This document shows positions 1-61,275 of a stretch of 61,275 nucleotides of DNA, one piece after another; the first letter of the stretch is position 1; each line of letters begins with the position of its first letter. Origin of the DNA: an uncultured Nitrosomonadales bacterium. GTDB lineage: Bacteria; Pseudomonadota; Gammaproteobacteria; Burkholderiales; Gallionellaceae. Location: positions 1 through 61,275 of the forward strand of contig CAIOSY010000153.1 of NCBI GenBank assembly GCA_903861075.1, read 5' to 3'. The notes beneath the pieces were generated by a model. It saw nothing but the letters and a program-made list of their open reading frames with translations. It was not told where the DNA came from and did not search any database. A program made the translations under genes and the position numbers.

Positions 1-18
1 AGTTACCAAAATTTTCCG

Positions 19-24
19 TATAAT
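19..24 (+). promoter_or_regulatory. Possible -10 box for the RND efflux operon
   Basis: A perfect TATAAT hexamer lies 45 bases upstream of the adaptor start codon. The matching -35 element would fall at or beyond the left edge of the window, so the promoter cannot be completed. It is the only promoter-like element seen before the five-gene operon. Confidence 0.3.
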
Positions 25-68
25 CCTTAAATCTACTTGCAACCTGCCTTCCCTACGGACGTTATTTT

Positions 69-1271
69 ATGACCTCGCCATGCCAACTTATTTATCGCCC
101 GCTGAGCGCGCTAATCCTGATTGCATATAGCTTTTCCAACGCACACGCAGGCGAAGGCAGACCCGCGCCCTCCCCCGTTCCCGTCGCCGCTGCAACCGTA
201 GAGCAGCAATCGGTACCCGTGTGGATAGAAGCGCAAGGGACGGTTGTTCCCCGAAATTATGCAAACGTAATGCCCCGGGTAGCCGGACAATTGATCAGCA
301 TTAATTTCCGCGAAGGACAACCGGTCAAGGCCGGTCAGCTTCTGGCAACCTTAGACAGTAAGCCTTACCGCGTCTTGCTGGAACAGGTACAGGCTCAAAT
401 GGCGCGCGATCAGGCGACATTGTCCGGTGCACAATCCGACTTGTTACGTTACGAAACCTTGCTTACACAAGATTCCATCGCGGCTCAGCAAGTTACCGGC
501 CAGCGTGCACTGACCGCACAATGGGCAGGCACGGTCGCCGCCGACAAAGCAGCGGTGGACAATGCTCAATTGCAACTGAGTTATACCCGCATCACAGCGC
601 CAATTTCGGGCATCATCGGACTGCGTCAGGTTGACGCAGGTAATATGGTTGGCATCACCGGGGCGATCGGCGCCGGCAATAGCGCACTATCCGGCACAGC
701 AGTAACGGGTGCGCCCATCGCAATCATCGCGCAAGTACAACCGATCACGGTTCTGTTTTCCATTGCGCAAAATCAGTTACCTGCCGTACTGGATCGGATA
801 CATAGCGCATTGCCTGTTCAGGCCTGGGATCAACGCCGAACAAAAGTACTGGATACAGGAAAACTCATTGCGGTTGACAATCAAATCAATGCAGCAACAG
901 GCACTGTCATGCTCAAAGCGGAATTTTTAAATGAAAACAGGGGCTTGTTCCCCAATCAATTTGTCAATGCCCGATTACTGCTGACTACCGTCAAGAATGC
1001 ACTAACGATACCAACAGCAGCCATTTCCACCGGTGCACCCGGTACGTATGTTTACGTCATAGACAAAACCAGCAAGGTTACCCTGCGCCGTGTCACGACC
1101 GGCGTAACCTACCTTGACACCACAACTATTGCCAGCGGGCTCAAGATGGGTGAACGGGTCGTCACTGACGGCCTGGACAGGTTGCGCGATGGTTCTCAAG
1201 TGCAAATTATTACCCCCAGCGCATCCGGCACAACACGCGCTGATCAGCACAACGGACATCGTAAACCATGA
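69..1271 (+). CDS. mdtA: RND efflux periplasmic adaptor (membrane fusion protein), MdtA type
   Basis: This is the periplasmic adaptor that joins an inner-membrane RND pump to an outer membrane channel. The 400-residue protein has a signal peptide (about residues 1-27, ending AHA). A lipoyl-like half-motif follows ([17 protein letters not shown], about 70-86), then an alpha-helical hairpin rich in Gln and Ala (about 100-165), the second lipoyl half ([11 protein letters not shown]) and a beta-barrel with a membrane-proximal domain. There is no lipobox Cys, so the protein is probably not a lipoprotein. The stop overlaps the next start as ATGA, which indicates translational coupling. MdtA is assigned because two different RND subunits follow; the substrate cannot be read from the sequence. 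Confidence 0.9.
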
Positions 1272-4200
1272 GTGATTTGAGTTCTAAAACCGCTCAATTG
1301 ACATCAGCGAATCCCGACGACGCAAGCAATACCGGAAGTCCTTCCAGACTATTCATACTGCGACCCGTTGCCACCACCTTGTTGATGGTGGCGGTATTGC
1401 TGCTCGGTTTCATCGGCTATTCCTTATTGCCACAATCTGCATTGCCTCAAGTAGACTATCCGACCATACAGGTATCCACGCTCTACCCCGGCGCCAGCCC
1501 TGATGTCATTACCTCCTCAATTACCTCGCCCCTTGAGCGACAGTTTGGTCAGATGCCGGGATTGGCTCAAATGTGGTCTAGCAGCTCGGGGGGAGCATCG
1601 GTCATCAATTTGCGTTTTGACCTGAATCTACCGCTTGATGTCGCCGAGCAGGAAGTACAAGCAGCAATCAATGCAGCAAGTACTTTTTTACCTGCCGACT
1701 TACCACAGCCACCCATTTATGCAAAGGTTAATCCCGCTGACGCGCCTGTCATTACCCTGGGACTCACTTCCGAAACGCTGGCGCTAACCCAACTACAAGA
1801 CATCGCCGACACAAGGCTGGCACAAAAATTATCGCAAGTCACGGGGGTAGGTCTGGTGACATTAAGTGGCGGGCAGCGCCCTTCTGTACGAGTAGAGGTT
1901 AATGGCCGTTTACTGGCTTCGCAAAATTTAACTTTGGCCAACGTGCAATCGGCAATCGTTGCGGCCAATGTAAATACACCTAAAGGCAGTTTTGACGGAA
2001 CAATGCGTGCCTTGACCATCAATGCCAACGATCAGTTACAGTCAATCGATGATTATCAAAAACTCATTATTTCCTACAATGGCGGTGCGCCAGTACGACT
2101 TTCCGATGTCGCAAACGTAACTCAGGGGGCTGAAAATACGCTACTCGCCGCATGGGTCAACGGAAAACCCGGTATCGTTATCAACGTACAGCGCCAGCCG
2201 GGCGCAAATGTGATTGCCGTCGTGGATCATATTCAACAGATGTTGCCACAATTAAGGCTCAGCCTGCCGGGTGCAACCGAACTGACCGTCTTGTCGGATC
2301 GAACCGTGACCATACGCTCGGCGATTAGGGATGTTAAATTCGAGTTATTGCTCTCGGTGGTGCTGGTGGTACTGGTCATCTTCCTGTTTCTGCGCAGTGC
2401 CAGAGCAACCTTTATTCCCGCGATGGCCGTTCCCTTGTCACTGATAGGAACTTTTGGCGTGATCTATCTGGCAGGATTTTCCATCAACAATCTCACCTTA
2501 ATGGCATTGACCATCGCCACAGGTTTCGTGGTGGATGATGCCATCGTAATGATCGAAAACATCGCCCGTCACATCGAACAGGGCGAGACACCGATGCAAG
2601 CCGCCTTAAAAGGTGCAAAACAAATCGGCTTTACCATCATTTCACTGACCCTTTCGCTCATCGCCGTCCTTATCCCCTTGCTGTTCATGGGTGATGTCGT
2701 TGGTCGATTATTCCGGGAGTTTGCCATTACGCTGGCCGTATCCATTCTGATCTCCGCCATCGTATCACTCACTTTTACACCCATGCTCAGTGCGCGATTA
2801 TTACGCCATACACCAAACGAACAGCACGGCGGGTTTCTAAATCTGTTTCAGACGCAATTCGATAGACTGACCGCCGCCTATGGCTGCGCCTTACGCTGGG
2901 TATTGCAACGACAAGGACTGACACTGTGGGCGGCTTTCACCACCCTGGTACTGACTGTTTTGCTTTACATATTGATACCCAAGGGGTTTTTCCCGGTCGA
3001 AGACACCGGCATGATACAAGCCATCACCGTCGCGCAGCAAAGTTCTTCATTTGAGGAAATGAATCGTCAACAACAAGCCTTGGTTGACGCCCTGCTCACT
3101 GAGCCTTCCGTCGATAGCATTTCATCATTCATCGGTGTTGATGGCGGCAATAGCACGCTCAACAGTGGCAGAATGCTCATTAACCTGAAACCTTTGGCTC
3201 AACGCAAGGAACGGGTCGGTGTTTTAATCGCGCGTTTACAAAAGCTCACGACCCCTGCAATGGAAGTCTACTTCAGACCTGTCCAGGATCTCACCATAGA
3301 TGATCTCATTAGCCGCAGCCCCTATCAGTTCAGCATCACTGCGACCAGCAATGAACAACTTAGCACCTGGAATGAAGCCCTGCTAGATAAATTACAGATC
3401 TTGCCGCAATTGACTTATGTCTCCAGCAGCCTGCAAAACAAGGGATTACAAGCCTTTGTTAATATAGATCGCGATGCGGCATCCCGACTGGGCATCACCG
3501 TTGCGAGCATAGACAGCGCCCTGTATAGCGCCTTTGGTCAAAGGTTGATTTCCACCATTTTTACACAATCAGCACAATACCGCGTGGTATTGCAACTGGA
3601 TCCCGCAGAGCGCCGGGGGCTGGCTGGATTTAACAGTATCTACCTCTCGGCGGCAAATGGTGCATCCGTGCCGTTATCGCAAATCGCACAAATTGAACAA
3701 CGTAATGGACTACTGGAAGTGGATCACCTGGGGCAATTCCCGGCAGCGATGATTTCCTTTGATCTGGCTCGTGGCGTATCCATAGGCGAAGCCGTAAATG
3801 AAATTCGCAAGACAGCAACACAAATCAAATTACCCGCCGCGATACCTTTAAAAATGCAAGGTGCGGCAGCCGCTTTTGAAGCGGCACTCTCCAATCAACT
3901 TTGGCTATTACTGGCGGCGATTGCGACCATGTACATTGTGCTGGGCGTGCTATATGAAAGCTTTGTTCATCCGGTGACCATACTCTCCACCCTGCCCTCA
4001 GCCGGGATAGGCGCACTGCTAGCCTTAATGCTATCAGGGAATAGCCTGACGGTCATCGCCATTATCGGCATCATTCTATTGATAGGCATAGTCAAAAAGA
4101 ATGCCATTCTGATGGTAGATTTCGCGCTGGACGCGCAACGAAATCAAGGCTTGCCTGCACCGGAAGCGATCTATCAGGCTGCTTTATTGCGCCTACGACC

Positions 4201-4423
4201 GATACTAATGACAACCTTCGCCGCATTATTCGGTGCAATCCCGCTCGTTGTTGGCGGCGGCATGGGTGCAGAACTACGCCAGCCACTGGGAATTGCATTA
4301 GTCGGCGGTTTGTTACTCTCACAATTACTCACGCTGTTTACCACCCCGGTAATCTATCTGGCCTTTGATCGTGTATTGATACGCTGGAATGGGCGTGTAA
4401 GCGCTCAAAAGGATGTGGCGTGA
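1268..4423 (+). CDS. mdtB: RND multidrug efflux transporter, MdtB-like subunit
   Basis: This is an inner-membrane proton/drug antiporter of the HAE1 RND family (1051 aa, the usual length). About 27 extra polar residues precede the first membrane segment ([13 protein letters not shown]). The proton-relay aspartates are D423-D424 in [15 protein letters not shown], and the partner lysine is at about 943-944 in [14 protein letters not shown]. Two large periplasmic loops and 12 membrane spans are arranged as in AcrB. The gene overlaps mdtA and mdtC by 4 nt each. Two unlike RND genes in tandem are the hallmark of MdtBC-type heteromeric pumps. Assignment of B versus C follows gene order and similarity. 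Confidence 0.92.
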
Positions 4424-7400
4424 ATTTCTCTGCGACCTTTATCAACCGTCCCGTCGCCACCACACTATTGGCGCTGGCAGTGGTACTGGCCGGATGTATC
4501 GCGTATAAATTACTGCCTGTCTCTCCCTTGCCGCAGGTTGACTTTCCGACCATCGGCATATCAGCCGCACTACCGGGTGCCAGTCCCGATGTAATGGCCG
4601 CGACGATAGCGACGCCTTTGGAACGTGCGCTGGGGCGTATTGCCGGCGTCTCAGAAATGACTTCAAGCAGTTCGCTGGGCAATACGAATATCACCATTCA
4701 GTTCGATCTCTCCAAGAACATCAACACGGCAGCACGTGAAGTACAGGCTGCCATCAATGCCTCACGCGCTTTATTACCCACAGGTATGACGGGGAATCCG
4801 ACCTATCGCAAGGTCAATCCGGCTGATGCACCCATCATGATTTTGTCACTGACTTCAAAAAGTATGTCCGTGACGCAAATGTACGATACCGCTTCAACCA
4901 TACTGGCTCAAAAGATTTCTCAAATACAGGGCGTAGGACAGGTCACGGTCGGTGGCGCTGCCTTGCCCGCTGTACGGGTGGATGTGGATCTGGATCAGGT
5001 CAACAACATGGGTCTAGGACTAGAACAAATCAGAACGGCAATTGCCAGCGGCAATATAAACGCCCCCAAAGGCGCGCTGGAAGACGATAAACGGCGATGG
5101 CAAATTCAAGCTAATGATCAGCTAACAACCCCTGCAGATTATGCGAATCTAACCGTCGCCTATATCGGCGGCGTCGCGATCAAATTGAACCAGATCGCCC
5201 ATGTAAGCCAAAATTCGCAAAACCTGCGCAATATGGGGATAGCCAACGGACAACCTTCGGTGCAACTCATCATCTCGCGCCAGCCGGGGGCAAATATCAT
5301 CGAAACAGTGGAAGCGATCAAGGCACAATTACCCGTGCTGGCCGAAAGCATACCGCAAGCGATAAAAATAAAAATGATGCTGGATCGAACCATCACCATT
5401 CGTGCCTCATTGCACGATTCGGAAATGACCCTGCTTCTTTCGGTGTTTCTGGTCGCGCTGGTGGTGTTTCTATTTTTACGCGATTGGCGTGCCACACTCA
5501 TCCCCGTCATCGCTGTACCCATTTCATTGATCGGCACTTTCGCCGCAATGTATCTTCTGGACTTCAGTCTGGATAATTTGTCACTCATGGCGCTGATCGT
5601 CGCGACGGGTTTTGTGGTAGATGATGCGGTCGTGGTGCTGGAAAACATCATGCGCCATATAGAAGCAGGTATGAAACCAAGAGCCGCCGCCTTGCTAGGC
5701 GCGAAAGAAGTCGGCTTCACTGTCTTATCCATGAGTCTGTCGCTGGTAGCGGTCTTTTTGCCTGTGTTGCTAATGGGGGGGATTATTGGCAGATTATTTA
5801 GAGAATTCGCCGCCACTTTATCTATTGCGATTTTTATCTCCTTGATTGTATCGCTCAGCATCACGCCTATGCTGGCTTCCCGTATGTTAAAAGCACGTAC
5901 TGAAAACCCCTCAGGCAAACTGGCCTCGATCGGTGAGCGCGGTTATGCCCGTCTGCTCAAAGGCTATGATATTAGTCTGTCCTGGTCACTCAAACATCAC
6001 CGCATCATGGTTTTCATATTTTTTGCCACCATCGCTTGCACCATTTATCTGTACCAGATCATTCCCAAGGGGTTTTTCCCAACACAGGACACCGGGGTCG
6101 TAACCGGAAACATACAGGCTGATCAGGCCATTTCGTTTCAGGCAATGTCAGAAAAATTACAACGTATTGTTGCCATCATCAAGGCCAATCCGTCAGTCGA
6201 TAATGTCGTCGCATTCACCGGCGGGGGCGGAACCAACAGTGGTTTTATCTTTATGAGTCTGCAGCCTTATACTCAAAGGCCTGATGCCACTACGGTACTT
6301 GCCGGTCTGCGACGTGGCATCAATTCTATCCCCGGTGCGCAGGTGTTTTTAGCTCCGGTTCAAGACATTCGTGCCGGAGGCAGACCCTCGCCTGCGCTTT
6401 ATCAATACACCTTACAAGCAAGCGATTTGAATGCGTTACGTAACTGGGAACCTAAGGTACTCGACGCCTTCAGGCATATTTCGGGCTTGACGGATGTTAA
6501 TACCGACCAGCAAAGTAAAGGTCTTCAAATTCAACTGGTTATCGACCGTGAGGCTGCCGCGCACTATGGGATTTCCATCAATACCATAGATCAGACACTC
6601 AACGATGCTTTTGGACAAAGACTGATTTCCACTATCTATGCGCCCCTCAATCAGTACCGTGTGGTGATGGAAGCGGATCAGCGCTATCTGCAACGTCCAG
6701 ATGCGTTGGCAAATATTTACCTTATCTCCGGCAAGGGTGAAAAAGTGCCGCTGTCAGCGGTTTCTCGTTATGAACTCGGCAATACGCCGCTCGTCGTCAA
6801 TCATCAAGGATTATTCGCGGCATCAACAATTTCCTTCAATCTCGAAAAGGGCGTATCACTCGGACAGGCACAACAGAAAATTGCCTATGCAATGGTGCAG
6901 ATAAGCTTGCCCGGTAGCATACAGGGTGGTTTTCAGGGTACAGCAAAACTTTTTCAAGACACGCTAAAAAATCAACCCTTGTTCATTTTTACCGCAATTT
7001 TAGTCATTTATATCGTATTGGGTATGCTGTATGAAAGCACCATACATCCGTTAACCATACTCTCCACACTGCCATCTGCAGGCCTGGGTGCGGTTATTGC
7101 GCTACTGTTATTTCATATTGATTTTTCTATCATTGCCTTGATAGGCGTATTTCTGCTTATCGGCATCGTCAAGAAAAATGCAATTTTGATGGTAGATTTT
7201 GCTTTGCAAATCGAACGGGATACGGGAGCTTGCCCTAAGGAAGCGATACATGAAGCCTGTCTGCTGCGCCTGCGTCCCATACTGATGACCACACTGGCTG
7301 CATTATTCACTGCATTACCCCTGGCACTCATCACCGGCAACGGAGCAGAGTTACGTCAACCATTAGGAATAGCCATTGCAGGTGGTTTGCTGGTGAGCCA

Positions 7401-7512
7401 GTTACTCACCCTATACACTACGCCGGTAATCTATCTGCAACTGGACAAGATGCGACACTGGGGAAGAAAACGCTGGGCACGTCGTCAAGTCTCACAAGGA
7501 ATTATAAGATGA
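4420..7512 (+). CDS. mdtC: RND multidrug efflux transporter, MdtC-like subunit
   Basis: This is the second RND pump subunit (1030 aa). The start is GTG in GTGA, overlapping the mdtB stop. The first membrane helix begins almost at once ([19 protein letters not shown]). The proton-relay pair is D401-D402 in [16 protein letters not shown], and the conserved lysine lies in [16 protein letters not shown] near the C-terminus. The predicted partner is the preceding MdtB-like subunit, giving a mixed trimer. The C-terminus is short and basic (GRKRWARRQ). A 252-codon antisense open frame inside this gene is a shadow. Family membership is certain; the exported compound is not known. Confidence 0.92.
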
Positions 7513-8936
7513 AATTATTACTGAGCGTCAATCTACTCGTCATAACGTTGCTGACCGGCTGCGCGATGGGACCCGATTATAAACGTCCTGCATTAGTGAC
7601 CCCGGCACAGTTCAAGGAAAACTGGCTGGCGACCTCAACGCTAGTCATGCCCGTGCCTCAGGCGTGGTGGTTGATATTTAATGACACCACCCTTAATATG
7701 CTGGAAGCGCGCATTGCCTTAAATAACCAGAGTTTACGCGCCGCGTTTTACACCTACGACCAAGCCTATGCACTGACGGATGCGGCACGCGCGATGGAAT
7801 ATCCAACGTTAGGTGCGTCTGTTTCTTCCACGAAAACCTCATCCGGCGGCATTTCCAACACCACCGGGGCGGTCACGACGACTCAGGTTTCCGGTAAAAC
7901 TGTCAGTCTTACCGCAAGCTGGATACCTGATTTCTGGGGCAAAGTTCGGCGTCAGATTGAATCCAATCAGGCAAGTTCAGAGGCGAGTCTGGAGACCCTG
8001 CATTCTGCCCAGTTAAGCCTGCAAAGCACACTTGCACAGGATTATTTTTTAATTCGTCAGTTGGACAGCCAGATAGTGCTGGCGCAAGAGACAACTGCCG
8101 CCTATCAAAAGAATCTCAAAATTACCCAAAACCGCTATGAAGCAGGCGTTGTCACACAAGCCGATGTGGCATTAGCCGATTCGCAATTAGCTAATGCGCG
8201 CGTCCAACAGCTCACCTTCACCATACAGCGCGCGCAACTGGAACATGCGATTGCCGTTCTAACAGGTGATACACCCGCCAATTTCAACTTGCCCGCCATG
8301 CCAGAATTAGCACAGCCGCAAATGATACCGGCAGGATTACCATCGCAATTATTGTTGCGTCGACCCGATTTACGTGCAGCTGAACGTCAGGTTGCCGCCG
8401 CCAACGCACTGATAGGCGTAGCAAAATCAGCCTATTTTCCGGCACTGACACTATCCGGTTCGCGTGGATGGCGTAGCCCAACCTTCACCAACCTACTCTC
8501 CGCGCCCAACATTTTCTGGTCTATGGGGCCATCTGTTGCGGAAACGCTATTTGACGGAGGCGCACGCAGTGCCGCAGTGGCACAAAGTCAGGGGAGCTAT
8601 CAACTGGCCGTGGCACAATATCGGCAGCTTGGACTGACGGCTCTACAGCAGGTTGAGGATCAATTAGTTGCTTTGCGCGTTTTAAGTGTAGAGGCAAGTT
8701 TACAACAGCAGGCTGTTGCTTCAAGTGACAAGTCTTTACGTTTGACCACTGATCAGTATAAAGCGGGGACCGTGTCTTATCAGAATGTCGTTACGGCACA
8801 AACCAATGCCTATACAACGAAAAATGCTGCATTACTCATCACTGGCCAGCGTTATATCGCCAGTATTGCACTAATACAGGCACTGGGTGGAGGCTGGAAT
8901 GACAATCCCGCATTGGGTGAGGACGTTAAACCATGA
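7509..8936 (+). CDS. NodT-family outer membrane efflux lipoprotein
   Basis: This is the TolC-like outer membrane channel of the tripartite pump (475 aa). The signal sequence ends in a lipobox (LLTGCAMGPDYKRP, Cys about residue 18), as in NodT/OprM factors, so the mature protein should be a lipoprotein. Two internally similar halves of long helices follow (for example NRYEAGVVTQADVALAD and DQYKAGTVSYQNVVTAQ), typical of the duplicated OEP domain. The gene overlaps mdtC by 4 nt and the following gene by 4 nt. It therefore belongs to the operon and is the dedicated exit channel. Confidence 0.9.
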   Translation: MKLLLSVNLLVITLLTGCAMGPDYKRPALVTPAQFKENWLATSTLVMPVPQAWWLIFNDTTLNMLEARIALNNQSLRAAFYTYDQAYALTDAARAMEYPTLGASVSSTKTSSGGISNTTGAVTTTQVSGKTVSLTASWIPDFWGKVRRQIESNQASSEASLETLHSAQLSLQSTLAQDYFLIRQLDSQIVLAQETTAAYQKNLKITQNRYEAGVVTQADVALADSQLANARVQQLTFTIQRAQLEHAIAVLTGDTPANFNLPAMPELAQPQMIPAGLPSQLLLRRPDLRAAERQVAAANALIGVAKSAYFPALTLSGSRGWRSPTFTNLLSAPNIFWSMGPSVAETLFDGGARSAAVAQSQGSYQLAVAQYRQLGLTALQQVEDQLVALRVLSVEASLQQQAVASSDKSLRLTTDQYKAGTVSYQNVVTAQTNAYTTKNAALLITGQRYIASIALIQALGGGWNDNPALGEDVKP

Positions 8937-9448
8937 AATTGATATACATGATACTACTGTGCCTTTTAAATTTCCAGGCCATGTCCGGCATGGCGTACGC
9001 AGCTGAACTAGCCGGGTTGTGGCAGGAATATAACGACGACACGGGCAAAGTCGAGGCGCTGATACGCATCGAAAAGACGGGAAATGGCAATTACGAAGGC
9101 GTCATTGAAAAACTCATACCCGATACCGTAGAAAAAAATGCCACGCGGTGCACCTTGTGTACGGGCAGTTTGCATAATCGCCCTTTATTAGGTTTACGTA
9201 TCCTGTCTAATCTGCAAAGACGTGACCATCACACTTTTGAAGGAGGCGAAATCACGGATCCTGACGATGGCAAGGTTTATCGATGCAAAATCAGTCTGTC
9301 AGAAAATGGTAGCACGATTGAGGTAACAGGCTACCTCAACTTTAACTGGATCGGGCATTCTGAAGTTTGGCGCAGAGTCAGACCTGAGGCGACATATCAA
9401 TCTTATCCGCGACAGAATCGGCACGCCGCCTACGCACATAATGGATAA
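8933..9448 (+). CDS. DUF2147 periplasmic protein
   Basis: This is a 171-residue protein with a signal peptide (about residues 1-23, ending AYAA). A DUF2147-type domain follows: LAGLWQEYNDDTGKVEALIRI near the mature N-terminus, then the C-x-x-C segment RCTLCTGS and the C-terminal GHSEVWRRV. The family forms a small beta-barrel-like domain of unknown function. The start overlaps the outer membrane factor stop (ATGA), so it is made together with the efflux pump, which is not usual for mdt operons. The two close cysteines could form a disulfide. Family fairly certain, function unknown. Confidence 0.8.
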   Translation: MKLIYMILLCLLNFQAMSGMAYAAELAGLWQEYNDDTGKVEALIRIEKTGNGNYEGVIEKLIPDTVEKNATRCTLCTGSLHNRPLLGLRILSNLQRRDHHTFEGGEITDPDDGKVYRCKISLSENGSTIEVTGYLNFNWIGHSEVWRRVRPEATYQSYPRQNRHAAYAHNG

Positions 9449-9488
9449 ATCAAACTAAAGTTACACACTCAAGGTTATAAAAACAGGA

Positions 9489-9992
9489 CTATTTTCCTCT
9501 CACTGCAATAGTAATCGCCCACAAACCGAGTGCAACATAACAGAACAACGACCACTCAGGAATGCCTAGCGTTAAGAATGTCCAACCCCGCGCGGCACAC
9601 TCTCCAGAGCCGTGTAATAAGGCTTGCAACACATGACTCATAGGCATGGTTTCCAGCATATAGTCCAGACCCGGTCCACATGCAGGCACCTGATCTGCAG
9701 GTAAATGCTGTATCCAGATATGTCGCGAAGCAACCGCAATCCCTGACAGGCACAGTATTCCAATCAAAGTTGCGTAAAGGCGTTGCCCGAGACGCTTGGG
9801 ACCTTGCGTAGCAGCAAGTAAATACAGCACAAGAATAGAGATAAAAATTAATCTTTGCACCATACACAACGGACAGGGATCCTGATGTTTAACATATTGC
9901 AAATATAAACCAAAGCCCATGAGAGAACTGGCGAACAAAAAACCTGCCAGGTACAACCAACTGTTTGGAATACGACGCCAAAGCTTCAACAT
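9489..9992 (-). CDS. dsbB: Disulfide bond formation protein B
   Basis: This is the inner-membrane quinone reductase that reoxidises DsbA (167 aa). It has four membrane helices. The first periplasmic pair is C40-C43 in QDPCPLCMVQR and the second pair is C105 and C132 (VPACGPG and GSGECAARGW), matching the E. coli layout. The start lies one base after the iscX stop, so dsbB is probably read from the isc operon. It converges on the DUF2147 gene with 40 bases between stops and no obvious terminator. The many exported cytochromes in this genome would need this oxidising route. Confidence 0.93.
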   Translation of the reverse strand: MLKLWRRIPNSWLYLAGFLFASSLMGFGLYLQYVKHQDPCPLCMVQRLIFISILVLYLLAATQGPKRLGQRLYATLIGILCLSGIAVASRHIWIQHLPADQVPACGPGLDYMLETMPMSHVLQALLHGSGECAARGWTFLTLGIPEWSLFCYVALGLWAITIAVRGK

Positions 9993-9993
9993 A

Positions 9994-10191
9994 TTATTCC
10001 GCCTCGTCTATCCAGGTAGCTTGTATCGCTTCAAGTACTTTTTCTCCGCCATGACCATGATCATCCTCAAACCCGGCTAATCCTATCACCCAGTTATGCA
10101 AATCGACAAATCTCACCGTCAAAGGATCAATATCTGGATATTTGTCAGCTAAGGCAATGGCAATGTCACGTACGTCTATCCATTTCATCAT
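9994..10191 (-). CDS. iscX: Iron-sulfur cluster assembly protein IscX
   Basis: This is a small acidic protein (65 aa) that binds IscS and iron and modulates Fe-S assembly. The family signature is clear: MKWIDVRDIAIALADKYP, DPLTVRFVDLHNWV, and the acidic end EAIQATWIDEAE. The start overlaps the fdx stop in TAATG. A second ATG follows directly, so the true start may be one codon later. Position at the end of the isc operon is the normal one. Confidence 0.95.
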   Translation of the reverse strand: MMKWIDVRDIAIALADKYPDIDPLTVRFVDLHNWVIGLAGFEDDHGHGGEKVLEAIQATWIDEAE

Positions 10192-10526
10192 TAACCTTCC
10201 TTAACCATATTGATGGTATATTTTGGAATTTGCACCACCAGATCGGTTTGTGCCACCAAAGCTTGACAGGACAATCTTGAGTTGGGTTCCAAGCCCCACG
10301 CTTTGTCCAGCAAATCATCTTCCAGCTCATCTGAAGGCGTAAGGGAACTTAACCCTTCCCGGATGATGACGTGACAGGTCGTACAGGCACAGGATTTTTC
10401 ACACGCATGTTCAATATTAACGCCATTTTGCAGTAGTGCATCGCAAATGGAAATGCCTGCGGGAACGTTAAACAAGACACCCGCAGGACACAACTCTTCA
10501 TGCGGCAAAACAATAATTTGCGTCAT
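10191..10526 (-). CDS. fdx: Isc-system [2Fe-2S] ferredoxin
   Basis: This is an electron donor for Fe-S cluster assembly (111 aa). The cluster ligands are C42, C48 and C51 in CEKSCACTTCHV and C87 in SRLSCQAL, the adrenodoxin-type pattern of E. coli Fdx. C46 is an additional conserved Cys of the same loop. The start codon directly follows the hscA stop (TAAATG), so expression is coupled. Confidence 0.96.
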   Translation of the reverse strand: MTQIIVLPHEELCPAGVLFNVPAGISICDALLQNGVNIEHACEKSCACTTCHVIIREGLSSLTPSDELEDDLLDKAWGLEPNSRLSCQALVAQTDLVVQIPKYTINMVKEG

Positions 10527-12410
10527 TTATTTATGCTCCAAATCAGAAATATTTTTACCGGCTAAGGCTCGGGTCACACTTTTATCCATACGAGCCTGAG
10601 CAAAACTGACCGTCACATCGTTCAATAGTGTCATTGCGCGTTTAATTGAGAGCTGATTAGCCGTTTGCAACGCTGCCTCTAGCATCAATATTTTCGCTTC
10701 GATGTCTGCACGTTGCGCTAAATTGAGTAATTCACCATCCTGTGCTAGCGCACCAGCCACGGAGTCGAGTAATTGATTAGCTTCGGTCATTTGCTCGCGC
10801 TCCGACCTGGCCTGCATATCATCCTGTGCGTGTTGAGTTGACTCTTGCAACATACGGGTAATATCTGCATCCGTCAGTCCGTAGGAAGGTTTGACGACAA
10901 TAGCCGTTTCAATACCACTGGCCATTTCGCGGGCAGCCACATTCAAAAGTCCATCAGCATCAACCTGGAAGGTCACGCGTATTCTGGCTGCACCGGCAAC
11001 CATTGCAGGAATGCCACGCAGTTCAAATTTTGCCAGAGATCGACAATCGCTGATCAGTTCGCGCTCACCTTGCACCACATGTAAACTCATGGCCGTCTGA
11101 CCATCTTTATAAGTCGTAAATTCCTGAGCCCGTGCTGTGGGTATTGTGCTATTTCGGGGAATTATTTTTTCAGCTAATCCACCCATTGTTTCCAGGCCTA
11201 ATGACAAAGGGATCACATCCAGCAACAACCAGTCGTCACCGGTACGATTGCCTGCCAACAGATTCGCCTGTATGGCCGCGCCTAACGCCACCACTTTATC
11301 AGGATCAAGATTGGTCAAGGGAGGTTGTCCAAAAAACTCGCCCACCGCGTGTTGCACTTGCGGCATACGAGTCGCCCCGCCTACCATCACGACCCCTTTT
11401 ATATCCTTGACATCCAGTTTTGCATCACGAAGCGCACGACGTAATGGTTGCAAAGTACGCTGAATCAAGTTTTTAGATAGCGCGTGGAATTCATCCTGGC
11501 TAAGTACATTATCGATTAACTCCCCGGTTGACAAAACCGCCGTAATACGAGCCTCACCATGCTCTGTCAGTTGCTCCTTAGCGGCTCGTGCCAGCGTCAA
11601 CAATAACCGGGTATCTTTGGGATTAAGGGCTGAAAGCTGATTTTTTTCCAATAACCAGCAATGAATACGCTGATCGAAGTCATCGCCACCCAAGGCTGAA
11701 TCACCGTTGGTGGCCAAAACTTCAAAAACCCCCCTCGATAAACGCAGAATGGAAATATCGAAAGTGCCCCCGCCCAGATCGTATACGGCATAGACACCTT
11801 CAGATGCATTATCCAGCCCGTAAGCAATCGCCGCTGCCGTCGGTTCATTTAACAGACGTAACACATTCAATCCGGCTAGTTTCGCTGCATCCTTTGTAGC
11901 CTGACGTTGTGCGTCATCGAAATAAGCCGGCACAGTAATGACTGCACCAAGCAATTCGCCTGCCAAAGCATCTTCTGCTCGCGACCGCAATAATTTGAGA
12001 ATTTCTGCTGAAACTTCGACGGGACTCTTTACCCCGGCCACGGTACGCAATTGCACCATGCCAAAACCATCGGCGGAAGTTGTTTCAACAAAGCGATAAG
12101 GTAATCGGCTGGTATCACCAATATCGGTCATACCACGCCCCATAAATCGTTTGACAGAAACAATAGTATTAACGGGATCGTCACTCTGCGAGACTTGCGC
12201 GCGATCACCGACTAAGACCTGCCCATCGGCGGTATAACGCACGACTGAAGGCAACATAGCTCGCCCCTGTATATCGCTCAGAACCACACTAATCCCATTG
12301 CGTACCGTTGCGACCAAGGAATTCGTCGTGCCCAGATCTATCCCCACTGCCAATTTATGTTGGTGTGGGGCTGCACTCATACCAGGTTCAGAAATTTGTA
12401 ATAAAGCCAT
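10527..12410 (-). CDS. hscA: Fe-S assembly chaperone HscA (Hsp70 family)
   Basis: This is a specialised Hsp70 that releases Fe-S clusters from IscU with HscB (627 aa). The N-terminus [10 protein letters not shown] is the canonical HscA start, followed by the ATPase domain ([28 protein letters not shown], and [12 protein letters not shown]). The substrate-binding domain starts near residue 400 ([17 protein letters not shown]). It lies between hscB (59 nt gap) and fdx. No anomalies. Confidence 0.97.
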
Positions 12411-12469
12411 ATGGAATCATATTTTAAGTAATAAGACGGGGGTATTAAACAAGCATGAAATTGATCAGA

Positions 12470-13012
12470 TTAACGATCTAACTCATCGTAAGCAGTACTA
12501 ATTTCTTCCGCCAGTTTTTCCATGAAGCGCAATTTTCGAACCATACCCGCTGCAGCAGTATAATCTCGTTCAACGTCGATTTTGCTGGCAAGTTCCGTTT
12601 CCAATTCTAAGGTCAGAATTTTAATACGCGACTCTAATTGTCCCAGCACCACTAAATCACGATTTTTTTCTGCCTCAATTACCGCTTCGCGCCACTCCAT
12701 CTGCGTCATCAGGAAATCAATCGGCATCACCGTGTTGGTTTCCTCCTGCGTATCAACGCCTTGAAGCAGCAAAAAGTACCGTGCACGACGTATCGGACTC
12801 TTCAAAGTTTGATAGGCTTCATTGACACGGGTTGCATTTTGCATGGCAATGCGCTGCACCAGATCTGAAAGATGGGCAGATTTATCAGGGTGAATCTGCG
12901 ATTGCAACGCTAAAAAAGCACGCTCTAATTGATCTCGCTCAAGTTTAAAGCAAGGCGACAGCCCAAATAACTGGAAGTGGTTTTGTTCAAATTTTAAATC
13001 TGGAACAATCAT
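12470..13012 (-). CDS. hscB: Fe-S assembly J-domain co-chaperone HscB
   Basis: This is a DnaJ-type co-chaperone that delivers IscU to HscA (180 aa). The N-terminal J domain contains the HPD motif (QIHPDKSAHL). The C-terminal helical domain (about 95-175) carries the IscU-binding region. It follows iscA after 46 nt and precedes hscA by 59 nt. Confidence 0.95.
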   Translation of the reverse strand: MIVPDLKFEQNHFQLFGLSPCFKLERDQLERAFLALQSQIHPDKSAHLSDLVQRIAMQNATRVNEAYQTLKSPIRRARYFLLLQGVDTQEETNTVMPIDFLMTQMEWREAVIEAEKNRDLVVLGQLESRIKILTLELETELASKIDVERDYTAAAGMVRKLRFMEKLAEEISTAYDELDR

Positions 13013-13058
13013 TAAAAGTCACTAAATTAATTATGGCAAAAAAAGCGGGGAGAAATTG

Positions 13059-13382
13059 CTAAACCTGAAAACTCTCGCCACAACCGCAGGCATCTTTGAC
13101 ATTCGGATTATTGAACTTAAAACCTTCGTTCAACCCTTCGCGCGTGTAATCAAGTTCCATACCTTCAATATACGGTAGACTTTTAGGATCAACTAACACC
13201 ATCACGCCAAAGCTATCGAATTGCAAATCATCCTCATCGAGCACATCGGCAAATTCAAGCTTATAGGCCATACCAGAACAACCGCTAGTACGTACCCCAA
13301 TCCGCAATCCTATACCTCGACCTCGTTTGGCAATAAAATTTTGCACGTGCTTTGCAGCGGCTTGAGTAAGCGTAACACCCAT
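13059..13382 (-). CDS. iscA: Iron-sulfur assembly scaffold/carrier IscA
   Basis: This is an A-type carrier that passes Fe-S clusters to target proteins (107 aa from the chosen start). The conserved cysteines are C35 ([13 protein letters not shown]), C99 and C101 (DACGCGESF). An upstream in-frame start would add eight residues and run into iscU. The start used here has an AAGGAT ribosome site 5 bases upstream and begins MGVTLTQAA as in the family. Confidence 0.95.
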
Positions 13383-13399
13383 ATTGATATCCTTGTAAC

Positions 13400-13816
13400 T
13401 TAACAACTGCCAGTACAGGCTGAAGTTTCAACATTTGCACCGTGTTTAGACTTGTAATCCGCAACCGCTGCCTTAATCGCATCCTCTGCCAAAATTGAAC
13501 AGTGTATTTTCACAGGAGGCAAAGCCAATTCTTCAGCAATCTGGGTATTTTTAATTTGCAAGGCTTGATCTATCGTTTTACCTTTTACCCATTCCGTCAC
13601 TAATGAACTTGAAGCAATTGCCGAACCACAACCATAGGTTTTAAATTTAGCATCTTCAATAATACCGTCTTTACCTACTTTTATCTGTAGCTTCATCACG
13701 TCGCCACAAGCGGGAGCACCGACCATACCCGTTCCCAGACCTTCATCATCCTTGGCAAATGAACCCACATTGCGTGGATTCTCGTAATGATCTAATAATT
13801 TATCGCTATATGCCAT
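13400..13816 (-). CDS. iscU: Iron-sulfur cluster scaffold IscU
   Basis: This is the scaffold on which IscS-derived sulfur and iron form clusters (138 aa). The three cluster cysteines are C37 (GAPACGDV), C63 ([11 protein letters not shown]) and C106 ([11 protein letters not shown]). The HscA recognition motif LPPVK lies just before C106. The protein has about ten residues more than E. coli IscU, with two further cysteines in the tail (SACTGSC). It is separated from iscS by 97 nt that can form a long-range hairpin. Confidence 0.96.
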
Positions 13817-13828
13817 TTTATTCTCCTT

Positions 13829-13882
13829 CGTCGCAGGGAAGAGAGAAAAAAGAAATCAGAATTAAACCGGTATGCTGCGACG
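13829..13882 (-). promoter_or_regulatory. Inverted repeat in the iscS-iscU intercistronic gap
   Basis: CGTCGCAG at 13829-13836 pairs perfectly with CTGCGACG at 13875-13882, enclosing a purine-rich loop. A second, overlapping pairing (GGAAGAGA with TCTCTTTCC) is also possible. There is no U tract, so this is not a simple terminator. In E. coli the same gap is where small-RNA control splits iscR from iscSUA; a similar processing role here is a guess. Confidence 0.35.
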
Positions 13883-13913
13883 GTCTCTTTCCTATCCCTT
13901 TCCTCCCGGATTG

Positions 13914-15122
13914 TTAGTGTGCAGCCCACTGTACCGTGTTCAAATCAATACCGTCCTGATACATTTCCCACAACGGCGACAATTCGCGTAACTTATCGAT
14001 CTTGCTTTTCATCAAAGCAATGACATAATCGACCTCTTCTGTCGTGGTAAAACGCCCTACTGTAAAACGAATTGAACTATGCGCCAATTCATCGCTACGC
14101 CCCAAGGCTCGTAGCACATAGGAGGGTTCAAGACTGGCTGACGTACAGGCGGAGCCACTGGATACGGCCACATCCTTAATCGCCATAATCAACGACTCCC
14201 CTTCCACAAAATTAAAACTCAGATTGAGATTATGGGGTACGCGCTGATCCATATCGCCGTTAAGATGAACCTCGTCCATGTCCATCAGGCCTTTATATAA
14301 GCGATCCCGCAACCCTCTTATGCGCTCATTTTCAACAGCCATTTCGAGTTTTGCGAGATGAAAAGCGGCGCCCATCCCAACAATCTGATGAGTCGCCAAC
14401 GTGCCCGATCGCATACCACGCTCATGTCCGCCCCCATGCATCTGTGCCTCGACCCTGATACGCGGTTTACGTCTGACATACAAGGCGCCAATACCCTTGG
14501 GACCATAAGTTTTATGCGCTGAAAAAGACATCAAATCGACTTTCAACTGTTGCAAGTCAATATTAACTTTGCCCGTTGCTTGGGCCGCATCAACATGAAA
14601 AATAATCCCTTTTTCCCGGCATATTTCACCCAGCGCAACAATATCCTGTATTACGCCTATCTCATTATTCACCAGCATAATCGAAACAAGTATGGTGTCA
14701 GGACGCAATGCAGCTTTAAAAACATCCAGGTCAAGCAGGCCGTTTGGTTTTGGATCCAGATAGGTAGCTAAAAAACCTTCACGTTCAAGTTCACGTACGG
14801 TATCAATCACCGCCTTGTGTTCAGTGCGCATCGTAACGATGTGCCGACCCTTGCCCTGATAAAAATGTGCAGCGCCCTTAATGGCCAGATTATTCGATTC
14901 TGTCGCACCCGAAGTCCATACAATTTCTTTTGGATCTGCATTAACTAAAGCAGCCACCTGTTCACGCGCCAATTCCACAGCGGCATCCGCTTCCCAGCCA
15001 AACGCATGCGAACGACTGGCAGGATTACCGAATTTCTCTGTCAAATACGGAATCATTTTTTCAGCAACTCGCGGGTCAACCGGTGTGGTTGCAGAATAAT
15101 CCATGTAAATCGGTAATTTCAT
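13914..15122 (-). CDS. iscS: Cysteine desulfurase IscS
   Basis: This is a class I, PLP-dependent enzyme that converts cysteine to alanine and a protein-bound persulfide for Fe-S clusters and tRNA thiolation (402 aa). The PLP lysine is K204 in [12 protein letters not shown] and the persulfide cysteine is C326 in [15 protein letters not shown] on the mobile loop. It follows iscR after 38 nt. It is the housekeeping desulfurase; a second, class II desulfurase is encoded at 37288-38985. Confidence 0.97.
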
Positions 15123-15160
15123 TATCTACTCTCTTTGAATACGCCTATGACGGGAAGTAA

Positions 15161-15616
15161 CTATTTAATGATCTGCCGCGTCATGATAACCGGTGCAACA
15201 GAAGACACTGTCTGAGCTTGCCCTTCAACCAACTGCTGTAAATTTACCGAGTCCAGATAGGAGTATATTTTTTCATTCAACCCCATCCATAAATTATGGG
15301 TCAAACACGGTTTACCATCGAGGCAATTACCCTTTTCACCACAATTCGTTGCATCCAACGGCTCATCCACGGCCACTACGATCTCAGCAATTTTAATTTT
15401 GGCCGCAATTCTTGCCAGGTAATACCCACCACCCGGTCCGCGTACACTTTCAACCAGATTATTGCGACGTAACTTGCCAAACAATTGCTCGAGATAAGAC
15501 AGGGAAATTCTCTGGCGCTCACTAATAGAGGCAAGTGTCACGGGACCACGTCCGCCGTGTATTGCCAAATCCACCATGGCCGTTACCGCGAACCTACCTT
15601 TGGTTGTCAATCTCAT
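15161..15616 (-). CDS. iscR: Iron-sulfur responsive Rrf2-family regulator IscR
   Basis: This [2Fe-2S] transcription factor represses the isc operon when clusters are plentiful (151 aa). It has a winged-helix N-terminus (MRLTTKGRFAVTAMVDLA) and the cluster ligands C92, C98, C104 and H107 (NCGEKGNCLDGKPCLTH), identical in spacing to E. coli. A ribosome site AAGGGTG precedes the ATG. A good promoter with an IscR type 1 site lies upstream, so autoregulation is expected. Confidence 0.97.
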   Translation of the reverse strand: MRLTTKGRFAVTAMVDLAIHGGRGPVTLASISERQRISLSYLEQLFGKLRRNNLVESVRGPGGGYYLARIAAKIKIAEIVVAVDEPLDATNCGEKGNCLDGKPCLTHNLWMGLNEKIYSYLDSVNLQQLVEGQAQTVSSVAPVIMTRQIIK

Positions 15617-15677
15617 CTATCATCACCCTTAAATAATTTTTCAACATCCTGCACAGCCATCAACTCGCTACGGTTAG

Positions 15678-15706
15678 ATAATATAATACCTGATTTTTTT
15701 AATCAA
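15678..15706 (-). promoter_or_regulatory. Sigma-70 promoter of the isc operon
   Basis: On the - strand, TTGATT (15701-15706) and TATTAT (15678-15683) are separated by exactly 17 bases. Transcription would begin near 15671, giving a leader of about 55 bases before iscR. The -35 element lies inside the end of cysE. Confidence 0.7.
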
Positions 15707-15710
15707 CTAT
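15686..15710 (-). promoter_or_regulatory. IscR type 1 binding site
   Basis: The 25-base element starts ATAGTTGATT and ends ATCAGGTAT. It agrees with the E. coli type 1 consensus ATASYYGACT-RWWW-YAGTCRRSTAT at 22 of 25 positions by my hand alignment. It covers the -35 element and spacer of the iscR promoter and overlaps the last codons of cysE. That is the correct position for repression by [2Fe-2S]-IscR. Confidence 0.75.
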
Positions 15711-16427
15711 TTTGTTTAAATGATTAGGGTCAAATTTATCTGCCGTTGCCCGTTCCTCTTCAACGGGAATACCCATCTTCTCAAGCTGGCCAAGTATAAA
15801 CTCTATACGTTGATCCACTGTCACGCTATGTCCCAGTAAACCATGAATCGCTTTAGTTAACGGATCGTTTTGATCATTACCCATACCATAAGCATTAAAA
15901 CCCGCTTTTTTTTCTTCATCCAATATCCGGGCCGGAATACCGGCTGCCGTGGCACCCGCAGGGACATCCTTAACAACCACCGCATTGGAACCCACTTTGG
16001 CTCCTGCACCTATCGTAATTGGCCCCAGTATTTTTGCACCCGCCCCCACGACCACCCCATCGCATAGCGTCGGATGCCGCTTACCCTGTCGCCATGACGT
16101 ACCACCGAGCGTTACACCATGATACAAAGTAACATCATTACCAATTTCAGCCGTTTCGCCTATGACCACACCCATGCCATGATCAATAAAAAATCGCCGG
16201 CCTATGGTTGCACCGGGATGAATTTCAATACCGGTTAATCCGCGGGTTACAAAAGATAAAAACCGCGCCAGCCATTTGAAGTTAGCATGCCATAAGCCAT
16301 TCGAAATACGGTGCAAAATGCGCGCATGCAAGCCAGGATAGCAAGTTAGCACTTCAAATGTGGTGCGCGCAGCCGGATCCCGATCAAATACACTGCGTAT
16401 GTCTTCTTTAATGTTCTTAAAAATCAT
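15699..16427 (-). CDS. cysE: Serine O-acetyltransferase CysE (housekeeping copy)
   Basis: This enzyme acetylates L-serine with acetyl-CoA, the first step of cysteine synthesis (242 aa). The left-handed beta-helix repeats run from about residue 68 ([57 protein letters not shown]). The start overlaps the trmJ stop by 4 nt. It is the short form often found upstream of iscR in betaproteobacteria. A second, longer serine acetyltransferase lies in the encapsulin operon at 40208-41149. Confidence 0.93.
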
Positions 16428-17200
16428 CGGGTGTTTTCAATATCCTGGTTTTCTTGACGGTAACGTAATTTGAGGCGGGCATTGTACTCTGTTGTCACAC
16501 TCAAAATCCCCCGTAAAATGTTAATTTCATCAGATTCCAGTCGCGCCCTCGCATACAGCCGACGCAGACGTTGCATCATACGGGCAGGATTTTGCGTGGT
16601 AAAAAATCCAACCTCATGCAAGGTTTTTTCCAGGTGAGTCATAAATCCTTCAACCAACTGGTGTGCGGCAGGCTGAGCCAACGACTCAAGTTTAAGATCA
16701 TTATTTGCAGCAACACTCAGTTCATAAGCGATCACCTGCACAGCGGCGGCAAGATTCAACGATGAAAAATCAGGATTTGCCGGTATATTTACCAGTACAT
16801 GACAGCGACTCGCCTCTTCATTGGTCAAACCTGACATTTCAGTACCAAACAACAACGCCACGGGCTGTGTCTGTGCCTGCAGCCAGACCTGCGGCATCGC
16901 AACACGCGGCAACATTACTTCGTTGGATATGTCACGCATTCTTGCTGTCATTCCCACCGTCAGCACAGTATCTTGTAATGCCACATCGATCGAGGGGCAC
17001 AATACCGCACTATCGAGCACATCATCCGCGCCTGCCGCCATCGCAGTTGCTTGCGGATCTGGAAAGTGACGCGGATTGATAAGATATAAATTGCCCAACC
17101 CCATCACTTTCATTGCCCGTGCTGCAGCTCCAATATTACCCGGATGCGAGGTATGACTTAACACGACTCGAATGTTACTTAAATGATTTTGTTTATACAA
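16424..17200 (-). CDS. trmJ: tRNA (cytidine/uridine-2'-O-)-methyltransferase TrmJ
   Basis: This is a SPOUT-class methyltransferase that modifies position 32 of tRNAs (258 aa). Family motifs include [20 protein letters not shown] at the N-terminus and the knot region [16 protein letters not shown] and [17 protein letters not shown]. The C-terminal extension (about 170-250) is that of TrmJ rather than the shorter TrmL. It is divergent from suhB and heads the trmJ-cysE-isc run. Confidence 0.9.
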
Positions 17201-17341
17201 AGCTCAATTCCAATTAGAATACGCGTTCAGCAGTATTTTCAATACCGCCCGATTTAACCGCTCATTAAACCAGAAGACCTTCACACCCAAAAAGCAGACT
17301 ATGCGGTGGTGTTCGGGTCATTCACTAAAAAGGTCGTACAT

Positions 17342-18139
17342 ATGCATCCTATGCTCAACATCGCGGTAAAGGCCGCCCTTCGCGCAGGCAACCTGATACA
17401 CCGCAGCACCGACAAGATCGATCATCTCACCATCACCCGTAAATCTCATGCGGATTTTGTCAGTGAAGTAGATTTCGCCGCTGAGCAATCCATCATCCAA
17501 ACGTTAAGAGCAGCTTATCCGGAACATGCGATTCTAGCAGAAGAGAGCGGTGCTAACGGCACTTCTGATTTTGTTTGGATTATTGATCCGCTTGATGGAA
17601 CGACCAATTTTTTGCATGGTATTCCACAGTTTTCCGTCTCAATTGCGCTACAACACAAGGGAATTATTACTCAGGCGGTTGTCTATGACCCAACCAAGAA
17701 CGAGTTATTCACCGCAACCCGTGGCGCAGGTGCTTTTCTAAACAACAAACGTTTGCGCGTATCCAAACGCCTGCACATGGCTGATGCATTGATAGGCACC
17801 GGTTTTCCTTACAGCAATTTCGATCACATGGAAGCGTATTTAGGCATTTTCAAGGAATTGATGCAGCAAACTTCCGGCCTGCGTCGACCCGGTTCTGCAG
17901 CACTCGATTTGGCTTGGACTGCAGCAGGTCGCTATGACGGATTCTTTGAAACAGGCTTAAAAATATGGGATATTGCAGCCGGATCGCTGTTGATTACAGA
18001 AGCCGGCGGCATGGTAAGCAACCTGTCCGGAACAGATACCTTCTTAAATAGCGGCCACATCTGCGCAGGCAATCCCAATATTCACCCTATGCTGCTACAG
18101 GTTATAGAACCATATCTGACTGACGCATTAAAAGCCTAA
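17342..18139 (+). CDS. suhB: Inositol-1-monophosphatase family protein SuhB
   Basis: This is a Mg-dependent phosphatase that also acts as an rRNA transcription/antitermination factor in E. coli (265 aa from the chosen ATG). The metal-binding motifs are [16 protein letters not shown] (about 85-100) and [15 protein letters not shown] (about 210-225), with EE in the first motif (AILAEESGA). An earlier in-frame start at 17306 would add 12 unconserved residues; [12 protein letters not shown] is the family start. Confidence 0.93.
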
Positions 18140-18200
18140 CTATCAGATTATTATAAAATAACATCGACCGGGGATCGTTTCAGCCTCGCTCGATGTACAC

Positions 18201-18581
18201 TTAGTGCGTTTCCAGAACAACGAAAGCAACGACGGTATTTCGCTCATCGCTGATAGAAAGATGATGGCCACAGACACCCAACAAAGACAAATAAGTTCTT
18301 AACTCTACATCAAATTGAAAAACCGGTTTACCCAGGCCGTCATGCACAACACTGATACGTCTCAGACTAACAGGATAACGCAAGCCACTACCCACCGCCT
18401 TGGCGAAAGCTTCCTTAGCGGCGAATCGTTTAGCTAAAAAACGAGCAGGATATGCATGAAGATGATATTCGGGTAATTCAATCCTACTCAGCAAACGTTC
18501 CGCAAGCCTTACACCGTAACGCTGCCACATCGCTTCGATGCGCGCCAATTCAACAATATCAGTACCTATACCAAAAATCAT
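18201..18581 (-). CDS. acpS: Holo-[acyl-carrier-protein] synthase
   Basis: This enzyme transfers 4'-phosphopantetheine from CoA to acyl carrier protein (126 aa). The motifs are FGIGTDIVELARIE at the N-terminus and FLAKRFAAKEAFAKAVG, which hold the Mg ligands. It lies 3 nt after pdxJ at the end of the lepA-to-acpS run and converges on suhB with 61 bases between stops. A weak hairpin with CATCGA/TCGATG ends lies in that gap. Confidence 0.95.
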   Translation of the reverse strand: MIFGIGTDIVELARIEAMWQRYGVRLAERLLSRIELPEYHLHAYPARFLAKRFAAKEAFAKAVGSGLRYPVSLRRISVVHDGLGKPVFQFDVELRTYLSLLGVCGHHLSISDERNTVVAFVVLETH

Positions 18582-18584
18582 ACG

Positions 18585-19322
18585 TCATAGCCGCGCGGGC
18601 GATATTTCATTTCTTAACAAGGCTTTCATTTTTCGCACAGCGGCCTCTAATCCGAGAAACACGGATTCAGCGATAATCGAATGGCCTATATTCAATTCCA
18701 CGATATGGGGAATTGCAACAATGTCCTGAACGTTATGGTAATGTAAACCATGACCTGCATTCACTTGCAATCCTTGGTCATGAGCATGCGCGGCTGCAAT
18801 GCGGATACGCTCTAACTCATACTTATATTCAGGCACGCTGTTTGCGTCTGCATATTTCCCTGTATGCAACTCGATGACAGGCGCACCCGCACGATGCGCA
18901 GCATCGATTTGCGCTTCATCAGGGTCAATAAACAAGGAAACACGAATACCTGCATCAGCACACCGTTCGACTGCGGATTTAACGGCATCAAAGTAACGCA
19001 ATACATCCAGGCCGCCTTCCGTCGTCAATTCCTCCCGACGTTCCGGAACCAGACATAAATCATGTGGTTTAATGCGTAACGCATTGGCAAGCATCTCATC
19101 GGTCACGGCACATTCCAGATTCATGCGCGTTTGCAACATGCCGCGCAACACATCCACATCCGCATCTTGAATATGCCGCCTATCTTCCCGCAAATGCAGG
19201 GTAATTGCATCCGCACCCGCTTCTTCACAAATCAACGCGGCACGTACCAAGTTGGGATAACGTGAACCGCGCGCCTGTCGCAGGGTTGCCACATGGTCTA
19301 TATTCAATCCAAGTTTAATCAT
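18585..19322 (-). CDS. pdxJ: Pyridoxine 5'-phosphate synthase
   Basis: This enzyme condenses 1-deoxyxylulose 5-phosphate with 3-amino-2-oxopropyl phosphate in vitamin B6 synthesis (245 aa). The N-terminus [20 protein letters not shown] and the segments [14 protein letters not shown] and [11 protein letters not shown] are family hallmarks. The start overlaps the recO stop by 4 nt. Pyridoxal phosphate is the cofactor of both cysteine desulfurases and CysK in this window. Confidence 0.96.
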
Positions 19323-20047
19323 AATTTCTGTAGATCCTTAATAAGTTCGCGTGTATGCAATATCTTTCCACCCAGATAATGATTGAGCAGCATCCGCATC
19401 AACTGCTTGCTTTGCTGAGCGGTGACAGGATTGCTATAGTCATCAGCCGCCATAGCCAACAGGGATAACCCTAAAATGAGAGAACCTGCTCCATCACGGC
19501 TATTATCGGGAACCGCACCCGACTCCACATGATAACGATACGTTGCTTCAGGCTCAATAGGCGTGTCATCAAACGCTTTTTCGAGTTTCAGCGCATACCC
19601 CAGCTCTTGCAACATATGCTTTTCAAAGCAACGCAACGTTGCAGCGTGATCTGTTTCATGCGCCAAACGATATAAGGTTGCACGATAATAATCGAATAAT
19701 TGCCCGTGGGCATCATCGCGCGCCAACAAATTAATCAACAGCTCATTAAGGTAAAAACCGCACATCAACGCAGTTCCCTGCAAATAAGGCTGCCCTCCCT
19801 GCCATTCGGCGGCATGTAAGGTTTTAACCTCACCCTTACCAAACCAGGACAGACTGAGCGGCTGAAAGCTTCTCAACACCCCCCGAATTACCGAATGTGG
19901 ACGTCTGGCACCCCGTGCGACCATCGCCACTCTACCGTGTTCACGACTAAAAACATCTAACAGAAGACTGGTTTCACGAAACGGATAACTGTGTAAAACA
20001 AAAGCCCGTTCATCCTGATACCTGTGCTGCCGACTGTTTGATGTCAT
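19319..20047 (-). CDS. recO: DNA repair protein RecO
   Basis: This is a mediator that helps RecA load on SSB-coated DNA (242 aa). It has an N-terminal OB fold ([20 protein letters not shown] and ARGARRPHS) and a helical C-terminal domain. It lacks an obvious zinc-finger cysteine set. It lies between era (39 nt gap) and pdxJ (4 nt overlap), the standard order. Confidence 0.92.
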
Positions 20048-20086
20048 ATTATTGAGCTTCCGCCAACTTAAAACGTCAAACCGTTT

Positions 20087-21034
20087 TTATTCGTAACCTA
20101 ACGTTTGCAACATACGCGCATCATCAGCCCAGCCACTGCGTACTTTAATAAACACTTCAAGAAATACTTTCCCGTCAAATAGCTTTTCCATATCCAGCCG
20201 CGCCTGAGTTGCAATTTCTTTGATTTTCTCGCCCTTTTTACCCAGCAACATAGCTTTATGCGCTTCCTTATCAACCAGAATTGCAGCACTAATACGACGC
20301 AACTTCTTGTCCATTTCAAACTTTTCAATTACCACACTCACCGAATAGGGTAATTCTTCACCTGTAAAACGGAAGACTTTTTCGCGTAAAATTTCCGATG
20401 CTAAGAAACGCTCACTGCGGTCGGTCACCTCATCAGGATCATAAATTAGCTCGCCTTCAGGTAAGAAACTACGCAATGTGACACGTAACTCCTCAATTTT
20501 TTTACCAAATTTCGCACTAACCGGCACAATGTCAGCAAATTTAAAATCCTTTGCAACACGCTCGGCAAAATCAAAAAGCTGCCCCTTATCGGCAATTTCA
20601 TCAATTTTATTGATGACTAACAATACAGGAAGATTATCCGGCAGTAGCTTGAGCACTTCCTGATCCCGCTCATCATAACGCATGGCTTCGAGCACGTACA
20701 AGACGACCTGAACATCCCGCAGACTCGTGGTTACCACGCGATTCATGCCGCGATTCAAGGCGTTAAGATGCTTCATCTGAAAACCAGGCGTATCAACAAA
20801 AACAAATTGGGAATGATCGTCAGAGTATATTCCGTTAATACGGTGGCGCGTCGTTTGTGCCTTACGGGAAGTAATACTGATTTTTTGACCGATCAGATGA
20901 TTGAGCAGCGTTGATTTCCCTACATTGGGACGACCAACAATGGCAATATAACCACTACGAAAAGTACCGTCATAATGATCTTCTGCATGACCATCCTCTA
21001 AGCTTGTATCTTCTGCTGATAAATCTTCAGTCAT
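20087..21034 (-). CDS. era: GTPase Era
   Basis: This is an essential GTPase of 16S rRNA maturation (315 aa). It has G1 [17 protein letters not shown]3 VDTPGFQM and G4 INKIDE, and a C-terminal KH domain with [16 protein letters not shown]. The chosen ATG overlaps the end of rnc by 8 nt; an in-frame TTG four codons earlier is less likely. About 35 acidic residues precede the G domain. The overlap includes a run of nine A. Confidence 0.95.
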
Positions 21035-21734
21035 TTTTTTTTCCAATTATTTGATAAGCCGCTAGTGCGGCGTGTTGTTCGGCATTGCGGCGACTGGTAC
21101 CTGAACCCCGCGTGCTTATTTTAAGTGCCGGTATGCTGCATTCCACCTGAAACGATTGTTCGTGCGCCACACCCAGAGTATCAATCACAACATAGCAGGG
21201 AAGTGCCAAACGACGACCTTGAAGATACTCTTGTAACAGGGTTTTAGCGTCCTTACCCAGCGTACTCATATCTACTTTGGCAAGATAAGGTACAAATAAA
21301 CCAAGAATGACTTTTTCAGCGGCTAAATATCCGCCATCCAAAAATACTGCACCGAATAATGCTTCGACAGCATCAGCAAGGATAGAGGGGCGACGAAAAC
21401 CTGCGCCTTTGAGTTCCCCTTCTCCCAATTTTAAAATACTGCCCAGATTGAGTTGTTGCGCAAACAAAACCAGCGTCGATTCCTTGACCAGGTTGGAACG
21501 CAACCGGGATAAATCTCCCTCGCTTAAGTCGCAGTAGGTACTGTACAGATATTTGGTAATCACACATCCCAGTACACTATCACCTAAAAACTCAAGTCGC
21601 TCATAATGATCGGGGGCATAACTGCGATGTGTCAATGCACGCTGCAATAAGGCTGGCTGTATGAATACATAACCCAGCTTATGACACAACTCACTACTAC
21701 TTTTAGTTTGTCGCACTGCTTGGGTTGAAATCAA
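21027..21734 (-). CDS. rnc: Ribonuclease III
   Basis: This is a double-strand RNA endonuclease for rRNA and mRNA processing (235 aa from a TTG start). The catalytic signature is [14 protein letters not shown], with the second acidic site [16 protein letters not shown]. The dsRNA-binding domain fills the C-terminus ([17 protein letters not shown]). The TTG start lies within the DUF4845 gene, overlapping by 32 nt. An in-frame GTG six codons later is possible, so the start is uncertain. Confidence 0.93.
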
Positions 21735-22086
21735 TATAGAAACTCACATTTTTAACTAGTGGCACTTTAACGGCATAACGGGCGCTTAAAATAAGGTGTC
21801 CATCCTCTTTCTCGATAACGATGTCGTCCGCATTGATAGCCGTTGTATCATTGATCTTAGCAAGCCGGCTATACTCTGCTTTAAGCTCACGATCGGGGGC
21901 TTTACTCAAAGTGGGATTATTGGCAATTTGTACAAACAATCCCTGCACATCATTGCATTGTACATAAGGGGGAACGAGTTTTAATCCAGCGATACTGCTT
22001 ATCGTCAGTATCAGTGCCCCCAGAATAAAACCAACTAAGCCTAAGCCACGTTGCGGATGCTTATTTACACTCTTCATAGCACTCAT
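21703..22086 (-). CDS. DUF4845 single-pass membrane protein
   Basis: This is a 127-residue protein with a basic N-terminus (MSAMKSVNKHPQRG), one membrane helix (LGLVGFILGALILTISSIAGLK is its core) and a small C-terminal domain. Proteins of this family sit between lepB and rnc in many beta- and gammaproteobacteria; function unknown. It starts 2 nt after the lepB stop and overlaps rnc. Confidence 0.82.
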   Translation of the reverse strand: MSAMKSVNKHPQRGLGLVGFILGALILTISSIAGLKLVPPYVQCNDVQGLFVQIANNPTLSKAPDRELKAEYSRLAKINDTTAINADDIVIEKEDGHLILSARYAVKVPLVKNVSFYIDFNPSSATN

Positions 22087-22088
22087 TC

Positions 22089-22889
22089 TTAAAAAAGCAA
22101 ACCGATTCTTTTTAGATCAGAGAAATTCATCCAGACTAAAAAAGCATGACCTACGATCTGATGGTCTGGCACAAATCCCCAATAGCGACTATCACGACTG
22201 TTATCCCGATTATCACCCATCATAAAATAGTTATCCAAAGGCACAGTACAACGCACAGACTCATCCGTATAAGTACAATTTTCACTCCCTTTGAAATTAC
22301 TCACAGAACCTAAATGTACATTGGGCATATCCGGATTAACCAACAACAGATGATTGCGTTCGCCCAGTGTTTCAATGCGACGCTCGGTGTGAACGAAATT
22401 TAAGGCGCTCTCGACATAGTTATAATCACCATCTGCAACTTGAATCTGCTCCACACCATTGATAGTAAGATGTTTTTCTCTATATTCAATTACATCACCC
22501 GGCAATCCCACCACACGTTTGATATAGTCTACTGAAGGATTTTCCGGGTAATGAAAAACCATAACATCCCCGCGCGCAGGATTTTTTAGCGAAATAATCT
22601 TTTTGTTAATAATAGGCAGACGAATACCATAAGTGAATTTATTAACTAAAATAAAATCCCCCACCTGCAAGGTAGGTATCATGGAGCCGGAAGGAATCTT
22701 AAAAGGCTCTGCAATAAAAGAACGTATGCAAAACACGATTAAAATGACAGGAAAAAAACTCTTTGCGTATTCCACCCACCACGGTTCACTCGCCCCCCCA
22801 CTGCGCTTAGCCGCCAGGGCATAACGATCCAGCAACCAAATGCTACCAGACACCAGTAGCAGCACAAACATAATCAAAGCAAAATCCAT
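22089..22889 (-). CDS. lepB: Signal peptidase I
   Basis: This inner-membrane protease removes signal peptides from exported proteins (266 aa). The catalytic serine lies in IPSGSMIPTLQVGD and the lysine in VDYIKRVVGLPGDV. The box E motif GDNRDNSRDSRYWG is present. Two N-terminal membrane segments anchor it. The chosen ATG has AGGGAA upstream; a TTG seven codons earlier was not used. Confidence 0.95.
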   Translation of the reverse strand: MDFALIMFVLLLVSGSIWLLDRYALAAKRSGGASEPWWVEYAKSFFPVILIVFCIRSFIAEPFKIPSGSMIPTLQVGDFILVNKFTYGIRLPIINKKIISLKNPARGDVMVFHYPENPSVDYIKRVVGLPGDVIEYREKHLTINGVEQIQVADGDYNYVESALNFVHTERRIETLGERNHLLLVNPDMPNVHLGSVSNFKGSENCTYTDESVRCTVPLDNYFMMGDNRDNSRDSRYWGFVPDHQIVGHAFLVWMNFSDLKRIGLLF

Positions 22890-22958
22890 TTTTATTCCCT
22901 GATACCACAAAAAACCACCATCCCTATGCGACCGGCAATTTTCAATGTTATTTTAAAA

Positions 22959-24749
22959 TTAATCGTCTACACGCAAAATTGCCAGGAAGGCTTCCTGTGG
23001 AATTTCCACATTCCCTACCTGCTTCATACGTTTTTTACCGGCTTTTTGTTTTTCCAGCAATTTCTTTTTCCGTGAAATATCCCCGCCATAACATTTGGCC
23101 AACACGTTTTTACGCATCGCTTTGACATTTTCACGCGCGATAATATTCGAGCCAATCGTCGCCTGAATCGCCACGTCGTACATCTGACGCGGAATCAGTT
23201 CGCGCATCTTGGCGGCCACTTCACGTCCGCGATACTGACTATTGGCACGATGCACAATAATCGCCAGCGCATCGACTTTTTCGCCATTGATCAGCATATC
23301 CACTTTAACGACATCTGCCGCACGATATTCCTTGAACTCGTAGTCCATTGAAGCATAACCGCGCGATACCGATTTTAACCTGTCGAAAAAATCCATTACG
23401 ATCTCTGCCATCGGCATTTCGTACACCAGTTTCACCTGCTTACCATGGTAACTGATGTTGATTTGCTGCCCGCGTTTGTGGGTGCACAAGGTAATCACCG
23501 CACCGACATACTCATTCGGCATATACAAATTCACCGTGACGATAGGCTCACGAATTTGTTCTATTTTCGAAGGATCCGGCATTTTTGATGGATTATCCAC
23601 GATCAACACCGTGCCATCACGCAGTGCCACTTCATATATTACTGTCGGAGCGGTCGTAATCAAGTCCATATCGAACTCGCGCTCCAACCGTTCCTGCACG
23701 ATTTCCATATGCAACAAGCCTAAAAATCCACAGCGAAAACCAAAACCTAAGGCCTGTGAAACTTCCGGTTCATACTGCAAGGCTGCATCATTTAATTTTA
23801 ATTTTTCTAAAGAATCACGCAGCGCTTCATACTGATTGGATTCTACGGGAAACAATCCTGAAAAAACCTGAGACTGAACTTCTTTAAAACCCGGTAAGGC
23901 GGCAGTAGCCGGTCTTGCCTGATGCGTAATGGTATCACCCACACGCGCTGATTTTAATTCTTTAATTCCCGCAATAACAAACCCTACCTGCCCGGCACTT
24001 AAAGACTCGCGGGGTTGTGATTTAGGTGTAAACACCCCGATATGCTCCGTCAAATGATTTGCACCCGTAGCCATAAACAGGATTTTTTCCTTGGGTTTTA
24101 ATGTACCATTCATCACCCGGACGAGCATAACGACACCAACATAGTTATCAAACCAGGAGTCGACTATCAATGCCTGCAATGGCGCATTTACATCCCCTTT
24201 AGGTGGCGGCACCTTGATAATCAGGGATTCAAGCACATCTTCCACACCCACACCGGTTTTGGCAGAGCAGTGCACTGCATCATGCGCTTCGATACCGATC
24301 ACTTCTTCGATTTCCTCAATCGCGTTATCAGGATCCGCCGAGGGTAAATCAATCTTGTTCAGTACCGGCACGACTTCGACACCTAAATCGAGGGCGGTAT
24401 AACAATTGGCAACCGTCTGCGCTTCAACGCCTTGCGAGGCATCGACCACCAGCAGTGCCCCTTCACAGGCAGACAGTGAACGCGATACCTCGTAAGAAAA
24501 ATCCACGTGACCCGGCGTATCAATTAAGTTCAAGTTATATATCTTGCCGTCACGGGCTTTATAACTTAACGCGGCCGTTTGCGCTTTAATGGTGATCCCG
24601 CGTTCGCGCTCAATATCCATAGAATCAAGGACTTGCGCATCCATTTCACGATCGGACAAACCGCCGCAAAGATGAATAATGCGATCAGCCAGCGTAGATT
24701 TGCCGTGATCAATGTGGGCGATAATTGAAAAATTTCGGATTAGCTGCAT
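22959..24749 (-). CDS. lepA: Elongation factor 4 (LepA)
   Basis: This is a ribosome-associated GTPase linked to translation initiation and back-translocation (596 aa). It has G1 [15 protein letters not shown]2 [13 protein letters not shown]3 DTPGHVDF and G4 LNKIDLP, and the LepA-specific C-terminal domain ending [19 protein letters not shown]. It heads the lepA-lepB-DUF4845-rnc-era-recO-pdxJ-acpS run. Confidence 0.97.
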
Positions 24750-24972
24750 GGAATTCCAAATAGAAACCGCACTTCACCACAATAAAAGTCTGTGAAATTG
24801 TCAGGCGGTAGTTTGCAAAGGGCGAATTCTAGCCGATTTAAACGTTATTCGCAGGAATGTCGCCCTCCAATTCAAAAATAATAACGTAAGGATAGGATAC
24901 GGGCTCTTTTATTTGTACATTTATCCTGCTTCAGAGGAGACTAATCCTCTGTATTATGATTTTTCAGGGAAA

Positions 24973-25521
24973 TTATAATGTTTCCATCTCGCTTTGCAAA
25001 CCGGGTAGTTCTTTGAGACTGGTAAGATTCAAGTCATTCAATAGTTGAGCTGTCGTGGCAAATAAATCCGGACGTCCAGGCACATCCCGACTGCCAACTA
25101 TCTCAATCCAGTCGCGTGCTTCCAGCGTTTTTAAAATGGCCGATGCGACTGCGACGCCGCGAATTTCTTCAATATCTCCCCGTGTTACAGGTTGATGATA
25201 AGCAATAATCGCCAGCGTTTCCATGACAGCACGCGAATAGCGTGGTGGTTTTTGCGGACTTAATCTATCCAGATAAACCTGCATTTCTGGCCTGGTTTGA
25301 AAACGCCAACCCTGCGCCACTTGTGTGAGTGTAATCCCCCGTCCTTGCCAATCACATTTTATTTCATCAAGCAGCAAGCATAATTGAGATTGTGCGATCG
25401 GAAACTCAAATAATAATTTGAGCGTATTCAAACTCAGCGGCTCACTTGCGGTAAGCAAAGCCGTTTCCACGATTGTTTTTGGCTCAGGGACGCTCATCAA
25501 AAGATGAGCTTCGTTTGACAT
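24973..25521 (-). CDS. scpB: Segregation and condensation protein B
   Basis: This is the winged-helix kleisin partner of the SMC-ScpAB chromosome condensation complex (182 aa). Motifs are SRAVMETLAIIAYHQPVTRG and EEIRGVAVASAILKTLEARDW. The ATG chosen is preceded by GGAGGGG; it lies inside the end of scpA, overlapping by 38 nt. The gap before it toward lepA (24750-24972) holds an imperfect 7-bp hairpin (CAGAGGA/TCCTCTG) and nothing else recognisable. Confidence 0.93.
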   Translation of the reverse strand: MSNEAHLLMSVPEPKTIVETALLTASEPLSLNTLKLLFEFPIAQSQLCLLLDEIKCDWQGRGITLTQVAQGWRFQTRPEMQVYLDRLSPQKPPRYSRAVMETLAIIAYHQPVTRGDIEEIRGVAVASAILKTLEARDWIEIVGSRDVPGRPDLFATTAQLLNDLNLTSLKELPGLQSEMETL

Positions 25522-26299
25522 AAACCCCTCCAAATTCTACATCTTGTTGAATTTCTATTAAATATTCCTTTGCCAGCTCCAGTATTGCGATGAAAGTGAC
25601 GATCATTTTAGCCCTGCCCTCGTTTAAATCAAAAAGCAGATCAAAGGAAACAAATTCCCCTATCCTTAAACAGCGCAGAATATGCGCCATTTGCTCGCGT
25701 ACCGATAGCTGTTCCTGATACACGACGTGCGATGTGTTTATCCTGGCACGCGCCAGCAAGCCTATCCATGCCTGCTTTAAATCAAGCAATCCAAGTTGAG
25801 GTAACGGTTCTGCAACAGCACGGTCAATTAACACTTGAATGACCTCAAAATCCCGCCCCGCCAGCGGCAGCTCATTAAGTTTTTGAGCCGTCCGTTTCAT
25901 TAACTCATATTCATGCAAACGTCGCATGAGTTCAGCACGCGGATCTTCCTCTTGATCCTCAGTGATCCGGACAGGCCTAGGTAATAACAAACGAGATTTA
26001 ATCTCGATCAACACGGCAGCCATCAGCAGGTATTCCGCCGCCAACGCCAGCTTATGCTGCTGCAACAATTCAATATAAGACAAATATTGCCGAGTCAATT
26101 CGGCCATCGGAATATCCAGAACATCCAGATTATGCTTACGAATCAGATATAACAAAAGATCCAGCGGACCGGAAAAAGTATCAAGCACCAACTCCAGTGC
26201 ATCCGGCGGAATATACAAATCCTGCGGCATAAGCTGAATAGGCTCACCGTTCAGACTGGCACAAACAATAACGGGTTGAAATATCACCTCGGACATCAT
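25484..26299 (-). CDS. scpA: Segregation and condensation protein A (kleisin)
   Basis: This protein bridges the SMC heads in the bacterial condensin (271 aa). The family segment FSGPLDLLLYLIRKHNLDVL lies at about residues 42-61, followed by MAELTRQYLSYIELLQ and LIEIKSRLLLPRP. The C-terminal winged helix contains FIAILELAKEYLI. It starts the scpA-scpB pair. Confidence 0.94.
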   Translation of the reverse strand: MMSEVIFQPVIVCASLNGEPIQLMPQDLYIPPDALELVLDTFSGPLDLLLYLIRKHNLDVLDIPMAELTRQYLSYIELLQQHKLALAAEYLLMAAVLIEIKSRLLLPRPVRITEDQEEDPRAELMRRLHEYELMKRTAQKLNELPLAGRDFEVIQVLIDRAVAEPLPQLGLLDLKQAWIGLLARARINTSHVVYQEQLSVREQMAHILRCLRIGEFVSFDLLFDLNEGRAKMIVTFIAILELAKEYLIEIQQDVEFGGVYVKRSSSFDERP

Positions 26300-26599
26300 G
26301 AGTTATCGCTTATTTTGCATGGTAACATCGTTAAACACATGAAGAATTTGGCTCTTTCCTTATCAAGTTTGAAGACACGACAACCCAAATCCATCTCACA
26401 CGAAGCCGCGAAGTTCGCGAAAAATCGCTCCTGAATTTGTGTTCTTCGCGTCAGAAATATTTTCACATTGGTGACACTGTACTGATACCGGCAGCTTGGG
26501 CTTTAGGACTATTTGCACCGATTATCTGCCTTTTTAAACTTTTTACAATTTTCAAAAATGAAATTTAACACGGCGAAAAATTCTCACATCATCGCGTAA
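26300..26599 (-). other. Gene-free gap between scpA and sbcC
   Basis: No open frame of note is seen on either strand. The stretch holds a near-palindrome CGCGAAGTTCGCG at 26407-26419, flanked by ACACGAAG on the left and by TGTTCTTCGCG at 26441-26451. These short GAAG/CTTC words look like remains of a small dispersed intergenic repeat. The sbcC end is AT-rich. Confidence 0.35.
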
Positions 26600-29500
26600 T
26601 CAAATGATCTCAACGTAACTCCTGCCACCCGCCTGTCGTTTGACCAGAATTTTAGTGGCGATACGTTCGGTCATTTCCTGCACATGCGAGATGACGCCCA
26701 CCTTACGTCCCATCGCCTGCAAGCCATCCAGGGCATCCATCGCAACAGACAAGGTTTCCGGGTCGAGACTACCAAAGCCTTCATCAATAAAAAGCGATTC
26801 AACACGCACCCGGTTTGATGACAGTGAGGCCAACCCTAATGCCAGCGCCAGCGAGACCAAAAATGATTCGCCGCCCGAGAGTGTATGCACGGAACGCAAC
26901 TCGTCCCCCATATCCTGATCGACGACCATCAGAGCCAGTGTATCCGCAACACGCTCTAGTCGATAACGTCGGGAGAGTTCTTCAAGATGCCGGTTCGCAT
27001 AGCCTGTTAGCACGTCCAGCGTGAATTGTTGCGCATAATTGCGAAATTTTTTCCCATCGGCAGAACCAATCAGTTCGGATAATTGCGCCCAGACTCGCCA
27101 GTTCGACTCCTGCGCTTCATACTCTTTTAAGATTACCGCCGACTGCTCTCGCCGCACCCTATCCTGACTGATGGACAGTTGCAACGATGTCGCGGTGGAT
27201 TGTGCTCGCTGCCGTTCAATTTCTATCATATTTAACGACTGCTGTATTACTTCTACAGCTTCATGCGTAGTTGAATTTTGCAGGATAAAATCATACTGCT
27301 CTTGACGTTCATGCAGAACCACATCTGAACTTTTCATTTTTAAATCAATAATCTGAAGAGACTTTCTCTCGTCACTTATCCAATCCGGTGTACGGATTAG
27401 CAACCCCCGCAACATTGCCGTATCGAGTAAATTATGTGGATTTAACAGGTTGAAACGTATAATCCATTCAGACAGTAACGCATCGGCAGTTTGCATATCC
27501 AGGATGAGTTTTTCAAACTGAATCCCAATCTGATCAAGTGCCACTTGACTATGTGTCTTAGCCTGAACACAACATTGCAGAGTCTCGGTTTGCGCTGCCA
27601 ATACAGATTTTGCAGTTGCAATTTTCTCCTCCAGTTCTGCCTGCACCACACTGACGGGGCGACCAGCGAACAAGGCGGCACGCGCGGACTGGCGCTTTTC
27701 AATCTCAGTCAGACTCAGTGTATATGCCGCTTGCGCCCGGCTCAACTCTGATTTACCACTCACCAATCGCTCCTGCAACACGGTGAGCTCAGCTTGCGCT
27801 TTACTGATTTTTACCTGCTGATCCTGCCGCGCCAGGTTTTTTGCATTCCACTGCTCAACCTTGTTTTTATAGTGGGTATAAAAGACATCCGGATGAGCGC
27901 GCCATTCGGATATCCAATCCTGATTATCAAATGCGCTACCCAGTTCAATCAGTGTATTATCCAACCGGACAAGCGTATCAGCACATTTATCCACTAACGA
28001 AGATAACTGTGCGCGCGCACGGATTAAGTTTTCCTGCCCCGCCGTCGCAATTACCTGACTGGCTGTATGTTGTTTTAGTACTTGGTCGTAAACACTTTGC
28101 GCTTGATCCCGATCCGCCTGCGACTTCCTCTCATCGCCCTCCTCTTCAGCAATCACTTTGAATTGCGCAATTAACTGTTGCTGTTGTTCATGAAACCAGG
28201 CCGCTCTGTCATCCAGTGCAATCTCATTCAGCTCATCAGTCAGTATCGTCAGCCGGTTATCTTGTATCGCCGCCGTGAGTTGTAAAGTTTGCCCTGCAAT
28301 TATTTCCATACGACGAGAGCCTTCAGCCATCCGGGTCTGATATATCATTTGCTGCTGTCGATATTGCTGAACTTGTTTACGACCCTGCTCAACTTCAGTC
28401 TGCAATTTTTGTAATACGGCGTGTAATTGCGGATTTTCACTACGATAAGGATGCGCTTTCGCCCCGCAAACAGAACACGGTTCACCATCAATTAATGATT
28501 CTCGTAAACGCGCGACACTTACACCGCAGGCAGCCTCGGCAATTTTAAGCGAACGTTCAGCCTGCAAAAGTGCCGTAGTGGCAAGTGGAAGTTCGCCATC
28601 CAGCACACTGAGTGCCAATTCCGACTGGCAAATCACCTCGTGGAGCGTATCAGCTTCAACATTCAAACTTTGCTGTGCTAACACGTTACTCACCCATTCT
28701 CGCCATTGCCATTCTGCACTGGTAATCCGCTCTCGCCTAGCTTCAAGAAATAGCCTGCGTGCCTGCCTCGCTGGAACATCAAAAGCTAGCCGTTTTTTTT
28801 GCGTAACAGCAAGTTCCGTTTCAGCCAGCATCACCGACGCTGCGGCAAACTTTAAATGCTGTTGCGCCTCATCACACGCTGCGTTGATTTTTGCCTCATA
28901 TTGCTGAGCGGCACTCAAATCAGTTGACTGAAGCGCCTGTTCCTTAACCAGTTTTGCAGCTTGATTCAACAACATATCCCAACGTGACCAACTGATTGCG
29001 AGCAGTTCAAGATGCGCATGCTCATTGATCCACTGTAACGTTTCTTGTTGCACACTTGACAATAAATTTATATTTTTATTATTATGTTCAATAAATTGAA
29101 TCGTATTATCAATAAAAATTTTTAAGTCAAGCATCGTCGTTTCTGCCGCCAGATGCAGCGGCAATAACATTTCAAGCTGCGTATCAAGCGCCTTGGCGTG
29201 ACTAAGATCAGCGCCAGCTTCCGAGCCATGTTGCTCGGCGACCCGCAAAGCCTGCATTGCGTTCTGCTGCCCGGTTTGTGCCAATATCGATGCGCACTCC
29301 TTATCCAAAAGAACGGTTTCCACCTCAACGATCACTTGCCGGACTTTAGCAATTTCAAGCCCCAGTCGATCACATTCGAACACATGGCTGCGTGCAGATT
29401 GCACGGCTTCAATACGTTCGAAGTCCATTCTTCGCGGCGCGGCCTCCCGATATTCAACACGATTGCGTTCGAGTTCGCATTGAGCCTGCTCCACACCCAA

Positions 29501-30313
29501 ACGCGCTTTTTCCAGACTCTCATGCCAGCGTAACTGTGATGCAAACCGGCTCTTTTGCAATTCAAGTTGCGCCAGGGCATCGTTTGCCTGACAGCCTTGC
29601 GCTTCCAAAGCGATTCGCTCATCGGAACTTAATGGCTTTTGATCAGCCAGGCGATCTTTCCAGCGTTCCAGTATCGCCAGTTCTACCTTGGCTCTTTCAA
29701 ATGCACGCCTTGAAATTTCGGTGTAAACGGTAATGCCTGTCAGCGTTTCGAGCAATTCACCGCGCTCATTGTCATCCGCCCGTAAAAAAGTCGAAAATTC
29801 ATTCTGCGCCAACAATACCGATCGGGTGAACTGTTCAAATGACAGCCCGATACGCTGAACAAGTTCAGCCTTAACCTCTTTGTTCGTTCCCCCTATCGCC
29901 TGCAAACCGGGCAACTGCTTCAGGGTCATCTCAAGCGACTGGAGTTTGCCGTCTGCTTTGGCACGCGAACGACGCACGCTCCAACGGGCGCGATAAGCAT
30001 TGCCATCATTTCCGACAAAATCGACTTCAGAGTAGCCTTCCGTTGCGCCGCGCCTAAGCAAGGTTCGGGTGTCGCCCGGGGTCACCATTTCCCCAGCCAC
30101 GTCCGGCAGCTTGCTGCTTCCCGCTTTCAACAAGCGAGGGGTATCGTCGTACAACGCCAGGCACAATGCATCGAGCAGGGTACTTTTTCCCGCTCCAGTC
30201 GGTCCGCTAATCGCAAATAGCCCCGCTGAGGCTAAAGGCTCCACCATAAACGGAATGTCGAATTCGCCTGCAAGCGAAGCCAGATTCTTACCTCGAATCG
30301 CCAGTATTTTCAT
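26600..30313 (-). CDS. sbcC: Exonuclease subunit SbcC (Rad50-like SMC ATPase)
   Basis: This is the ATPase subunit of the SbcCD nuclease that cleaves DNA hairpins and protein-blocked ends (1237 aa). Walker A is GPTGAGKSTLLDALCLALYD near residue 38. Two long coiled coils flank a central zinc hook with CxxC (GEPCSVCGAKAHPYR, about residue 610). The signature motif is TLSGGESFLVSLALALGL and Walker B is LFIDEGFGSLD near the C-terminus. The ATG overlaps the sbcD stop as ATGA. Confidence 0.96.
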   Translation of the reverse strand: MKILAIRGKNLASLAGEFDIPFMVEPLASAGLFAISGPTGAGKSTLLDALCLALYDDTPRLLKAGSSKLPDVAGEMVTPGDTRTLLRRGATEGYSEVDFVGNDGNAYRARWSVRRSRAKADGKLQSLEMTLKQLPGLQAIGGTNKEVKAELVQRIGLSFEQFTRSVLLAQNEFSTFLRADDNERGELLETLTGITVYTEISRRAFERAKVELAILERWKDRLADQKPLSSDERIALEAQGCQANDALAQLELQKSRFASQLRWHESLEKARLGVEQAQCELERNRVEYREAAPRRMDFERIEAVQSARSHVFECDRLGLEIAKVRQVIVEVETVLLDKECASILAQTGQQNAMQALRVAEQHGSEAGADLSHAKALDTQLEMLLPLHLAAETTMLDLKIFIDNTIQFIEHNNKNINLLSSVQQETLQWINEHAHLELLAISWSRWDMLLNQAAKLVKEQALQSTDLSAAQQYEAKINAACDEAQQHLKFAAASVMLAETELAVTQKKRLAFDVPARQARRLFLEARRERITSAEWQWREWVSNVLAQQSLNVEADTLHEVICQSELALSVLDGELPLATTALLQAERSLKIAEAACGVSVARLRESLIDGEPCSVCGAKAHPYRSENPQLHAVLQKLQTEVEQGRKQVQQYRQQQMIYQTRMAEGSRRMEIIAGQTLQLTAAIQDNRLTILTDELNEIALDDRAAWFHEQQQQLIAQFKVIAEEEGDERKSQADRDQAQSVYDQVLKQHTASQVIATAGQENLIRARAQLSSLVDKCADTLVRLDNTLIELGSAFDNQDWISEWRAHPDVFYTHYKNKVEQWNAKNLARQDQQVKISKAQAELTVLQERLVSGKSELSRAQAAYTLSLTEIEKRQSARAALFAGRPVSVVQAELEEKIATAKSVLAAQTETLQCCVQAKTHSQVALDQIGIQFEKLILDMQTADALLSEWIIRFNLLNPHNLLDTAMLRGLLIRTPDWISDERKSLQIIDLKMKSSDVVLHERQEQYDFILQNSTTHEAVEVIQQSLNMIEIERQRAQSTATSLQLSISQDRVRREQSAVILKEYEAQESNWRVWAQLSELIGSADGKKFRNYAQQFTLDVLTGYANRHLEELSRRYRLERVADTLALMVVDQDMGDELRSVHTLSGGESFLVSLALALGLASLSSNRVRVESLFIDEGFGSLDPETLSVAMDALDGLQAMGRKVGVISHVQEMTERIATKILVKRQAGGRSYVEII

Positions 30314-31542
30314 GATATTAGATCAGACTCTAAAAACAATTCTTCAAAGGCTGCCAATTGCGCATCGGGCACTTGTGTACCATATCGACTCTCGTATAAC
30401 CTTTTAAAAATATCATCAGGACGCAAACGATTCAGATCATCCAGTGACATAGCGGCAACCTTATCACTGGCTTTTTCGCAAAGACTGGTTTCTATCCTGG
30501 TCAGGCGAACCGGCTTTCCATCCAGGGCCGCCTCAATGCGCGCTCTCAATCCGGGTTCCGGTTTATCCAGTTTCACCCGCACTTCAAGATAAGGATGTCT
30601 ACACACATCCGTTAAAGGCAAATCAAGCATTAGCAGTTGCGCTAACACCTCATCGACAGGTGCTGCCTGTTTCGGGATGCGCAATAATTCAACCGCACGT
30701 GGAATAACGACTTCAGTCACACTTAGCAATGACTCACCCGCCAGTTCAACACACAAGACTTGATGGCGATAATCAATTTCGGCAAACGACATTGGCAAAG
30801 GACTACCGCTGTAACGTAAATGCTCTTGTCGTCCCACCCTTTGCGCCAAATGCAGATGGCCTAGCGCGGCATAGGCGATAATCGGATCAAACACACTGGC
30901 TGAGAGCGCTTCAGCACCGCCTATTACAATGCGCCGCTCGGAATCAGCTGACACCTCACCGCCCACCATATGACAATGCCCCATCGCGACAATAGCCTGT
31001 CCGGACTGGCGGCGCGATAGCGCACACTCAAAAGCCTGCTGGTAGAGCAAGGTTATGCCTTCCATATAGGCATCGCCCCCGCTATCGCTACGAGGCACGT
31101 CACCCGGACGCAGGAACGGTATTGCCAGACACCAGGCCGCAATCTCTCCGGTGCTGTTTTTTAGGGGGACCAGCAACTTGTCAATATCAATTTGAAACCC
31201 TTCTGTACGCACGATATGACCTGTTACCGTAATATCCATGGCCGACAAAAGTGGCTCTACCGCCTCAAGCCTGGCGGCGGAATCGTGATTGCCCGCGATA
31301 ATGACGATCTGTAGGCGGGGTACACGAATTTTGGCTTGCTGTAAGAATTGGTAAAACTGTTTGTGCGATGAAGCAGAAGGATTCGCATTGTCGAAAATGT
31401 CACCCGCGATCAGCAGTCCGTCAATTTCTTCAGACACCAGTGTATTCAATAACCAACTTAGAAAGCACTGATGCTCGTAGCTGCGTTCAAAACGATGCAA
31501 TGTCTGACCCAAGTGCCAGTCCGACGTATGTAATAAGCGCAT
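30310..31542 (-). CDS. sbcD: Exonuclease subunit SbcD (Mre11-like)
   Basis: This is the metallophosphoesterase nuclease subunit of SbcCD (410 aa). The five phosphoesterase motifs can be seen: HTSDWHLGQ, AGDIFDNANP, IAGNHDSAARL, MGHCHMVGG and LGHLHLAQR. The ATG chosen (MRLLHTSDWHLG) has GGAAATC before it; three earlier codons are in frame but unconserved. Confidence 0.96.
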   Translation of the reverse strand: MRLLHTSDWHLGQTLHRFERSYEHQCFLSWLLNTLVSEEIDGLLIAGDIFDNANPSASSHKQFYQFLQQAKIRVPRLQIVIIAGNHDSAARLEAVEPLLSAMDITVTGHIVRTEGFQIDIDKLLVPLKNSTGEIAAWCLAIPFLRPGDVPRSDSGGDAYMEGITLLYQQAFECALSRRQSGQAIVAMGHCHMVGGEVSADSERRIVIGGAEALSASVFDPIIAYAALGHLHLAQRVGRQEHLRYSGSPLPMSFAEIDYRHQVLCVELAGESLLSVTEVVIPRAVELLRIPKQAAPVDEVLAQLLMLDLPLTDVCRHPYLEVRVKLDKPEPGLRARIEAALDGKPVRLTRIETSLCEKASDKVAAMSLDDLNRLRPDDIFKRLYESRYGTQVPDAQLAAFEELFLESDLIS

Positions 31543-31936
31543 GATTTCCATTCAGGATAGTGATGGTCAGCCGCCCAGTGGCTAAACATAAAATTGGGTG
31601 ATATTTTCAAGCAGCGAATGAAAAAATCCGCCAAAATATCCATCATTGAACGGATTGGCGGGTGTATCGCTTGAATTATACATGGCATGTTGTGTGATGT
31701 AATCCGTACCGTATTCAGACAGCAATTCTAAATTTAAAACTCAGGCGGACCAACATCAGGAAAGGCTATATACTCAGCCGTTTTTATATAACGAAACTCC
31801 AGTACCCTGGGCTGGAACACCTTACCCGTAACGCTGCTCACCGAGCAGAACAAAATCGACCTGACCGTCTGCTAACGTACTGCGGATGATTCAGGATCGG
31901 ATCGCTAGCCATGGGCTTGTCATCCGATAATCATAC
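31543..31936 (-). other. Gap between cysB and sbcD with possible gene remnants
   Basis: No complete gene was recognised. A 7-bp inverted repeat (CCGCCAA near 31628-31634, TTGGCGG at 31655-31661) lies at the sbcD side. On the - strand a 45-codon open stretch ends at 31734 and reads VLEFRYIKTAEYIAFPDVG near its end. It has no good start or ribosome site. A short piece in another frame reads LADGQVDFVLLGEQRYG. The change of frame suggests a decayed or repeated sequence rather than a gene. Confidence 0.35.
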
Positions 31937-32869
31937 TCAATTTACTGATTGCGGCAGGATCCCTGCACGAATGACCGCCTCATTCAGTTTAGGTGAACAC
32001 AGTTCGATGAAGCGATAAGCAAAGCTGCGCAAATAGTGACCGCGACGCAAGGCAATATAAGTGGTGTTTGCGCCGAACAGATGCTCACATTGCAACAGGC
32101 GCAGATCGGAATCTTTGGCTGGGTTGAATGCCATAGACGCGATAATGCCGATGCCTAAACCCAGTTCCACATAGGTTTTAATCACGTCTGAATCGAGGGC
32201 CGACATGGAAATATCCGGCGTGACCCCGGCATCCAAAAAGGCCTGATCAATCCTGGCGCGCCCGGTTAGCCCTTCGTGATAGGTAACAATGGGGTATTCG
32301 GCCAATGCTTGCAACGTCAGCGGTTTCACCTGCTCCAGCGGATGTCCGGCAGGCACAATGACTGCGTGATGCCAGGTGTAAAAAGGGAAGGAATCCAGCT
32401 TAGTGACATCCGCCAGCGCCTCAGTTGCCATACCGATATCTGCTTCGCCGGAGAGTAACATGGCGACAATTTCATTCGGACTGGCCTGATGTAATTTCAG
32501 ATGCACCCTCGGGTACGTTTTCTTGAAGTCGGTAATCACCTTGGGCAAGGCATAGCGCGCCTGAGTGTGGGTCGCGACCACCGTCAACTGACCTTCGTCA
32601 CGCTGGCTGTATTGCTCGACCATATTCTTGATGTTGTTGGCATCCAGTAAAATCCGCTCGACGATTTGTAGCAATTCGCGTCCAGGCTCCGTCAAATCCA
32701 ACAGGCGTTTTCCTTTGCGCACGAACAACTCTACGCCCAATTCATCTTCCAGATCCTTGATGTGCTTGGATACGCCGGACTGCGAGGTAAACAGCGCGCT
32801 ACCTACCTCCGTGAGATTGTAGTTGCAGCGCACCGCCTCGCGGATAATCCTAAGCTGCTGAAAGTTCAT
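31937..32869 (-). CDS. cysB: LysR-family sulfur assimilation regulator CysB
   Basis: This is the transcription factor that activates sulfate transport and cysteine genes with N-acetylserine as inducer (310 aa). The N-terminus [20 protein letters not shown] is the CysB/Cbl helix-turn-helix start. The effector domain runs from about residue 92. Its start has AGGAGA five bases upstream and lies 20 bases inside cysA, so cysB is translated from the sulfate transport mRNA. The longer frame reaching 32959 is not used. CysB or its paralogue Cbl cannot be separated without a tree. Confidence 0.9.
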
Positions 32870-33896
32870 TTGCATCTCCTGTTTCAAACACACGGAACTG
32901 GCGCGGGCGAATAAAGACACGGTCGCCACAGACCAGCGGAGCTGTATCGAAGCGCTCACGACTTAACTCGATTTCGATCAATTCGCTGCTGTCATCCGCC
33001 GACACTTCAATACGCACAATCGAACCAATGGCGCGCACCAGTTTAACCTCAACCGGCAACGCCGTGTCATCTTGCGGCGTGCGGCTAATATCAATGTCGT
33101 GTGGACGCACATACGCCACAGCATCGCCGTGCTGTTCCGTCCACGGCGCGTGATCGCGGCTGTGAAATAGATTTACATTGCCGATGAACTGATAGACAAA
33201 CGGCGAGGCGGGCGCGGCATACACTTCATCCGGCGTGCCAACTTGTTCGATTTTGCCCTTATTCATGACCACTACACGGTCGGCCACTTCCAGCGCTTCT
33301 TCCTGATCGTGTGTTACAAAAATACTGGTGATGTGCAATTCGTCATGCAGACGACGCAACCAGCGACGTAATTCTTTGCGCACTTGCGCATCCAGCGCAC
33401 CGAACGGCTCATCCAGCAACAGGATTTTGGGTTCAACCGCCAGCGCCCGAGCCAAGGCAATACGCTGACGTTGTCCGCCGGATAACTGCGCAGGATAACG
33501 ATCCGCGAGCCAATCCAGTTGTACCAGATTCAGCAATTCATGCACCCGGCGTTGAATTTCCGCCTCGTGATGGCGTTCTTTTTTGGGCTTGACGCGCAGG
33601 CCGAAGGCGACGTTTTCAAATACGGTCATATGGCGAAATAAGGCGTAATGCTGAAACACGAAACCGACATTGCGCTCTCTTGCATCGCGCGCTTCGACAT
33701 CTTCGCCGTGAAATAGCAATTTGCCCGAATCCGCTAATTCCAGTCCGCCGATAATGCGCAGCAAAGACGTTTTACCACAACCCGACGGCCCCAACAGCGC
33801 GATCAATTCGCCACTATTGACTTCCAGATTGATGTTATCCAGCGCCTTGTAAGCGCCGAAATGCTTGTTGATATTTTCAATTGTGATGCTCATCAT
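32850..33896 (-). CDS. cysA: Sulfate/thiosulfate ABC transporter ATPase
   Basis: This is the energy-coupling subunit of the CysTWA importer (348 aa). Walker [17 protein letters not shown], signature [16 protein letters not shown], Walker [14 protein letters not shown] and H-loop VTHDQEEAL are all intact. The C-terminal TOBE-type domain contains [13 protein letters not shown]. The first ATG overlaps the cysW stop in TAATG; the next codon is also ATG and has better spacing from GGAG, so the start may be 33893. It overlaps cysB by 20 nt. Confidence 0.95.
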
Positions 33897-34747
33897 TACG
33901 CTCCATGCAAAGGTTCGCCGCTACGTTTTGCCTGCCATTCGACCAGCGACTTGACTGCCAGTGTGACGACCGCCAGCAACGCCAGCAGGGATGCCACCGC
34001 AAAGGCGGCGACAAAGTTGTATTCGTTGTAGAGAATTTCGACATGCAAGGGCATGGTGTTGGTCATCCCACGGATGTGACCGGAGACCACTGACACCGCG
34101 CCAAATTCGCCCATGGCACGCGCGTTACACAAAATCACGCCATACATCAGACCCCACTTGATATTCGGCAAGGTCACGCGCCAGAAGGTTTGCCAGCCGG
34201 ATGCGCCCAACGATACCGCCGCCTCTTCTTCCTCTTTCCCTTGTGCCTGCATCAGCGGAATCAGCTCACGAGCGATGAATGGAAAGGTCACGAAAATAGT
34301 TGCCAGCACAATACCCGGCACCGCAAACAACAGTTTGATGTCGTGCGCTTGCAACCACTCACCGAACCAGCCTTGTGCGCCAAATAACAGCACATACACC
34401 AGACCGGACACCACCGGACTCACCGCAAATGGCAAATCAATCAAGGTAATCAACAGACTCTTACCCTTGAATTCAAACTTGGCAATCGCCCAGGCGGCGG
34501 CAATACCGAACACCAGATTGCATGGCACGGCAATTCCGGCAGCGATAAACGTCAACTTGATTGCTGACCACGCATCCGGTTCTTGCAACGCCACCCAGTA
34601 CAAATCCCAGCCTTTGCTGAATGCCTGATAAAACACCGCAAACAACGGCAAGCCCAGAAACAGAAGCAGATAGGTGAGCGCCACGCCGATGAATAACAGC
34701 GTCACCGCTTTCGATTCATGCGTTGCGATTCTTGTCGTGATAGCCAT
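33896..34747 (-). CDS. cysW: Sulfate/thiosulfate ABC transporter permease CysW
   Basis: This is an inner-membrane permease of the sulfate importer (283 aa, six membrane helices). The EAA loop that contacts CysA reads [21 protein letters not shown]. The start ATG overlaps the cysT stop in TAATG, with AGGAG upstream. A longer open frame reaching 34777 was rejected for that reason. Confidence 0.94.
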
Positions 34748-35610
34748 TATCGAACTCCTCTGCGACTCGTCCACCATTGCAAGGCATTAACACCTAGCAA
34801 TAAAGCAAATGAAATCAATAACATAATTACAGCAATCGCGGTTGCCCCGGCATAGTCGTATTGCTCCAGTTTGGCAACAATCAGCAGCGGCGAGATTTCA
34901 GAGATGTAAGGCATATTGCCTGCGATGAAAATGACCGAGCCGTATTCGCCGATGGCACGAGCAAACGCCAGTGAAAAGCCAGTCAGTAGCGCCGGAAAAA
35001 TCGCCGGAAAAATCACCCGGCGAAACACATCCCAGCGTCCCGCACCCAAGCTGGCAGCGGCTTCTTCAACGCCCGCTTCCACATCTTCCAGCACGGGTTG
35101 TACGGTACGAACCACAAAGGGCAGACCGATAAACGTCAGTGCGACCACGATACCCAGCGGTGTGTAAGCGACCTTAATGCCTTGCGCGGCAAAATATTGA
35201 CCGATCCAACCGTGCGGCGCGTACAGCGTCGCCAGCGTAATTCCGGCAACGGCAGTCGGCAGCGCGAACGGTAAATCGACTAAGGCATCGACGATGCGTT
35301 TACCTGGAAACGTATAGCGCACCAACACCCAGGCGACGATCAAGCCGAAAAAGGCGTTAATCACCGCCGCCGCAAGGGACGCTAGAAAGGTCACGCGCAA
35401 GGATGACAGCACGCGGTCATTGGTGAGCACATCAAAAAACCCGCCCCAGCCCAGTGTTGCCGTCTTGAAAAACAGCGCGGACAACGGCACCAGCACGATC
35501 AGCGAAAGATATAACAGCGTGAAACCCAAGGCCAGATTGAAGCCTGGCAACACGCTATGCGCACGAAAACGCGTGGTGACGCGTTTCGAGCTTGCGGCCA
35601 ATTGCGCCAT
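34747..35610 (-). CDS. cysT: Sulfate/thiosulfate ABC transporter permease CysT
   Basis: This is the first permease of the importer (287 aa). The EAA loop reads [21 protein letters not shown], and the protein has six predicted membrane helices beginning with [20 protein letters not shown]. It is followed directly by cysW and preceded by a 118-base leader that contains an 8-bp hairpin. Confidence 0.94.
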
Positions 35611-35676
35611 AAAAAACTCCTTAAATCGAATCAGGCATGCAGTCTATCGCCAGCAAACGCACATGAAAAATCATAA

Positions 35677-35698
35677 TTTCTGCTTTGCTTAGCAGAAA
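35677..35698 (-). promoter_or_regulatory. Hairpin in the leader before cysT
   Basis: TTTCTGCT at 35677-35684 pairs perfectly with AGCAGAAA at 35691-35698 around a six-base loop. On the - strand it is followed after a few bases by TTATGATTTTT. It lies between the 48-codon gene and cysT and could damp or protect the mRNA after sbp, as is common after binding-protein genes. Confidence 0.4.
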
Positions 35699-35728
35699 AA
35701 TGAATAAGCGAGGAATTGTGTAGCTGAA

Positions 35729-35875
35729 TCAGGCAGCTTCAAGCAAGGGTGTATCCCACGTTGCAGCCGCAGCAGGACGTCCTGGCAAGTAACCTTGAAT
35801 CAAATGAACGCCCGAAAAGCGCGCCAACTCAAGCGGCTCCTTTTGCAAGGCATTCAAATGATGAAGTGCGGTCAT
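35729..35875 (-). CDS. Small hypothetical gene (48 aa) between sbp and cysT
   Basis: An ATG begins 5 bases after the sbp stop and opens a 48-codon frame. The product reads MTALHHLNALQKEPLELARF at the start, then HLIQGYLPGRPAAAATW, and ends TPLLEAA. It has no signal peptide, membrane segment or cysteine. The codon use looks like its neighbours and the frame fits exactly between two sulfate transport genes, so translation coupled to sbp is plausible. I do not recognise the family. The ribosome site is weak. Confidence 0.5.
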   Translation of the reverse strand: MTALHHLNALQKEPLELARFSGVHLIQGYLPGRPAAAATWDTPLLEAA

Positions 35876-35880
35876 AATAA

Positions 35881-36879
35881 TTACTTTTTGGAATAGAACT
35901 GATCGAACACACCGCCGTCCTTGAAGTGTTCAACCTGCGCCTGTTTCAAGCTACCGAACACCTCAGCGACGGTAAATAATTTCAGCGGAGGCAAGGTGCT
36001 GGCATATTTTTTGGCAATCTTTACGTCGCGTGGACGCAGTTCGAATTGCGCGGCGATTTCCTGTGCTTCCGGCGTATAAAGCTGTTGCAAATATGCCTCG
36101 GCGACTTTACGTGTGCCGTGTTTATCCACCACCTTATCTACGATGCTCACCGGCAAATCAGCCACGATACTGATAGGCGGATAGACCAAATCAAACTTGT
36201 CTGCGCCGTATTCCTGCTTGATCAAACCGACTTCATTTTCGAAGGTCACCAGCACATCGCCGATTTCACGCTGCACAAAAGTCGTGGTCGCACCGCGTCC
36301 GCCGGTTTCCAGCACCGGGACATTGGCAAAAATTTTACTCACCAGTTCCCGCGCCTCTCCGGGTTTGCCGCCCTGCTTAATCACCGAACCCCAAGCAGCG
36401 AGATATGCATAACGGCCATTCCCTGAGGTTTTTGGATTGGCAATAATCGCAGAAATGCCCGTTTTAGCCAGATCAGCCCAAGTCTTGATGCCTTTCGGGT
36501 TGCCTTTGCGTACCAGAAACACCGAAGTCGAGCTAAACGGGGCGCTGCCATTAGGCAGACGTTCAGCCCAATTGGCGGGTATCAGTTGCTTGTCAGCCAG
36601 CACATCCACATCAATGGACTGATTCATGGTCACCACATCGGCATCCAAGCCGTCCACCACGGCGCGCGCCTGCTTACTCGAACCGCCATGTGACTGGTTG
36701 ATGGTCAGATTGTCGCCGGTTTTTTGCTTCCAGTATTTGACGAATGTCGGGTTATAACTCTTGTAGAACTCGCGCGACACGTCATAAGAAGCGTTCAAAA
36801 TACTTACATCGGCGGACCATGCTGTATTTGACAGTGCGGCGAGCAGACCCAGCAGCAGGGATTTCTTCAGAAATTTCAT
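35881..36879 (-). CDS. sbp: Periplasmic sulfate-binding protein
   Basis: This captures sulfate or thiosulfate for CysTWA (332 aa). The signal peptide is residues 1-22 (ALSNTAWSA). Family motifs include ILNASYDVSREFYKSYNP, SHGGSSKQARAVVDGL, NPKTSGNGRYAYLAAWG and the end VFDQFYSKK. An AAGGAAT ribosome site precedes the ATG. A second protein with the near-identical tail GVFDQIYTKK is cut off by the right edge of the window. Confidence 0.94.
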   Translation of the reverse strand: MKFLKKSLLLGLLAALSNTAWSADVSILNASYDVSREFYKSYNPTFVKYWKQKTGDNLTINQSHGGSSKQARAVVDGLDADVVTMNQSIDVDVLADKQLIPANWAERLPNGSAPFSSTSVFLVRKGNPKGIKTWADLAKTGISAIIANPKTSGNGRYAYLAAWGSVIKQGGKPGEARELVSKIFANVPVLETGGRGATTTFVQREIGDVLVTFENEVGLIKQEYGADKFDLVYPPISIVADLPVSIVDKVVDKHGTRKVAEAYLQQLYTPEAQEIAAQFELRPRDVKIAKKYASTLPPLKLFTVAEVFGSLKQAQVEHFKDGGVFDQFYSKK

Positions 36880-36883
36880 TTAA

Positions 36884-37159
36884 TTATTCCTTGTTTTGAC
36901 AAGTGCAATAGACATTCTGCCCGTTGCTTATGCCCAGCATAATAAAGGCACCAGGCCATATTCCTAAATGAAAAATAGCGATTAGCTTATTCCAAAAGTC
37001 AACAGTAACAAGGTCGTGATGCCAGGTGATTGATCTGTCAGATGATCTGCCAGCAAAACGGAACATAGCTGTTTTTTTGCTATGCTTTGCAGAAAGAATT
37101 GCTTCGCGGGGTGATAAATTTTCCTTATGATGCAGCCATGGAAGTTTAACGCCTTTCAT
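36884..37159 (-). CDS. Possible small hypothetical gene upstream of sbp (91 aa)
   Basis: From an ATG at 37159 with a strong ribosome site (GGGAGGAGA, 4 bases before), a 91-codon frame runs to a stop 4 bases before sbp. The product starts MKGVKLPWLHHKENLSPREA, has a hydrophobic patch (IAIFHLGIWPGAFIMLGI) and ends YCTCQNKE. I know no homologue and the middle is low in typical core residues. It could equally be untranslated leader with a chance frame. The good ribosome site and the tight spacing to sbp argue for a leader gene. Confidence 0.35.
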   Translation of the reverse strand: MKGVKLPWLHHKENLSPREAILSAKHSKKTAMFRFAGRSSDRSITWHHDLVTVDFWNKLIAIFHLGIWPGAFIMLGISNGQNVYCTCQNKE

Positions 37160-37185
37160 ATGTCTCTCCTCCCTGTGACATCTTA

Positions 37186-37213
37186 GGGCACCCGCAACGG
37201 GTGCCCTTTTTTT
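37186..37213 (+). terminator. Strong hairpin with T tract between the desulfurase and sbp genes
   Basis: GGGCACCCG at 37186-37194 and CGGGTGCCC at 37198-37206 form a perfect 9-bp stem with a three-base loop, followed on the + strand by seven T. As a rho-independent terminator it points along the + strand, although both flanking genes are on the - strand. On the - strand it has A before and no T after, so it could block antisense transcription or act as a leader structure. Confidence 0.65.
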
Positions 37214-37287
37214 GCCCACCATACCAAAAAATACCGCCGGACTTTCGTCGGGCGGGGATTTCAACTAACAAGTTACGCCTGCTATTT

Positions 37288-38985
37288 CTACCTGCGTACC
37301 AACTGCCTCACCACACCCACAAGACGATCAATTTCATCATGCGTGTTGTAGAACGCCAGTGACGGACGCACGGTGGCTTCCAGTCCGAAGCGACGCAGGA
37401 TGGGCTGTGCGCAGTGATGACCGGTACGCACCGCAATCCCTTCGCGATTGAGAGCCTCACCGACTTCCGTAGTCTGGTAACCGGCCAGTACGAACGACAG
37501 CACGCTGGTTTTGTCCGGCGCGGTACCGATCAGGCGCAATCCGGGTACGGTTCTGAGCTCCTCCATCGCATACACCAGTAGCTCGTGTTCATAGTGGTTG
37601 ATGTTGTCTATGCCAATTTTCTGCACGTAATCAATCGCAGCTCCCAAGCCCACTGCATCGGCGATATTGCCGGTACCTGCTTCAAACTTATTGGGTGCGG
37701 GGTGATAGCGCGTCTGCTCGAAGGTGACGTCTTCAATCATGTTGCCGCCGCCCTGCCAGGGAGGCATATCCGCCAGCACTTCCGGTTTGCCATACAGCGC
37801 ACCGATACCGGTCGGGCCGAACACCTTATGGCCGGAAAACACGAAGAAATCACAGTCCAGATATTGCACGTCAGCACGCAGATGCGAGACCGATTGTGCG
37901 CCATCGACCAGCACGCGCGCGCCGTAGCGATGTGCCATATCCACGATCTGTTTGGCCGGCGTGACCGTACCCAGTGCGTTGGACACCTGCGTAAACGACA
38001 CCAGTTTGGTACGCGAATTAAGCAGTCTTTCATACTCGCCCAGCAACACCTGACCATCGTCATCCACCGGAATCACGCGCAGTTTCGCACCGGTTTCGGC
38101 ACACAGCATTTGCCACGGCACGATATTGGCGTGATGTTCCAGATGAGAGATGATAATTTCGTCATCTTTGCCTATGTTCTTGCGGCCCCAGCTTTGCGCT
38201 ACCAGATTGATCGCCTCTGTGGTGCCGCGCACAAAGATGATCTCGCTGCTGGAACTGGCATTGATAAAATTAGCCACCTTGTCGCGCGCGCCTTCATAGG
38301 CATCGGTCGCACGCGCTGCCAATTCATGGGCCGCACGATGGATATTCGAGTTCTCGTGTTCGTAGAAATACGACAAACGATCAATCACCGACTGAGGTTT
38401 TTGCGTGGTCGCCGCATTGTCTAGCCAGGCCAACGGACGGCCATTCACCAATTCTTTGAGAATAGGAAAGTCGCGTCGCACCGCCATGACATCAAAGGCC
38501 GGATGACCTGACGTGATGATTTTCTGTTCCTTGGCGGGTGCCGTTTTTACCGGTGCTGACTGCGCACGCGCATCATTTGCCGGTTGATTGAACCTGGCCG
38601 CTTCATCCAGAAAATACAGCGTGGCTCCTGTCATTTTAGGATGTTCAGCGGCATGGTCTTTCAGTAAATCGCGCAGCACCGCATCGTCATACAAATCCGT
38701 GCTCAGATTCGACGGCAGGTTAAACCCTGTATCGGGCTTAAAGTCAAAGTTCGGCGTTGAAATCGGGCTGGCAATATTCAAATCAAGCGGCGCAGCAAAA
38801 TCAAACGGGATGCCAGCAGCTTGCGCTGATGCGGGACGCGTCGAGCCTAACGATGCCGTGGATGGATTCGGCACGCCAGAAAGCCCGCCAGGCACTCCCG
38901 CGAACAACTCGTTTGCCAGGCGTTCAATCAGCTCGGTGTCCGGAACAAAGCTGCCTGTGTCAGCGTTCAGATTACTTGTACTCAT
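37288..38985 (-). CDS. Encapsulin-associated cysteine desulfurase (class II, SufS-like) with N-terminal cargo domain
   Basis: This PLP enzyme splits cysteine into alanine and persulfide sulfur (565 aa from the chosen ATG). The catalytic domain starts near residue 162 (HPAFDVMAVRRDFPIL). The PLP lysine is about K387 (VFSGHKVFGPTGIGALYG) and the persulfide Cys about C525 (RTGHHCAQPILRRFG), the SufS pattern. The first 160 residues are an extra, Pro/Ser/Ala-rich and probably disordered segment. It contains an amphipathic helix (TELIERLANELFAGVPGG), two FDF motifs (GIPFDFAAP, NFDFKPDTG) and DLYDDAVLRDLLKDHA. Such extensions are the known targeting domain for family 2A encapsulins. The ATG lies 14 bases inside the shell gene; earlier in-frame starts at 39006 and 39030 remain possible. 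Confidence 0.92.
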   Translation of the reverse strand: MSTSNLNADTGSFVPDTELIERLANELFAGVPGGLSGVPNPSTASLGSTRPASAQAAGIPFDFAAPLDLNIASPISTPNFDFKPDTGFNLPSNLSTDLYDDAVLRDLLKDHAAEHPKMTGATLYFLDEAARFNQPANDARAQSAPVKTAPAKEQKIITSGHPAFDVMAVRRDFPILKELVNGRPLAWLDNAATTQKPQSVIDRLSYFYEHENSNIHRAAHELAARATDAYEGARDKVANFINASSSSEIIFVRGTTEAINLVAQSWGRKNIGKDDEIIISHLEHHANIVPWQMLCAETGAKLRVIPVDDDGQVLLGEYERLLNSRTKLVSFTQVSNALGTVTPAKQIVDMAHRYGARVLVDGAQSVSHLRADVQYLDCDFFVFSGHKVFGPTGIGALYGKPEVLADMPPWQGGGNMIEDVTFEQTRYHPAPNKFEAGTGNIADAVGLGAAIDYVQKIGIDNINHYEHELLVYAMEELRTVPGLRLIGTAPDKTSVLSFVLAGYQTTEVGEALNREGIAVRTGHHCAQPILRRFGLEATVRPSLAFYNTHDEIDRLVGVVRQLVRR

Positions 38986-39889
38986 GGTACTTGCCCACTT
39001 CGACATCTTCGAGTACGGCAAGGGCATCATCAGTCAACACGGCCAGCGAGCAGTACAGGGAAATCAGGTAAGAGGCAATCGCGCGGCGGTCGATACCCAT
39101 GAAACGCACCGACAGACCCATGCTTTGTTCGCCAGGCAGATTCGGTTGATACAAGCCGACCACGCCTTGACGACTCTCGCCCGTACGCAGCAAAATAATG
39201 CTGGACTTGCCATCCACGACTGGGATTTTGTCCGAAGGAATCAACGGAATACCGCGCCAGGTCAGGAAAGGTGAGCCCGAAATGGTGATGGTAGGAGGTG
39301 GTACACCACGACGGGTGCATTCACGACCGAAAGCGGCAATCGCCAGAGGGTGAGCCAGGAAGAAACCCGGTTCTTTCCAGACTTTAGAAATCAGCTCGTC
39401 CAGATCATCCGGTGTCGGCGCGCCGGTGCGGGTCTTGATGCGCTGGCTGTCAGCCACATTGGTCAACAAGCCGTATTCCTTGTTGTTGATCAGTTCGTTT
39501 TCCTGACGTTCCTTGACCGTTTCGATGGTCAAACGCAATTGTTCTTTGATTTGATTGTGCGGGCTGCTGTACAAATCGGACACACGGGTATGTACGTCCA
39601 CCACGGTATTGACCGCTGAGAGCATATATTCACGGCCCCATTCTTCATAATCGACGAAGGTTTGCGGCAACTGGCGTTCGTCGCGTTGCGAGCAGGCAAC
39701 GGTTACGCGGGATGCATCTTTAACCTTGTTGACGCGATAGATACCGGCTTCGAGCGGCACCCAGCTGAGCATTTGCGGCAACCAGCGCGGTGTGATGATA
39801 GAGAGTTGCGGGACAGTTTTGGTGGCATTAGCCAACGTGCGTGCGGCGACATCGCTTAACGCGAGTTGATCTTTTACATGAGCAGTCAT
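38972..39889 (-). CDS. Family 2A encapsulin nanocompartment shell protein
   Basis: This is a HK97-fold protein predicted to self-assemble into an icosahedral shell around the cysteine desulfurase (305 aa). It matches SrpI-like family 2A encapsulins: N-terminal arm DQLALSDVAARTLANATKTV, then PRWLPQMLSWVPLEAGIYRV, QTFVDYEEWGREYMLSAVNTV, LAHPLAIAAFGRECTRRG and the C-terminal SYLISLYCSLAVLTDDALAV. No cyclic-nucleotide-binding insertion is present, which separates 2A from 2B. The ribosome site AAGGAATC is good. The desulfurase cargo follows with a 14-nt overlap. The family is known to associate with sulfur metabolism and, in Acinetobacter, to hold elemental sulfur. Confidence 0.93.
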   Translation of the reverse strand: MTAHVKDQLALSDVAARTLANATKTVPQLSIITPRWLPQMLSWVPLEAGIYRVNKVKDASRVTVACSQRDERQLPQTFVDYEEWGREYMLSAVNTVVDVHTRVSDLYSSPHNQIKEQLRLTIETVKERQENELINNKEYGLLTNVADSQRIKTRTGAPTPDDLDELISKVWKEPGFFLAHPLAIAAFGRECTRRGVPPPTITISGSPFLTWRGIPLIPSDKIPVVDGKSSIILLRTGESRQGVVGLYQPNLPGEQSMGLSVRFMGIDRRAIASYLISLYCSLAVLTDDALAVLEDVEVGKYHEYK

Positions 39890-39946
39890 GATGATTCCTT
39901 ATGAAATAAAACGATATAGTTATATGAAAAAAAGCTAAGCAATGTT

Positions 39947-39987
39947 CCGCCTGTTGGCGGCTCACTTCAACCTGCTATAGCCGCCAA
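39947..39987 (-). promoter_or_regulatory. Two mutually exclusive hairpins between the XRE gene and the encapsulin gene
   Basis: Stem A is TTGGCGGCT (39954-39962) with AGCCGCCAA (39979-39987), 9 perfect pairs, starting 3 bases after the XRE stop. Stem B is CCGCC (39947-39951) with GGCGG (39956-39960), 5 pairs and a four-base loop. Both use 39956-39960, so only one can form. On the - strand stem B is followed by TTGCTTAGCTTTTTTT. This could be an attenuator or a processing site that sets shell and cargo levels apart from the upstream enzymes. A weak promoter (TTGCTT, 18 bases, TATATC) overlaps the T run. Confidence 0.5.
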
Positions 39988-39989
39988 TC

Positions 39990-40211
39990 CTAAATATGTT
40001 CACAGCGTGCAATGAAAGCGGAGAGGCGGATTTCCAGTGCAGCGGACAGTTTTGACAGAGTAATCAGCGAAGGAATCGCGTGCCCGCGCTCGACCTCACC
40101 CAGGTAAGAGCGGTTAAGATCGGCGCGTTCGGCCAGCATCTCCTGCGACCAACCGCGCTCTTCGCGTAATTGCCGCAATACCTGTGCGAACTGCGCGACG
40201 GGCGCATTCAT
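39990..40211 (-). CDS. XRE-family helix-turn-helix regulator
   Basis: This is a 73-residue protein that is almost only a Cro/C1-type HTH domain: LRQLREERGWSQEMLAERAD, LNRSYLGEVERGHAIPSL, and a C-terminal helix ending FIARCEHI. It has one cysteine (C70) near the end. The start overlaps the serine acetyltransferase stop by 4 nt. Its place directly before the shell gene suggests local control of the nanocompartment operon; the ligand is unknown. Confidence 0.88.
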   Translation of the reverse strand: MNAPVAQFAQVLRQLREERGWSQEMLAERADLNRSYLGEVERGHAIPSLITLSKLSAALEIRLSAFIARCEHI

Positions 40212-41149
40212 GACGCTGACCCTCCGGGTAATTCATGCTGTGAGTTGGCTTGTGTGATTACGCTACCCGGCGGCACGGAACGTGTCAGCCAGACATTGCC
40301 GCCGATGGAAGAACCGCGCCCGATGGTGATACACCCCAAAATGGTGGCACCCGCATACACCACCACGTCATCTTCGAGGATAGGGTGGCGCGGCTGTCCC
40401 TTTTCCAGCATGCCGTCTTCACCGACATTAAAACGTTTGGCCCCCAGAGTGACGGCCTGATACAGACGCACTCGCTCGCCGATGATTGCTGTCTCGCCGA
40501 TGACCACGCCCGTCCCGTGATCGACAAAGAATCCAGAGCCAATCACAGCGCCCGGATGGATGTCGATACCTGTTTTTGAATGTGCCAGTTCTGCGATGAT
40601 GCGTGCAATCATAGGGACACCCAATCGGTAGAGTTGATGCGCGATGCGGTGATGAATCACCGCCTGAGCACCGGGATAGCACAGCAGAATTTCATCGACA
40701 CTGCGCGCTGCCGGATCACCGTGGAAGGCGGCACGTACATCGGTGTCCAGCACGCTGCGAACGCCAGGCAGGGAAGCGGCAAAGGTGCGCACGATTTTGA
40801 TCGACAAGGCTTCATTGTCGTGATCATTGCCCGATAAACGCGAGGCGTAGTGAAGTTCTAAAAATACCTGTTGATGCAAGGCGTGCAGTGCGGAATCAAG
40901 CGTATGAGCGACATAAAAGTCTTCGCTTTCCTGCCTTAGGTCGGGCGGCCCCAATCGCATCGGGAATAATGCACCGCGCAGGCTATCCATGATTTCACGT
41001 ACCGGACCTGATGCAGGTAACTCTCGCCCGCCACATTCGTGGTTGCGCGCACAGGATTCGCGCCATTCTCGACGTATATCACGCAACTCACCAACCACGC
41101 GCTCGAGCCCCCAATTGGGTTGCGGGTTCTGTGCAGCGCTCATGTTCAT
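40208..41149 (-). CDS. Serine O-acetyltransferase, long (EpsC/plant-like) form
   Basis: This makes O-acetylserine from serine and acetyl-CoA (313 aa). The N-terminal helical domain is longer than in the cysE copy at 15699. The beta-helix contains [57 protein letters not shown] and [15 protein letters not shown]. This subtype is the one usually found beside family 2A encapsulins. It overlaps both cysK (4 nt) and the XRE gene (4 nt). The second start codon (MSAAQN) is possible. Confidence 0.92.
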
Positions 41150-42120
41150 ACAGCCAGTCCCGCTGCGTCGAACAGCCCTTCAAACAGGATAGAACTCAAA
41201 TAGCGTTCAGCTGAATCCGGCAGAACCACCACGATAGTCTTGCCCGCATTTTCAGGGCGTTGCGCTAAACGTGCTGCAACCGCAACCGCTGCCCCACAAG
41301 AAATTCCGGCCAGAATACCTTCTTCACGCGCCAGACGACGAGCATACAATACCGCATCCTCATTGCTGACCTGCTCTATGCTGTCAATCAGATCCAGATC
41401 CAGGTTGGCCGGTACGAAGCCTGCGCCTATGCCTTGTATTTTGTGCGGACCGGGTTTGAGTTCTTCACCATTACGCTTCTGTGTCAAAACGGGACTAGCC
41501 GAAGGCTCAACTGCAACGGACTGAATTGGCTTGCCGCGCGTCTTTTTAAAATAGCGCGAAACACCGGTAATCGTGCCGCCGGTTCCCACACCGGAAACGA
41601 AAATATCGACATTGCCGTCGGTATCGTTCCATATTTCAGGACCGGTGGTGGCTTCATGTATCGCCGGGTTGGCCGGATTTTCGAATTGTTGCAACAGAAG
41701 ATATTTTGGATCGGAATCGGCAATTTCGCGTGCACGGGCTATCGCTCCGCTCATGCCTTTTGCACCTTCGGTCAGCACCAGCTTTGCGCCCAGAGTTACA
41801 AGCAGTTTGCGGCGTTCAATGCTCATCGTTTCCGGCATGGTAAGTGTCAACGGTATGCCGCGCGCTGCCGCGACGAACGCCAGTGCAATGCCGGTATTGC
41901 CACTGGTCGGTTCAACCAGTTCTTTGCCCGCGCCCAACACACCGCGCTTTTCGGCGTCGTTAATCATCGCCGCCCCTATGCGGCATTTCACTGAATAAGC
42001 CGGATTGCGACCTTCGATCTTAGCCAGCACCGTGGCCTTGGCGCCATCGATGACGCGGTTTAAACGAACCAGCGGCGTATTGCCGATGGACTGAGAATTA
42101 TCTGCGAACCAGTGCGACAT
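41146..42120 (-). CDS. cysK: Cysteine synthase (O-acetylserine sulfhydrylase)
   Basis: This PLP enzyme joins O-acetylserine with sulfide to give cysteine (324 aa). The PLP lysine lies in [15 protein letters not shown], the substrate loop is [19 protein letters not shown] and the phosphate loop is [17 protein letters not shown]. It follows the rhodanese gene by 29 nt and overlaps the serine acetyltransferase. In this operon it feeds cysteine to the encapsulated desulfurase. Confidence 0.94.
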
Positions 42121-42149
42121 GTTTTTCTCCTGTTATTTATTCGGGTGAA

Positions 42150-42611
42150 TTATTCTTGTGTAACCGGCAGGCGACGATTCAGCCAGCCCAATCTTGGATT
42201 GCCATCGCCTTCAAACCCTTCCAATATATTGAAAGCATTGCGAAATCCCGCCTCCGTCGCCGCTTCGGCAGCAGCGACCGAACGCTTGCCACTACGGCAT
42301 AAAAACAACACCACATTGCCCTTGTTGACGACCGAATCCAGTTCATTCAGAAAGTGTGGATTTTTGGACATATCCGCGCTCACTAGCCATTCGATATGCG
42401 GCGCAGAGGGCACGGAACCGGTTCGTTGCAATTCTCTGCCGGTACGCACATCAATCAACTCGGCAATACCAGCCGAAAATAGCGACCAGGCCTGTTCTGG
42501 CGTAACATCACCTGCGTATTGCAATCGGGATTTTTGTGCCCCATCACGAGCAGCAGCAAGTATGGCGTGAGACTGGGTATTGGCCTCGGATGAATCAATA
42601 GCGGTAAACAT
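42150..42611 (-). CDS. Rhodanese-like sulfurtransferase, encapsulin operon
   Basis: This is a single-domain rhodanese of 153 aa. The active-site loop is complete, with the catalytic Cys in VVLFLCRSGKRSVAAAEA, and the entry motif is ELIDVRTGRELQRTG. It lacks a signal peptide, so it acts in the cytoplasm. It is the first gene of the operon that runs through cysK and serine acetyltransferase to the shell and cargo. It could carry persulfide sulfur to or from the compartment. The ribosome site GAGGAAG is good. Confidence 0.92.
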   Translation of the reverse strand: MFTAIDSSEANTQSHAILAAARDGAQKSRLQYAGDVTPEQAWSLFSAGIAELIDVRTGRELQRTGSVPSAPHIEWLVSADMSKNPHFLNELDSVVNKGNVVLFLCRSGKRSVAAAEAATEAGFRNAFNILEGFEGDGNPRLGWLNRRLPVTQE

Positions 42612-42785
42612 AAGACTTCCTCAAGTTAAGTGCCATCCAGCGGGGGGGTTTGCGAACGTGCAAACGAACTCAGACAGGCGTTGAGGTCGAATATTAAGCT
42701 TTTCGTTTCAGGACAAAAACGAAGAAAAAGTGATATACAAAGCAGGAAAATGAATATGGGTTTGGCATGAGGCGTACTGACAAGC

Positions 42786-42811
42786 AAAGGGCGCGATTTC
42801 TCGCGCCCTTT
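42786..42811 (-). terminator. Terminator hairpin after the cytochrome c' gene
   Basis: AAAGGGCGCGA (42786-42796) pairs perfectly with TCGCGCCCTTT (42801-42811), an 11-bp stem with a four-base loop. It starts 24 bases after the cytochrome stop. The T tract is short and lies in the stem end, so it may work in both directions. It separates the cytochrome pair from the encapsulin operon. Confidence 0.65.
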
Positions 42812-42834
42812 ATGATTCGCTATTGAAAAACGAA

Positions 42835-43299
42835 TTAGTCCTTGATACGGAAGCTGTCGTGGCAGCTTTTGCAAGTCTCGCCGACCTTGCCAAACTGAGT
42901 CTTGATGGCCGCAACATCACCACTTACAGCGACTTTGGCCAGTTCATTGGCTTCCTTGTTAAAGGCCAGGCCCGCTTTCTTTGCTTCTTCTGGTTTATCG
43001 AAAAACTCAGGTTTCAGGCGTGACTTTTTCCAGCCGGTTGCCTGATCGGTGCCGGGGCCGTAAAGTGCACCCAGGCCGGAATTGGCGACAGCCGCAACAG
43101 AATTTGCCGCTGCGATAATCTGATCCTTGTTGTAAGTTTCAGGATGTTCAACCACCTGGCTTTTGATCTTGGCGCAATTCCATGCGGCAAACGAATAGGC
43201 GGATTGACGGAATTTAACCTGCTGATCTTCAGCTTGACCTGCCAAAGCCGACACACTGACTGCACCCAGTACGAGCGCTAATACTAATTTCAATTTCAT
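42835..43299 (-). CDS. Class II cytochrome c (cytochrome c' type)
   Basis: This is an exported heme protein of 154 aa. The signal peptide is residues 1-20 (VSVSALAGQA) and the heme motif lies close to the C-terminus (GETCKSCHDSFRIKD), the class II arrangement. The four-helix bundle shows YSFAAWNCAKIKSQVV and KAGLAFNKEANELAKVA. A further Cys (NCAKIK) is present. It follows a cytochrome b561 gene and probably accepts electrons from it; gas binding is known for some members. Confidence 0.88.
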   Translation of the reverse strand: MKLKLVLALVLGAVSVSALAGQAEDQQVKFRQSAYSFAAWNCAKIKSQVVEHPETYNKDQIIAAANSVAAVANSGLGALYGPGTDQATGWKKSRLKPEFFDKPEEAKKAGLAFNKEANELAKVAVSGDVAAIKTQFGKVGETCKSCHDSFRIKD

Positions 43300-43352
43300 T
43301 TACAACTCCTCGTTACGATTAAAGAAAACAACAGGATCAAAGATAACAACAA

Positions 43353-44057
43353 TTAAAAACTCGGTTCAGCCGCAGTAGCCGTAGACGCTACGGGCGCGGA
43401 CTCAAAATAACTTGCGCCATAACTCGCTCCCCACACCGCCACGCCCGCAATGGTGAGCGCCGCCATAAAACGCACCACACCGCCACCGGATAACTCGATG
43501 GCATGGGCTTTGGGCACGACTTTTTCACCGGTGAGCATAGGCACGACCAGATTGTGCTTTTTGACCCGTGCGTAATAAATAATCGCCGCCAGGTGCAGCG
43601 GCACCAGCACGATCAGCGCATTGAAAGACAGGTTATGCCAGCCGCTCAATTTGTCGCTGAAGTCTTTTGTGACCAGGCTAAATAACGGCCCTTGAAAGGC
43701 GATGTCATCATTGGCAAACAGACCGGTTAGCACCAGCGCCGCCAGCGTACCCAGCAAAGCCAGCGCCGACAGTGCGCCCAACGGGTTATGACCGATGCCT
43801 TGCCACTGGCCTTTCAGATAAGCCGCAAGCCGCTTCGGCGTCGGGAAAAAGCTGACAAAACGCGCGTGAGTCGAGCCGATAAAGCCCCACACCAGCCGAA
43901 ACACCAGCAAGCCCAGCAGCAAAACACCGATACGACCATGCCAGTCAATCAGATTGCCGCCCAGTTCACCGGTAATCACCGCCGACAGCACGGACAACGC
44001 CATCAGCCAGTGGTACAGCCTTAAAGGTAAATCCCAAACTTTGATGTTGACGGACAT
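43353..44057 (-). CDS. Cytochrome b561 family membrane protein
   Basis: This is a diheme b-type membrane protein that passes electrons between quinones and periplasmic cytochromes (234 aa). The N-terminus KVWDLPLRLYHWLMALSVLS carries the first His ligand, with further histidines in IDWHGRIGVLLLGLL, GWHNLSFNALIVLVPLHLAAI. A fifth C-terminal helix (VRFMAALTIAGVAVWGAS) is followed by a short periplasmic tail. A sigma-54-type promoter lies 36 bases upstream. It forms a two-gene unit with the following cytochrome c. Confidence 0.9.
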   Translation of the reverse strand: MSVNIKVWDLPLRLYHWLMALSVLSAVITGELGGNLIDWHGRIGVLLLGLLVFRLVWGFIGSTHARFVSFFPTPKRLAAYLKGQWQGIGHNPLGALSALALLGTLAALVLTGLFANDDIAFQGPLFSLVTKDFSDKLSGWHNLSFNALIVLVPLHLAAIIYYARVKKHNLVVPMLTGEKVVPKAHAIELSGGGVVRFMAALTIAGVAVWGASYGASYFESAPVASTATAAEPSF

Positions 44058-44092
44058 TTTTTGCTCCCAGATTAACTTGCCTGCTTATTGAT

Positions 44093-44109
44093 ATGCAGTT
44101 TTCATGCCA
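44093..44109 (-). promoter_or_regulatory. Sigma-54 promoter of the cytochrome b561 operon
   Basis: On the - strand the element reads TGGCATGAAAACTGC with A after it. It has GG and GC at the exact 10-base spacing of the -24/-12 consensus (TGGCAC-N5-TTGCW). The predicted start is about 24 bases before the cytochrome b561 ATG. It resembles the two promoters at 52070 and 52384. Confidence 0.6.
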
Positions 44110-44171
44110 AACTTCAATGAAAATTTAACTATTTGCAATCATCTGTTTATTAAAGATTATTTATGACTGCC

Positions 44172-44207
44172 TCTGGCAAACTGGATTTGTAAAGCCTGCT
44201 TGCCAGA
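44172..44207 (-). terminator. Inverted repeat between the 32-residue peptide gene and cytochrome b561
   Basis: TCTGGCAA at 44172-44179 pairs with TTGCCAGA at 44200-44207. It lies 36 bases past the stop of the small peptide gene and could end the long exported cluster. There is no clear T tract, so this is tentative. Confidence 0.35.
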
Positions 44208-44215
44208 CAACACCC

Positions 44216-44231
44216 TGCTGAAATTTCAACT
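44216..44231 (-). promoter_or_regulatory. Possible activator site upstream of the cytochrome b561 promoter
   Basis: TGCTG-AAATTT-CAACT agrees with the dyad TGYTG-N6-CARCA found three times at 52196-52320, except for the last base. It is 107 bases upstream of the sigma-54 element at 44093, the usual distance for an upstream activating site. Confidence 0.35.
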
Positions 44232-44243
44232 TTGCTGTGGCGC

Positions 44244-44342
44244 TTAATGCCACAGCTTGACCGCTGCCCAGCTGGCACAGCCAATCGGCACGGACATCAA
44301 TAACACCAACAGCGTGGCCGTCAGCCAGTGCCAGAATTTCAT
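44244..44342 (-). CDS. Putative small membrane peptide (32 aa)
   Basis: An ATG 11 bases after the SMP-30 gene stop, with AAAGG 8 bases upstream, opens a 32-codon frame. The product is MKFWHWLTATLLVLLM, then SVPIGCASWAAVKLWH, one hydrophobic helix with a central Cys. It would be a single-span membrane peptide translated from the exported cluster. Short hydrophobic frames can be chance, so confidence is limited. I do not know a family. Confidence 0.4.
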   Translation of the reverse strand: MKFWHWLTATLLVLLMSVPIGCASWAAVKLWH

Positions 44343-44353
44343 CCGCGCCGCCT

Positions 44354-45955
44354 TTACTTGGCGCGGCCTTTAAATCCTGGAGTCAGCACCGCGATGCGAT
44401 AAGCCGCGCCGCGCCCGACGATGTAGAGGAAGTTTTTGTTTTTCCCCGCGAAAGCCAGATTTTGTGGCGCTTTGGGCAAGGCAATGGTGCCTAACGCGTC
44501 ACCTTTGGCGTTAAATACCTGAATGCCTGCCGTTGAAGCGACATATAAACGTCCTTTCGCATCAATCGCCAGACCATCCGCCCCGCTGGAATAACTGCCG
44601 TTATCGGTTTTTTTAAACCCTTCCAATTTGGCGAAATTGCGCTTGTTACTAATCGAACCGTCGCGCGCCACATCATAGGCAAGAATGTATTCACCTGCGG
44701 TATTGGCGACATACAACGTTTTTTCGTCCGGGCTCAACTGAATACCGTTGGGACGTTCGATGTCATTGGCAATACGTGACAAATCACCATTGAGCTTGAT
44801 GCGATAAACCGCGGGACGCGGTGTCACCACCGGCTCACCGGCTTTGGGTGCACCGAAAGCCGAACCTGAATCGGTGAAATAAATATCGCCGCGCTGAATG
44901 CTCAATACCAGATCATTCGGTCGCAAAAAAGGCAGTCCATCGAACTGGTCGGCCAGCACTTTTTCATGCCCCTGCGGATACACCACACCAACGCGCGGAT
45001 TCAACACCTGTACCGTGATCAGTTCGCCTTTTGTATTGAAAGCCAGTCCGTTCGAGCCATTGCTATTTTCCAGAAACGGCGAAATTGTGCCGTCTTGCGC
45101 AATGCGCGTGATGCGATTAGCTTGCGTTTCGGTGAATATCAAATCGCCGTCCGGCAAGGCAATCGGTCCTTCCGTGCCTTTGAAACCGTCGCGGATGTAT
45201 TCGATCTTAGTGCCTGCTGCTACCACGCCGTCTATCGCTGGCGTCACGGTGTTTTCAGTATCCGACAAGGCGAAGCAATACAGCAGACCTGCGCCACCGG
45301 TTTTTACCAGATTTTCCTGACCGCAACCCCGGCTGGGATGCGCCGAATTCCACGAGGTATTGCCGCCGCCGGTGCGGTCGAAATGCCCTAATTGCGCCGA
45401 ACCTTCCGCCGCGCTGCTGGTGTAATTGCTGCATGTGTGATCCGCCGCATCGGTATAGGCACGGCCATCCGGCAGCGATCCAGTGATGATGTCGTGTTCA
45501 TTGGGCTTGTCGCCCGCGCCTTTAACCGGCTCATTTTTTTCGGTCAGCGCCGTGGTGCGGCTCAGGTTGTTGCCCAGACGCGCGGAATCCAGCGTATCAC
45601 CATGTAAATCGGCCACATTGCTGGCCACTTTGATATTGCGTGCGTTATACCAGGGGCCACTGCCGATGCGATCACGCGCATTGATGGCTGGCTGACCGTT
45701 CGCTGCCTGAGTACTCAGATAAGCGTGCCAGGTTTTGTTACCGGCACCTGCGGCAGTTGCCAGTTTCTGGCACTGGGCATCTGCACCCGCAATGCCGCCC
45801 AAATCCGCACCATTGCCAACCCCGGCGCTGGTGACAAAAAAGCCTAGCGGCTGGACTGGCGGTTTGGCGGGCGCTTGTGGCGCAGGCGTATCTGCGGCAA
45901 ATACCAAGGAAATATTTAGCAATAATGCACAGGCTATAAATGGACTTTTTTTCAT
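44354..45955 (-). CDS. Exported lectin-like domain fused to an SMP-30/gluconolactonase-type beta-propeller
   Basis: This is a 533-residue two-domain protein. A signal peptide (residues 1-20, LLNISLVFAADTPA) and a Pro-rich linker precede a C-type-lectin-like/endostatin-like domain (about 35-235: GGIAGADAQCQKLATAAGAG, TWHAYLSTQAANG, SAHPSRGCGQENL). The second domain (about 250-530) is an SMP-30-like propeller: EGPIALPDGDLIFTETQANR, NSNGSNGLAFNTKGELITV, RPNDLVLSIQRGDIYFTDSG, ERPNGIQLSPDEKTLYVANT. SMP-30 members are metal-dependent lactonases or esterases. A longer frame reaching 46036 would overlap the upstream gene; the start with the signal peptide was chosen, though its ribosome site is weak. 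Confidence 0.82.
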   Translation of the reverse strand: MKKSPFIACALLLNISLVFAADTPAPQAPAKPPVQPLGFFVTSAGVGNGADLGGIAGADAQCQKLATAAGAGNKTWHAYLSTQAANGQPAINARDRIGSGPWYNARNIKVASNVADLHGDTLDSARLGNNLSRTTALTEKNEPVKGAGDKPNEHDIITGSLPDGRAYTDAADHTCSNYTSSAAEGSAQLGHFDRTGGGNTSWNSAHPSRGCGQENLVKTGGAGLLYCFALSDTENTVTPAIDGVVAAGTKIEYIRDGFKGTEGPIALPDGDLIFTETQANRITRIAQDGTISPFLENSNGSNGLAFNTKGELITVQVLNPRVGVVYPQGHEKVLADQFDGLPFLRPNDLVLSIQRGDIYFTDSGSAFGAPKAGEPVVTPRPAVYRIKLNGDLSRIANDIERPNGIQLSPDEKTLYVANTAGEYILAYDVARDGSISNKRNFAKLEGFKKTDNGSYSSGADGLAIDAKGRLYVASTAGIQVFNAKGDALGTIALPKAPQNLAFAGKNKNFLYIVGRGAAYRIAVLTPGFKGRAK

Positions 45956-45983
45956 ATTGTTTTTTGTATGATTTTTAAGTTGG

Positions 45984-46647
45984 TTAGAAAATTTTAAAAC
46001 CGGAAATGTAATTCGCCAGCGCTTCAATTTCTTCATCGCTTAACGCTTTGGCGATAATATTCATCACACCGCCCGGACTGTTGCTACGCGTGCCAGAACG
46101 CCAGTTGCGCAGTTGTTCGCGCAGGTAAATGCTATGCTGACCGCCAATCACGGGATAACTGCCGTTCGCCGAAAAACTGCCCTGACCGTTTTCGCCGTGA
46201 CAGCTTTTGCAAGGCAATACATTGCGCGTCACATCGCCACGCGTAAAAAGATCACGAGCCAGCAGACTAGCCGTTACCACCGTCCCCTGCATTGGATTAT
46301 TGCTGCCATACCAGGCGGCGATGTCAGCTCTATCGTCATCCGTCAAACTATCAGCCATCGCGGTCATCACCGGATGTTTACGCGCACCTGACTGAAAATC
46401 TTGCAGTTGCTTAACGAGATAATCCGCATACTGTCCCGTGAGTTTCGGCGCAGACGGCGCTAATCCGACACCCAGCAAGCCGTGACATTCCTGACAGTTT
46501 TCTGTCTGTACTTTGTGCTTTCCCGCTATCGGAATTACCGCTGCCCATGTGTAATTCCACCGCCAGCGTAGCGAAGTTTTCGGCATGAACTGTTGGCGAT
46601 ACCAGTCCTGTCGCCAGCAGCGCCATCAAAAGCAGTCGATTTACCAA
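45984..46647 (-). pseudogene. Diheme cytochrome c4-like gene, interrupted by a 1-nt frameshift
   Basis: Two overlapping frames belong to one gene. The first (TTG start at 46647) encodes a signal peptide VNRLLLMALLATGLVSPTVH and the mature start AENFATLAVELHMGSGNSD. The second holds both heme motifs, CQECHGLLGVGLAP and CKSCHGENGQG, and ends ALANYISGFKIF. Dropping one T of TTT at 46512-46514 (A on the coding strand) joins them as SGKAQVQTENCQECH, giving a normal c4-type protein of 220 aa. As written the heme domains lack a signal peptide. This is a real mutation, a phase-variable tract or a base-call error. Other genes of the cluster are intact. Confidence 0.8.
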
Positions 46648-47225
46648 TTACTCTTTCCTGCATCCGACAACTGCTGCACCACTTCCAGCGATTTGAGGAC
46701 ATTGGCCGCCGGCGCTAATGCGGTCAGCGTCGCGGCGATTTTTCCGTCGGGGGTGATCACGAAAGTCGTGCGCTCGGTAAAGCCGTGGTTGATTTCAACG
46801 CCGCGCGTATCTTTTTTGCCGGGTACAGTTACACGCGAGGCCAAATCGTACGATCTGGCAATTTTGCCATCGCTGTCTGAAGCCACAGCGACCTTGCCTG
46901 CGCAATAAGCCGGGTCGGCAGAAAACTCGTTGAGGCGAGCGATGCTGTCTTGCGACACACCAATCACTGTCGCACCGGCAACGGCGAATTTATCACTATT
47001 GGCTGCGAAATCATGCGCCTGCACATTGCAACCGCCGGTATAAGCCGACGGATAGAAATACACCACCACAGGACCTTTTTTCAGTGCGTCTTTCAGCGAA
47101 AAATTAAACGCTTTACCCGCCAGCGATGCCTGCGTTCTAAAGTCGGGCGCAATATCGCCGTCATGCAAGGCTGCCATCGCCGGAATCGCTGCCGACAGCA
47201 CGCCCGCCATAATCAATCTCTTCAT
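46641..47225 (-). CDS. Exported peroxiredoxin (BCP/AhpC-TSA type)
   Basis: This is a thiol peroxidase-like protein of 194 aa with a signal peptide (residues 1-18, AAIPAMAA). The thioredoxin fold shows GDIAPDFRTQASLAGK and VVVYFYPSAYTGGCNVQAHDF, with the peroxidatic Cys in TGGC, where most relatives have TPGC. A second Cys lies in DPAYCAGKVAVAS. It lies between two cytochrome genes in the exported cluster and overlaps the next start by 7 nt. It may detoxify peroxide or reactive sulfur species in the periplasm. Confidence 0.88.
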   Translation of the reverse strand: MKRLIMAGVLSAAIPAMAALHDGDIAPDFRTQASLAGKAFNFSLKDALKKGPVVVYFYPSAYTGGCNVQAHDFAANSDKFAVAGATVIGVSQDSIARLNEFSADPAYCAGKVAVASDSDGKIARSYDLASRVTVPGKKDTRGVEINHGFTERTTFVITPDGKIAATLTALAPAANVLKSLEVVQQLSDAGKSNW

Positions 47226-47252
47226 TTTAAAACCCTTTGAATAAAAATAATT

Positions 47253-47639
47253 TTATGTGTCTTTCTTGTAACTGCGGTGGCAGGTCTTGCAAGTTTTAGC
47301 CAGCGCAACCGAGGTTTGAGATGCGGTATCGAAGTCATTGGAAGCCACATATTTCTGAATGCTGACCGCCAGCTCACGGCTTTCTTTCGACCAGTTCACG
47401 GCATCCTCTTTGCCCTTGTGCACATAAAAGGTTTCGACATCGTTGAACGATTCTTCCAGCGACTTGGCATCATTCAGTGCCGCATTGACCTTTTTGAGGG
47501 AAATATTGGAACTCAGACTTTTTTGCCGGTCTTCCATGACCTGCATATAGTCCTCGTCTATGCTGATTTCGCCGGCGATGACGCTGGTTGCCGTCATCAC
47601 CAGCAGGCTGTAAACAATCAGTTTCAATTTGTTCATCAT
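47253..47639 (-). CDS. Small exported class II-type cytochrome c
   Basis: This has 128 aa with a signal peptide (VMTATSVIAGEISI) and a single heme motif near the C-terminus (AKTCKTCHRSYKKDT). The helices KKVNAALNDAKSLEESFNDV and AVNWSKESRELAVSIQKYV fit a four-helix c-type cytochrome. Two ATG codons in tandem follow AGGAAA; the first was used. The longer frame reaching 47681 overlaps the DUF1501 gene and was rejected. Confidence 0.82.
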   Translation of the reverse strand: MMNKLKLIVYSLLVMTATSVIAGEISIDEDYMQVMEDRQKSLSSNISLKKVNAALNDAKSLEESFNDVETFYVHKGKEDAVNWSKESRELAVSIQKYVASNDFDTASQTSVALAKTCKTCHRSYKKDT

Positions 47640-47673
47640 CCATTTCCTGCGCTCGCCGGGGCGGGCGTTTCCC

Positions 47674-49116
47674 TTATCCAATCAAATCCTTGATGACTTC
47701 CCCATACACCACGGTCGGACGTTCCGAACGCCCGTCGTGCAGGAAGGTCGTCTTCAAATGATCCAGTCCCATTAAATTCAGCACCGTGGCATGCAAGTCA
47801 TAGGTATCTACCGTTTTACCGACCGATTGCACGCCGATTTCATCGGTCGCACCAAAGGTTGAACCGGCCTTAACGCCACCGGCTGCCATCCATTGCGTGT
47901 AACCCCAGGCGTTATGGTCACGCCCGTCACCGCTTTCGCCCCAGGGCGTGCGGCCAAACTCGGATGCCCAAACCACCAGCGTGGTATCGAGCAAACCGCG
48001 ATCCTTCAGGTCGGCCAGCAATGCAGCAATCGGCTTATCCACCATGCGGGCATTCTTGCTGTGGTTGTCTTCCAACTTGCTGTGCGCATCCCAATTTCTG
48101 AAATCGCCATCCGCCACCGCAGGACCTGATACCACTTGAATGAAACGCACACCGCGTTCTGTCAGGCGACGGGCGCGCAACAGGGTTTCGCCATAACTCT
48201 TGGTCGCCTCATCGTTAAGACCATAAGCTTCACGGGTAGCGTCGGTTTCTTTAGTTAAATCAACCGCTTCAGGTGCAGAGGTTTGCATCCGGTCAGCCAG
48301 ATCATAGGACCGGGTGCGCGCGATTAACTCGGTGTCTTCTGTGTAACGTGCGCCGCGCTGACCGTTAAGCCGCGCCAGCAAATCCAGCGAATTGCGTTGT
48401 TCTTTTGCGCCCATATAGCCGGGGCGCTCCAGATTTAAAATCGGGGAATCGCCGGGACGGAAAGCTACGCCCTGATACACCGCTGGCAGAAAGCCGGAAC
48501 TCCAGTTCACAGAACCCGCGCGCGGTTCCTGTTTGTCGTTGTACAGCACCACATAGGAAGGCAAATCCTTGTTGGCTGAACCCAATTGATAGCTGATCCA
48601 CGCGCCCAGCGATGGGCGACCGGGATTCACATCGCCGGTATTAAGTTTGAGAATGGAAATATCGTGCGTTGCCCCGACAGTTACGCTCGACTTAATGAAT
48701 GCGATCTTGTCGGCATGAGCGGACAGATTCGGCAGCAAATCAGAAAAATACGCGCCGCTGTCGCCATACTGTTTGAAAGTGCGTTTTTCCGACCAGAACA
48801 GCTTGGTAATGCCGCCTTGCGTACTGGTCTTGATGCCTTTCAGGAATGATTCAGGAATCGGTTTTCCCGCCAATTTTTGCAGCTCAGGCTTGTAGTCGAA
48901 CAAGTCCAGCGTGCTGGGTGCGCCGTCCATATGTAGCCAGATCACGGTCTTGACCTTGGCTGGGAAATGCGGACTCTTGGGGGTGAGCGGATCTACCAGT
49001 TCGGCAGCCGTTGCGGCAGAGAAGAAGCCTCCGCCGGGCAAATAGCCGCTCATGGCTACGCCACCCAACCCCAGACCTGCGTTGCGTAAAAAGTCTCTAC
49101 GTGATTGATTATTCAT
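47674..49116 (-). CDS. Tat-exported DUF1501 protein
   Basis: This has 480 aa with a twin-arginine signal (SRRDFLRNAGLGLGG). The family belongs to the alkaline phosphatase/sulfatase-like fold: VIWLHMDGAPSTLDLFDYKP, PNLSAHADKIAFIKSSVTVG, RPSLGAWISYQLGS, VVWASEFGRTPWGESGDG and GRDHNAWGYTQWMAAGG. DUF1501 genes are best known from Planctomycetes, where they pair with DUF1549/DUF1553 genes as here. Tat export suggests folding with metal in the cytoplasm. The reaction is unknown. Confidence 0.9.
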   Translation of the reverse strand: MNNQSRRDFLRNAGLGLGGVAMSGYLPGGGFFSAATAAELVDPLTPKSPHFPAKVKTVIWLHMDGAPSTLDLFDYKPELQKLAGKPIPESFLKGIKTSTQGGITKLFWSEKRTFKQYGDSGAYFSDLLPNLSAHADKIAFIKSSVTVGATHDISILKLNTGDVNPGRPSLGAWISYQLGSANKDLPSYVVLYNDKQEPRAGSVNWSSGFLPAVYQGVAFRPGDSPILNLERPGYMGAKEQRNSLDLLARLNGQRGARYTEDTELIARTRSYDLADRMQTSAPEAVDLTKETDATREAYGLNDEATKSYGETLLRARRLTERGVRFIQVVSGPAVADGDFRNWDAHSKLEDNHSKNARMVDKPIAALLADLKDRGLLDTTLVVWASEFGRTPWGESGDGRDHNAWGYTQWMAAGGVKAGSTFGATDEIGVQSVGKTVDTYDLHATVLNLMGLDHLKTTFLHDGRSERPTVVYGEVIKDLIG

Positions 49117-49141
49117 AACTATTTCCTTTTAAGTATCACTA

Positions 49142-51490
49142 TTAGAAGCGGTAGCTGAATTCGTTGGAATTCGCCACGGTGTGCACCAGATCAACAAAGG
49201 CGGCCAGATGAATCGGATCCTGCCCCTGAGTGGCTTTCACGCCAGTCGGTAAATTGATGGCAAATTTTCCATCTGTGGCCTTGTCGCGAATCAATTTTTC
49301 CTGATGTGCCAGGAAGGTGTGCAGCGTGGCTTTCTCGGCTTTGTCGGCATTGCGTGCAAACAAAATCTGATATAAACGGTCCACTTCAGCCGATTCATTG
49401 CGGCCTGCTTCGTTAATGACGCGACCCGCTAATGCCTGCGACCAGCCAAACACGGTTTCGCTATTGAACAAGGTCAGTGCCTGCAACGGTGTGGTGGTGA
49501 CATCGCGTTTGCTGTGAACCAGTTGCGGATTGGCCGGATCGAACACTTCCAGCATTGGATAAGGCACACTGCGACGGGTAAAGACATACAGACTGCGACG
49601 ATTTTGATCCTTCACATCCGGCGATACTTTCCACAACGGGTTGTTGTCGAAATTGTTGTAACCTGTGACCACACCGCCAGGAATAGGCGGGAATACCGAC
49701 GGGCCACCGATTTTGTCAGTCAGTTGACCGGAAGCCGTCAGCAAGGAATCGCGAATTTGCTCGGCATCCAGACGACGGCGCGGGAATACCGCCAACACCT
49801 GATTGTCAGGATCGGCTTTGTAAACTTCGCGGCGCTCATCCGAGGACTGGCGATAAACGCTGGACAGCAGAATCTGGCGATGCAGTTTCTTGATACTCCA
49901 GCCGTCCTTGACGAAATTACCCGCCAGATAATCCAGCAATTCAGGATTGCTAGGCTTGTCGCCCGCTTTGCCGAAATCGCTGACCGTCTTGACGATGCCC
50001 GTACCGAAATACTGCGCCCAGACACGGTTGACATAGACCCGTGCGGTGAGCGGATTGTTGGCATTCGCAATCCAGTTAGCCAGCGCGGTGCGTCGTCCAG
50101 AAGAAGTAGCCGACGGCACAATATTGGGCTGTTCTGAAGTCAGCGCGACCGGGAAGGCCGGTTGCACCTCATCCAGCGGTTTTTCGTGCGTGCCGGTAAA
50201 GCGGATGCGCGTCGGTGGCGAATCGGGATGACCCAGTTCGGTCACAGCCGAGATATAGCGCGAACCTGAATTCGGTTTAATGTCGTCGAATTTCTTCAAA
50301 TCCGCCGCCAGTTTCTTGAATTCTGCCCATTTTTCTTCGGTTTCTTTAGTGTGTTGAGGATGGTTCTTATCTTCGGCCACGATCCGCAAATAACCTTCCA
50401 CGTCGCGATCATTTGAGACGTTTTCCAGACGGTGATTCACCCAGCGATCCAGCGGTGTCCACTGCGCTTCTGGTTTGAAAATCGCCTCGCGGCTATCGGT
50501 CAAATAACGTTCCTTGTGATATTTCACTCCGGATTCGCGGAAAATATCCAGAATGGCCTTTTGTTGATCACGAATAGACTTGGTCGCTTCCTGATACTTG
50601 GCTTGCGCGGCCTCATAATTCTTTTCCTGCTCACCCTTTTCCTTAAGCGCGTATTTCTCATTCACGCTGGTATTGGCAAAGAACGCCTGCAACGAGAAAT
50701 AATCCTTCTGGGTGATCTTGTCGGTCTTGTGATTGTGGCACCGCGCGCAACCCACGGTCTGACCCAGCAAAGCCAGGCCGACGGTATCAGTCATATCGGT
50801 TTCGATTTGATACTTCCGCTGCACCAGATCGCGCGAGTTGTAGTTGTCGGGATAGCCAATCAAAAAGCCGGTGGCAATCAGCGCGTTTTGGTCATCCGGT
50901 GCAATCTCGTCGCCTGCCAGTTGTTCCTTGACGAAACGGTCATACGGTTTGTCCTGATTGAAGGCGTTAATGACGTAATCGCGGTAACGCCACATGTTCG
51001 GGCGGGTGGTGTCATTCTGAAAACCGGTGCTGTCGGCATAACGCGCCAGATCCAACCAGCGGCGTGCCTGACGTTCGCCGTAATGCGGCGATGCCAGCAG
51101 GCGATCCGCCAGTTTTTCATAAGCATCCGGCGACTTGTCATTAACGAAGGCTTTAACTTCTTCAGGCGACGGAATGACGCCCAGCACGTCCAGCGTGGCG
51201 CGACGAATAAAGGTGGCGCGATCCGCATCCTTAGAGGGTTGCAGGCCTTTGGCCTCAATTTTGGCCAGCACAAACGCATCTATCGGCGTGCGCACCCACT
51301 TTTGTTGTTTTACCTGCGGCGTGTTTTGGGCTTGCACCGGTTGCCACGACCAGAGTTTGGCGGCAGCGGCACGCGACACTTTGGGCGCATCGGTAACCGG
51401 TTTATCGTCTGCAACCGCGACGGCTGTGCCTAAACTCAACAATACGGCGACATAAACGGCTTTCTTTTTCAATGTTTGGTTCATCTTCAA
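49142..51490 (-). CDS. Exported DUF1549/DUF1553 (PSCyt2/PSD1) protein with a CxxCH motif
   Basis: This has 782 aa with a signal peptide (residues 1-27, LGTAVAVADD). DUF1549 spans about 55-270 (TPIDAFVLAKIEAKGLQPSK, RATFIRRATLDVLGVIPSPE, HYGERQARRWLDLARYADST). It ends in the potential heme site GCARCHNHKTDKITQKDYFS (CARCH at about 248-252). DUF1553 covers about 450-770 (RTALANWIANANNPLTARVY, NRVWAQYFGTGIVKTVSDFG, PRRRLDAEQIRDSLLTASG). The pair with DUF1501 is typical of planctomycetal redox clusters. A 333-codon antisense frame here is a shadow. Confidence 0.9.
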   Translation of the reverse strand: MKMNQTLKKKAVYVAVLLSLGTAVAVADDKPVTDAPKVSRAAAAKLWSWQPVQAQNTPQVKQQKWVRTPIDAFVLAKIEAKGLQPSKDADRATFIRRATLDVLGVIPSPEEVKAFVNDKSPDAYEKLADRLLASPHYGERQARRWLDLARYADSTGFQNDTTRPNMWRYRDYVINAFNQDKPYDRFVKEQLAGDEIAPDDQNALIATGFLIGYPDNYNSRDLVQRKYQIETDMTDTVGLALLGQTVGCARCHNHKTDKITQKDYFSLQAFFANTSVNEKYALKEKGEQEKNYEAAQAKYQEATKSIRDQQKAILDIFRESGVKYHKERYLTDSREAIFKPEAQWTPLDRWVNHRLENVSNDRDVEGYLRIVAEDKNHPQHTKETEEKWAEFKKLAADLKKFDDIKPNSGSRYISAVTELGHPDSPPTRIRFTGTHEKPLDEVQPAFPVALTSEQPNIVPSATSSGRRTALANWIANANNPLTARVYVNRVWAQYFGTGIVKTVSDFGKAGDKPSNPELLDYLAGNFVKDGWSIKKLHRQILLSSVYRQSSDERREVYKADPDNQVLAVFPRRRLDAEQIRDSLLTASGQLTDKIGGPSVFPPIPGGVVTGYNNFDNNPLWKVSPDVKDQNRRSLYVFTRRSVPYPMLEVFDPANPQLVHSKRDVTTTPLQALTLFNSETVFGWSQALAGRVINEAGRNESAEVDRLYQILFARNADKAEKATLHTFLAHQEKLIRDKATDGKFAINLPTGVKATQGQDPIHLAAFVDLVHTVANSNEFSYRF

Positions 51491-51511
51491 GCTCCTGATT
51501 GCGATGGTTTT

Positions 51512-52000
51512 TTATTTCTTTTCGGCAACAGGCGTTTCAGCCGCTGCGACTTTAGGTGCAGGAATGGCAACATGATTCAGCGAGCCACCTTGATCTTCGT
51601 AGTCCTTAACGCCCACTGCACCGGCGACTTTGTAGCCTTTAGAAATCAGGAAGTCCCCTGCATCCCCCGCACGATGGGCACGGACCGAAATGGTGACGAT
51701 CTGACGCCCCTTGGGGATGTAGGCCAGACTCTCTTCGAGATCTTTAGTCTGAATGCTGAGATAAATCGGGAAGCCGCCGACCTTGCTGATTTCATCCGGA
51801 CGACGCACATCGATGAACAACAGCTTTTCAGGGTGACCGAGTAATTTATCCAGTTGCGGGCGCGTCAGCCTTTCGGTCTTGTGCGTCCAGGGTTTTGGAT
51901 CGACGTATTTTTCTTTAGGCGCATCACCTTCGGCAGAAAAAGCCATGGAAGCGTTGAGAACAAGGACTGCAAAGGCAAACAGGCGTTTCAGGTTTTTCAT
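51512..52000 (-). CDS. Exported rhodanese-like protein lacking the catalytic cysteine
   Basis: This has 162 aa with a signal peptide (residues 1-22, NASMAFSAEG). The rhodanese fold is visible (RLTRPQLDKLLG, KLLFIDVRRPDEIS, GDAGDFLISKGYKVAGAVGV). The loop that normally starts with Cys reads VTISVRAHRAGDAG, and the whole protein has no Cys. It cannot form a persulfide and may instead bind a thiolated partner or substrate. It is the first gene of the long exported cluster, with a sigma-54-type promoter 70-86 bases upstream. Confidence 0.85.
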   Translation of the reverse strand: MKNLKRLFAFAVLVLNASMAFSAEGDAPKEKYVDPKPWTHKTERLTRPQLDKLLGHPEKLLFIDVRRPDEISKVGGFPIYLSIQTKDLEESLAYIPKGRQIVTISVRAHRAGDAGDFLISKGYKVAGAVGVKDYEDQGGSLNHVAIPAPKVAAAETPVAEKK

Positions 52001-52069
52001 GGCGGATCACTTTCGTATTGAATAAATAAATTTGCGACGACTGAATAATTTGCCGCGTCCCTATCACTT

Positions 52070-52086
52070 AAGCAGATACCGTGCCA
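52070..52086 (-). promoter_or_regulatory. Sigma-54 promoter of the rhodanese-DUF1553-DUF1501 cluster
   Basis: The - strand reads TGGCACGGTATCTGC followed by TT. The -24 box TGGCAC is perfect and the -12 box CTGCT differs from TTGCW at one base. The GG-GC spacing is exact. The start would be near 52058, about 58 bases before the rhodanese ATG. Confidence 0.72.
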
Positions 52087-52195
52087 AAGTATTAAATTTT
52101 TACAATAAATTTAATACTATTTTGATTATTAAAGATAAAAATTTAATCACTCCCCTCTTCTTCCCGTTGCGGATTCATTTTCCTTGCAGTTCCTT

Positions 52196-52213
52196 CTGCT
52201 GAAATTCCAGCAG
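52196..52213. promoter_or_regulatory. Dyad 1, candidate activator site
   Basis: CTGCTG-AAATTC-CAGCAG is a perfect inverted repeat; its core TGCTG-N6-CAGCA matches two further dyads in the same region. It is about 110 bases upstream of the - strand sigma-54 promoter and about 170 bases upstream of the + strand one. Confidence 0.5.
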
Positions 52214-52227
52214 CACTCACCGCCAGG

Positions 52228-52243
52228 TGTTGCTGCGTCAACA
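52228..52243. promoter_or_regulatory. Dyad 2, candidate activator site
   Basis: TGTTG-CTGCGT-CAACA is a perfect inverted repeat with the same six-base spacer as dyads 1 and 3. It starts 31 bases after the dyad 1 core, about three helical turns. Confidence 0.5.
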
Positions 52244-52304
52244 TTAAAGTTAAACCGCTCAACTTGCCGCCGCTGTACAGATTTGCGCAACAGGCAAAAA
52301 TAAC

Positions 52305-52320
52305 TGCTGCACGGTCAGCA
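52305..52320. promoter_or_regulatory. Dyad 3, candidate activator site
   Basis: TGCTG-CACGGT-CAGCA is a perfect inverted repeat with half-sites identical to dyad 1. It ends 64 bases before the + strand sigma-54 promoter. Confidence 0.5.
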
Positions 52321-52383
52321 ATTTAGCTTGCTATCCTGCGCAATAAATTCATTAAATACATGAATATATTGAATTTTATTTTG

Positions 52384-52400
52384 TGGCATGCTTCATGCTT
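52384..52400 (+). promoter_or_regulatory. Sigma-54 promoter of the porin-ABC transporter cluster
   Basis: TGGCATGCTTCATGC followed by TT matches TGGCAC-N5-TTGCW with one difference in each box and exact GG-GC spacing. The start would be near 52412, leaving a leader of about 118 bases before the porin. Confidence 0.68.
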
Positions 52401-52529
52401 ATAAAACTCTGCCTAGATCAGCCAAGCCTAGTCAAGCGACTCAATCGCCGACTGACCAAGTGCCTGAAGCACTAAACCGCGACGCATCGTTAATAACGTG
52501 CTCGCAATCACATCAACAGGGGAAATAAA

Positions 52530-54044
52530 TTGAAATTGAAATTTAAATTGAAAGCAAGCAATGCCTACATTGCACTGGCGTTCATGGCGTATGCCGGGGC
52601 GAGTTATGGCGCAACGCCGACGACCGAGGAGTTGCAAAAGCAAATCGAAGAGCTGAAAAATATTGTCCATACGCTGCAGCATCAGGTGAATGCTGAAAAA
52701 GCCGCTGCACCTGTCACCCCGGGTATTGAATTGGAACAAATCGCGACCAAGGACGACATAGGGGGATTGCGGGCGGATTTGGATAATTACAAATACGATG
52801 TGCAACGATTGCGCGATACCAAGTCGCCGCTTACGACTCGCGGCACGACTATTTCAGGTTCCGTGCAGTTGAGGGCGAACTCAACTTCTGCCCCGCTTAC
52901 AACGGGAGGCGCTACAACTCAATCGACACCGCGCTATTCGAGTTTTGATGTGCCGCTTGCCAATATTGCTTTTGCCGGCAGCTTGTTCAAGGATTATGGA
53001 GAAGGTCGCAATCTCGATTACAAGCTGGGATTTAACTATGCGAAAACGGTCAGCCCCACCACTACCACAACTGCTGCCGTCAGTACGTTCAGTCTTCAGG
53101 ACGCTTATCTTCAGTACAACTTCATCAATCCGGCTGTGACGGGACTGGAAGATCTGAATCTCAATATTCGTTTTGGTCAGCAATTGACGGCCTTCGGACT
53201 GGAAGCGCAAACCACGGATGAGTTGAAACCCAGTATCAATGCGGCGCAGTTTGTCGCCGGATTGGGTGTAGGCGCTCGTCAAATCGGTGTGATCGTGCGC
53301 GGCGATTACAACCCTTATGTGGATTATGGTTTCAACTATCGTGCGCCCTTGATCGAATATGCGGTGGGCGTGGTTAACGGCAGTGGTCCTAATCAGTCCG
53401 ATAACAATGGCAGGAAGGATTATCTGGCACGCGTGGCGGTGACCGCGCCGGTCGATTACACCAGTTGGTTGCGTGAATTAAAGATAGGTGCGTCCTATCA
53501 GCGCGGGGTCAAAAATATTTTGGCCGGGCCTGTTGCGACTCCGATCGATGGCAACAGCGATCGTTACGGTTTTGATCTCTACTACAACCATTTGCCGTTC
53601 GGTGCGAGTTATGAATATGCGACCGGGCGTGACAGCACTTTTGTGACCAATGCCGCGCTTGCGGCTTCGGCGAGCAATATCGCCGCGACCAATACAGGAA
53701 AAACAGGGCAGATCAAGTCCGTCGGACAAACGCTCACGCTGTTTTATACCTGGGGAGAGCAATGGCTGAAATCTTCAAATGGTAATGGACAGGGAAAGTA
53801 TGACGACTGGTGGCCAAAAACCTATCAACCTTTTTTCCGTATAGATCGCTGGGATCCGAATACCGCCAATGCGGCTGCGACCGGGGCAAATGTTACGGCT
53901 AAAACCGAAATCGACACGATAGGTTTCAACTTGTTCTTTGCCGAGACCACCAAACTTCAGGTCAATGTGAACAACTACAAATATTCCAATAACGCCACGC
54001 CCAAGTACCGTGATCTGATCGTTCAGTTTCAGTACGGGTTCTGA
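52530..54044 (+). CDS. Outer membrane porin (phosphate/anion-selective porin type)
   Basis: This has 504 aa from a TTG start preceded by AGGGGA. The signal peptide is about residues 1-27 (MAYAGASYGATP). A short coiled coil follows (TEELQKQIEELKNIVHTLQ), as in OprO/OprP-type porins, and then a long beta-barrel with alternating aromatic strands ending in Phe (YRDLIVQFQYGF), the usual outer membrane signal. As first gene after the sigma-54 promoter it probably admits the substrate of the ABC importer encoded downstream. Confidence 0.85.
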   Translation: MKLKFKLKASNAYIALAFMAYAGASYGATPTTEELQKQIEELKNIVHTLQHQVNAEKAAAPVTPGIELEQIATKDDIGGLRADLDNYKYDVQRLRDTKSPLTTRGTTISGSVQLRANSTSAPLTTGGATTQSTPRYSSFDVPLANIAFAGSLFKDYGEGRNLDYKLGFNYAKTVSPTTTTTAAVSTFSLQDAYLQYNFINPAVTGLEDLNLNIRFGQQLTAFGLEAQTTDELKPSINAAQFVAGLGVGARQIGVIVRGDYNPYVDYGFNYRAPLIEYAVGVVNGSGPNQSDNNGRKDYLARVAVTAPVDYTSWLRELKIGASYQRGVKNILAGPVATPIDGNSDRYGFDLYYNHLPFGASYEYATGRDSTFVTNAALAASASNIAATNTGKTGQIKSVGQTLTLFYTWGEQWLKSSNGNGQGKYDDWWPKTYQPFFRIDRWDPNTANAAATGANVTAKTEIDTIGFNLFFAETTKLQVNVNNYKYSNNATPKYRDLIVQFQYGF

Positions 54045-54073
54045 TTTAAAAAATTAACTACTAGGAAAATATA

Positions 54074-55138
54074 ATGAAATTCAATAAGTTATCTTGGATA
54101 TTCGGTGCGCTGACGCTGCTCCAGTTAGTCCCTTCTGCATCTGCTGCGGAGCCGTATCCGAAAGAAATCCGTATCGCTTTTTCCAGTGCAGGGGCGAGTG
54201 GTCGTCCGCTGGCGGGAGGCAGTTCACTCGCGACGGCACATTTGCATGGTGCGCTCGAAGAGGAATTTAAAAAGGACGGTATCGCCATCAAATGGTTTTT
54301 CAATGTGGGTGCGGGCCCTGCGACCAATGAGCAATTCGCAAACAAGTTAATCGACTTTGCCAGCCATGGCGATTTACCGTTGATCGTCGGGCGCTCTACC
54401 GGACTTAAACACAAAATTATTCTGGGGCAAGGGCGTTTCGGCGAGGTGGTCTTTGTTGTACCGGCTAATTCAGAAGCTAAATCTCTGGCTGATCTGAAGG
54501 GTAAAAAAATCGGCGTGACCAAGGGAACGTCCGGTCAGTTGACACTGGCACGGGTGCTGGAGCGCAACGGTTTTACCGAACGCGATTTCAAGTTGATTAG
54601 CTTGGATGCCGCAACGCTCAAGGCATCGCTCGCAACAGGTGATATCGACGGTGCGATCGTTAAGCCTTACGACCTGATATCGCGAGGGGTCGCTAAGGAG
54701 CTGTACCGCGTCAACTTCGATCCTAAAATTACCAGCATCAGTACCTTTTGGGTCGGGGAAGAATTTGAGAAAAAGTATCCTGATCTAGTGCAGCGTGTAG
54801 TGACCACCGTGGTCAAGGAAGCCAAGTTTGCCTCTGAGGAAAAAAATCGTACCGAGTTGATGAAGTTGTGGTCTCGTCAGGCAACCGACACTTACCTCGA
54901 TTATGTCGAAAGCTGGAAGCGTGATCCTCTGCGCACGCGAATCAGTCCCTTGCTTGATGAATACTATGTGGCCAGTTTACAAAAAGCGGTCAATGAAACC
55001 AAACGTTTCAAGCTGATCCGCCACGATGTCGATGTCAACGGTTGGGTAGAACCCAAGTACCTCAATGCGGCGCTCAAAGAGCTGAAGCTGGAACACTATT
55101 GGGATGAGTACGACAAGGACGGCATTATCAAGAAGTAG
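54074..55138 (+). CDS. ABC transporter substrate-binding protein, SsuA/TauA-like
   Basis: This is a periplasmic binding protein of 354 aa with a signal peptide (residues 1-24, VPSASAAEPY). It has the NMT1/SsuA fold: GAGPATNEQFANKLIDFASH, LADLKGKKIGVTKGTSGQLT, LARVLERNGFTERDF, ASLATGDIDGAIVKPYDLIS. Relatives bind taurine, alkanesulfonates or aromatic sulfonates. The pocket contents cannot be read here. The gene is followed by a hairpin and two permeases. Confidence 0.87.
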   Translation: MKFNKLSWIFGALTLLQLVPSASAAEPYPKEIRIAFSSAGASGRPLAGGSSLATAHLHGALEEEFKKDGIAIKWFFNVGAGPATNEQFANKLIDFASHGDLPLIVGRSTGLKHKIILGQGRFGEVVFVVPANSEAKSLADLKGKKIGVTKGTSGQLTLARVLERNGFTERDFKLISLDAATLKASLATGDIDGAIVKPYDLISRGVAKELYRVNFDPKITSISTFWVGEEFEKKYPDLVQRVVTTVVKEAKFASEEKNRTELMKLWSRQATDTYLDYVESWKRDPLRTRISPLLDEYYVASLQKAVNETKRFKLIRHDVDVNGWVEPKYLNAALKELKLEHYWDEYDKDGIIKK

Positions 55139-55148
55139 GCAGCGCATT

Positions 55149-55177
55149 CCCGGTTGCTGTCTTAGATTGCGACCGGG
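55149..55177 (+). other. Intercistronic hairpin after the binding-protein gene
   Basis: CCCGGTTGC at 55149-55157 pairs with GCGACCGGG at 55169-55177 (8 of 9 pairs). There is no T tract. Such structures after binding-protein genes often protect the upstream mRNA so that the binding protein is made in excess over the membrane subunits. Confidence 0.5.
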
Positions 55178-55205
55178 GATCTAAAGAATTCTGGAAGGAT
55201 AAATT

Positions 55206-56042
55206 ATGAGTGAAATAACAAGTTCCGTGCTGATTCGTCCCGCAGGGGCAGGCCGGTGGTTCGCTGTGTTGGGCAACTTAACGCATCGCTTAGGTTTAAG
55301 TGCGGTCGGCTTGATTTTGCCTCTGGCTGTGTTGGGCTTGTGGCAATACGCGGTGAATCACGAGTGGGTGGCCATACAGCTGCTACCGCCGCCCGAACTG
55401 GTGTGGCAATCATTGCGTGAGTTGTGGGATGCGGGTGATTTGACCCGCAATTTGGCGGTGAGTCTGACGCGTATCGGCTGGAGTGTGCTGATCGGCAGTT
55501 CCATCGGCTGGCTGCTGGGCTTTTTGATGGGCTTATCAAGGACGGCGCGGGACTTTTTGTATCCCAGTTTCGAGGTGTTTACCCAATTCCCGGTGGTCGG
55601 CTGGATTCCGATTCTGATTATTTTTTTAGGCATTGATGAAGGTCTGAAGATCGCCGCCATTTCCATTGCGGTGGTCGTGCCGGTGACGGTTGCAACCTTT
55701 AAGGGCATTGTCAATATTCCGTCCGCACTGCTGGAAGTCGCCAAAGTTTATCGCTTCAGTCACAGCCAGGTCTTGCTGCGCGTGGTGTTGCCCGCCGCCT
55801 TGCCCGCGCTGTTCAGCGGTTTCCGCCAAGGCATTATGCAGGCGTGGCTGGCACTGGTATTTGTCGAATTACTGGCGTCCAGCGAAGGCATCGGTTACCT
55901 GATGGTATGGGGGCGGCAGTTGATGCAACTGGATCTGGTCTTCGTCGGCTTGCTGGTGATTGGTCTGGTTGGGGTCGCACTGGACGTGTCATTACGCTAT
56001 CTGGAATCAAGACTGCAAAGCTGGCGTCATGCCGCTCACTAA
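55206..56042 (+). CDS. ABC transporter permease 1, SsuC/TauC type
   Basis: This is an inner-membrane permease of 278 aa with about six helices. The segment LLPPPELVWQSLRELWDAGD is typical for nitrate/sulfonate/taurine permeases. The ATPase-contact loop reads ALLEVAKVYRFSHSQVLLRV, followed by LPAALPALFSGFRQG. The ribosome site GGAAGGATAA is strong. Two different permeases in one operon suggest a heterodimer. Confidence 0.88.
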   Translation: MSEITSSVLIRPAGAGRWFAVLGNLTHRLGLSAVGLILPLAVLGLWQYAVNHEWVAIQLLPPPELVWQSLRELWDAGDLTRNLAVSLTRIGWSVLIGSSIGWLLGFLMGLSRTARDFLYPSFEVFTQFPVVGWIPILIIFLGIDEGLKIAAISIAVVVPVTVATFKGIVNIPSALLEVAKVYRFSHSQVLLRVVLPAALPALFSGFRQGIMQAWLALVFVELLASSEGIGYLMVWGRQLMQLDLVFVGLLVIGLVGVALDVSLRYLESRLQSWRHAAH

Positions 56043-56052
56043 AGGAATTGAA

Positions 56053-56814
56053 ATGAGTCTGAATCTTAAAAATTTACGGGGCGCGGTGTTGCCGCTGGCT
56101 TTGCTGCTTGTCTGGTATGCCGTGACGGCCTTGGGGTTGGTCAATACCAAACTGATCGTGCCGCCCGAAAAAGTCTTGCAAGTCGCGTATAAATTCGTGA
56201 TGCGCGGAAATTTTCTGGAAAGCATCGAGGCCAGTCTGTTCCGTGATTTATCCGGATTCCTTCTTGGCAGCGTGGCGGGTGTGTTGCTGGGTGTCTTGAT
56301 GGGATTATCGCGCTGGACCGAACGCTTTGTCGGCCCCAGTTTCAATACCTTAAAGCAGATTTCCCTGTTCGCCTGGTTGCCGCTGATTTCAACCTGGCTA
56401 GGTACGGGGGATGCGGCCAAGATATTGTTTGTCGCCTTATCTGCCTTTTATCCGGTGGCGCTCAATACCTTTGAAGGCGTGCGCGGCGTATCCAAAGCGC
56501 AACTCGAAGTCGCCCGCGTTTATGCCTTTACGTACAAGCAATTGATTACCAAGTTGATTTTGCCATCCGCCTCGCCGCAGATACTGACCGGTCTGCATTT
56601 GGGCTTGATTTACGCCTGGATGGCGACCATAGGCGCGGAATTCCTGCTGATTAGTTCTGGCAGTGGTTTGGGCGATACCGTCATCAAGGGACGTGCAGCG
56701 TTCAATATCGAACTGATCGTATTCGGCATGCTGACCATAGGTCTGATCGGCGCAATTTTCAATCATATCGCGACCCGTATCGAACGCCGCTTGCTGGTTT
56801 GGCGCGGCGCTTAA
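56053..56814 (+). CDS. ABC transporter permease 2, SsuC/TauC type
   Basis: This has 253 aa and is homologous to permease 1. The start MSLNLKNLRGAVLPLALLL is preceded by AAAGGAA; the earlier in-frame start at 55960 overlaps permease 1 and was rejected. The typical segment is KLIVPPEKVLQVAYKFV and the coupling loop is AQLEVARVYAFTYKQLITKL. It lies 10 nt after permease 1. Confidence 0.88.
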   Translation: MSLNLKNLRGAVLPLALLLVWYAVTALGLVNTKLIVPPEKVLQVAYKFVMRGNFLESIEASLFRDLSGFLLGSVAGVLLGVLMGLSRWTERFVGPSFNTLKQISLFAWLPLISTWLGTGDAAKILFVALSAFYPVALNTFEGVRGVSKAQLEVARVYAFTYKQLITKLILPSASPQILTGLHLGLIYAWMATIGAEFLLISSGSGLGDTVIKGRAAFNIELIVFGMLTIGLIGAIFNHIATRIERRLLVWRGA

Positions 56815-56847
56815 TTCATCATTTAATTCATATACCAGGAGATCATC

Positions 56848-57693
56848 ATGGCTCACGCAGCGACCCTTGAAATCAAGAACTTGAACAAACAATACCAAGT
56901 GGGGGACAAATCCCTCCCGGTGCTGGAAGATATTTCACTCTCCATCAAACCGGGTGAATTCGTCAGCATCGTCGGTTCCAGCGGTTGCGGAAAATCGACT
57001 TTACTCAAATTATTGATCGGGCTGGAGGATCAGTATCAGGGCGACATTCTGCTCGATGGAAAACGCATCGTCGGCACCAGTTTAGAGCGCGGCATCGTGT
57101 TTCAGGAACACCGATTATTTCCATGGCTGACGGTGGAACAAAACATCAGCATCGGCTTGCTTAATAACACCGAATTAAGCGCAGAAGAAAAAACCAATTC
57201 CATTCAAGAGCATATAGAATTGGTCGGTTTGAAAGATTTTGCTAACGCCTATCCTTACCAGCTCTCTGGCGGCATGTCGCAACGGGTCGCCATTGCCCGC
57301 GCCCTGGTTAATCGACCTGAAGTGTTGTTGCTGGATGAGCCGTTTGGCGCGTTGGACGCCTTTACTCGCGCCTATTTACAACAGGAATTACAACGCATCT
57401 GGGAAAAGGAAGGCATCACCATGATTTTAGTGACGCACGATGTGGAAGAAGCGGTTTATCTGGGTGATCGCGTGGTAGTAATGCAGCCGCGTCCCGGTCG
57501 CATCAAACGCGTCATAGACGTGAATCTGCCGCGTGAACGTACCCGTTCCAGCGCCAAATTCACCGCGATCAAGGAAGAAGTGTTGCGCGAATTTGCTGAC
57601 ACACCGGACACAGTGGAAGAATTGACTACTCAAACGACAGTGAATGAAGCGCCGAAAAACAGCTTCCTTACTGCTGATGCGCTTTGCTATTAG
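56848..57693 (+). CDS. ABC transporter ATPase, SsuB/TauB type
   Basis: This has 281 aa. Walker A is [16 protein letters not shown], the Q-loop is [16 protein letters not shown], the signature is [15 protein letters not shown], Walker B is [15 protein letters not shown] and the H-loop is [14 protein letters not shown]. The Phe-Pro-Trp after the Q-loop is usual for the sulfonate/nitrate group. The tail of about 25 residues after the core is not conserved. Confidence 0.9.
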
Positions 57694-57771
57694 GCATAAC
57701 GCACCACGATTACGCGGCGAGCAATCTGAATTAAAACTTCACACATAAACCATCATTCTCTGACTGCATTC

Positions 57772-59178
57772 ATGATACAAAAAACATCCCGTTTGCACAC
57801 TATCGTTATTCTAGGCGCAGGTTACAGCGGCACGCTGACTTCAGTCAATATTCTGAGAAAAGCCGTATCGGAAGGAATACATATACTACTGATAGAGGGG
57901 CGCCTGCCTTTTGCACGCGGACTGGCTTACCATAGCTGGGATGATAATCTTCTGTTGAATGTACCCGCTGGTAATATGAGTGCTCTGGCCGATGAACCCG
58001 GACATTTTGTGTCCTATTGTCAAAATATCGATCCAGCTTTCAATGCTCACTCATTTATTTCGCGACGCATTTACGGTGATTATCTGGAACATACGCTGGC
58101 GCAAGCGAAAAAGGAAAGTCTTGCCGTTCTGCACAAAGTAGAGGGGCATGCGGTTGCTGTTCACCCCTTTGTTGACTCAACAGGATTTTCAGTTCAAATG
58201 GCAAATGGTGAAATTTTTTCAGCAGATCAATTGGTGCTGGCCTTTGGACATTTGTTACCCAAAAATCCGGGTTTGCCCTCGGATTTCTTTGCGACTGACT
58301 CATACATCGGAAATCCCTGGGATTTTGCTGCGCTGGATGGCATTGATCATGACTGTCCGGTGTTGTTGATTGGTTCTGGTCATACGGCAATCGACACATT
58401 ATTCCGACTGACTAGCAGTCATCCCAGAAAAGTTTTTCTTGTCTCTCGCAGAGGCTTACGTCCCCACGTTCACCGCAGCATGGCGCACCAGACGCCGCTA
58501 CTGGTTGCGTTCCCATCGTATTTGCATGAGGTTCCTTGTACGGTGCGTGCTTATCTGCACGCGTTGCGCAATGAGGTCGCAAAAAGAGAGCGTTGTGGCG
58601 GAAATTGGCGGGACGTCATCAATGAATTGCGCCCTCACACGTCCGCTATTTGGAGTCATTTTAACTTGGCTGAGCGGCGCAGATTTCTGATCCATACAGT
58701 TGCTTTTTGGGATATTCATCGCCACAGAATATCGCCGTCTGCACACTGGCGTCTTACGCAGATGCTAAATTCCGGGCAGGTCGAGATCATTCCTGCTTAC
58801 ATTCAGTCTTATGATCCTTGTGACGAAGGGGTCAATGTCCGGCTTCGTTTGCGGCACGAGGAAACGACCAAAGTAGTGAGGGTCGATACAGTCGTTAACT
58901 GCACCGGCCCTAATTACAATATTTCGACATCAACCATGCCATTGATAAAACAACTTTCGAATGATGGCCTGTTAAAACAGGATTCGATGAAGATTGGATT
59001 AGAATTGGACGATCAATATCAGCTAATTGATTCTCATGGCACGCCTGTTAACCGGCTGTATTACGTCGGGCCGATGCTCAAGGCGCGCTATTGGGAAGCA
59101 ATCGCTGTTCCGGAGTTACGCGGGCATACGCTTGATTTGGCTAAGATAATATTAGCGGAAATCGAGCATGAACAGTAA
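57772..59178 (+). CDS. FAD/NAD(P)-binding protein
   Basis: This has 468 aa. The N-terminal dinucleotide motif IVILGAGYSGTLTSVNIL is followed by LAYHSWDDNLLLNVPAGNMS and a second site VLLIGSGHTAIDTLFRLTSS, the layout of the PF13454-type FAD-NAD(P) binding family. The C-terminus has TVVNCTGPNYN. It has no signal peptide. It follows the importer after 78 bases and ends 9 bases before the convergent regulator. It is the only cytoplasmic oxidoreductase of the cluster and so a candidate for attacking the imported compound. Related proteins include hydroxyacylglutathione-type and siderophore monooxygenase-like enzymes, but the reaction is not known. Confidence 0.75.
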   Translation: MIQKTSRLHTIVILGAGYSGTLTSVNILRKAVSEGIHILLIEGRLPFARGLAYHSWDDNLLLNVPAGNMSALADEPGHFVSYCQNIDPAFNAHSFISRRIYGDYLEHTLAQAKKESLAVLHKVEGHAVAVHPFVDSTGFSVQMANGEIFSADQLVLAFGHLLPKNPGLPSDFFATDSYIGNPWDFAALDGIDHDCPVLLIGSGHTAIDTLFRLTSSHPRKVFLVSRRGLRPHVHRSMAHQTPLLVAFPSYLHEVPCTVRAYLHALRNEVAKRERCGGNWRDVINELRPHTSAIWSHFNLAERRRFLIHTVAFWDIHRHRISPSAHWRLTQMLNSGQVEIIPAYIQSYDPCDEGVNVRLRLRHEETTKVVRVDTVVNCTGPNYNISTSTMPLIKQLSNDGLLKQDSMKIGLELDDQYQLIDSHGTPVNRLYYVGPMLKARYWEAIAVPELRGHTLDLAKIILAEIEHEQ

Positions 59179-59187
59179 TTTACGCCG

Positions 59188-60249
59188 TTATTCTATGATT
59201 CCGAAATTTTTCAGCTGGGTTCTGAGCACATTACGGCTGATGCCCAGCAGTTTTGCGGCTTGCACCTGATTCTGGTTGCTGTGTTCATAGGCCTGAATGA
59301 TCAGTTTACGCATCACGGAATCGTGCAATTCCTCGGTCTCTTTGGCGAACAGTTGTGCAAAGACTTTTTCCAACGGGCAATTATCAGCAATAAATTGCCG
59401 GGTTTCTGCGCTCAACTCGGATGCGCCGGATTGTATATGCGGCAGATTCAAGTGGACTGGCAGCAGCACGTTGCCATCGCATACCAGCAGCGCTCGATGG
59501 ATGGTGTTTTCCAGCTCACGAATATTGCCCGGCCACGGGTAGGCGTGCAGCAGGCGTAGCGTATCAGGGTGCAGTGTCGGCTCTGCGGTGTGTAAGCGGT
59601 CGCGGTATACCGCGATGAAATGTTCAACCAGCGGCAGGATGTCGCCCTGACGTTCGCGCAGCGGCGCCAGTTGAATCGGCACAACATTGATCCGGTAATA
59701 TAAATCTTCGCGAAAACGCCCGGCACGCACCGCTTCTTCCAGATTCACGTTGGTCGCCGCAATCAATCTTACATCAATCGGCGTGGCTTTGCGTGAACCG
59801 ATGCGCACAATTTCACGTTCCTGCAACACGCGCAGCAATTTAACCTGAGTGGAGAGCGGCAGATCGCCAATCTCATCGAGAAACAAAGTGCCGCCATTGG
59901 CGCTTTCAAACCAGCCGATTTTGGAGGTAACCGCGCCGGTAAATGCACCGCGTTCATAGCCGAACAGCTCACTCTCGACCAGGGTTTCTGAGAAAGCGCC
60001 GCAGTTAATTGCGGCGAATGGACCATCGCTGCGTGAACTTTGTGCATGAATATGCCGTGCGACCAGCTCTTTGCCCGTGCCTGTGTCGCCTCTGATATAA
60101 GCCGTGGCATTGCTGGGCGCGATACGGTCTAGCAAATCCAGCAGCTTTTGCGATTCCGGATCGGAAAAAATCAGCGCGCTGGCACGAATGGATAAGCTGA
60201 TCCGCTGGGGATCTGGAAATGTAATGAGTTTGCCGTTCACCGGATTCAC
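59188..60249 (-). CDS. Sigma-54-dependent activator without a sensor domain
   Basis: This has 353 aa from the chosen GTG. The AAA+ domain begins near residue 20: Walker [16 protein letters not shown], the sigma-54 contact motif [12 protein letters not shown] and Walker [16 protein letters not shown]. The C-terminal Fis-type helix-turn-helix is [20 protein letters not shown]. There is no receiver, GAF or PAS domain, as in SfnR-like activators of sulfone use. The frame is open to 60360 but that part lies across a terminator; GTG at 60240, with AGGTGA 5 bases upstream, is an alternative start. It probably acts on the -24/-12 promoters at 52070, 52384 and 44093. Confidence 0.9.
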
Positions 60250-60264
60250 CTGTGACCTATGTTT

Positions 60265-60293
60265 AAAAGAACAGGGGCAGTTTCCTGCCCCTG
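60265..60293 (-). terminator. Rho-independent terminator after the EAL gene
   Basis: CAGGGGCAG and CTGCCCCTG form a perfect 9-bp stem (60272-60280 with 60285-60293), loop of four, followed on the - strand by TTCTTTT. It ends the transcript of the sulfate-binding protein and EAL genes just before the sigma-54 activator start. Confidence 0.85.
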
Positions 60294-60329
60294 AAACTGA
60301 GTTATGCAGCCAAGGAGGAGGGATAAAAT

Positions 60330-61232
60330 TTATGCGGCTAATAATTCGCCCGTATCGCACTGGCTTTTAGCCACAAAATGCGGATAGCCCAGGTAGTAAC
60401 CTTGCAGCAGATCTGCTCCTGTATCTTGAGCAATGGCCAGTTGTACCGGCGTTTCGATGCCTTCGATGAGCACTTGCGCGCCGATGCCGTGAAAGATATT
60501 CACCAGTCCGTGAATCACGGCCGCTGCACCGCTCGTATGTTCGGCAGCCTGAATCACCGCACCATCGAACTTAATAATATCAGGATGCAAAGCGATGACG
60601 CGGTTGAGTTCAGCCGTGTCTTCGTTGGATACCAGCCTGCTATAGCGACGGCTAGGATTGGTTATTTTTGCAATGCCCGAATGCGCAGCACCGAAATCAT
60701 CTACGGCTATTTTGTAGCCCAGACTGCGGTAATTAGCCACGGCCTGTGCCAGTCTTGCATCGCTCTCGACCGCCGATTGCTTGATTTCGATTACAACGCG
60801 GGAAGTAGGCACCGAGTAATAATGCAAAATTTGTTCGAAAATGCGTCCGTGATCACTGACACTGATTAACAGGCGAGGATGCACATTTAAAAACAGTAAT
60901 TCAGATTCAGTAAAACCGTTGGAATAACCAAGCAGGTGCAGCGTGCGCACCAGCCGGTCAAACAGCACCAGCTTGTCAGCTTCTGTCGCCAAATCAAACG
61001 CCGTTTCGGGTGTCAGTGCGCCGTGTTCAATGGAGGAGGCGCGCAACAACGCCTCACGTCCGATAACTTCACCGTTAGTGCGAAAGATGGGCTGAAACGC
61101 GCTCGCCAGTCGCATCCCCAAAAAATCGCACACCAAACCCTCCGGTTTATTGTTCCTCAAGGCATGTTCATCAAGATCGAGGAACAGGTTGTTACGCAGC
61201 ATGAGTTTTAATTCGGCGAGTTGGTGTGCCAT
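60330..61232 (-). CDS. EAL-domain protein (cyclic di-GMP phosphodiesterase family)
   Basis: This has 300 aa, almost only an EAL domain, with no membrane segment. The motifs are GEVIGREALLRASS (the EAL box), LLFLNVHPRLL, VVIEIKQSAVES (where the usual ExTE is EIKQ), YKIAVDDFGAAHSGIAK, IIKFDGAVIQ, VLIEGIETPVQLAI and LLQGYYLGYP. Most metal and catalytic residues are present, but the changes in EIKQ and DDFGAAHS may reduce activity. An AGGAGC site precedes the ATG, which is only 9 bases after the stop of a sulfate-binding protein, so it is translated from that mRNA. Confidence 0.88.
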   Translation of the reverse strand: MAHQLAELKLMLRNNLFLDLDEHALRNNKPEGLVCDFLGMRLASAFQPIFRTNGEVIGREALLRASSIEHGALTPETAFDLATEADKLVLFDRLVRTLHLLGYSNGFTESELLFLNVHPRLLISVSDHGRIFEQILHYYSVPTSRVVIEIKQSAVESDARLAQAVANYRSLGYKIAVDDFGAAHSGIAKITNPSRRYSRLVSNEDTAELNRVIALHPDIIKFDGAVIQAAEHTSGAAAVIHGLVNIFHGIGAQVLIEGIETPVQLAIAQDTGADLLQGYYLGYPHFVAKSQCDTGELLAA

Positions 61233-61241
61233 GACGTGCTC

Positions 61242-61275
61242 CTATTTTTTGGTGTAGATCTGATCGAACACACCG
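61242..61275 (-). CDS. sbp: 3' end of a second sulfate-binding protein gene (partial)
   Basis: Only the last ten codons and the stop are in the window: GVFDQIYTKK. They match the C-terminus of the complete Sbp at 35881 (GVFDQFYSKK). The rest of the gene lies beyond the right edge. The following EAL gene starts 9 bases after this stop. Confidence 0.75.
   Translation of the reverse strand, partial: GVFDQIYTKK

Follow-up and report, generated by a model that had tools for sequence, protein, structure and literature searches.

Family 2A encapsulins are widespread, and a 2024 paper reportedly describes sulfur storage by their shells. In the family 2A desulfurase encapsulin operons surveyed in PMC8346489, the most enriched accessory genes are those for serine O-acetyltransferase (SAT) and rhodanese. 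A plasmid-borne example is found on pANL of Synechococcus elongatus, where cysK, epsC, srpI (shell), cyd (cargo cysteine desulfurase, CyD), and a rhodanese gene lie side by side. Sections of PMC8049743 report that the S. elongatus shell and CyD are upregulated on sulfate starvation, give LARLANEFFS and AASPYYFLDG as family 2A cargo-loading motifs, and refer to a study of how genes on the cyanobacterial plasmid are controlled by sulfur and CysR. Here, we describe a family 2A locus with the same kind of gene set, in which a small XRE regulator is paired with a conserved element at the shell promoter.

The window, meaning the whole stretch of DNA analysed, comprises positions 1 to 61,275 (61,275 nt) of contig CAIOSY010000153.1 (assembly GCA_903861075.1), from an uncultured Nitrosomonadales bacterium. 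Six genes lie on its minus strand, beginning with a rhodanese (42150..42611; PF00581, 44.2 bits, cut-off 22.2), in whose translation LCRSGKRS is presumably the active-site loop. There follow an additional copy of cysteine synthase A, CysK (41146..42120; TIGR01139, 453.2 bits, cut-off 350.95), an EpsC-type SAT (40208..41149; NF041874, 166.8 bits, cut-off 150) that falls below the cysE model TIGR01172 (169.7 bits, cut-off 210.65), a 73-amino-acid (aa) single-domain helix-turn-helix (HTH) regulator, XRE (39990..40211; PF01381, 61.6 bits, cut-off 23), the shell (38972..39889), and CyD (37288..38985; NF041166, 897.9 bits, cut-off 800). CysK and SAT overlap by 4 bp, as do SAT and XRE; shell and CyD overlap by 14 bp, given the ATG at 38985 as the CyD start. 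This is the most natural start (565 aa); the longest CyD open reading frame begins at 39030. A first-pass annotation of this DNA had reported the common direction, overlaps of 4 to 14 bases, the three accessory enzymes, and a link to sulfur metabolism, all of which hold at these coordinates and by these profile matches. It had named XRE only as a small regulator; this gene is the least expected component of the locus.

The same annotation had placed the shell in encapsulin family 2A with the desulfurase as its cargo partner, and profile searches confirmed both assignments. The shell (305 aa) scored 536.7 bits against the family 2A model NF041162 (cut-off 380) and 360.3 bits against PF19307, its sole Pfam domain at an E value of 0.001 or better; it has no cyclic-nucleotide-binding domain. 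It also exceeded the cut-off of the family 2B model NF041163 (432.3 bits, cut-off 400), but only over the second half of that model. SrpI (6x8m), an HK97-type shell relative, aligned to shell residues 7 to 305 (phmmer, E value of 4.6e-157), and the pANL shell is 76.2% identical to that of the window. The N-terminal loading region of CyD contains LIERLANELFAG and TLYFLDEAARF, judged by eye to be counterparts of the two published motifs, which the pANL CyD likewise carries at its N terminus (PMC8049743, in part); the catalytic part, starting near residue 160, is similar to cysteine desulfurases of solved structure. We infer that CyD is encapsulated, and sulfur may be stored in the shell. The shell is patchily distributed: it occurs in 5 of 61 relatives and, in wider samples, in 13 of 150 genomes from the family, 17 of 398 from the phylum, and 40 of 399 from the order, with 39 of these 40 scoring above the cut-off.

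The gene set is of a known kind of sulfur encapsulin locus: shell, cargo, SAT, and rhodanese are shared with the operons surveyed in PMC8346489, and all five pANL genes have their counterparts here. pANL differs in being plasmid-borne and in having the rhodanese after cyd, whereas it is the first gene in the window. Over the 18.9 kb of pANL examined, the annotation includes no XRE gene, and neither XRE nor the element was detected upstream of srpI. The passages of PMC8346489 covered name no XRE regulator or promoter element, and those of PMC8987985 discuss XRE factors separately from encapsulins. We found no such local regulator in the encapsulin literature searched (mostly open-access main texts), and relative to that literature the pairing of XRE with a conserved shell-promoter element would be new.

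The CysK, SAT, and CyD of the locus are extra copies in the window's genome. A profile search of the genome placed two more cysKM-family proteins above the cut-off, both on other contigs, and the window itself holds a canonical CysE (15699-16427). The next-best class-V aminotransferase of the genome (13914-15122) we take to be IscS-like. A cysteine synthase complex formed through a C-terminal isoleucine of SAT was considered and set aside: the window SAT ends in ELPGGSAS, and G(G/A)GI endings are found in the SATs of loci L016, L018, and L019 and of the Hyphomicrobium loci L034, L046, L055, L062, L069, and L084. Since the canonical CysE of this genome does not end in isoleucine either, we draw no conclusion on an SAT-CysK complex.

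Between XRE and the shell lies the conserved element TTGGCGGCTATAGCAGGTTGA (39967..39987, minus strand), the proposed XRE site, with the palindrome GCTATAGC (39974-39981, minus strand) inside it. It was found as an island of conservation amid poorly alignable DNA upstream of the shell in an alignment of 17 sequences (the window, L006 to L015, L075, L076, L079, L081, L083, and L085), and is laid out as a 16-bp core, GGCTATAGCNKGTTGA, then N19, then GANNNT. Mean information per column was 1.58 bits in the core versus 0.03 in the upstream flank and 0.09 in the spacer (13 representatives below 93% shell identity). Two features not used in defining the core are also conserved in these representatives, namely, TTG upstream of it (in 12, 13, and 13 of 13) and the letters G, A, and T of GANNNT (13 of 13 each). 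The element reads as a sigma-70 promoter with a −35 TTGA, a 17-bp spacer, and a −10 box with G for its first T. In the window, the predicted shell promoter spans 39942..39970 (minus strand; −35 TTGAAG at 39965-39970, 17-bp spacer, −10 GAACAT at 39942-39947), with a predicted transcript start near 39935; a generic promoter scan does not list it. Over 29 loci, the GANNNT hexamer is spaced by 17 bp in 26 and by 18 bp in 2, with CAAAGT in 1. In 15 of 30 loci, the distance from the beginning of the site to the estimated shell start is 93 or 94 bp (range, 78 to 116). A known RNA leader was also sought and rejected, the three sub-threshold Rfam matches lying away from the shell leader.

Downstream of CyD, on the same strand, are sbp, cysT, cysW, cysA, and a gene for a CysB-family regulator (31937..36879), associated with the locus and candidates for co-transcription only. 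Sbp, CysA, and the CysB-family regulator were identified by profile; we presume from their place that 34747-35610 is cysT and 33896-34777 is cysW. The first-pass annotation had described this setting as new. It is not new in kind: a CysT and/or Sbp homologue recurs in the flanks of 28 of 52 shell loci (those with flanks of 7 kb or more in each direction, drawn from the best 80 of a longer list); these 52 loci also contained SAT (42), CysK (10), XRE (12), and rhodanese (9). In several Gallionellaceae loci the transporter genes are downstream and in the same orientation, in many Methylophilaceae upstream and divergent, and with homologues at 28 loci in several gene orders, the link to sulfate uptake is a recurrent one. 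Adjacency is not fixed, however: the closest sister, G032 (shell 98% identical), has no Sbp or CysT within 6.8 kb downstream of CyD, and its close CysT sits on a separate contig from its shell locus. At 54.1 to 60.4 kb, the feature first described as a sigma-54 organosulfur-like locus encodes a sigma-54 activator and an ABC transporter whose binding protein is NMT1-like and whose organosulfur substrate is putative. A chain of import, assimilation, and storage of sulfur is plausible. A candidate small gene at 36884-37162 was rejected; it has no homologue at an E value of <0.3 among the shell loci compared, the window's own DNA aside.

The first-pass annotation had also read the six genes as one operon, which would be joined to the sulfate transporter and lack internal control. 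Same-strand genes with short gaps and overlaps fit that view, as does a cysT about 160 to 210 bp after CyD in L010 and L013. A single operon is nonetheless very doubtful because a promoter-like element is conserved between XRE and the shell; the missing transporter adjacency in G032 and the gap of about 410 bp between CyD and sbp also speak against it.

To relate the element to XRE, the core (at most two mismatches) was sought 50 to 160 bp upstream of the shell in 127 loci (186 shell stretches, 129 after dereplication, 127 with at least 700 bp upstream; L013 and L187 were left out for short upstream DNA). XRE was searched for with a profile from 25 copies, which returned scores of at least 68.8 or no match. 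Of the 30 loci with XRE, 29 have the core, versus 1 of the 97 without, which include four longer shells resembling family 2B; these counts replace an earlier, smaller tally (25/25 versus 1/78). Outside the 17 discovery sequences, the core was found in 14 of 15 XRE loci, two of which (L180 and L183) were first found by the pattern, versus 0 of 96 loci without XRE. Base-shuffled upstream zones reached the core in 1 of 6,000 cases. L199 has a diverged XRE and a site with four mismatches, and L011 has a degenerate site and no XRE, with other genes in the expected XRE place. Mapped onto a shell tree of 103 sequences, XRE requires five changes and the element four, and well-supported branches offer only two independent pairs, one agreeing and one not differing; with so few independent changes, the Fisher value for 29/30 versus 1/97 is not an independent test. 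The better evidence is the conservation of the element over a randomised background, its placement, the confinement of exact sites to the shell promoter, and its recovery in the pattern-first scan. The pair of XRE and element occurs in 15 of the 40 shell-bearing genomes in the sample of 399 from the order (G226 not judgeable).

The few independent gains and losses of XRE, and the CysB-family genes nearby in the window and several relatives, would also suit recognition of the element by another protein (e.g., CysB or a special sigma factor), with XRE and element merely travelling together in one operon type. We consider this quite unlikely, as the element is absent from 96 of the 97 loci without XRE, several of which have cysB nearby (L018, L034, L065, and L069), and as degeneration or loss affects both XRE and site in L199 and L011.

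A first, narrower pattern matched 2 of 399 genomes, at the window and at an unrelated locus other than a shell (L101), and was replaced because the phylum sample showed T besides G at one position and no CTTA. In 15 of 18 shell-bearing genomes, the full pattern matches exactly at the shell promoter, and none of the 18 has an exact match anywhere else; the shell site has one mismatch in G456 and in G451, where it lies on two contigs splitting one locus, and two in G512, which also has a one-mismatch match away from the shell. In G000, no exact match lies elsewhere than after xre. At up to two mismatches, the 18 genomes gave 52 matches versus 58 for a reversed control pattern. When 399 genomes were scanned by pattern first, 9 of the 10 matches were shell promoters with XRE upstream, the exception being L184; the reversed control gave 4 matches in two genomes.

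The nearest solved relatives of XRE are restriction-modification controller (C) proteins, C.BclI (2b5a; E value of 7.7e-12) and C.AhdI (1y7y; E value of 1.6e-10). Its recognition-helix region reads LNR(S/T)Y(L/V)G(E/D)(V/I/L)ERG in the 24 uninterrupted aligned copies; in L134, an insert of about 1.1 kb interrupts the copy. Pfam detects no sensor domain, and a sensing cysteine (RCE) was rejected, being absent from 7 of 25 aligned copies. XRE resembles C.BclI, C.AhdI, and C.PvuII in size and HTH sequence and, like C proteins, is a local regulator beside the promoter that it is proposed to drive. Unlike them, it has no restriction or methylase gene among the neighbours scanned, which are sulfur, cytochrome, and transport genes. 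Its site lies downstream of xre rather than before it, an arrangement that does not indicate autoregulation, and there is one conserved site, where C-protein promoters usually have two. Only 19 of 30 XRE loci carry an exact palindrome, which weakens its reading as a dimer site.

The proposed site has a predicted centre at about −42.5, the usual position for a class II activator. It abuts the −35 box of a promoter with an off-consensus −10, which makes XRE most likely an activator. Proteins of the XRE family are often repressors, and a protein bound next to the −35 box can also hinder polymerase, so XRE might instead repress the shell promoter until relieved by a sulfur signal or by loss of XRE; C.PvuII, in the sections of PMC3695507 covered, both activates and represses. 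Repression seems unlikely, given that 26 of 29 loci have G and not T at the first −10 position, as a promoter dependent on assistance would, and that XRE has no Pfam sensor domain.

The reading that we favour, at a probability of about 0.58, is a family 2A sulfur encapsulin locus in two transcription units, with XRE most likely activating the second. Unit 1 (rhodanese, CysK, SAT, and XRE) would provide dedicated cysteine synthesis and a sulfur acceptor, with the controller-like regulator at its end. By binding the element, which lies immediately upstream of the shell promoter, XRE would switch on unit 2 (shell and CyD); XRE and element probably form a dedicated local switch. SAT and CysK would make cysteine from serine and sulfide, and encapsulated CyD would convert it to alanine and bound sulfur, to be kept in the shell or handed to the rhodanese, which would carry it onward. 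By analogy with controller proteins, XRE may delay the cysteine-consuming enzyme until cysteine supply has risen; controller proteins make the nuclease lag behind the methylase, and C.PvuII activates the nuclease gene after a delay (PMC3695507, in part). A bolder and more tentative possibility is that a restriction-modification-type controller protein was recruited to a bacterial protein organelle as a single-target timer, so that shell and desulfurase appear only after the extra cysteine supply and cellular cysteine is not drained. We rate this a little lower than we otherwise would because the palindrome is exact in only 19 of 30 loci.

The element is a DNA signature for this XRE-linked encapsulin subtype, and one site with one regulator and a predicted start makes control of the compartment testable in isolates such as Ferriphaselus sp. 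R-1. If the recruited-controller reading is true, sulfur encapsulins would have a dedicated regulator and operator, common to several betaproteobacterial families and one verrucomicrobial metagenome-assembled genome (L076).

In the window, the conserved promoter-like element between the genes for the XRE regulator and the encapsulin shell overlaps a perfect 9-bp inverted repeat, TTGGCGGCT...AGCCGCCAA (positions 39962 to 39987 plus adjacent bases, minus strand), which is not conserved in the other aligned loci. In the shell locus L134 (genome G481), the XRE gene was interrupted by an insertion of ~1.1 kb (about 8045 to 9158), and the promoter element was intact. In L142/L011 (genome G512), two other genes, presumably methyltransferase-like or betaine-lipid-gene-like, occupied the place of the rhodanese-to-XRE part (430 to 2312 upstream of the shell gene), and the palindrome of the promoter element was degenerate.

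Serine acetyltransferases of L016, L018, L019, and the Hyphomicrobium loci terminated in G(G/A)GI, resembling the CysK-binding tail of CysE; the window enzyme did not carry this ending.

Between the cargo cysteine desulfurase gene (cyd) and sbp, the strand opposite the operon carries a strong hairpin that resembles a terminator and has a T run (37185 to 37207, plus strand). The hairpin overlaps subthreshold Rfam matches to two small RNAs, suhB (27.4 bits; threshold, 41) and anti-hemB (22.7 bits; threshold, 49.5), and this may be an unannotated small RNA. Elsewhere in the window (54074 to 60360), a locus with a putative organosulfur role contains ABC transporter genes and a sigma-54 activator gene, together with genes for an NMT1-like binding protein and an FAD-NAD(P)-binding protein.

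In three loci belonging to different families, cyd was followed on the same strand by the sulfate transporter gene cysT, at about 160 bp (L010), 210 bp (L013), and 620 bp (L019), an arrangement suggesting that sulfate uptake has been joined to the encapsulin repeatedly.
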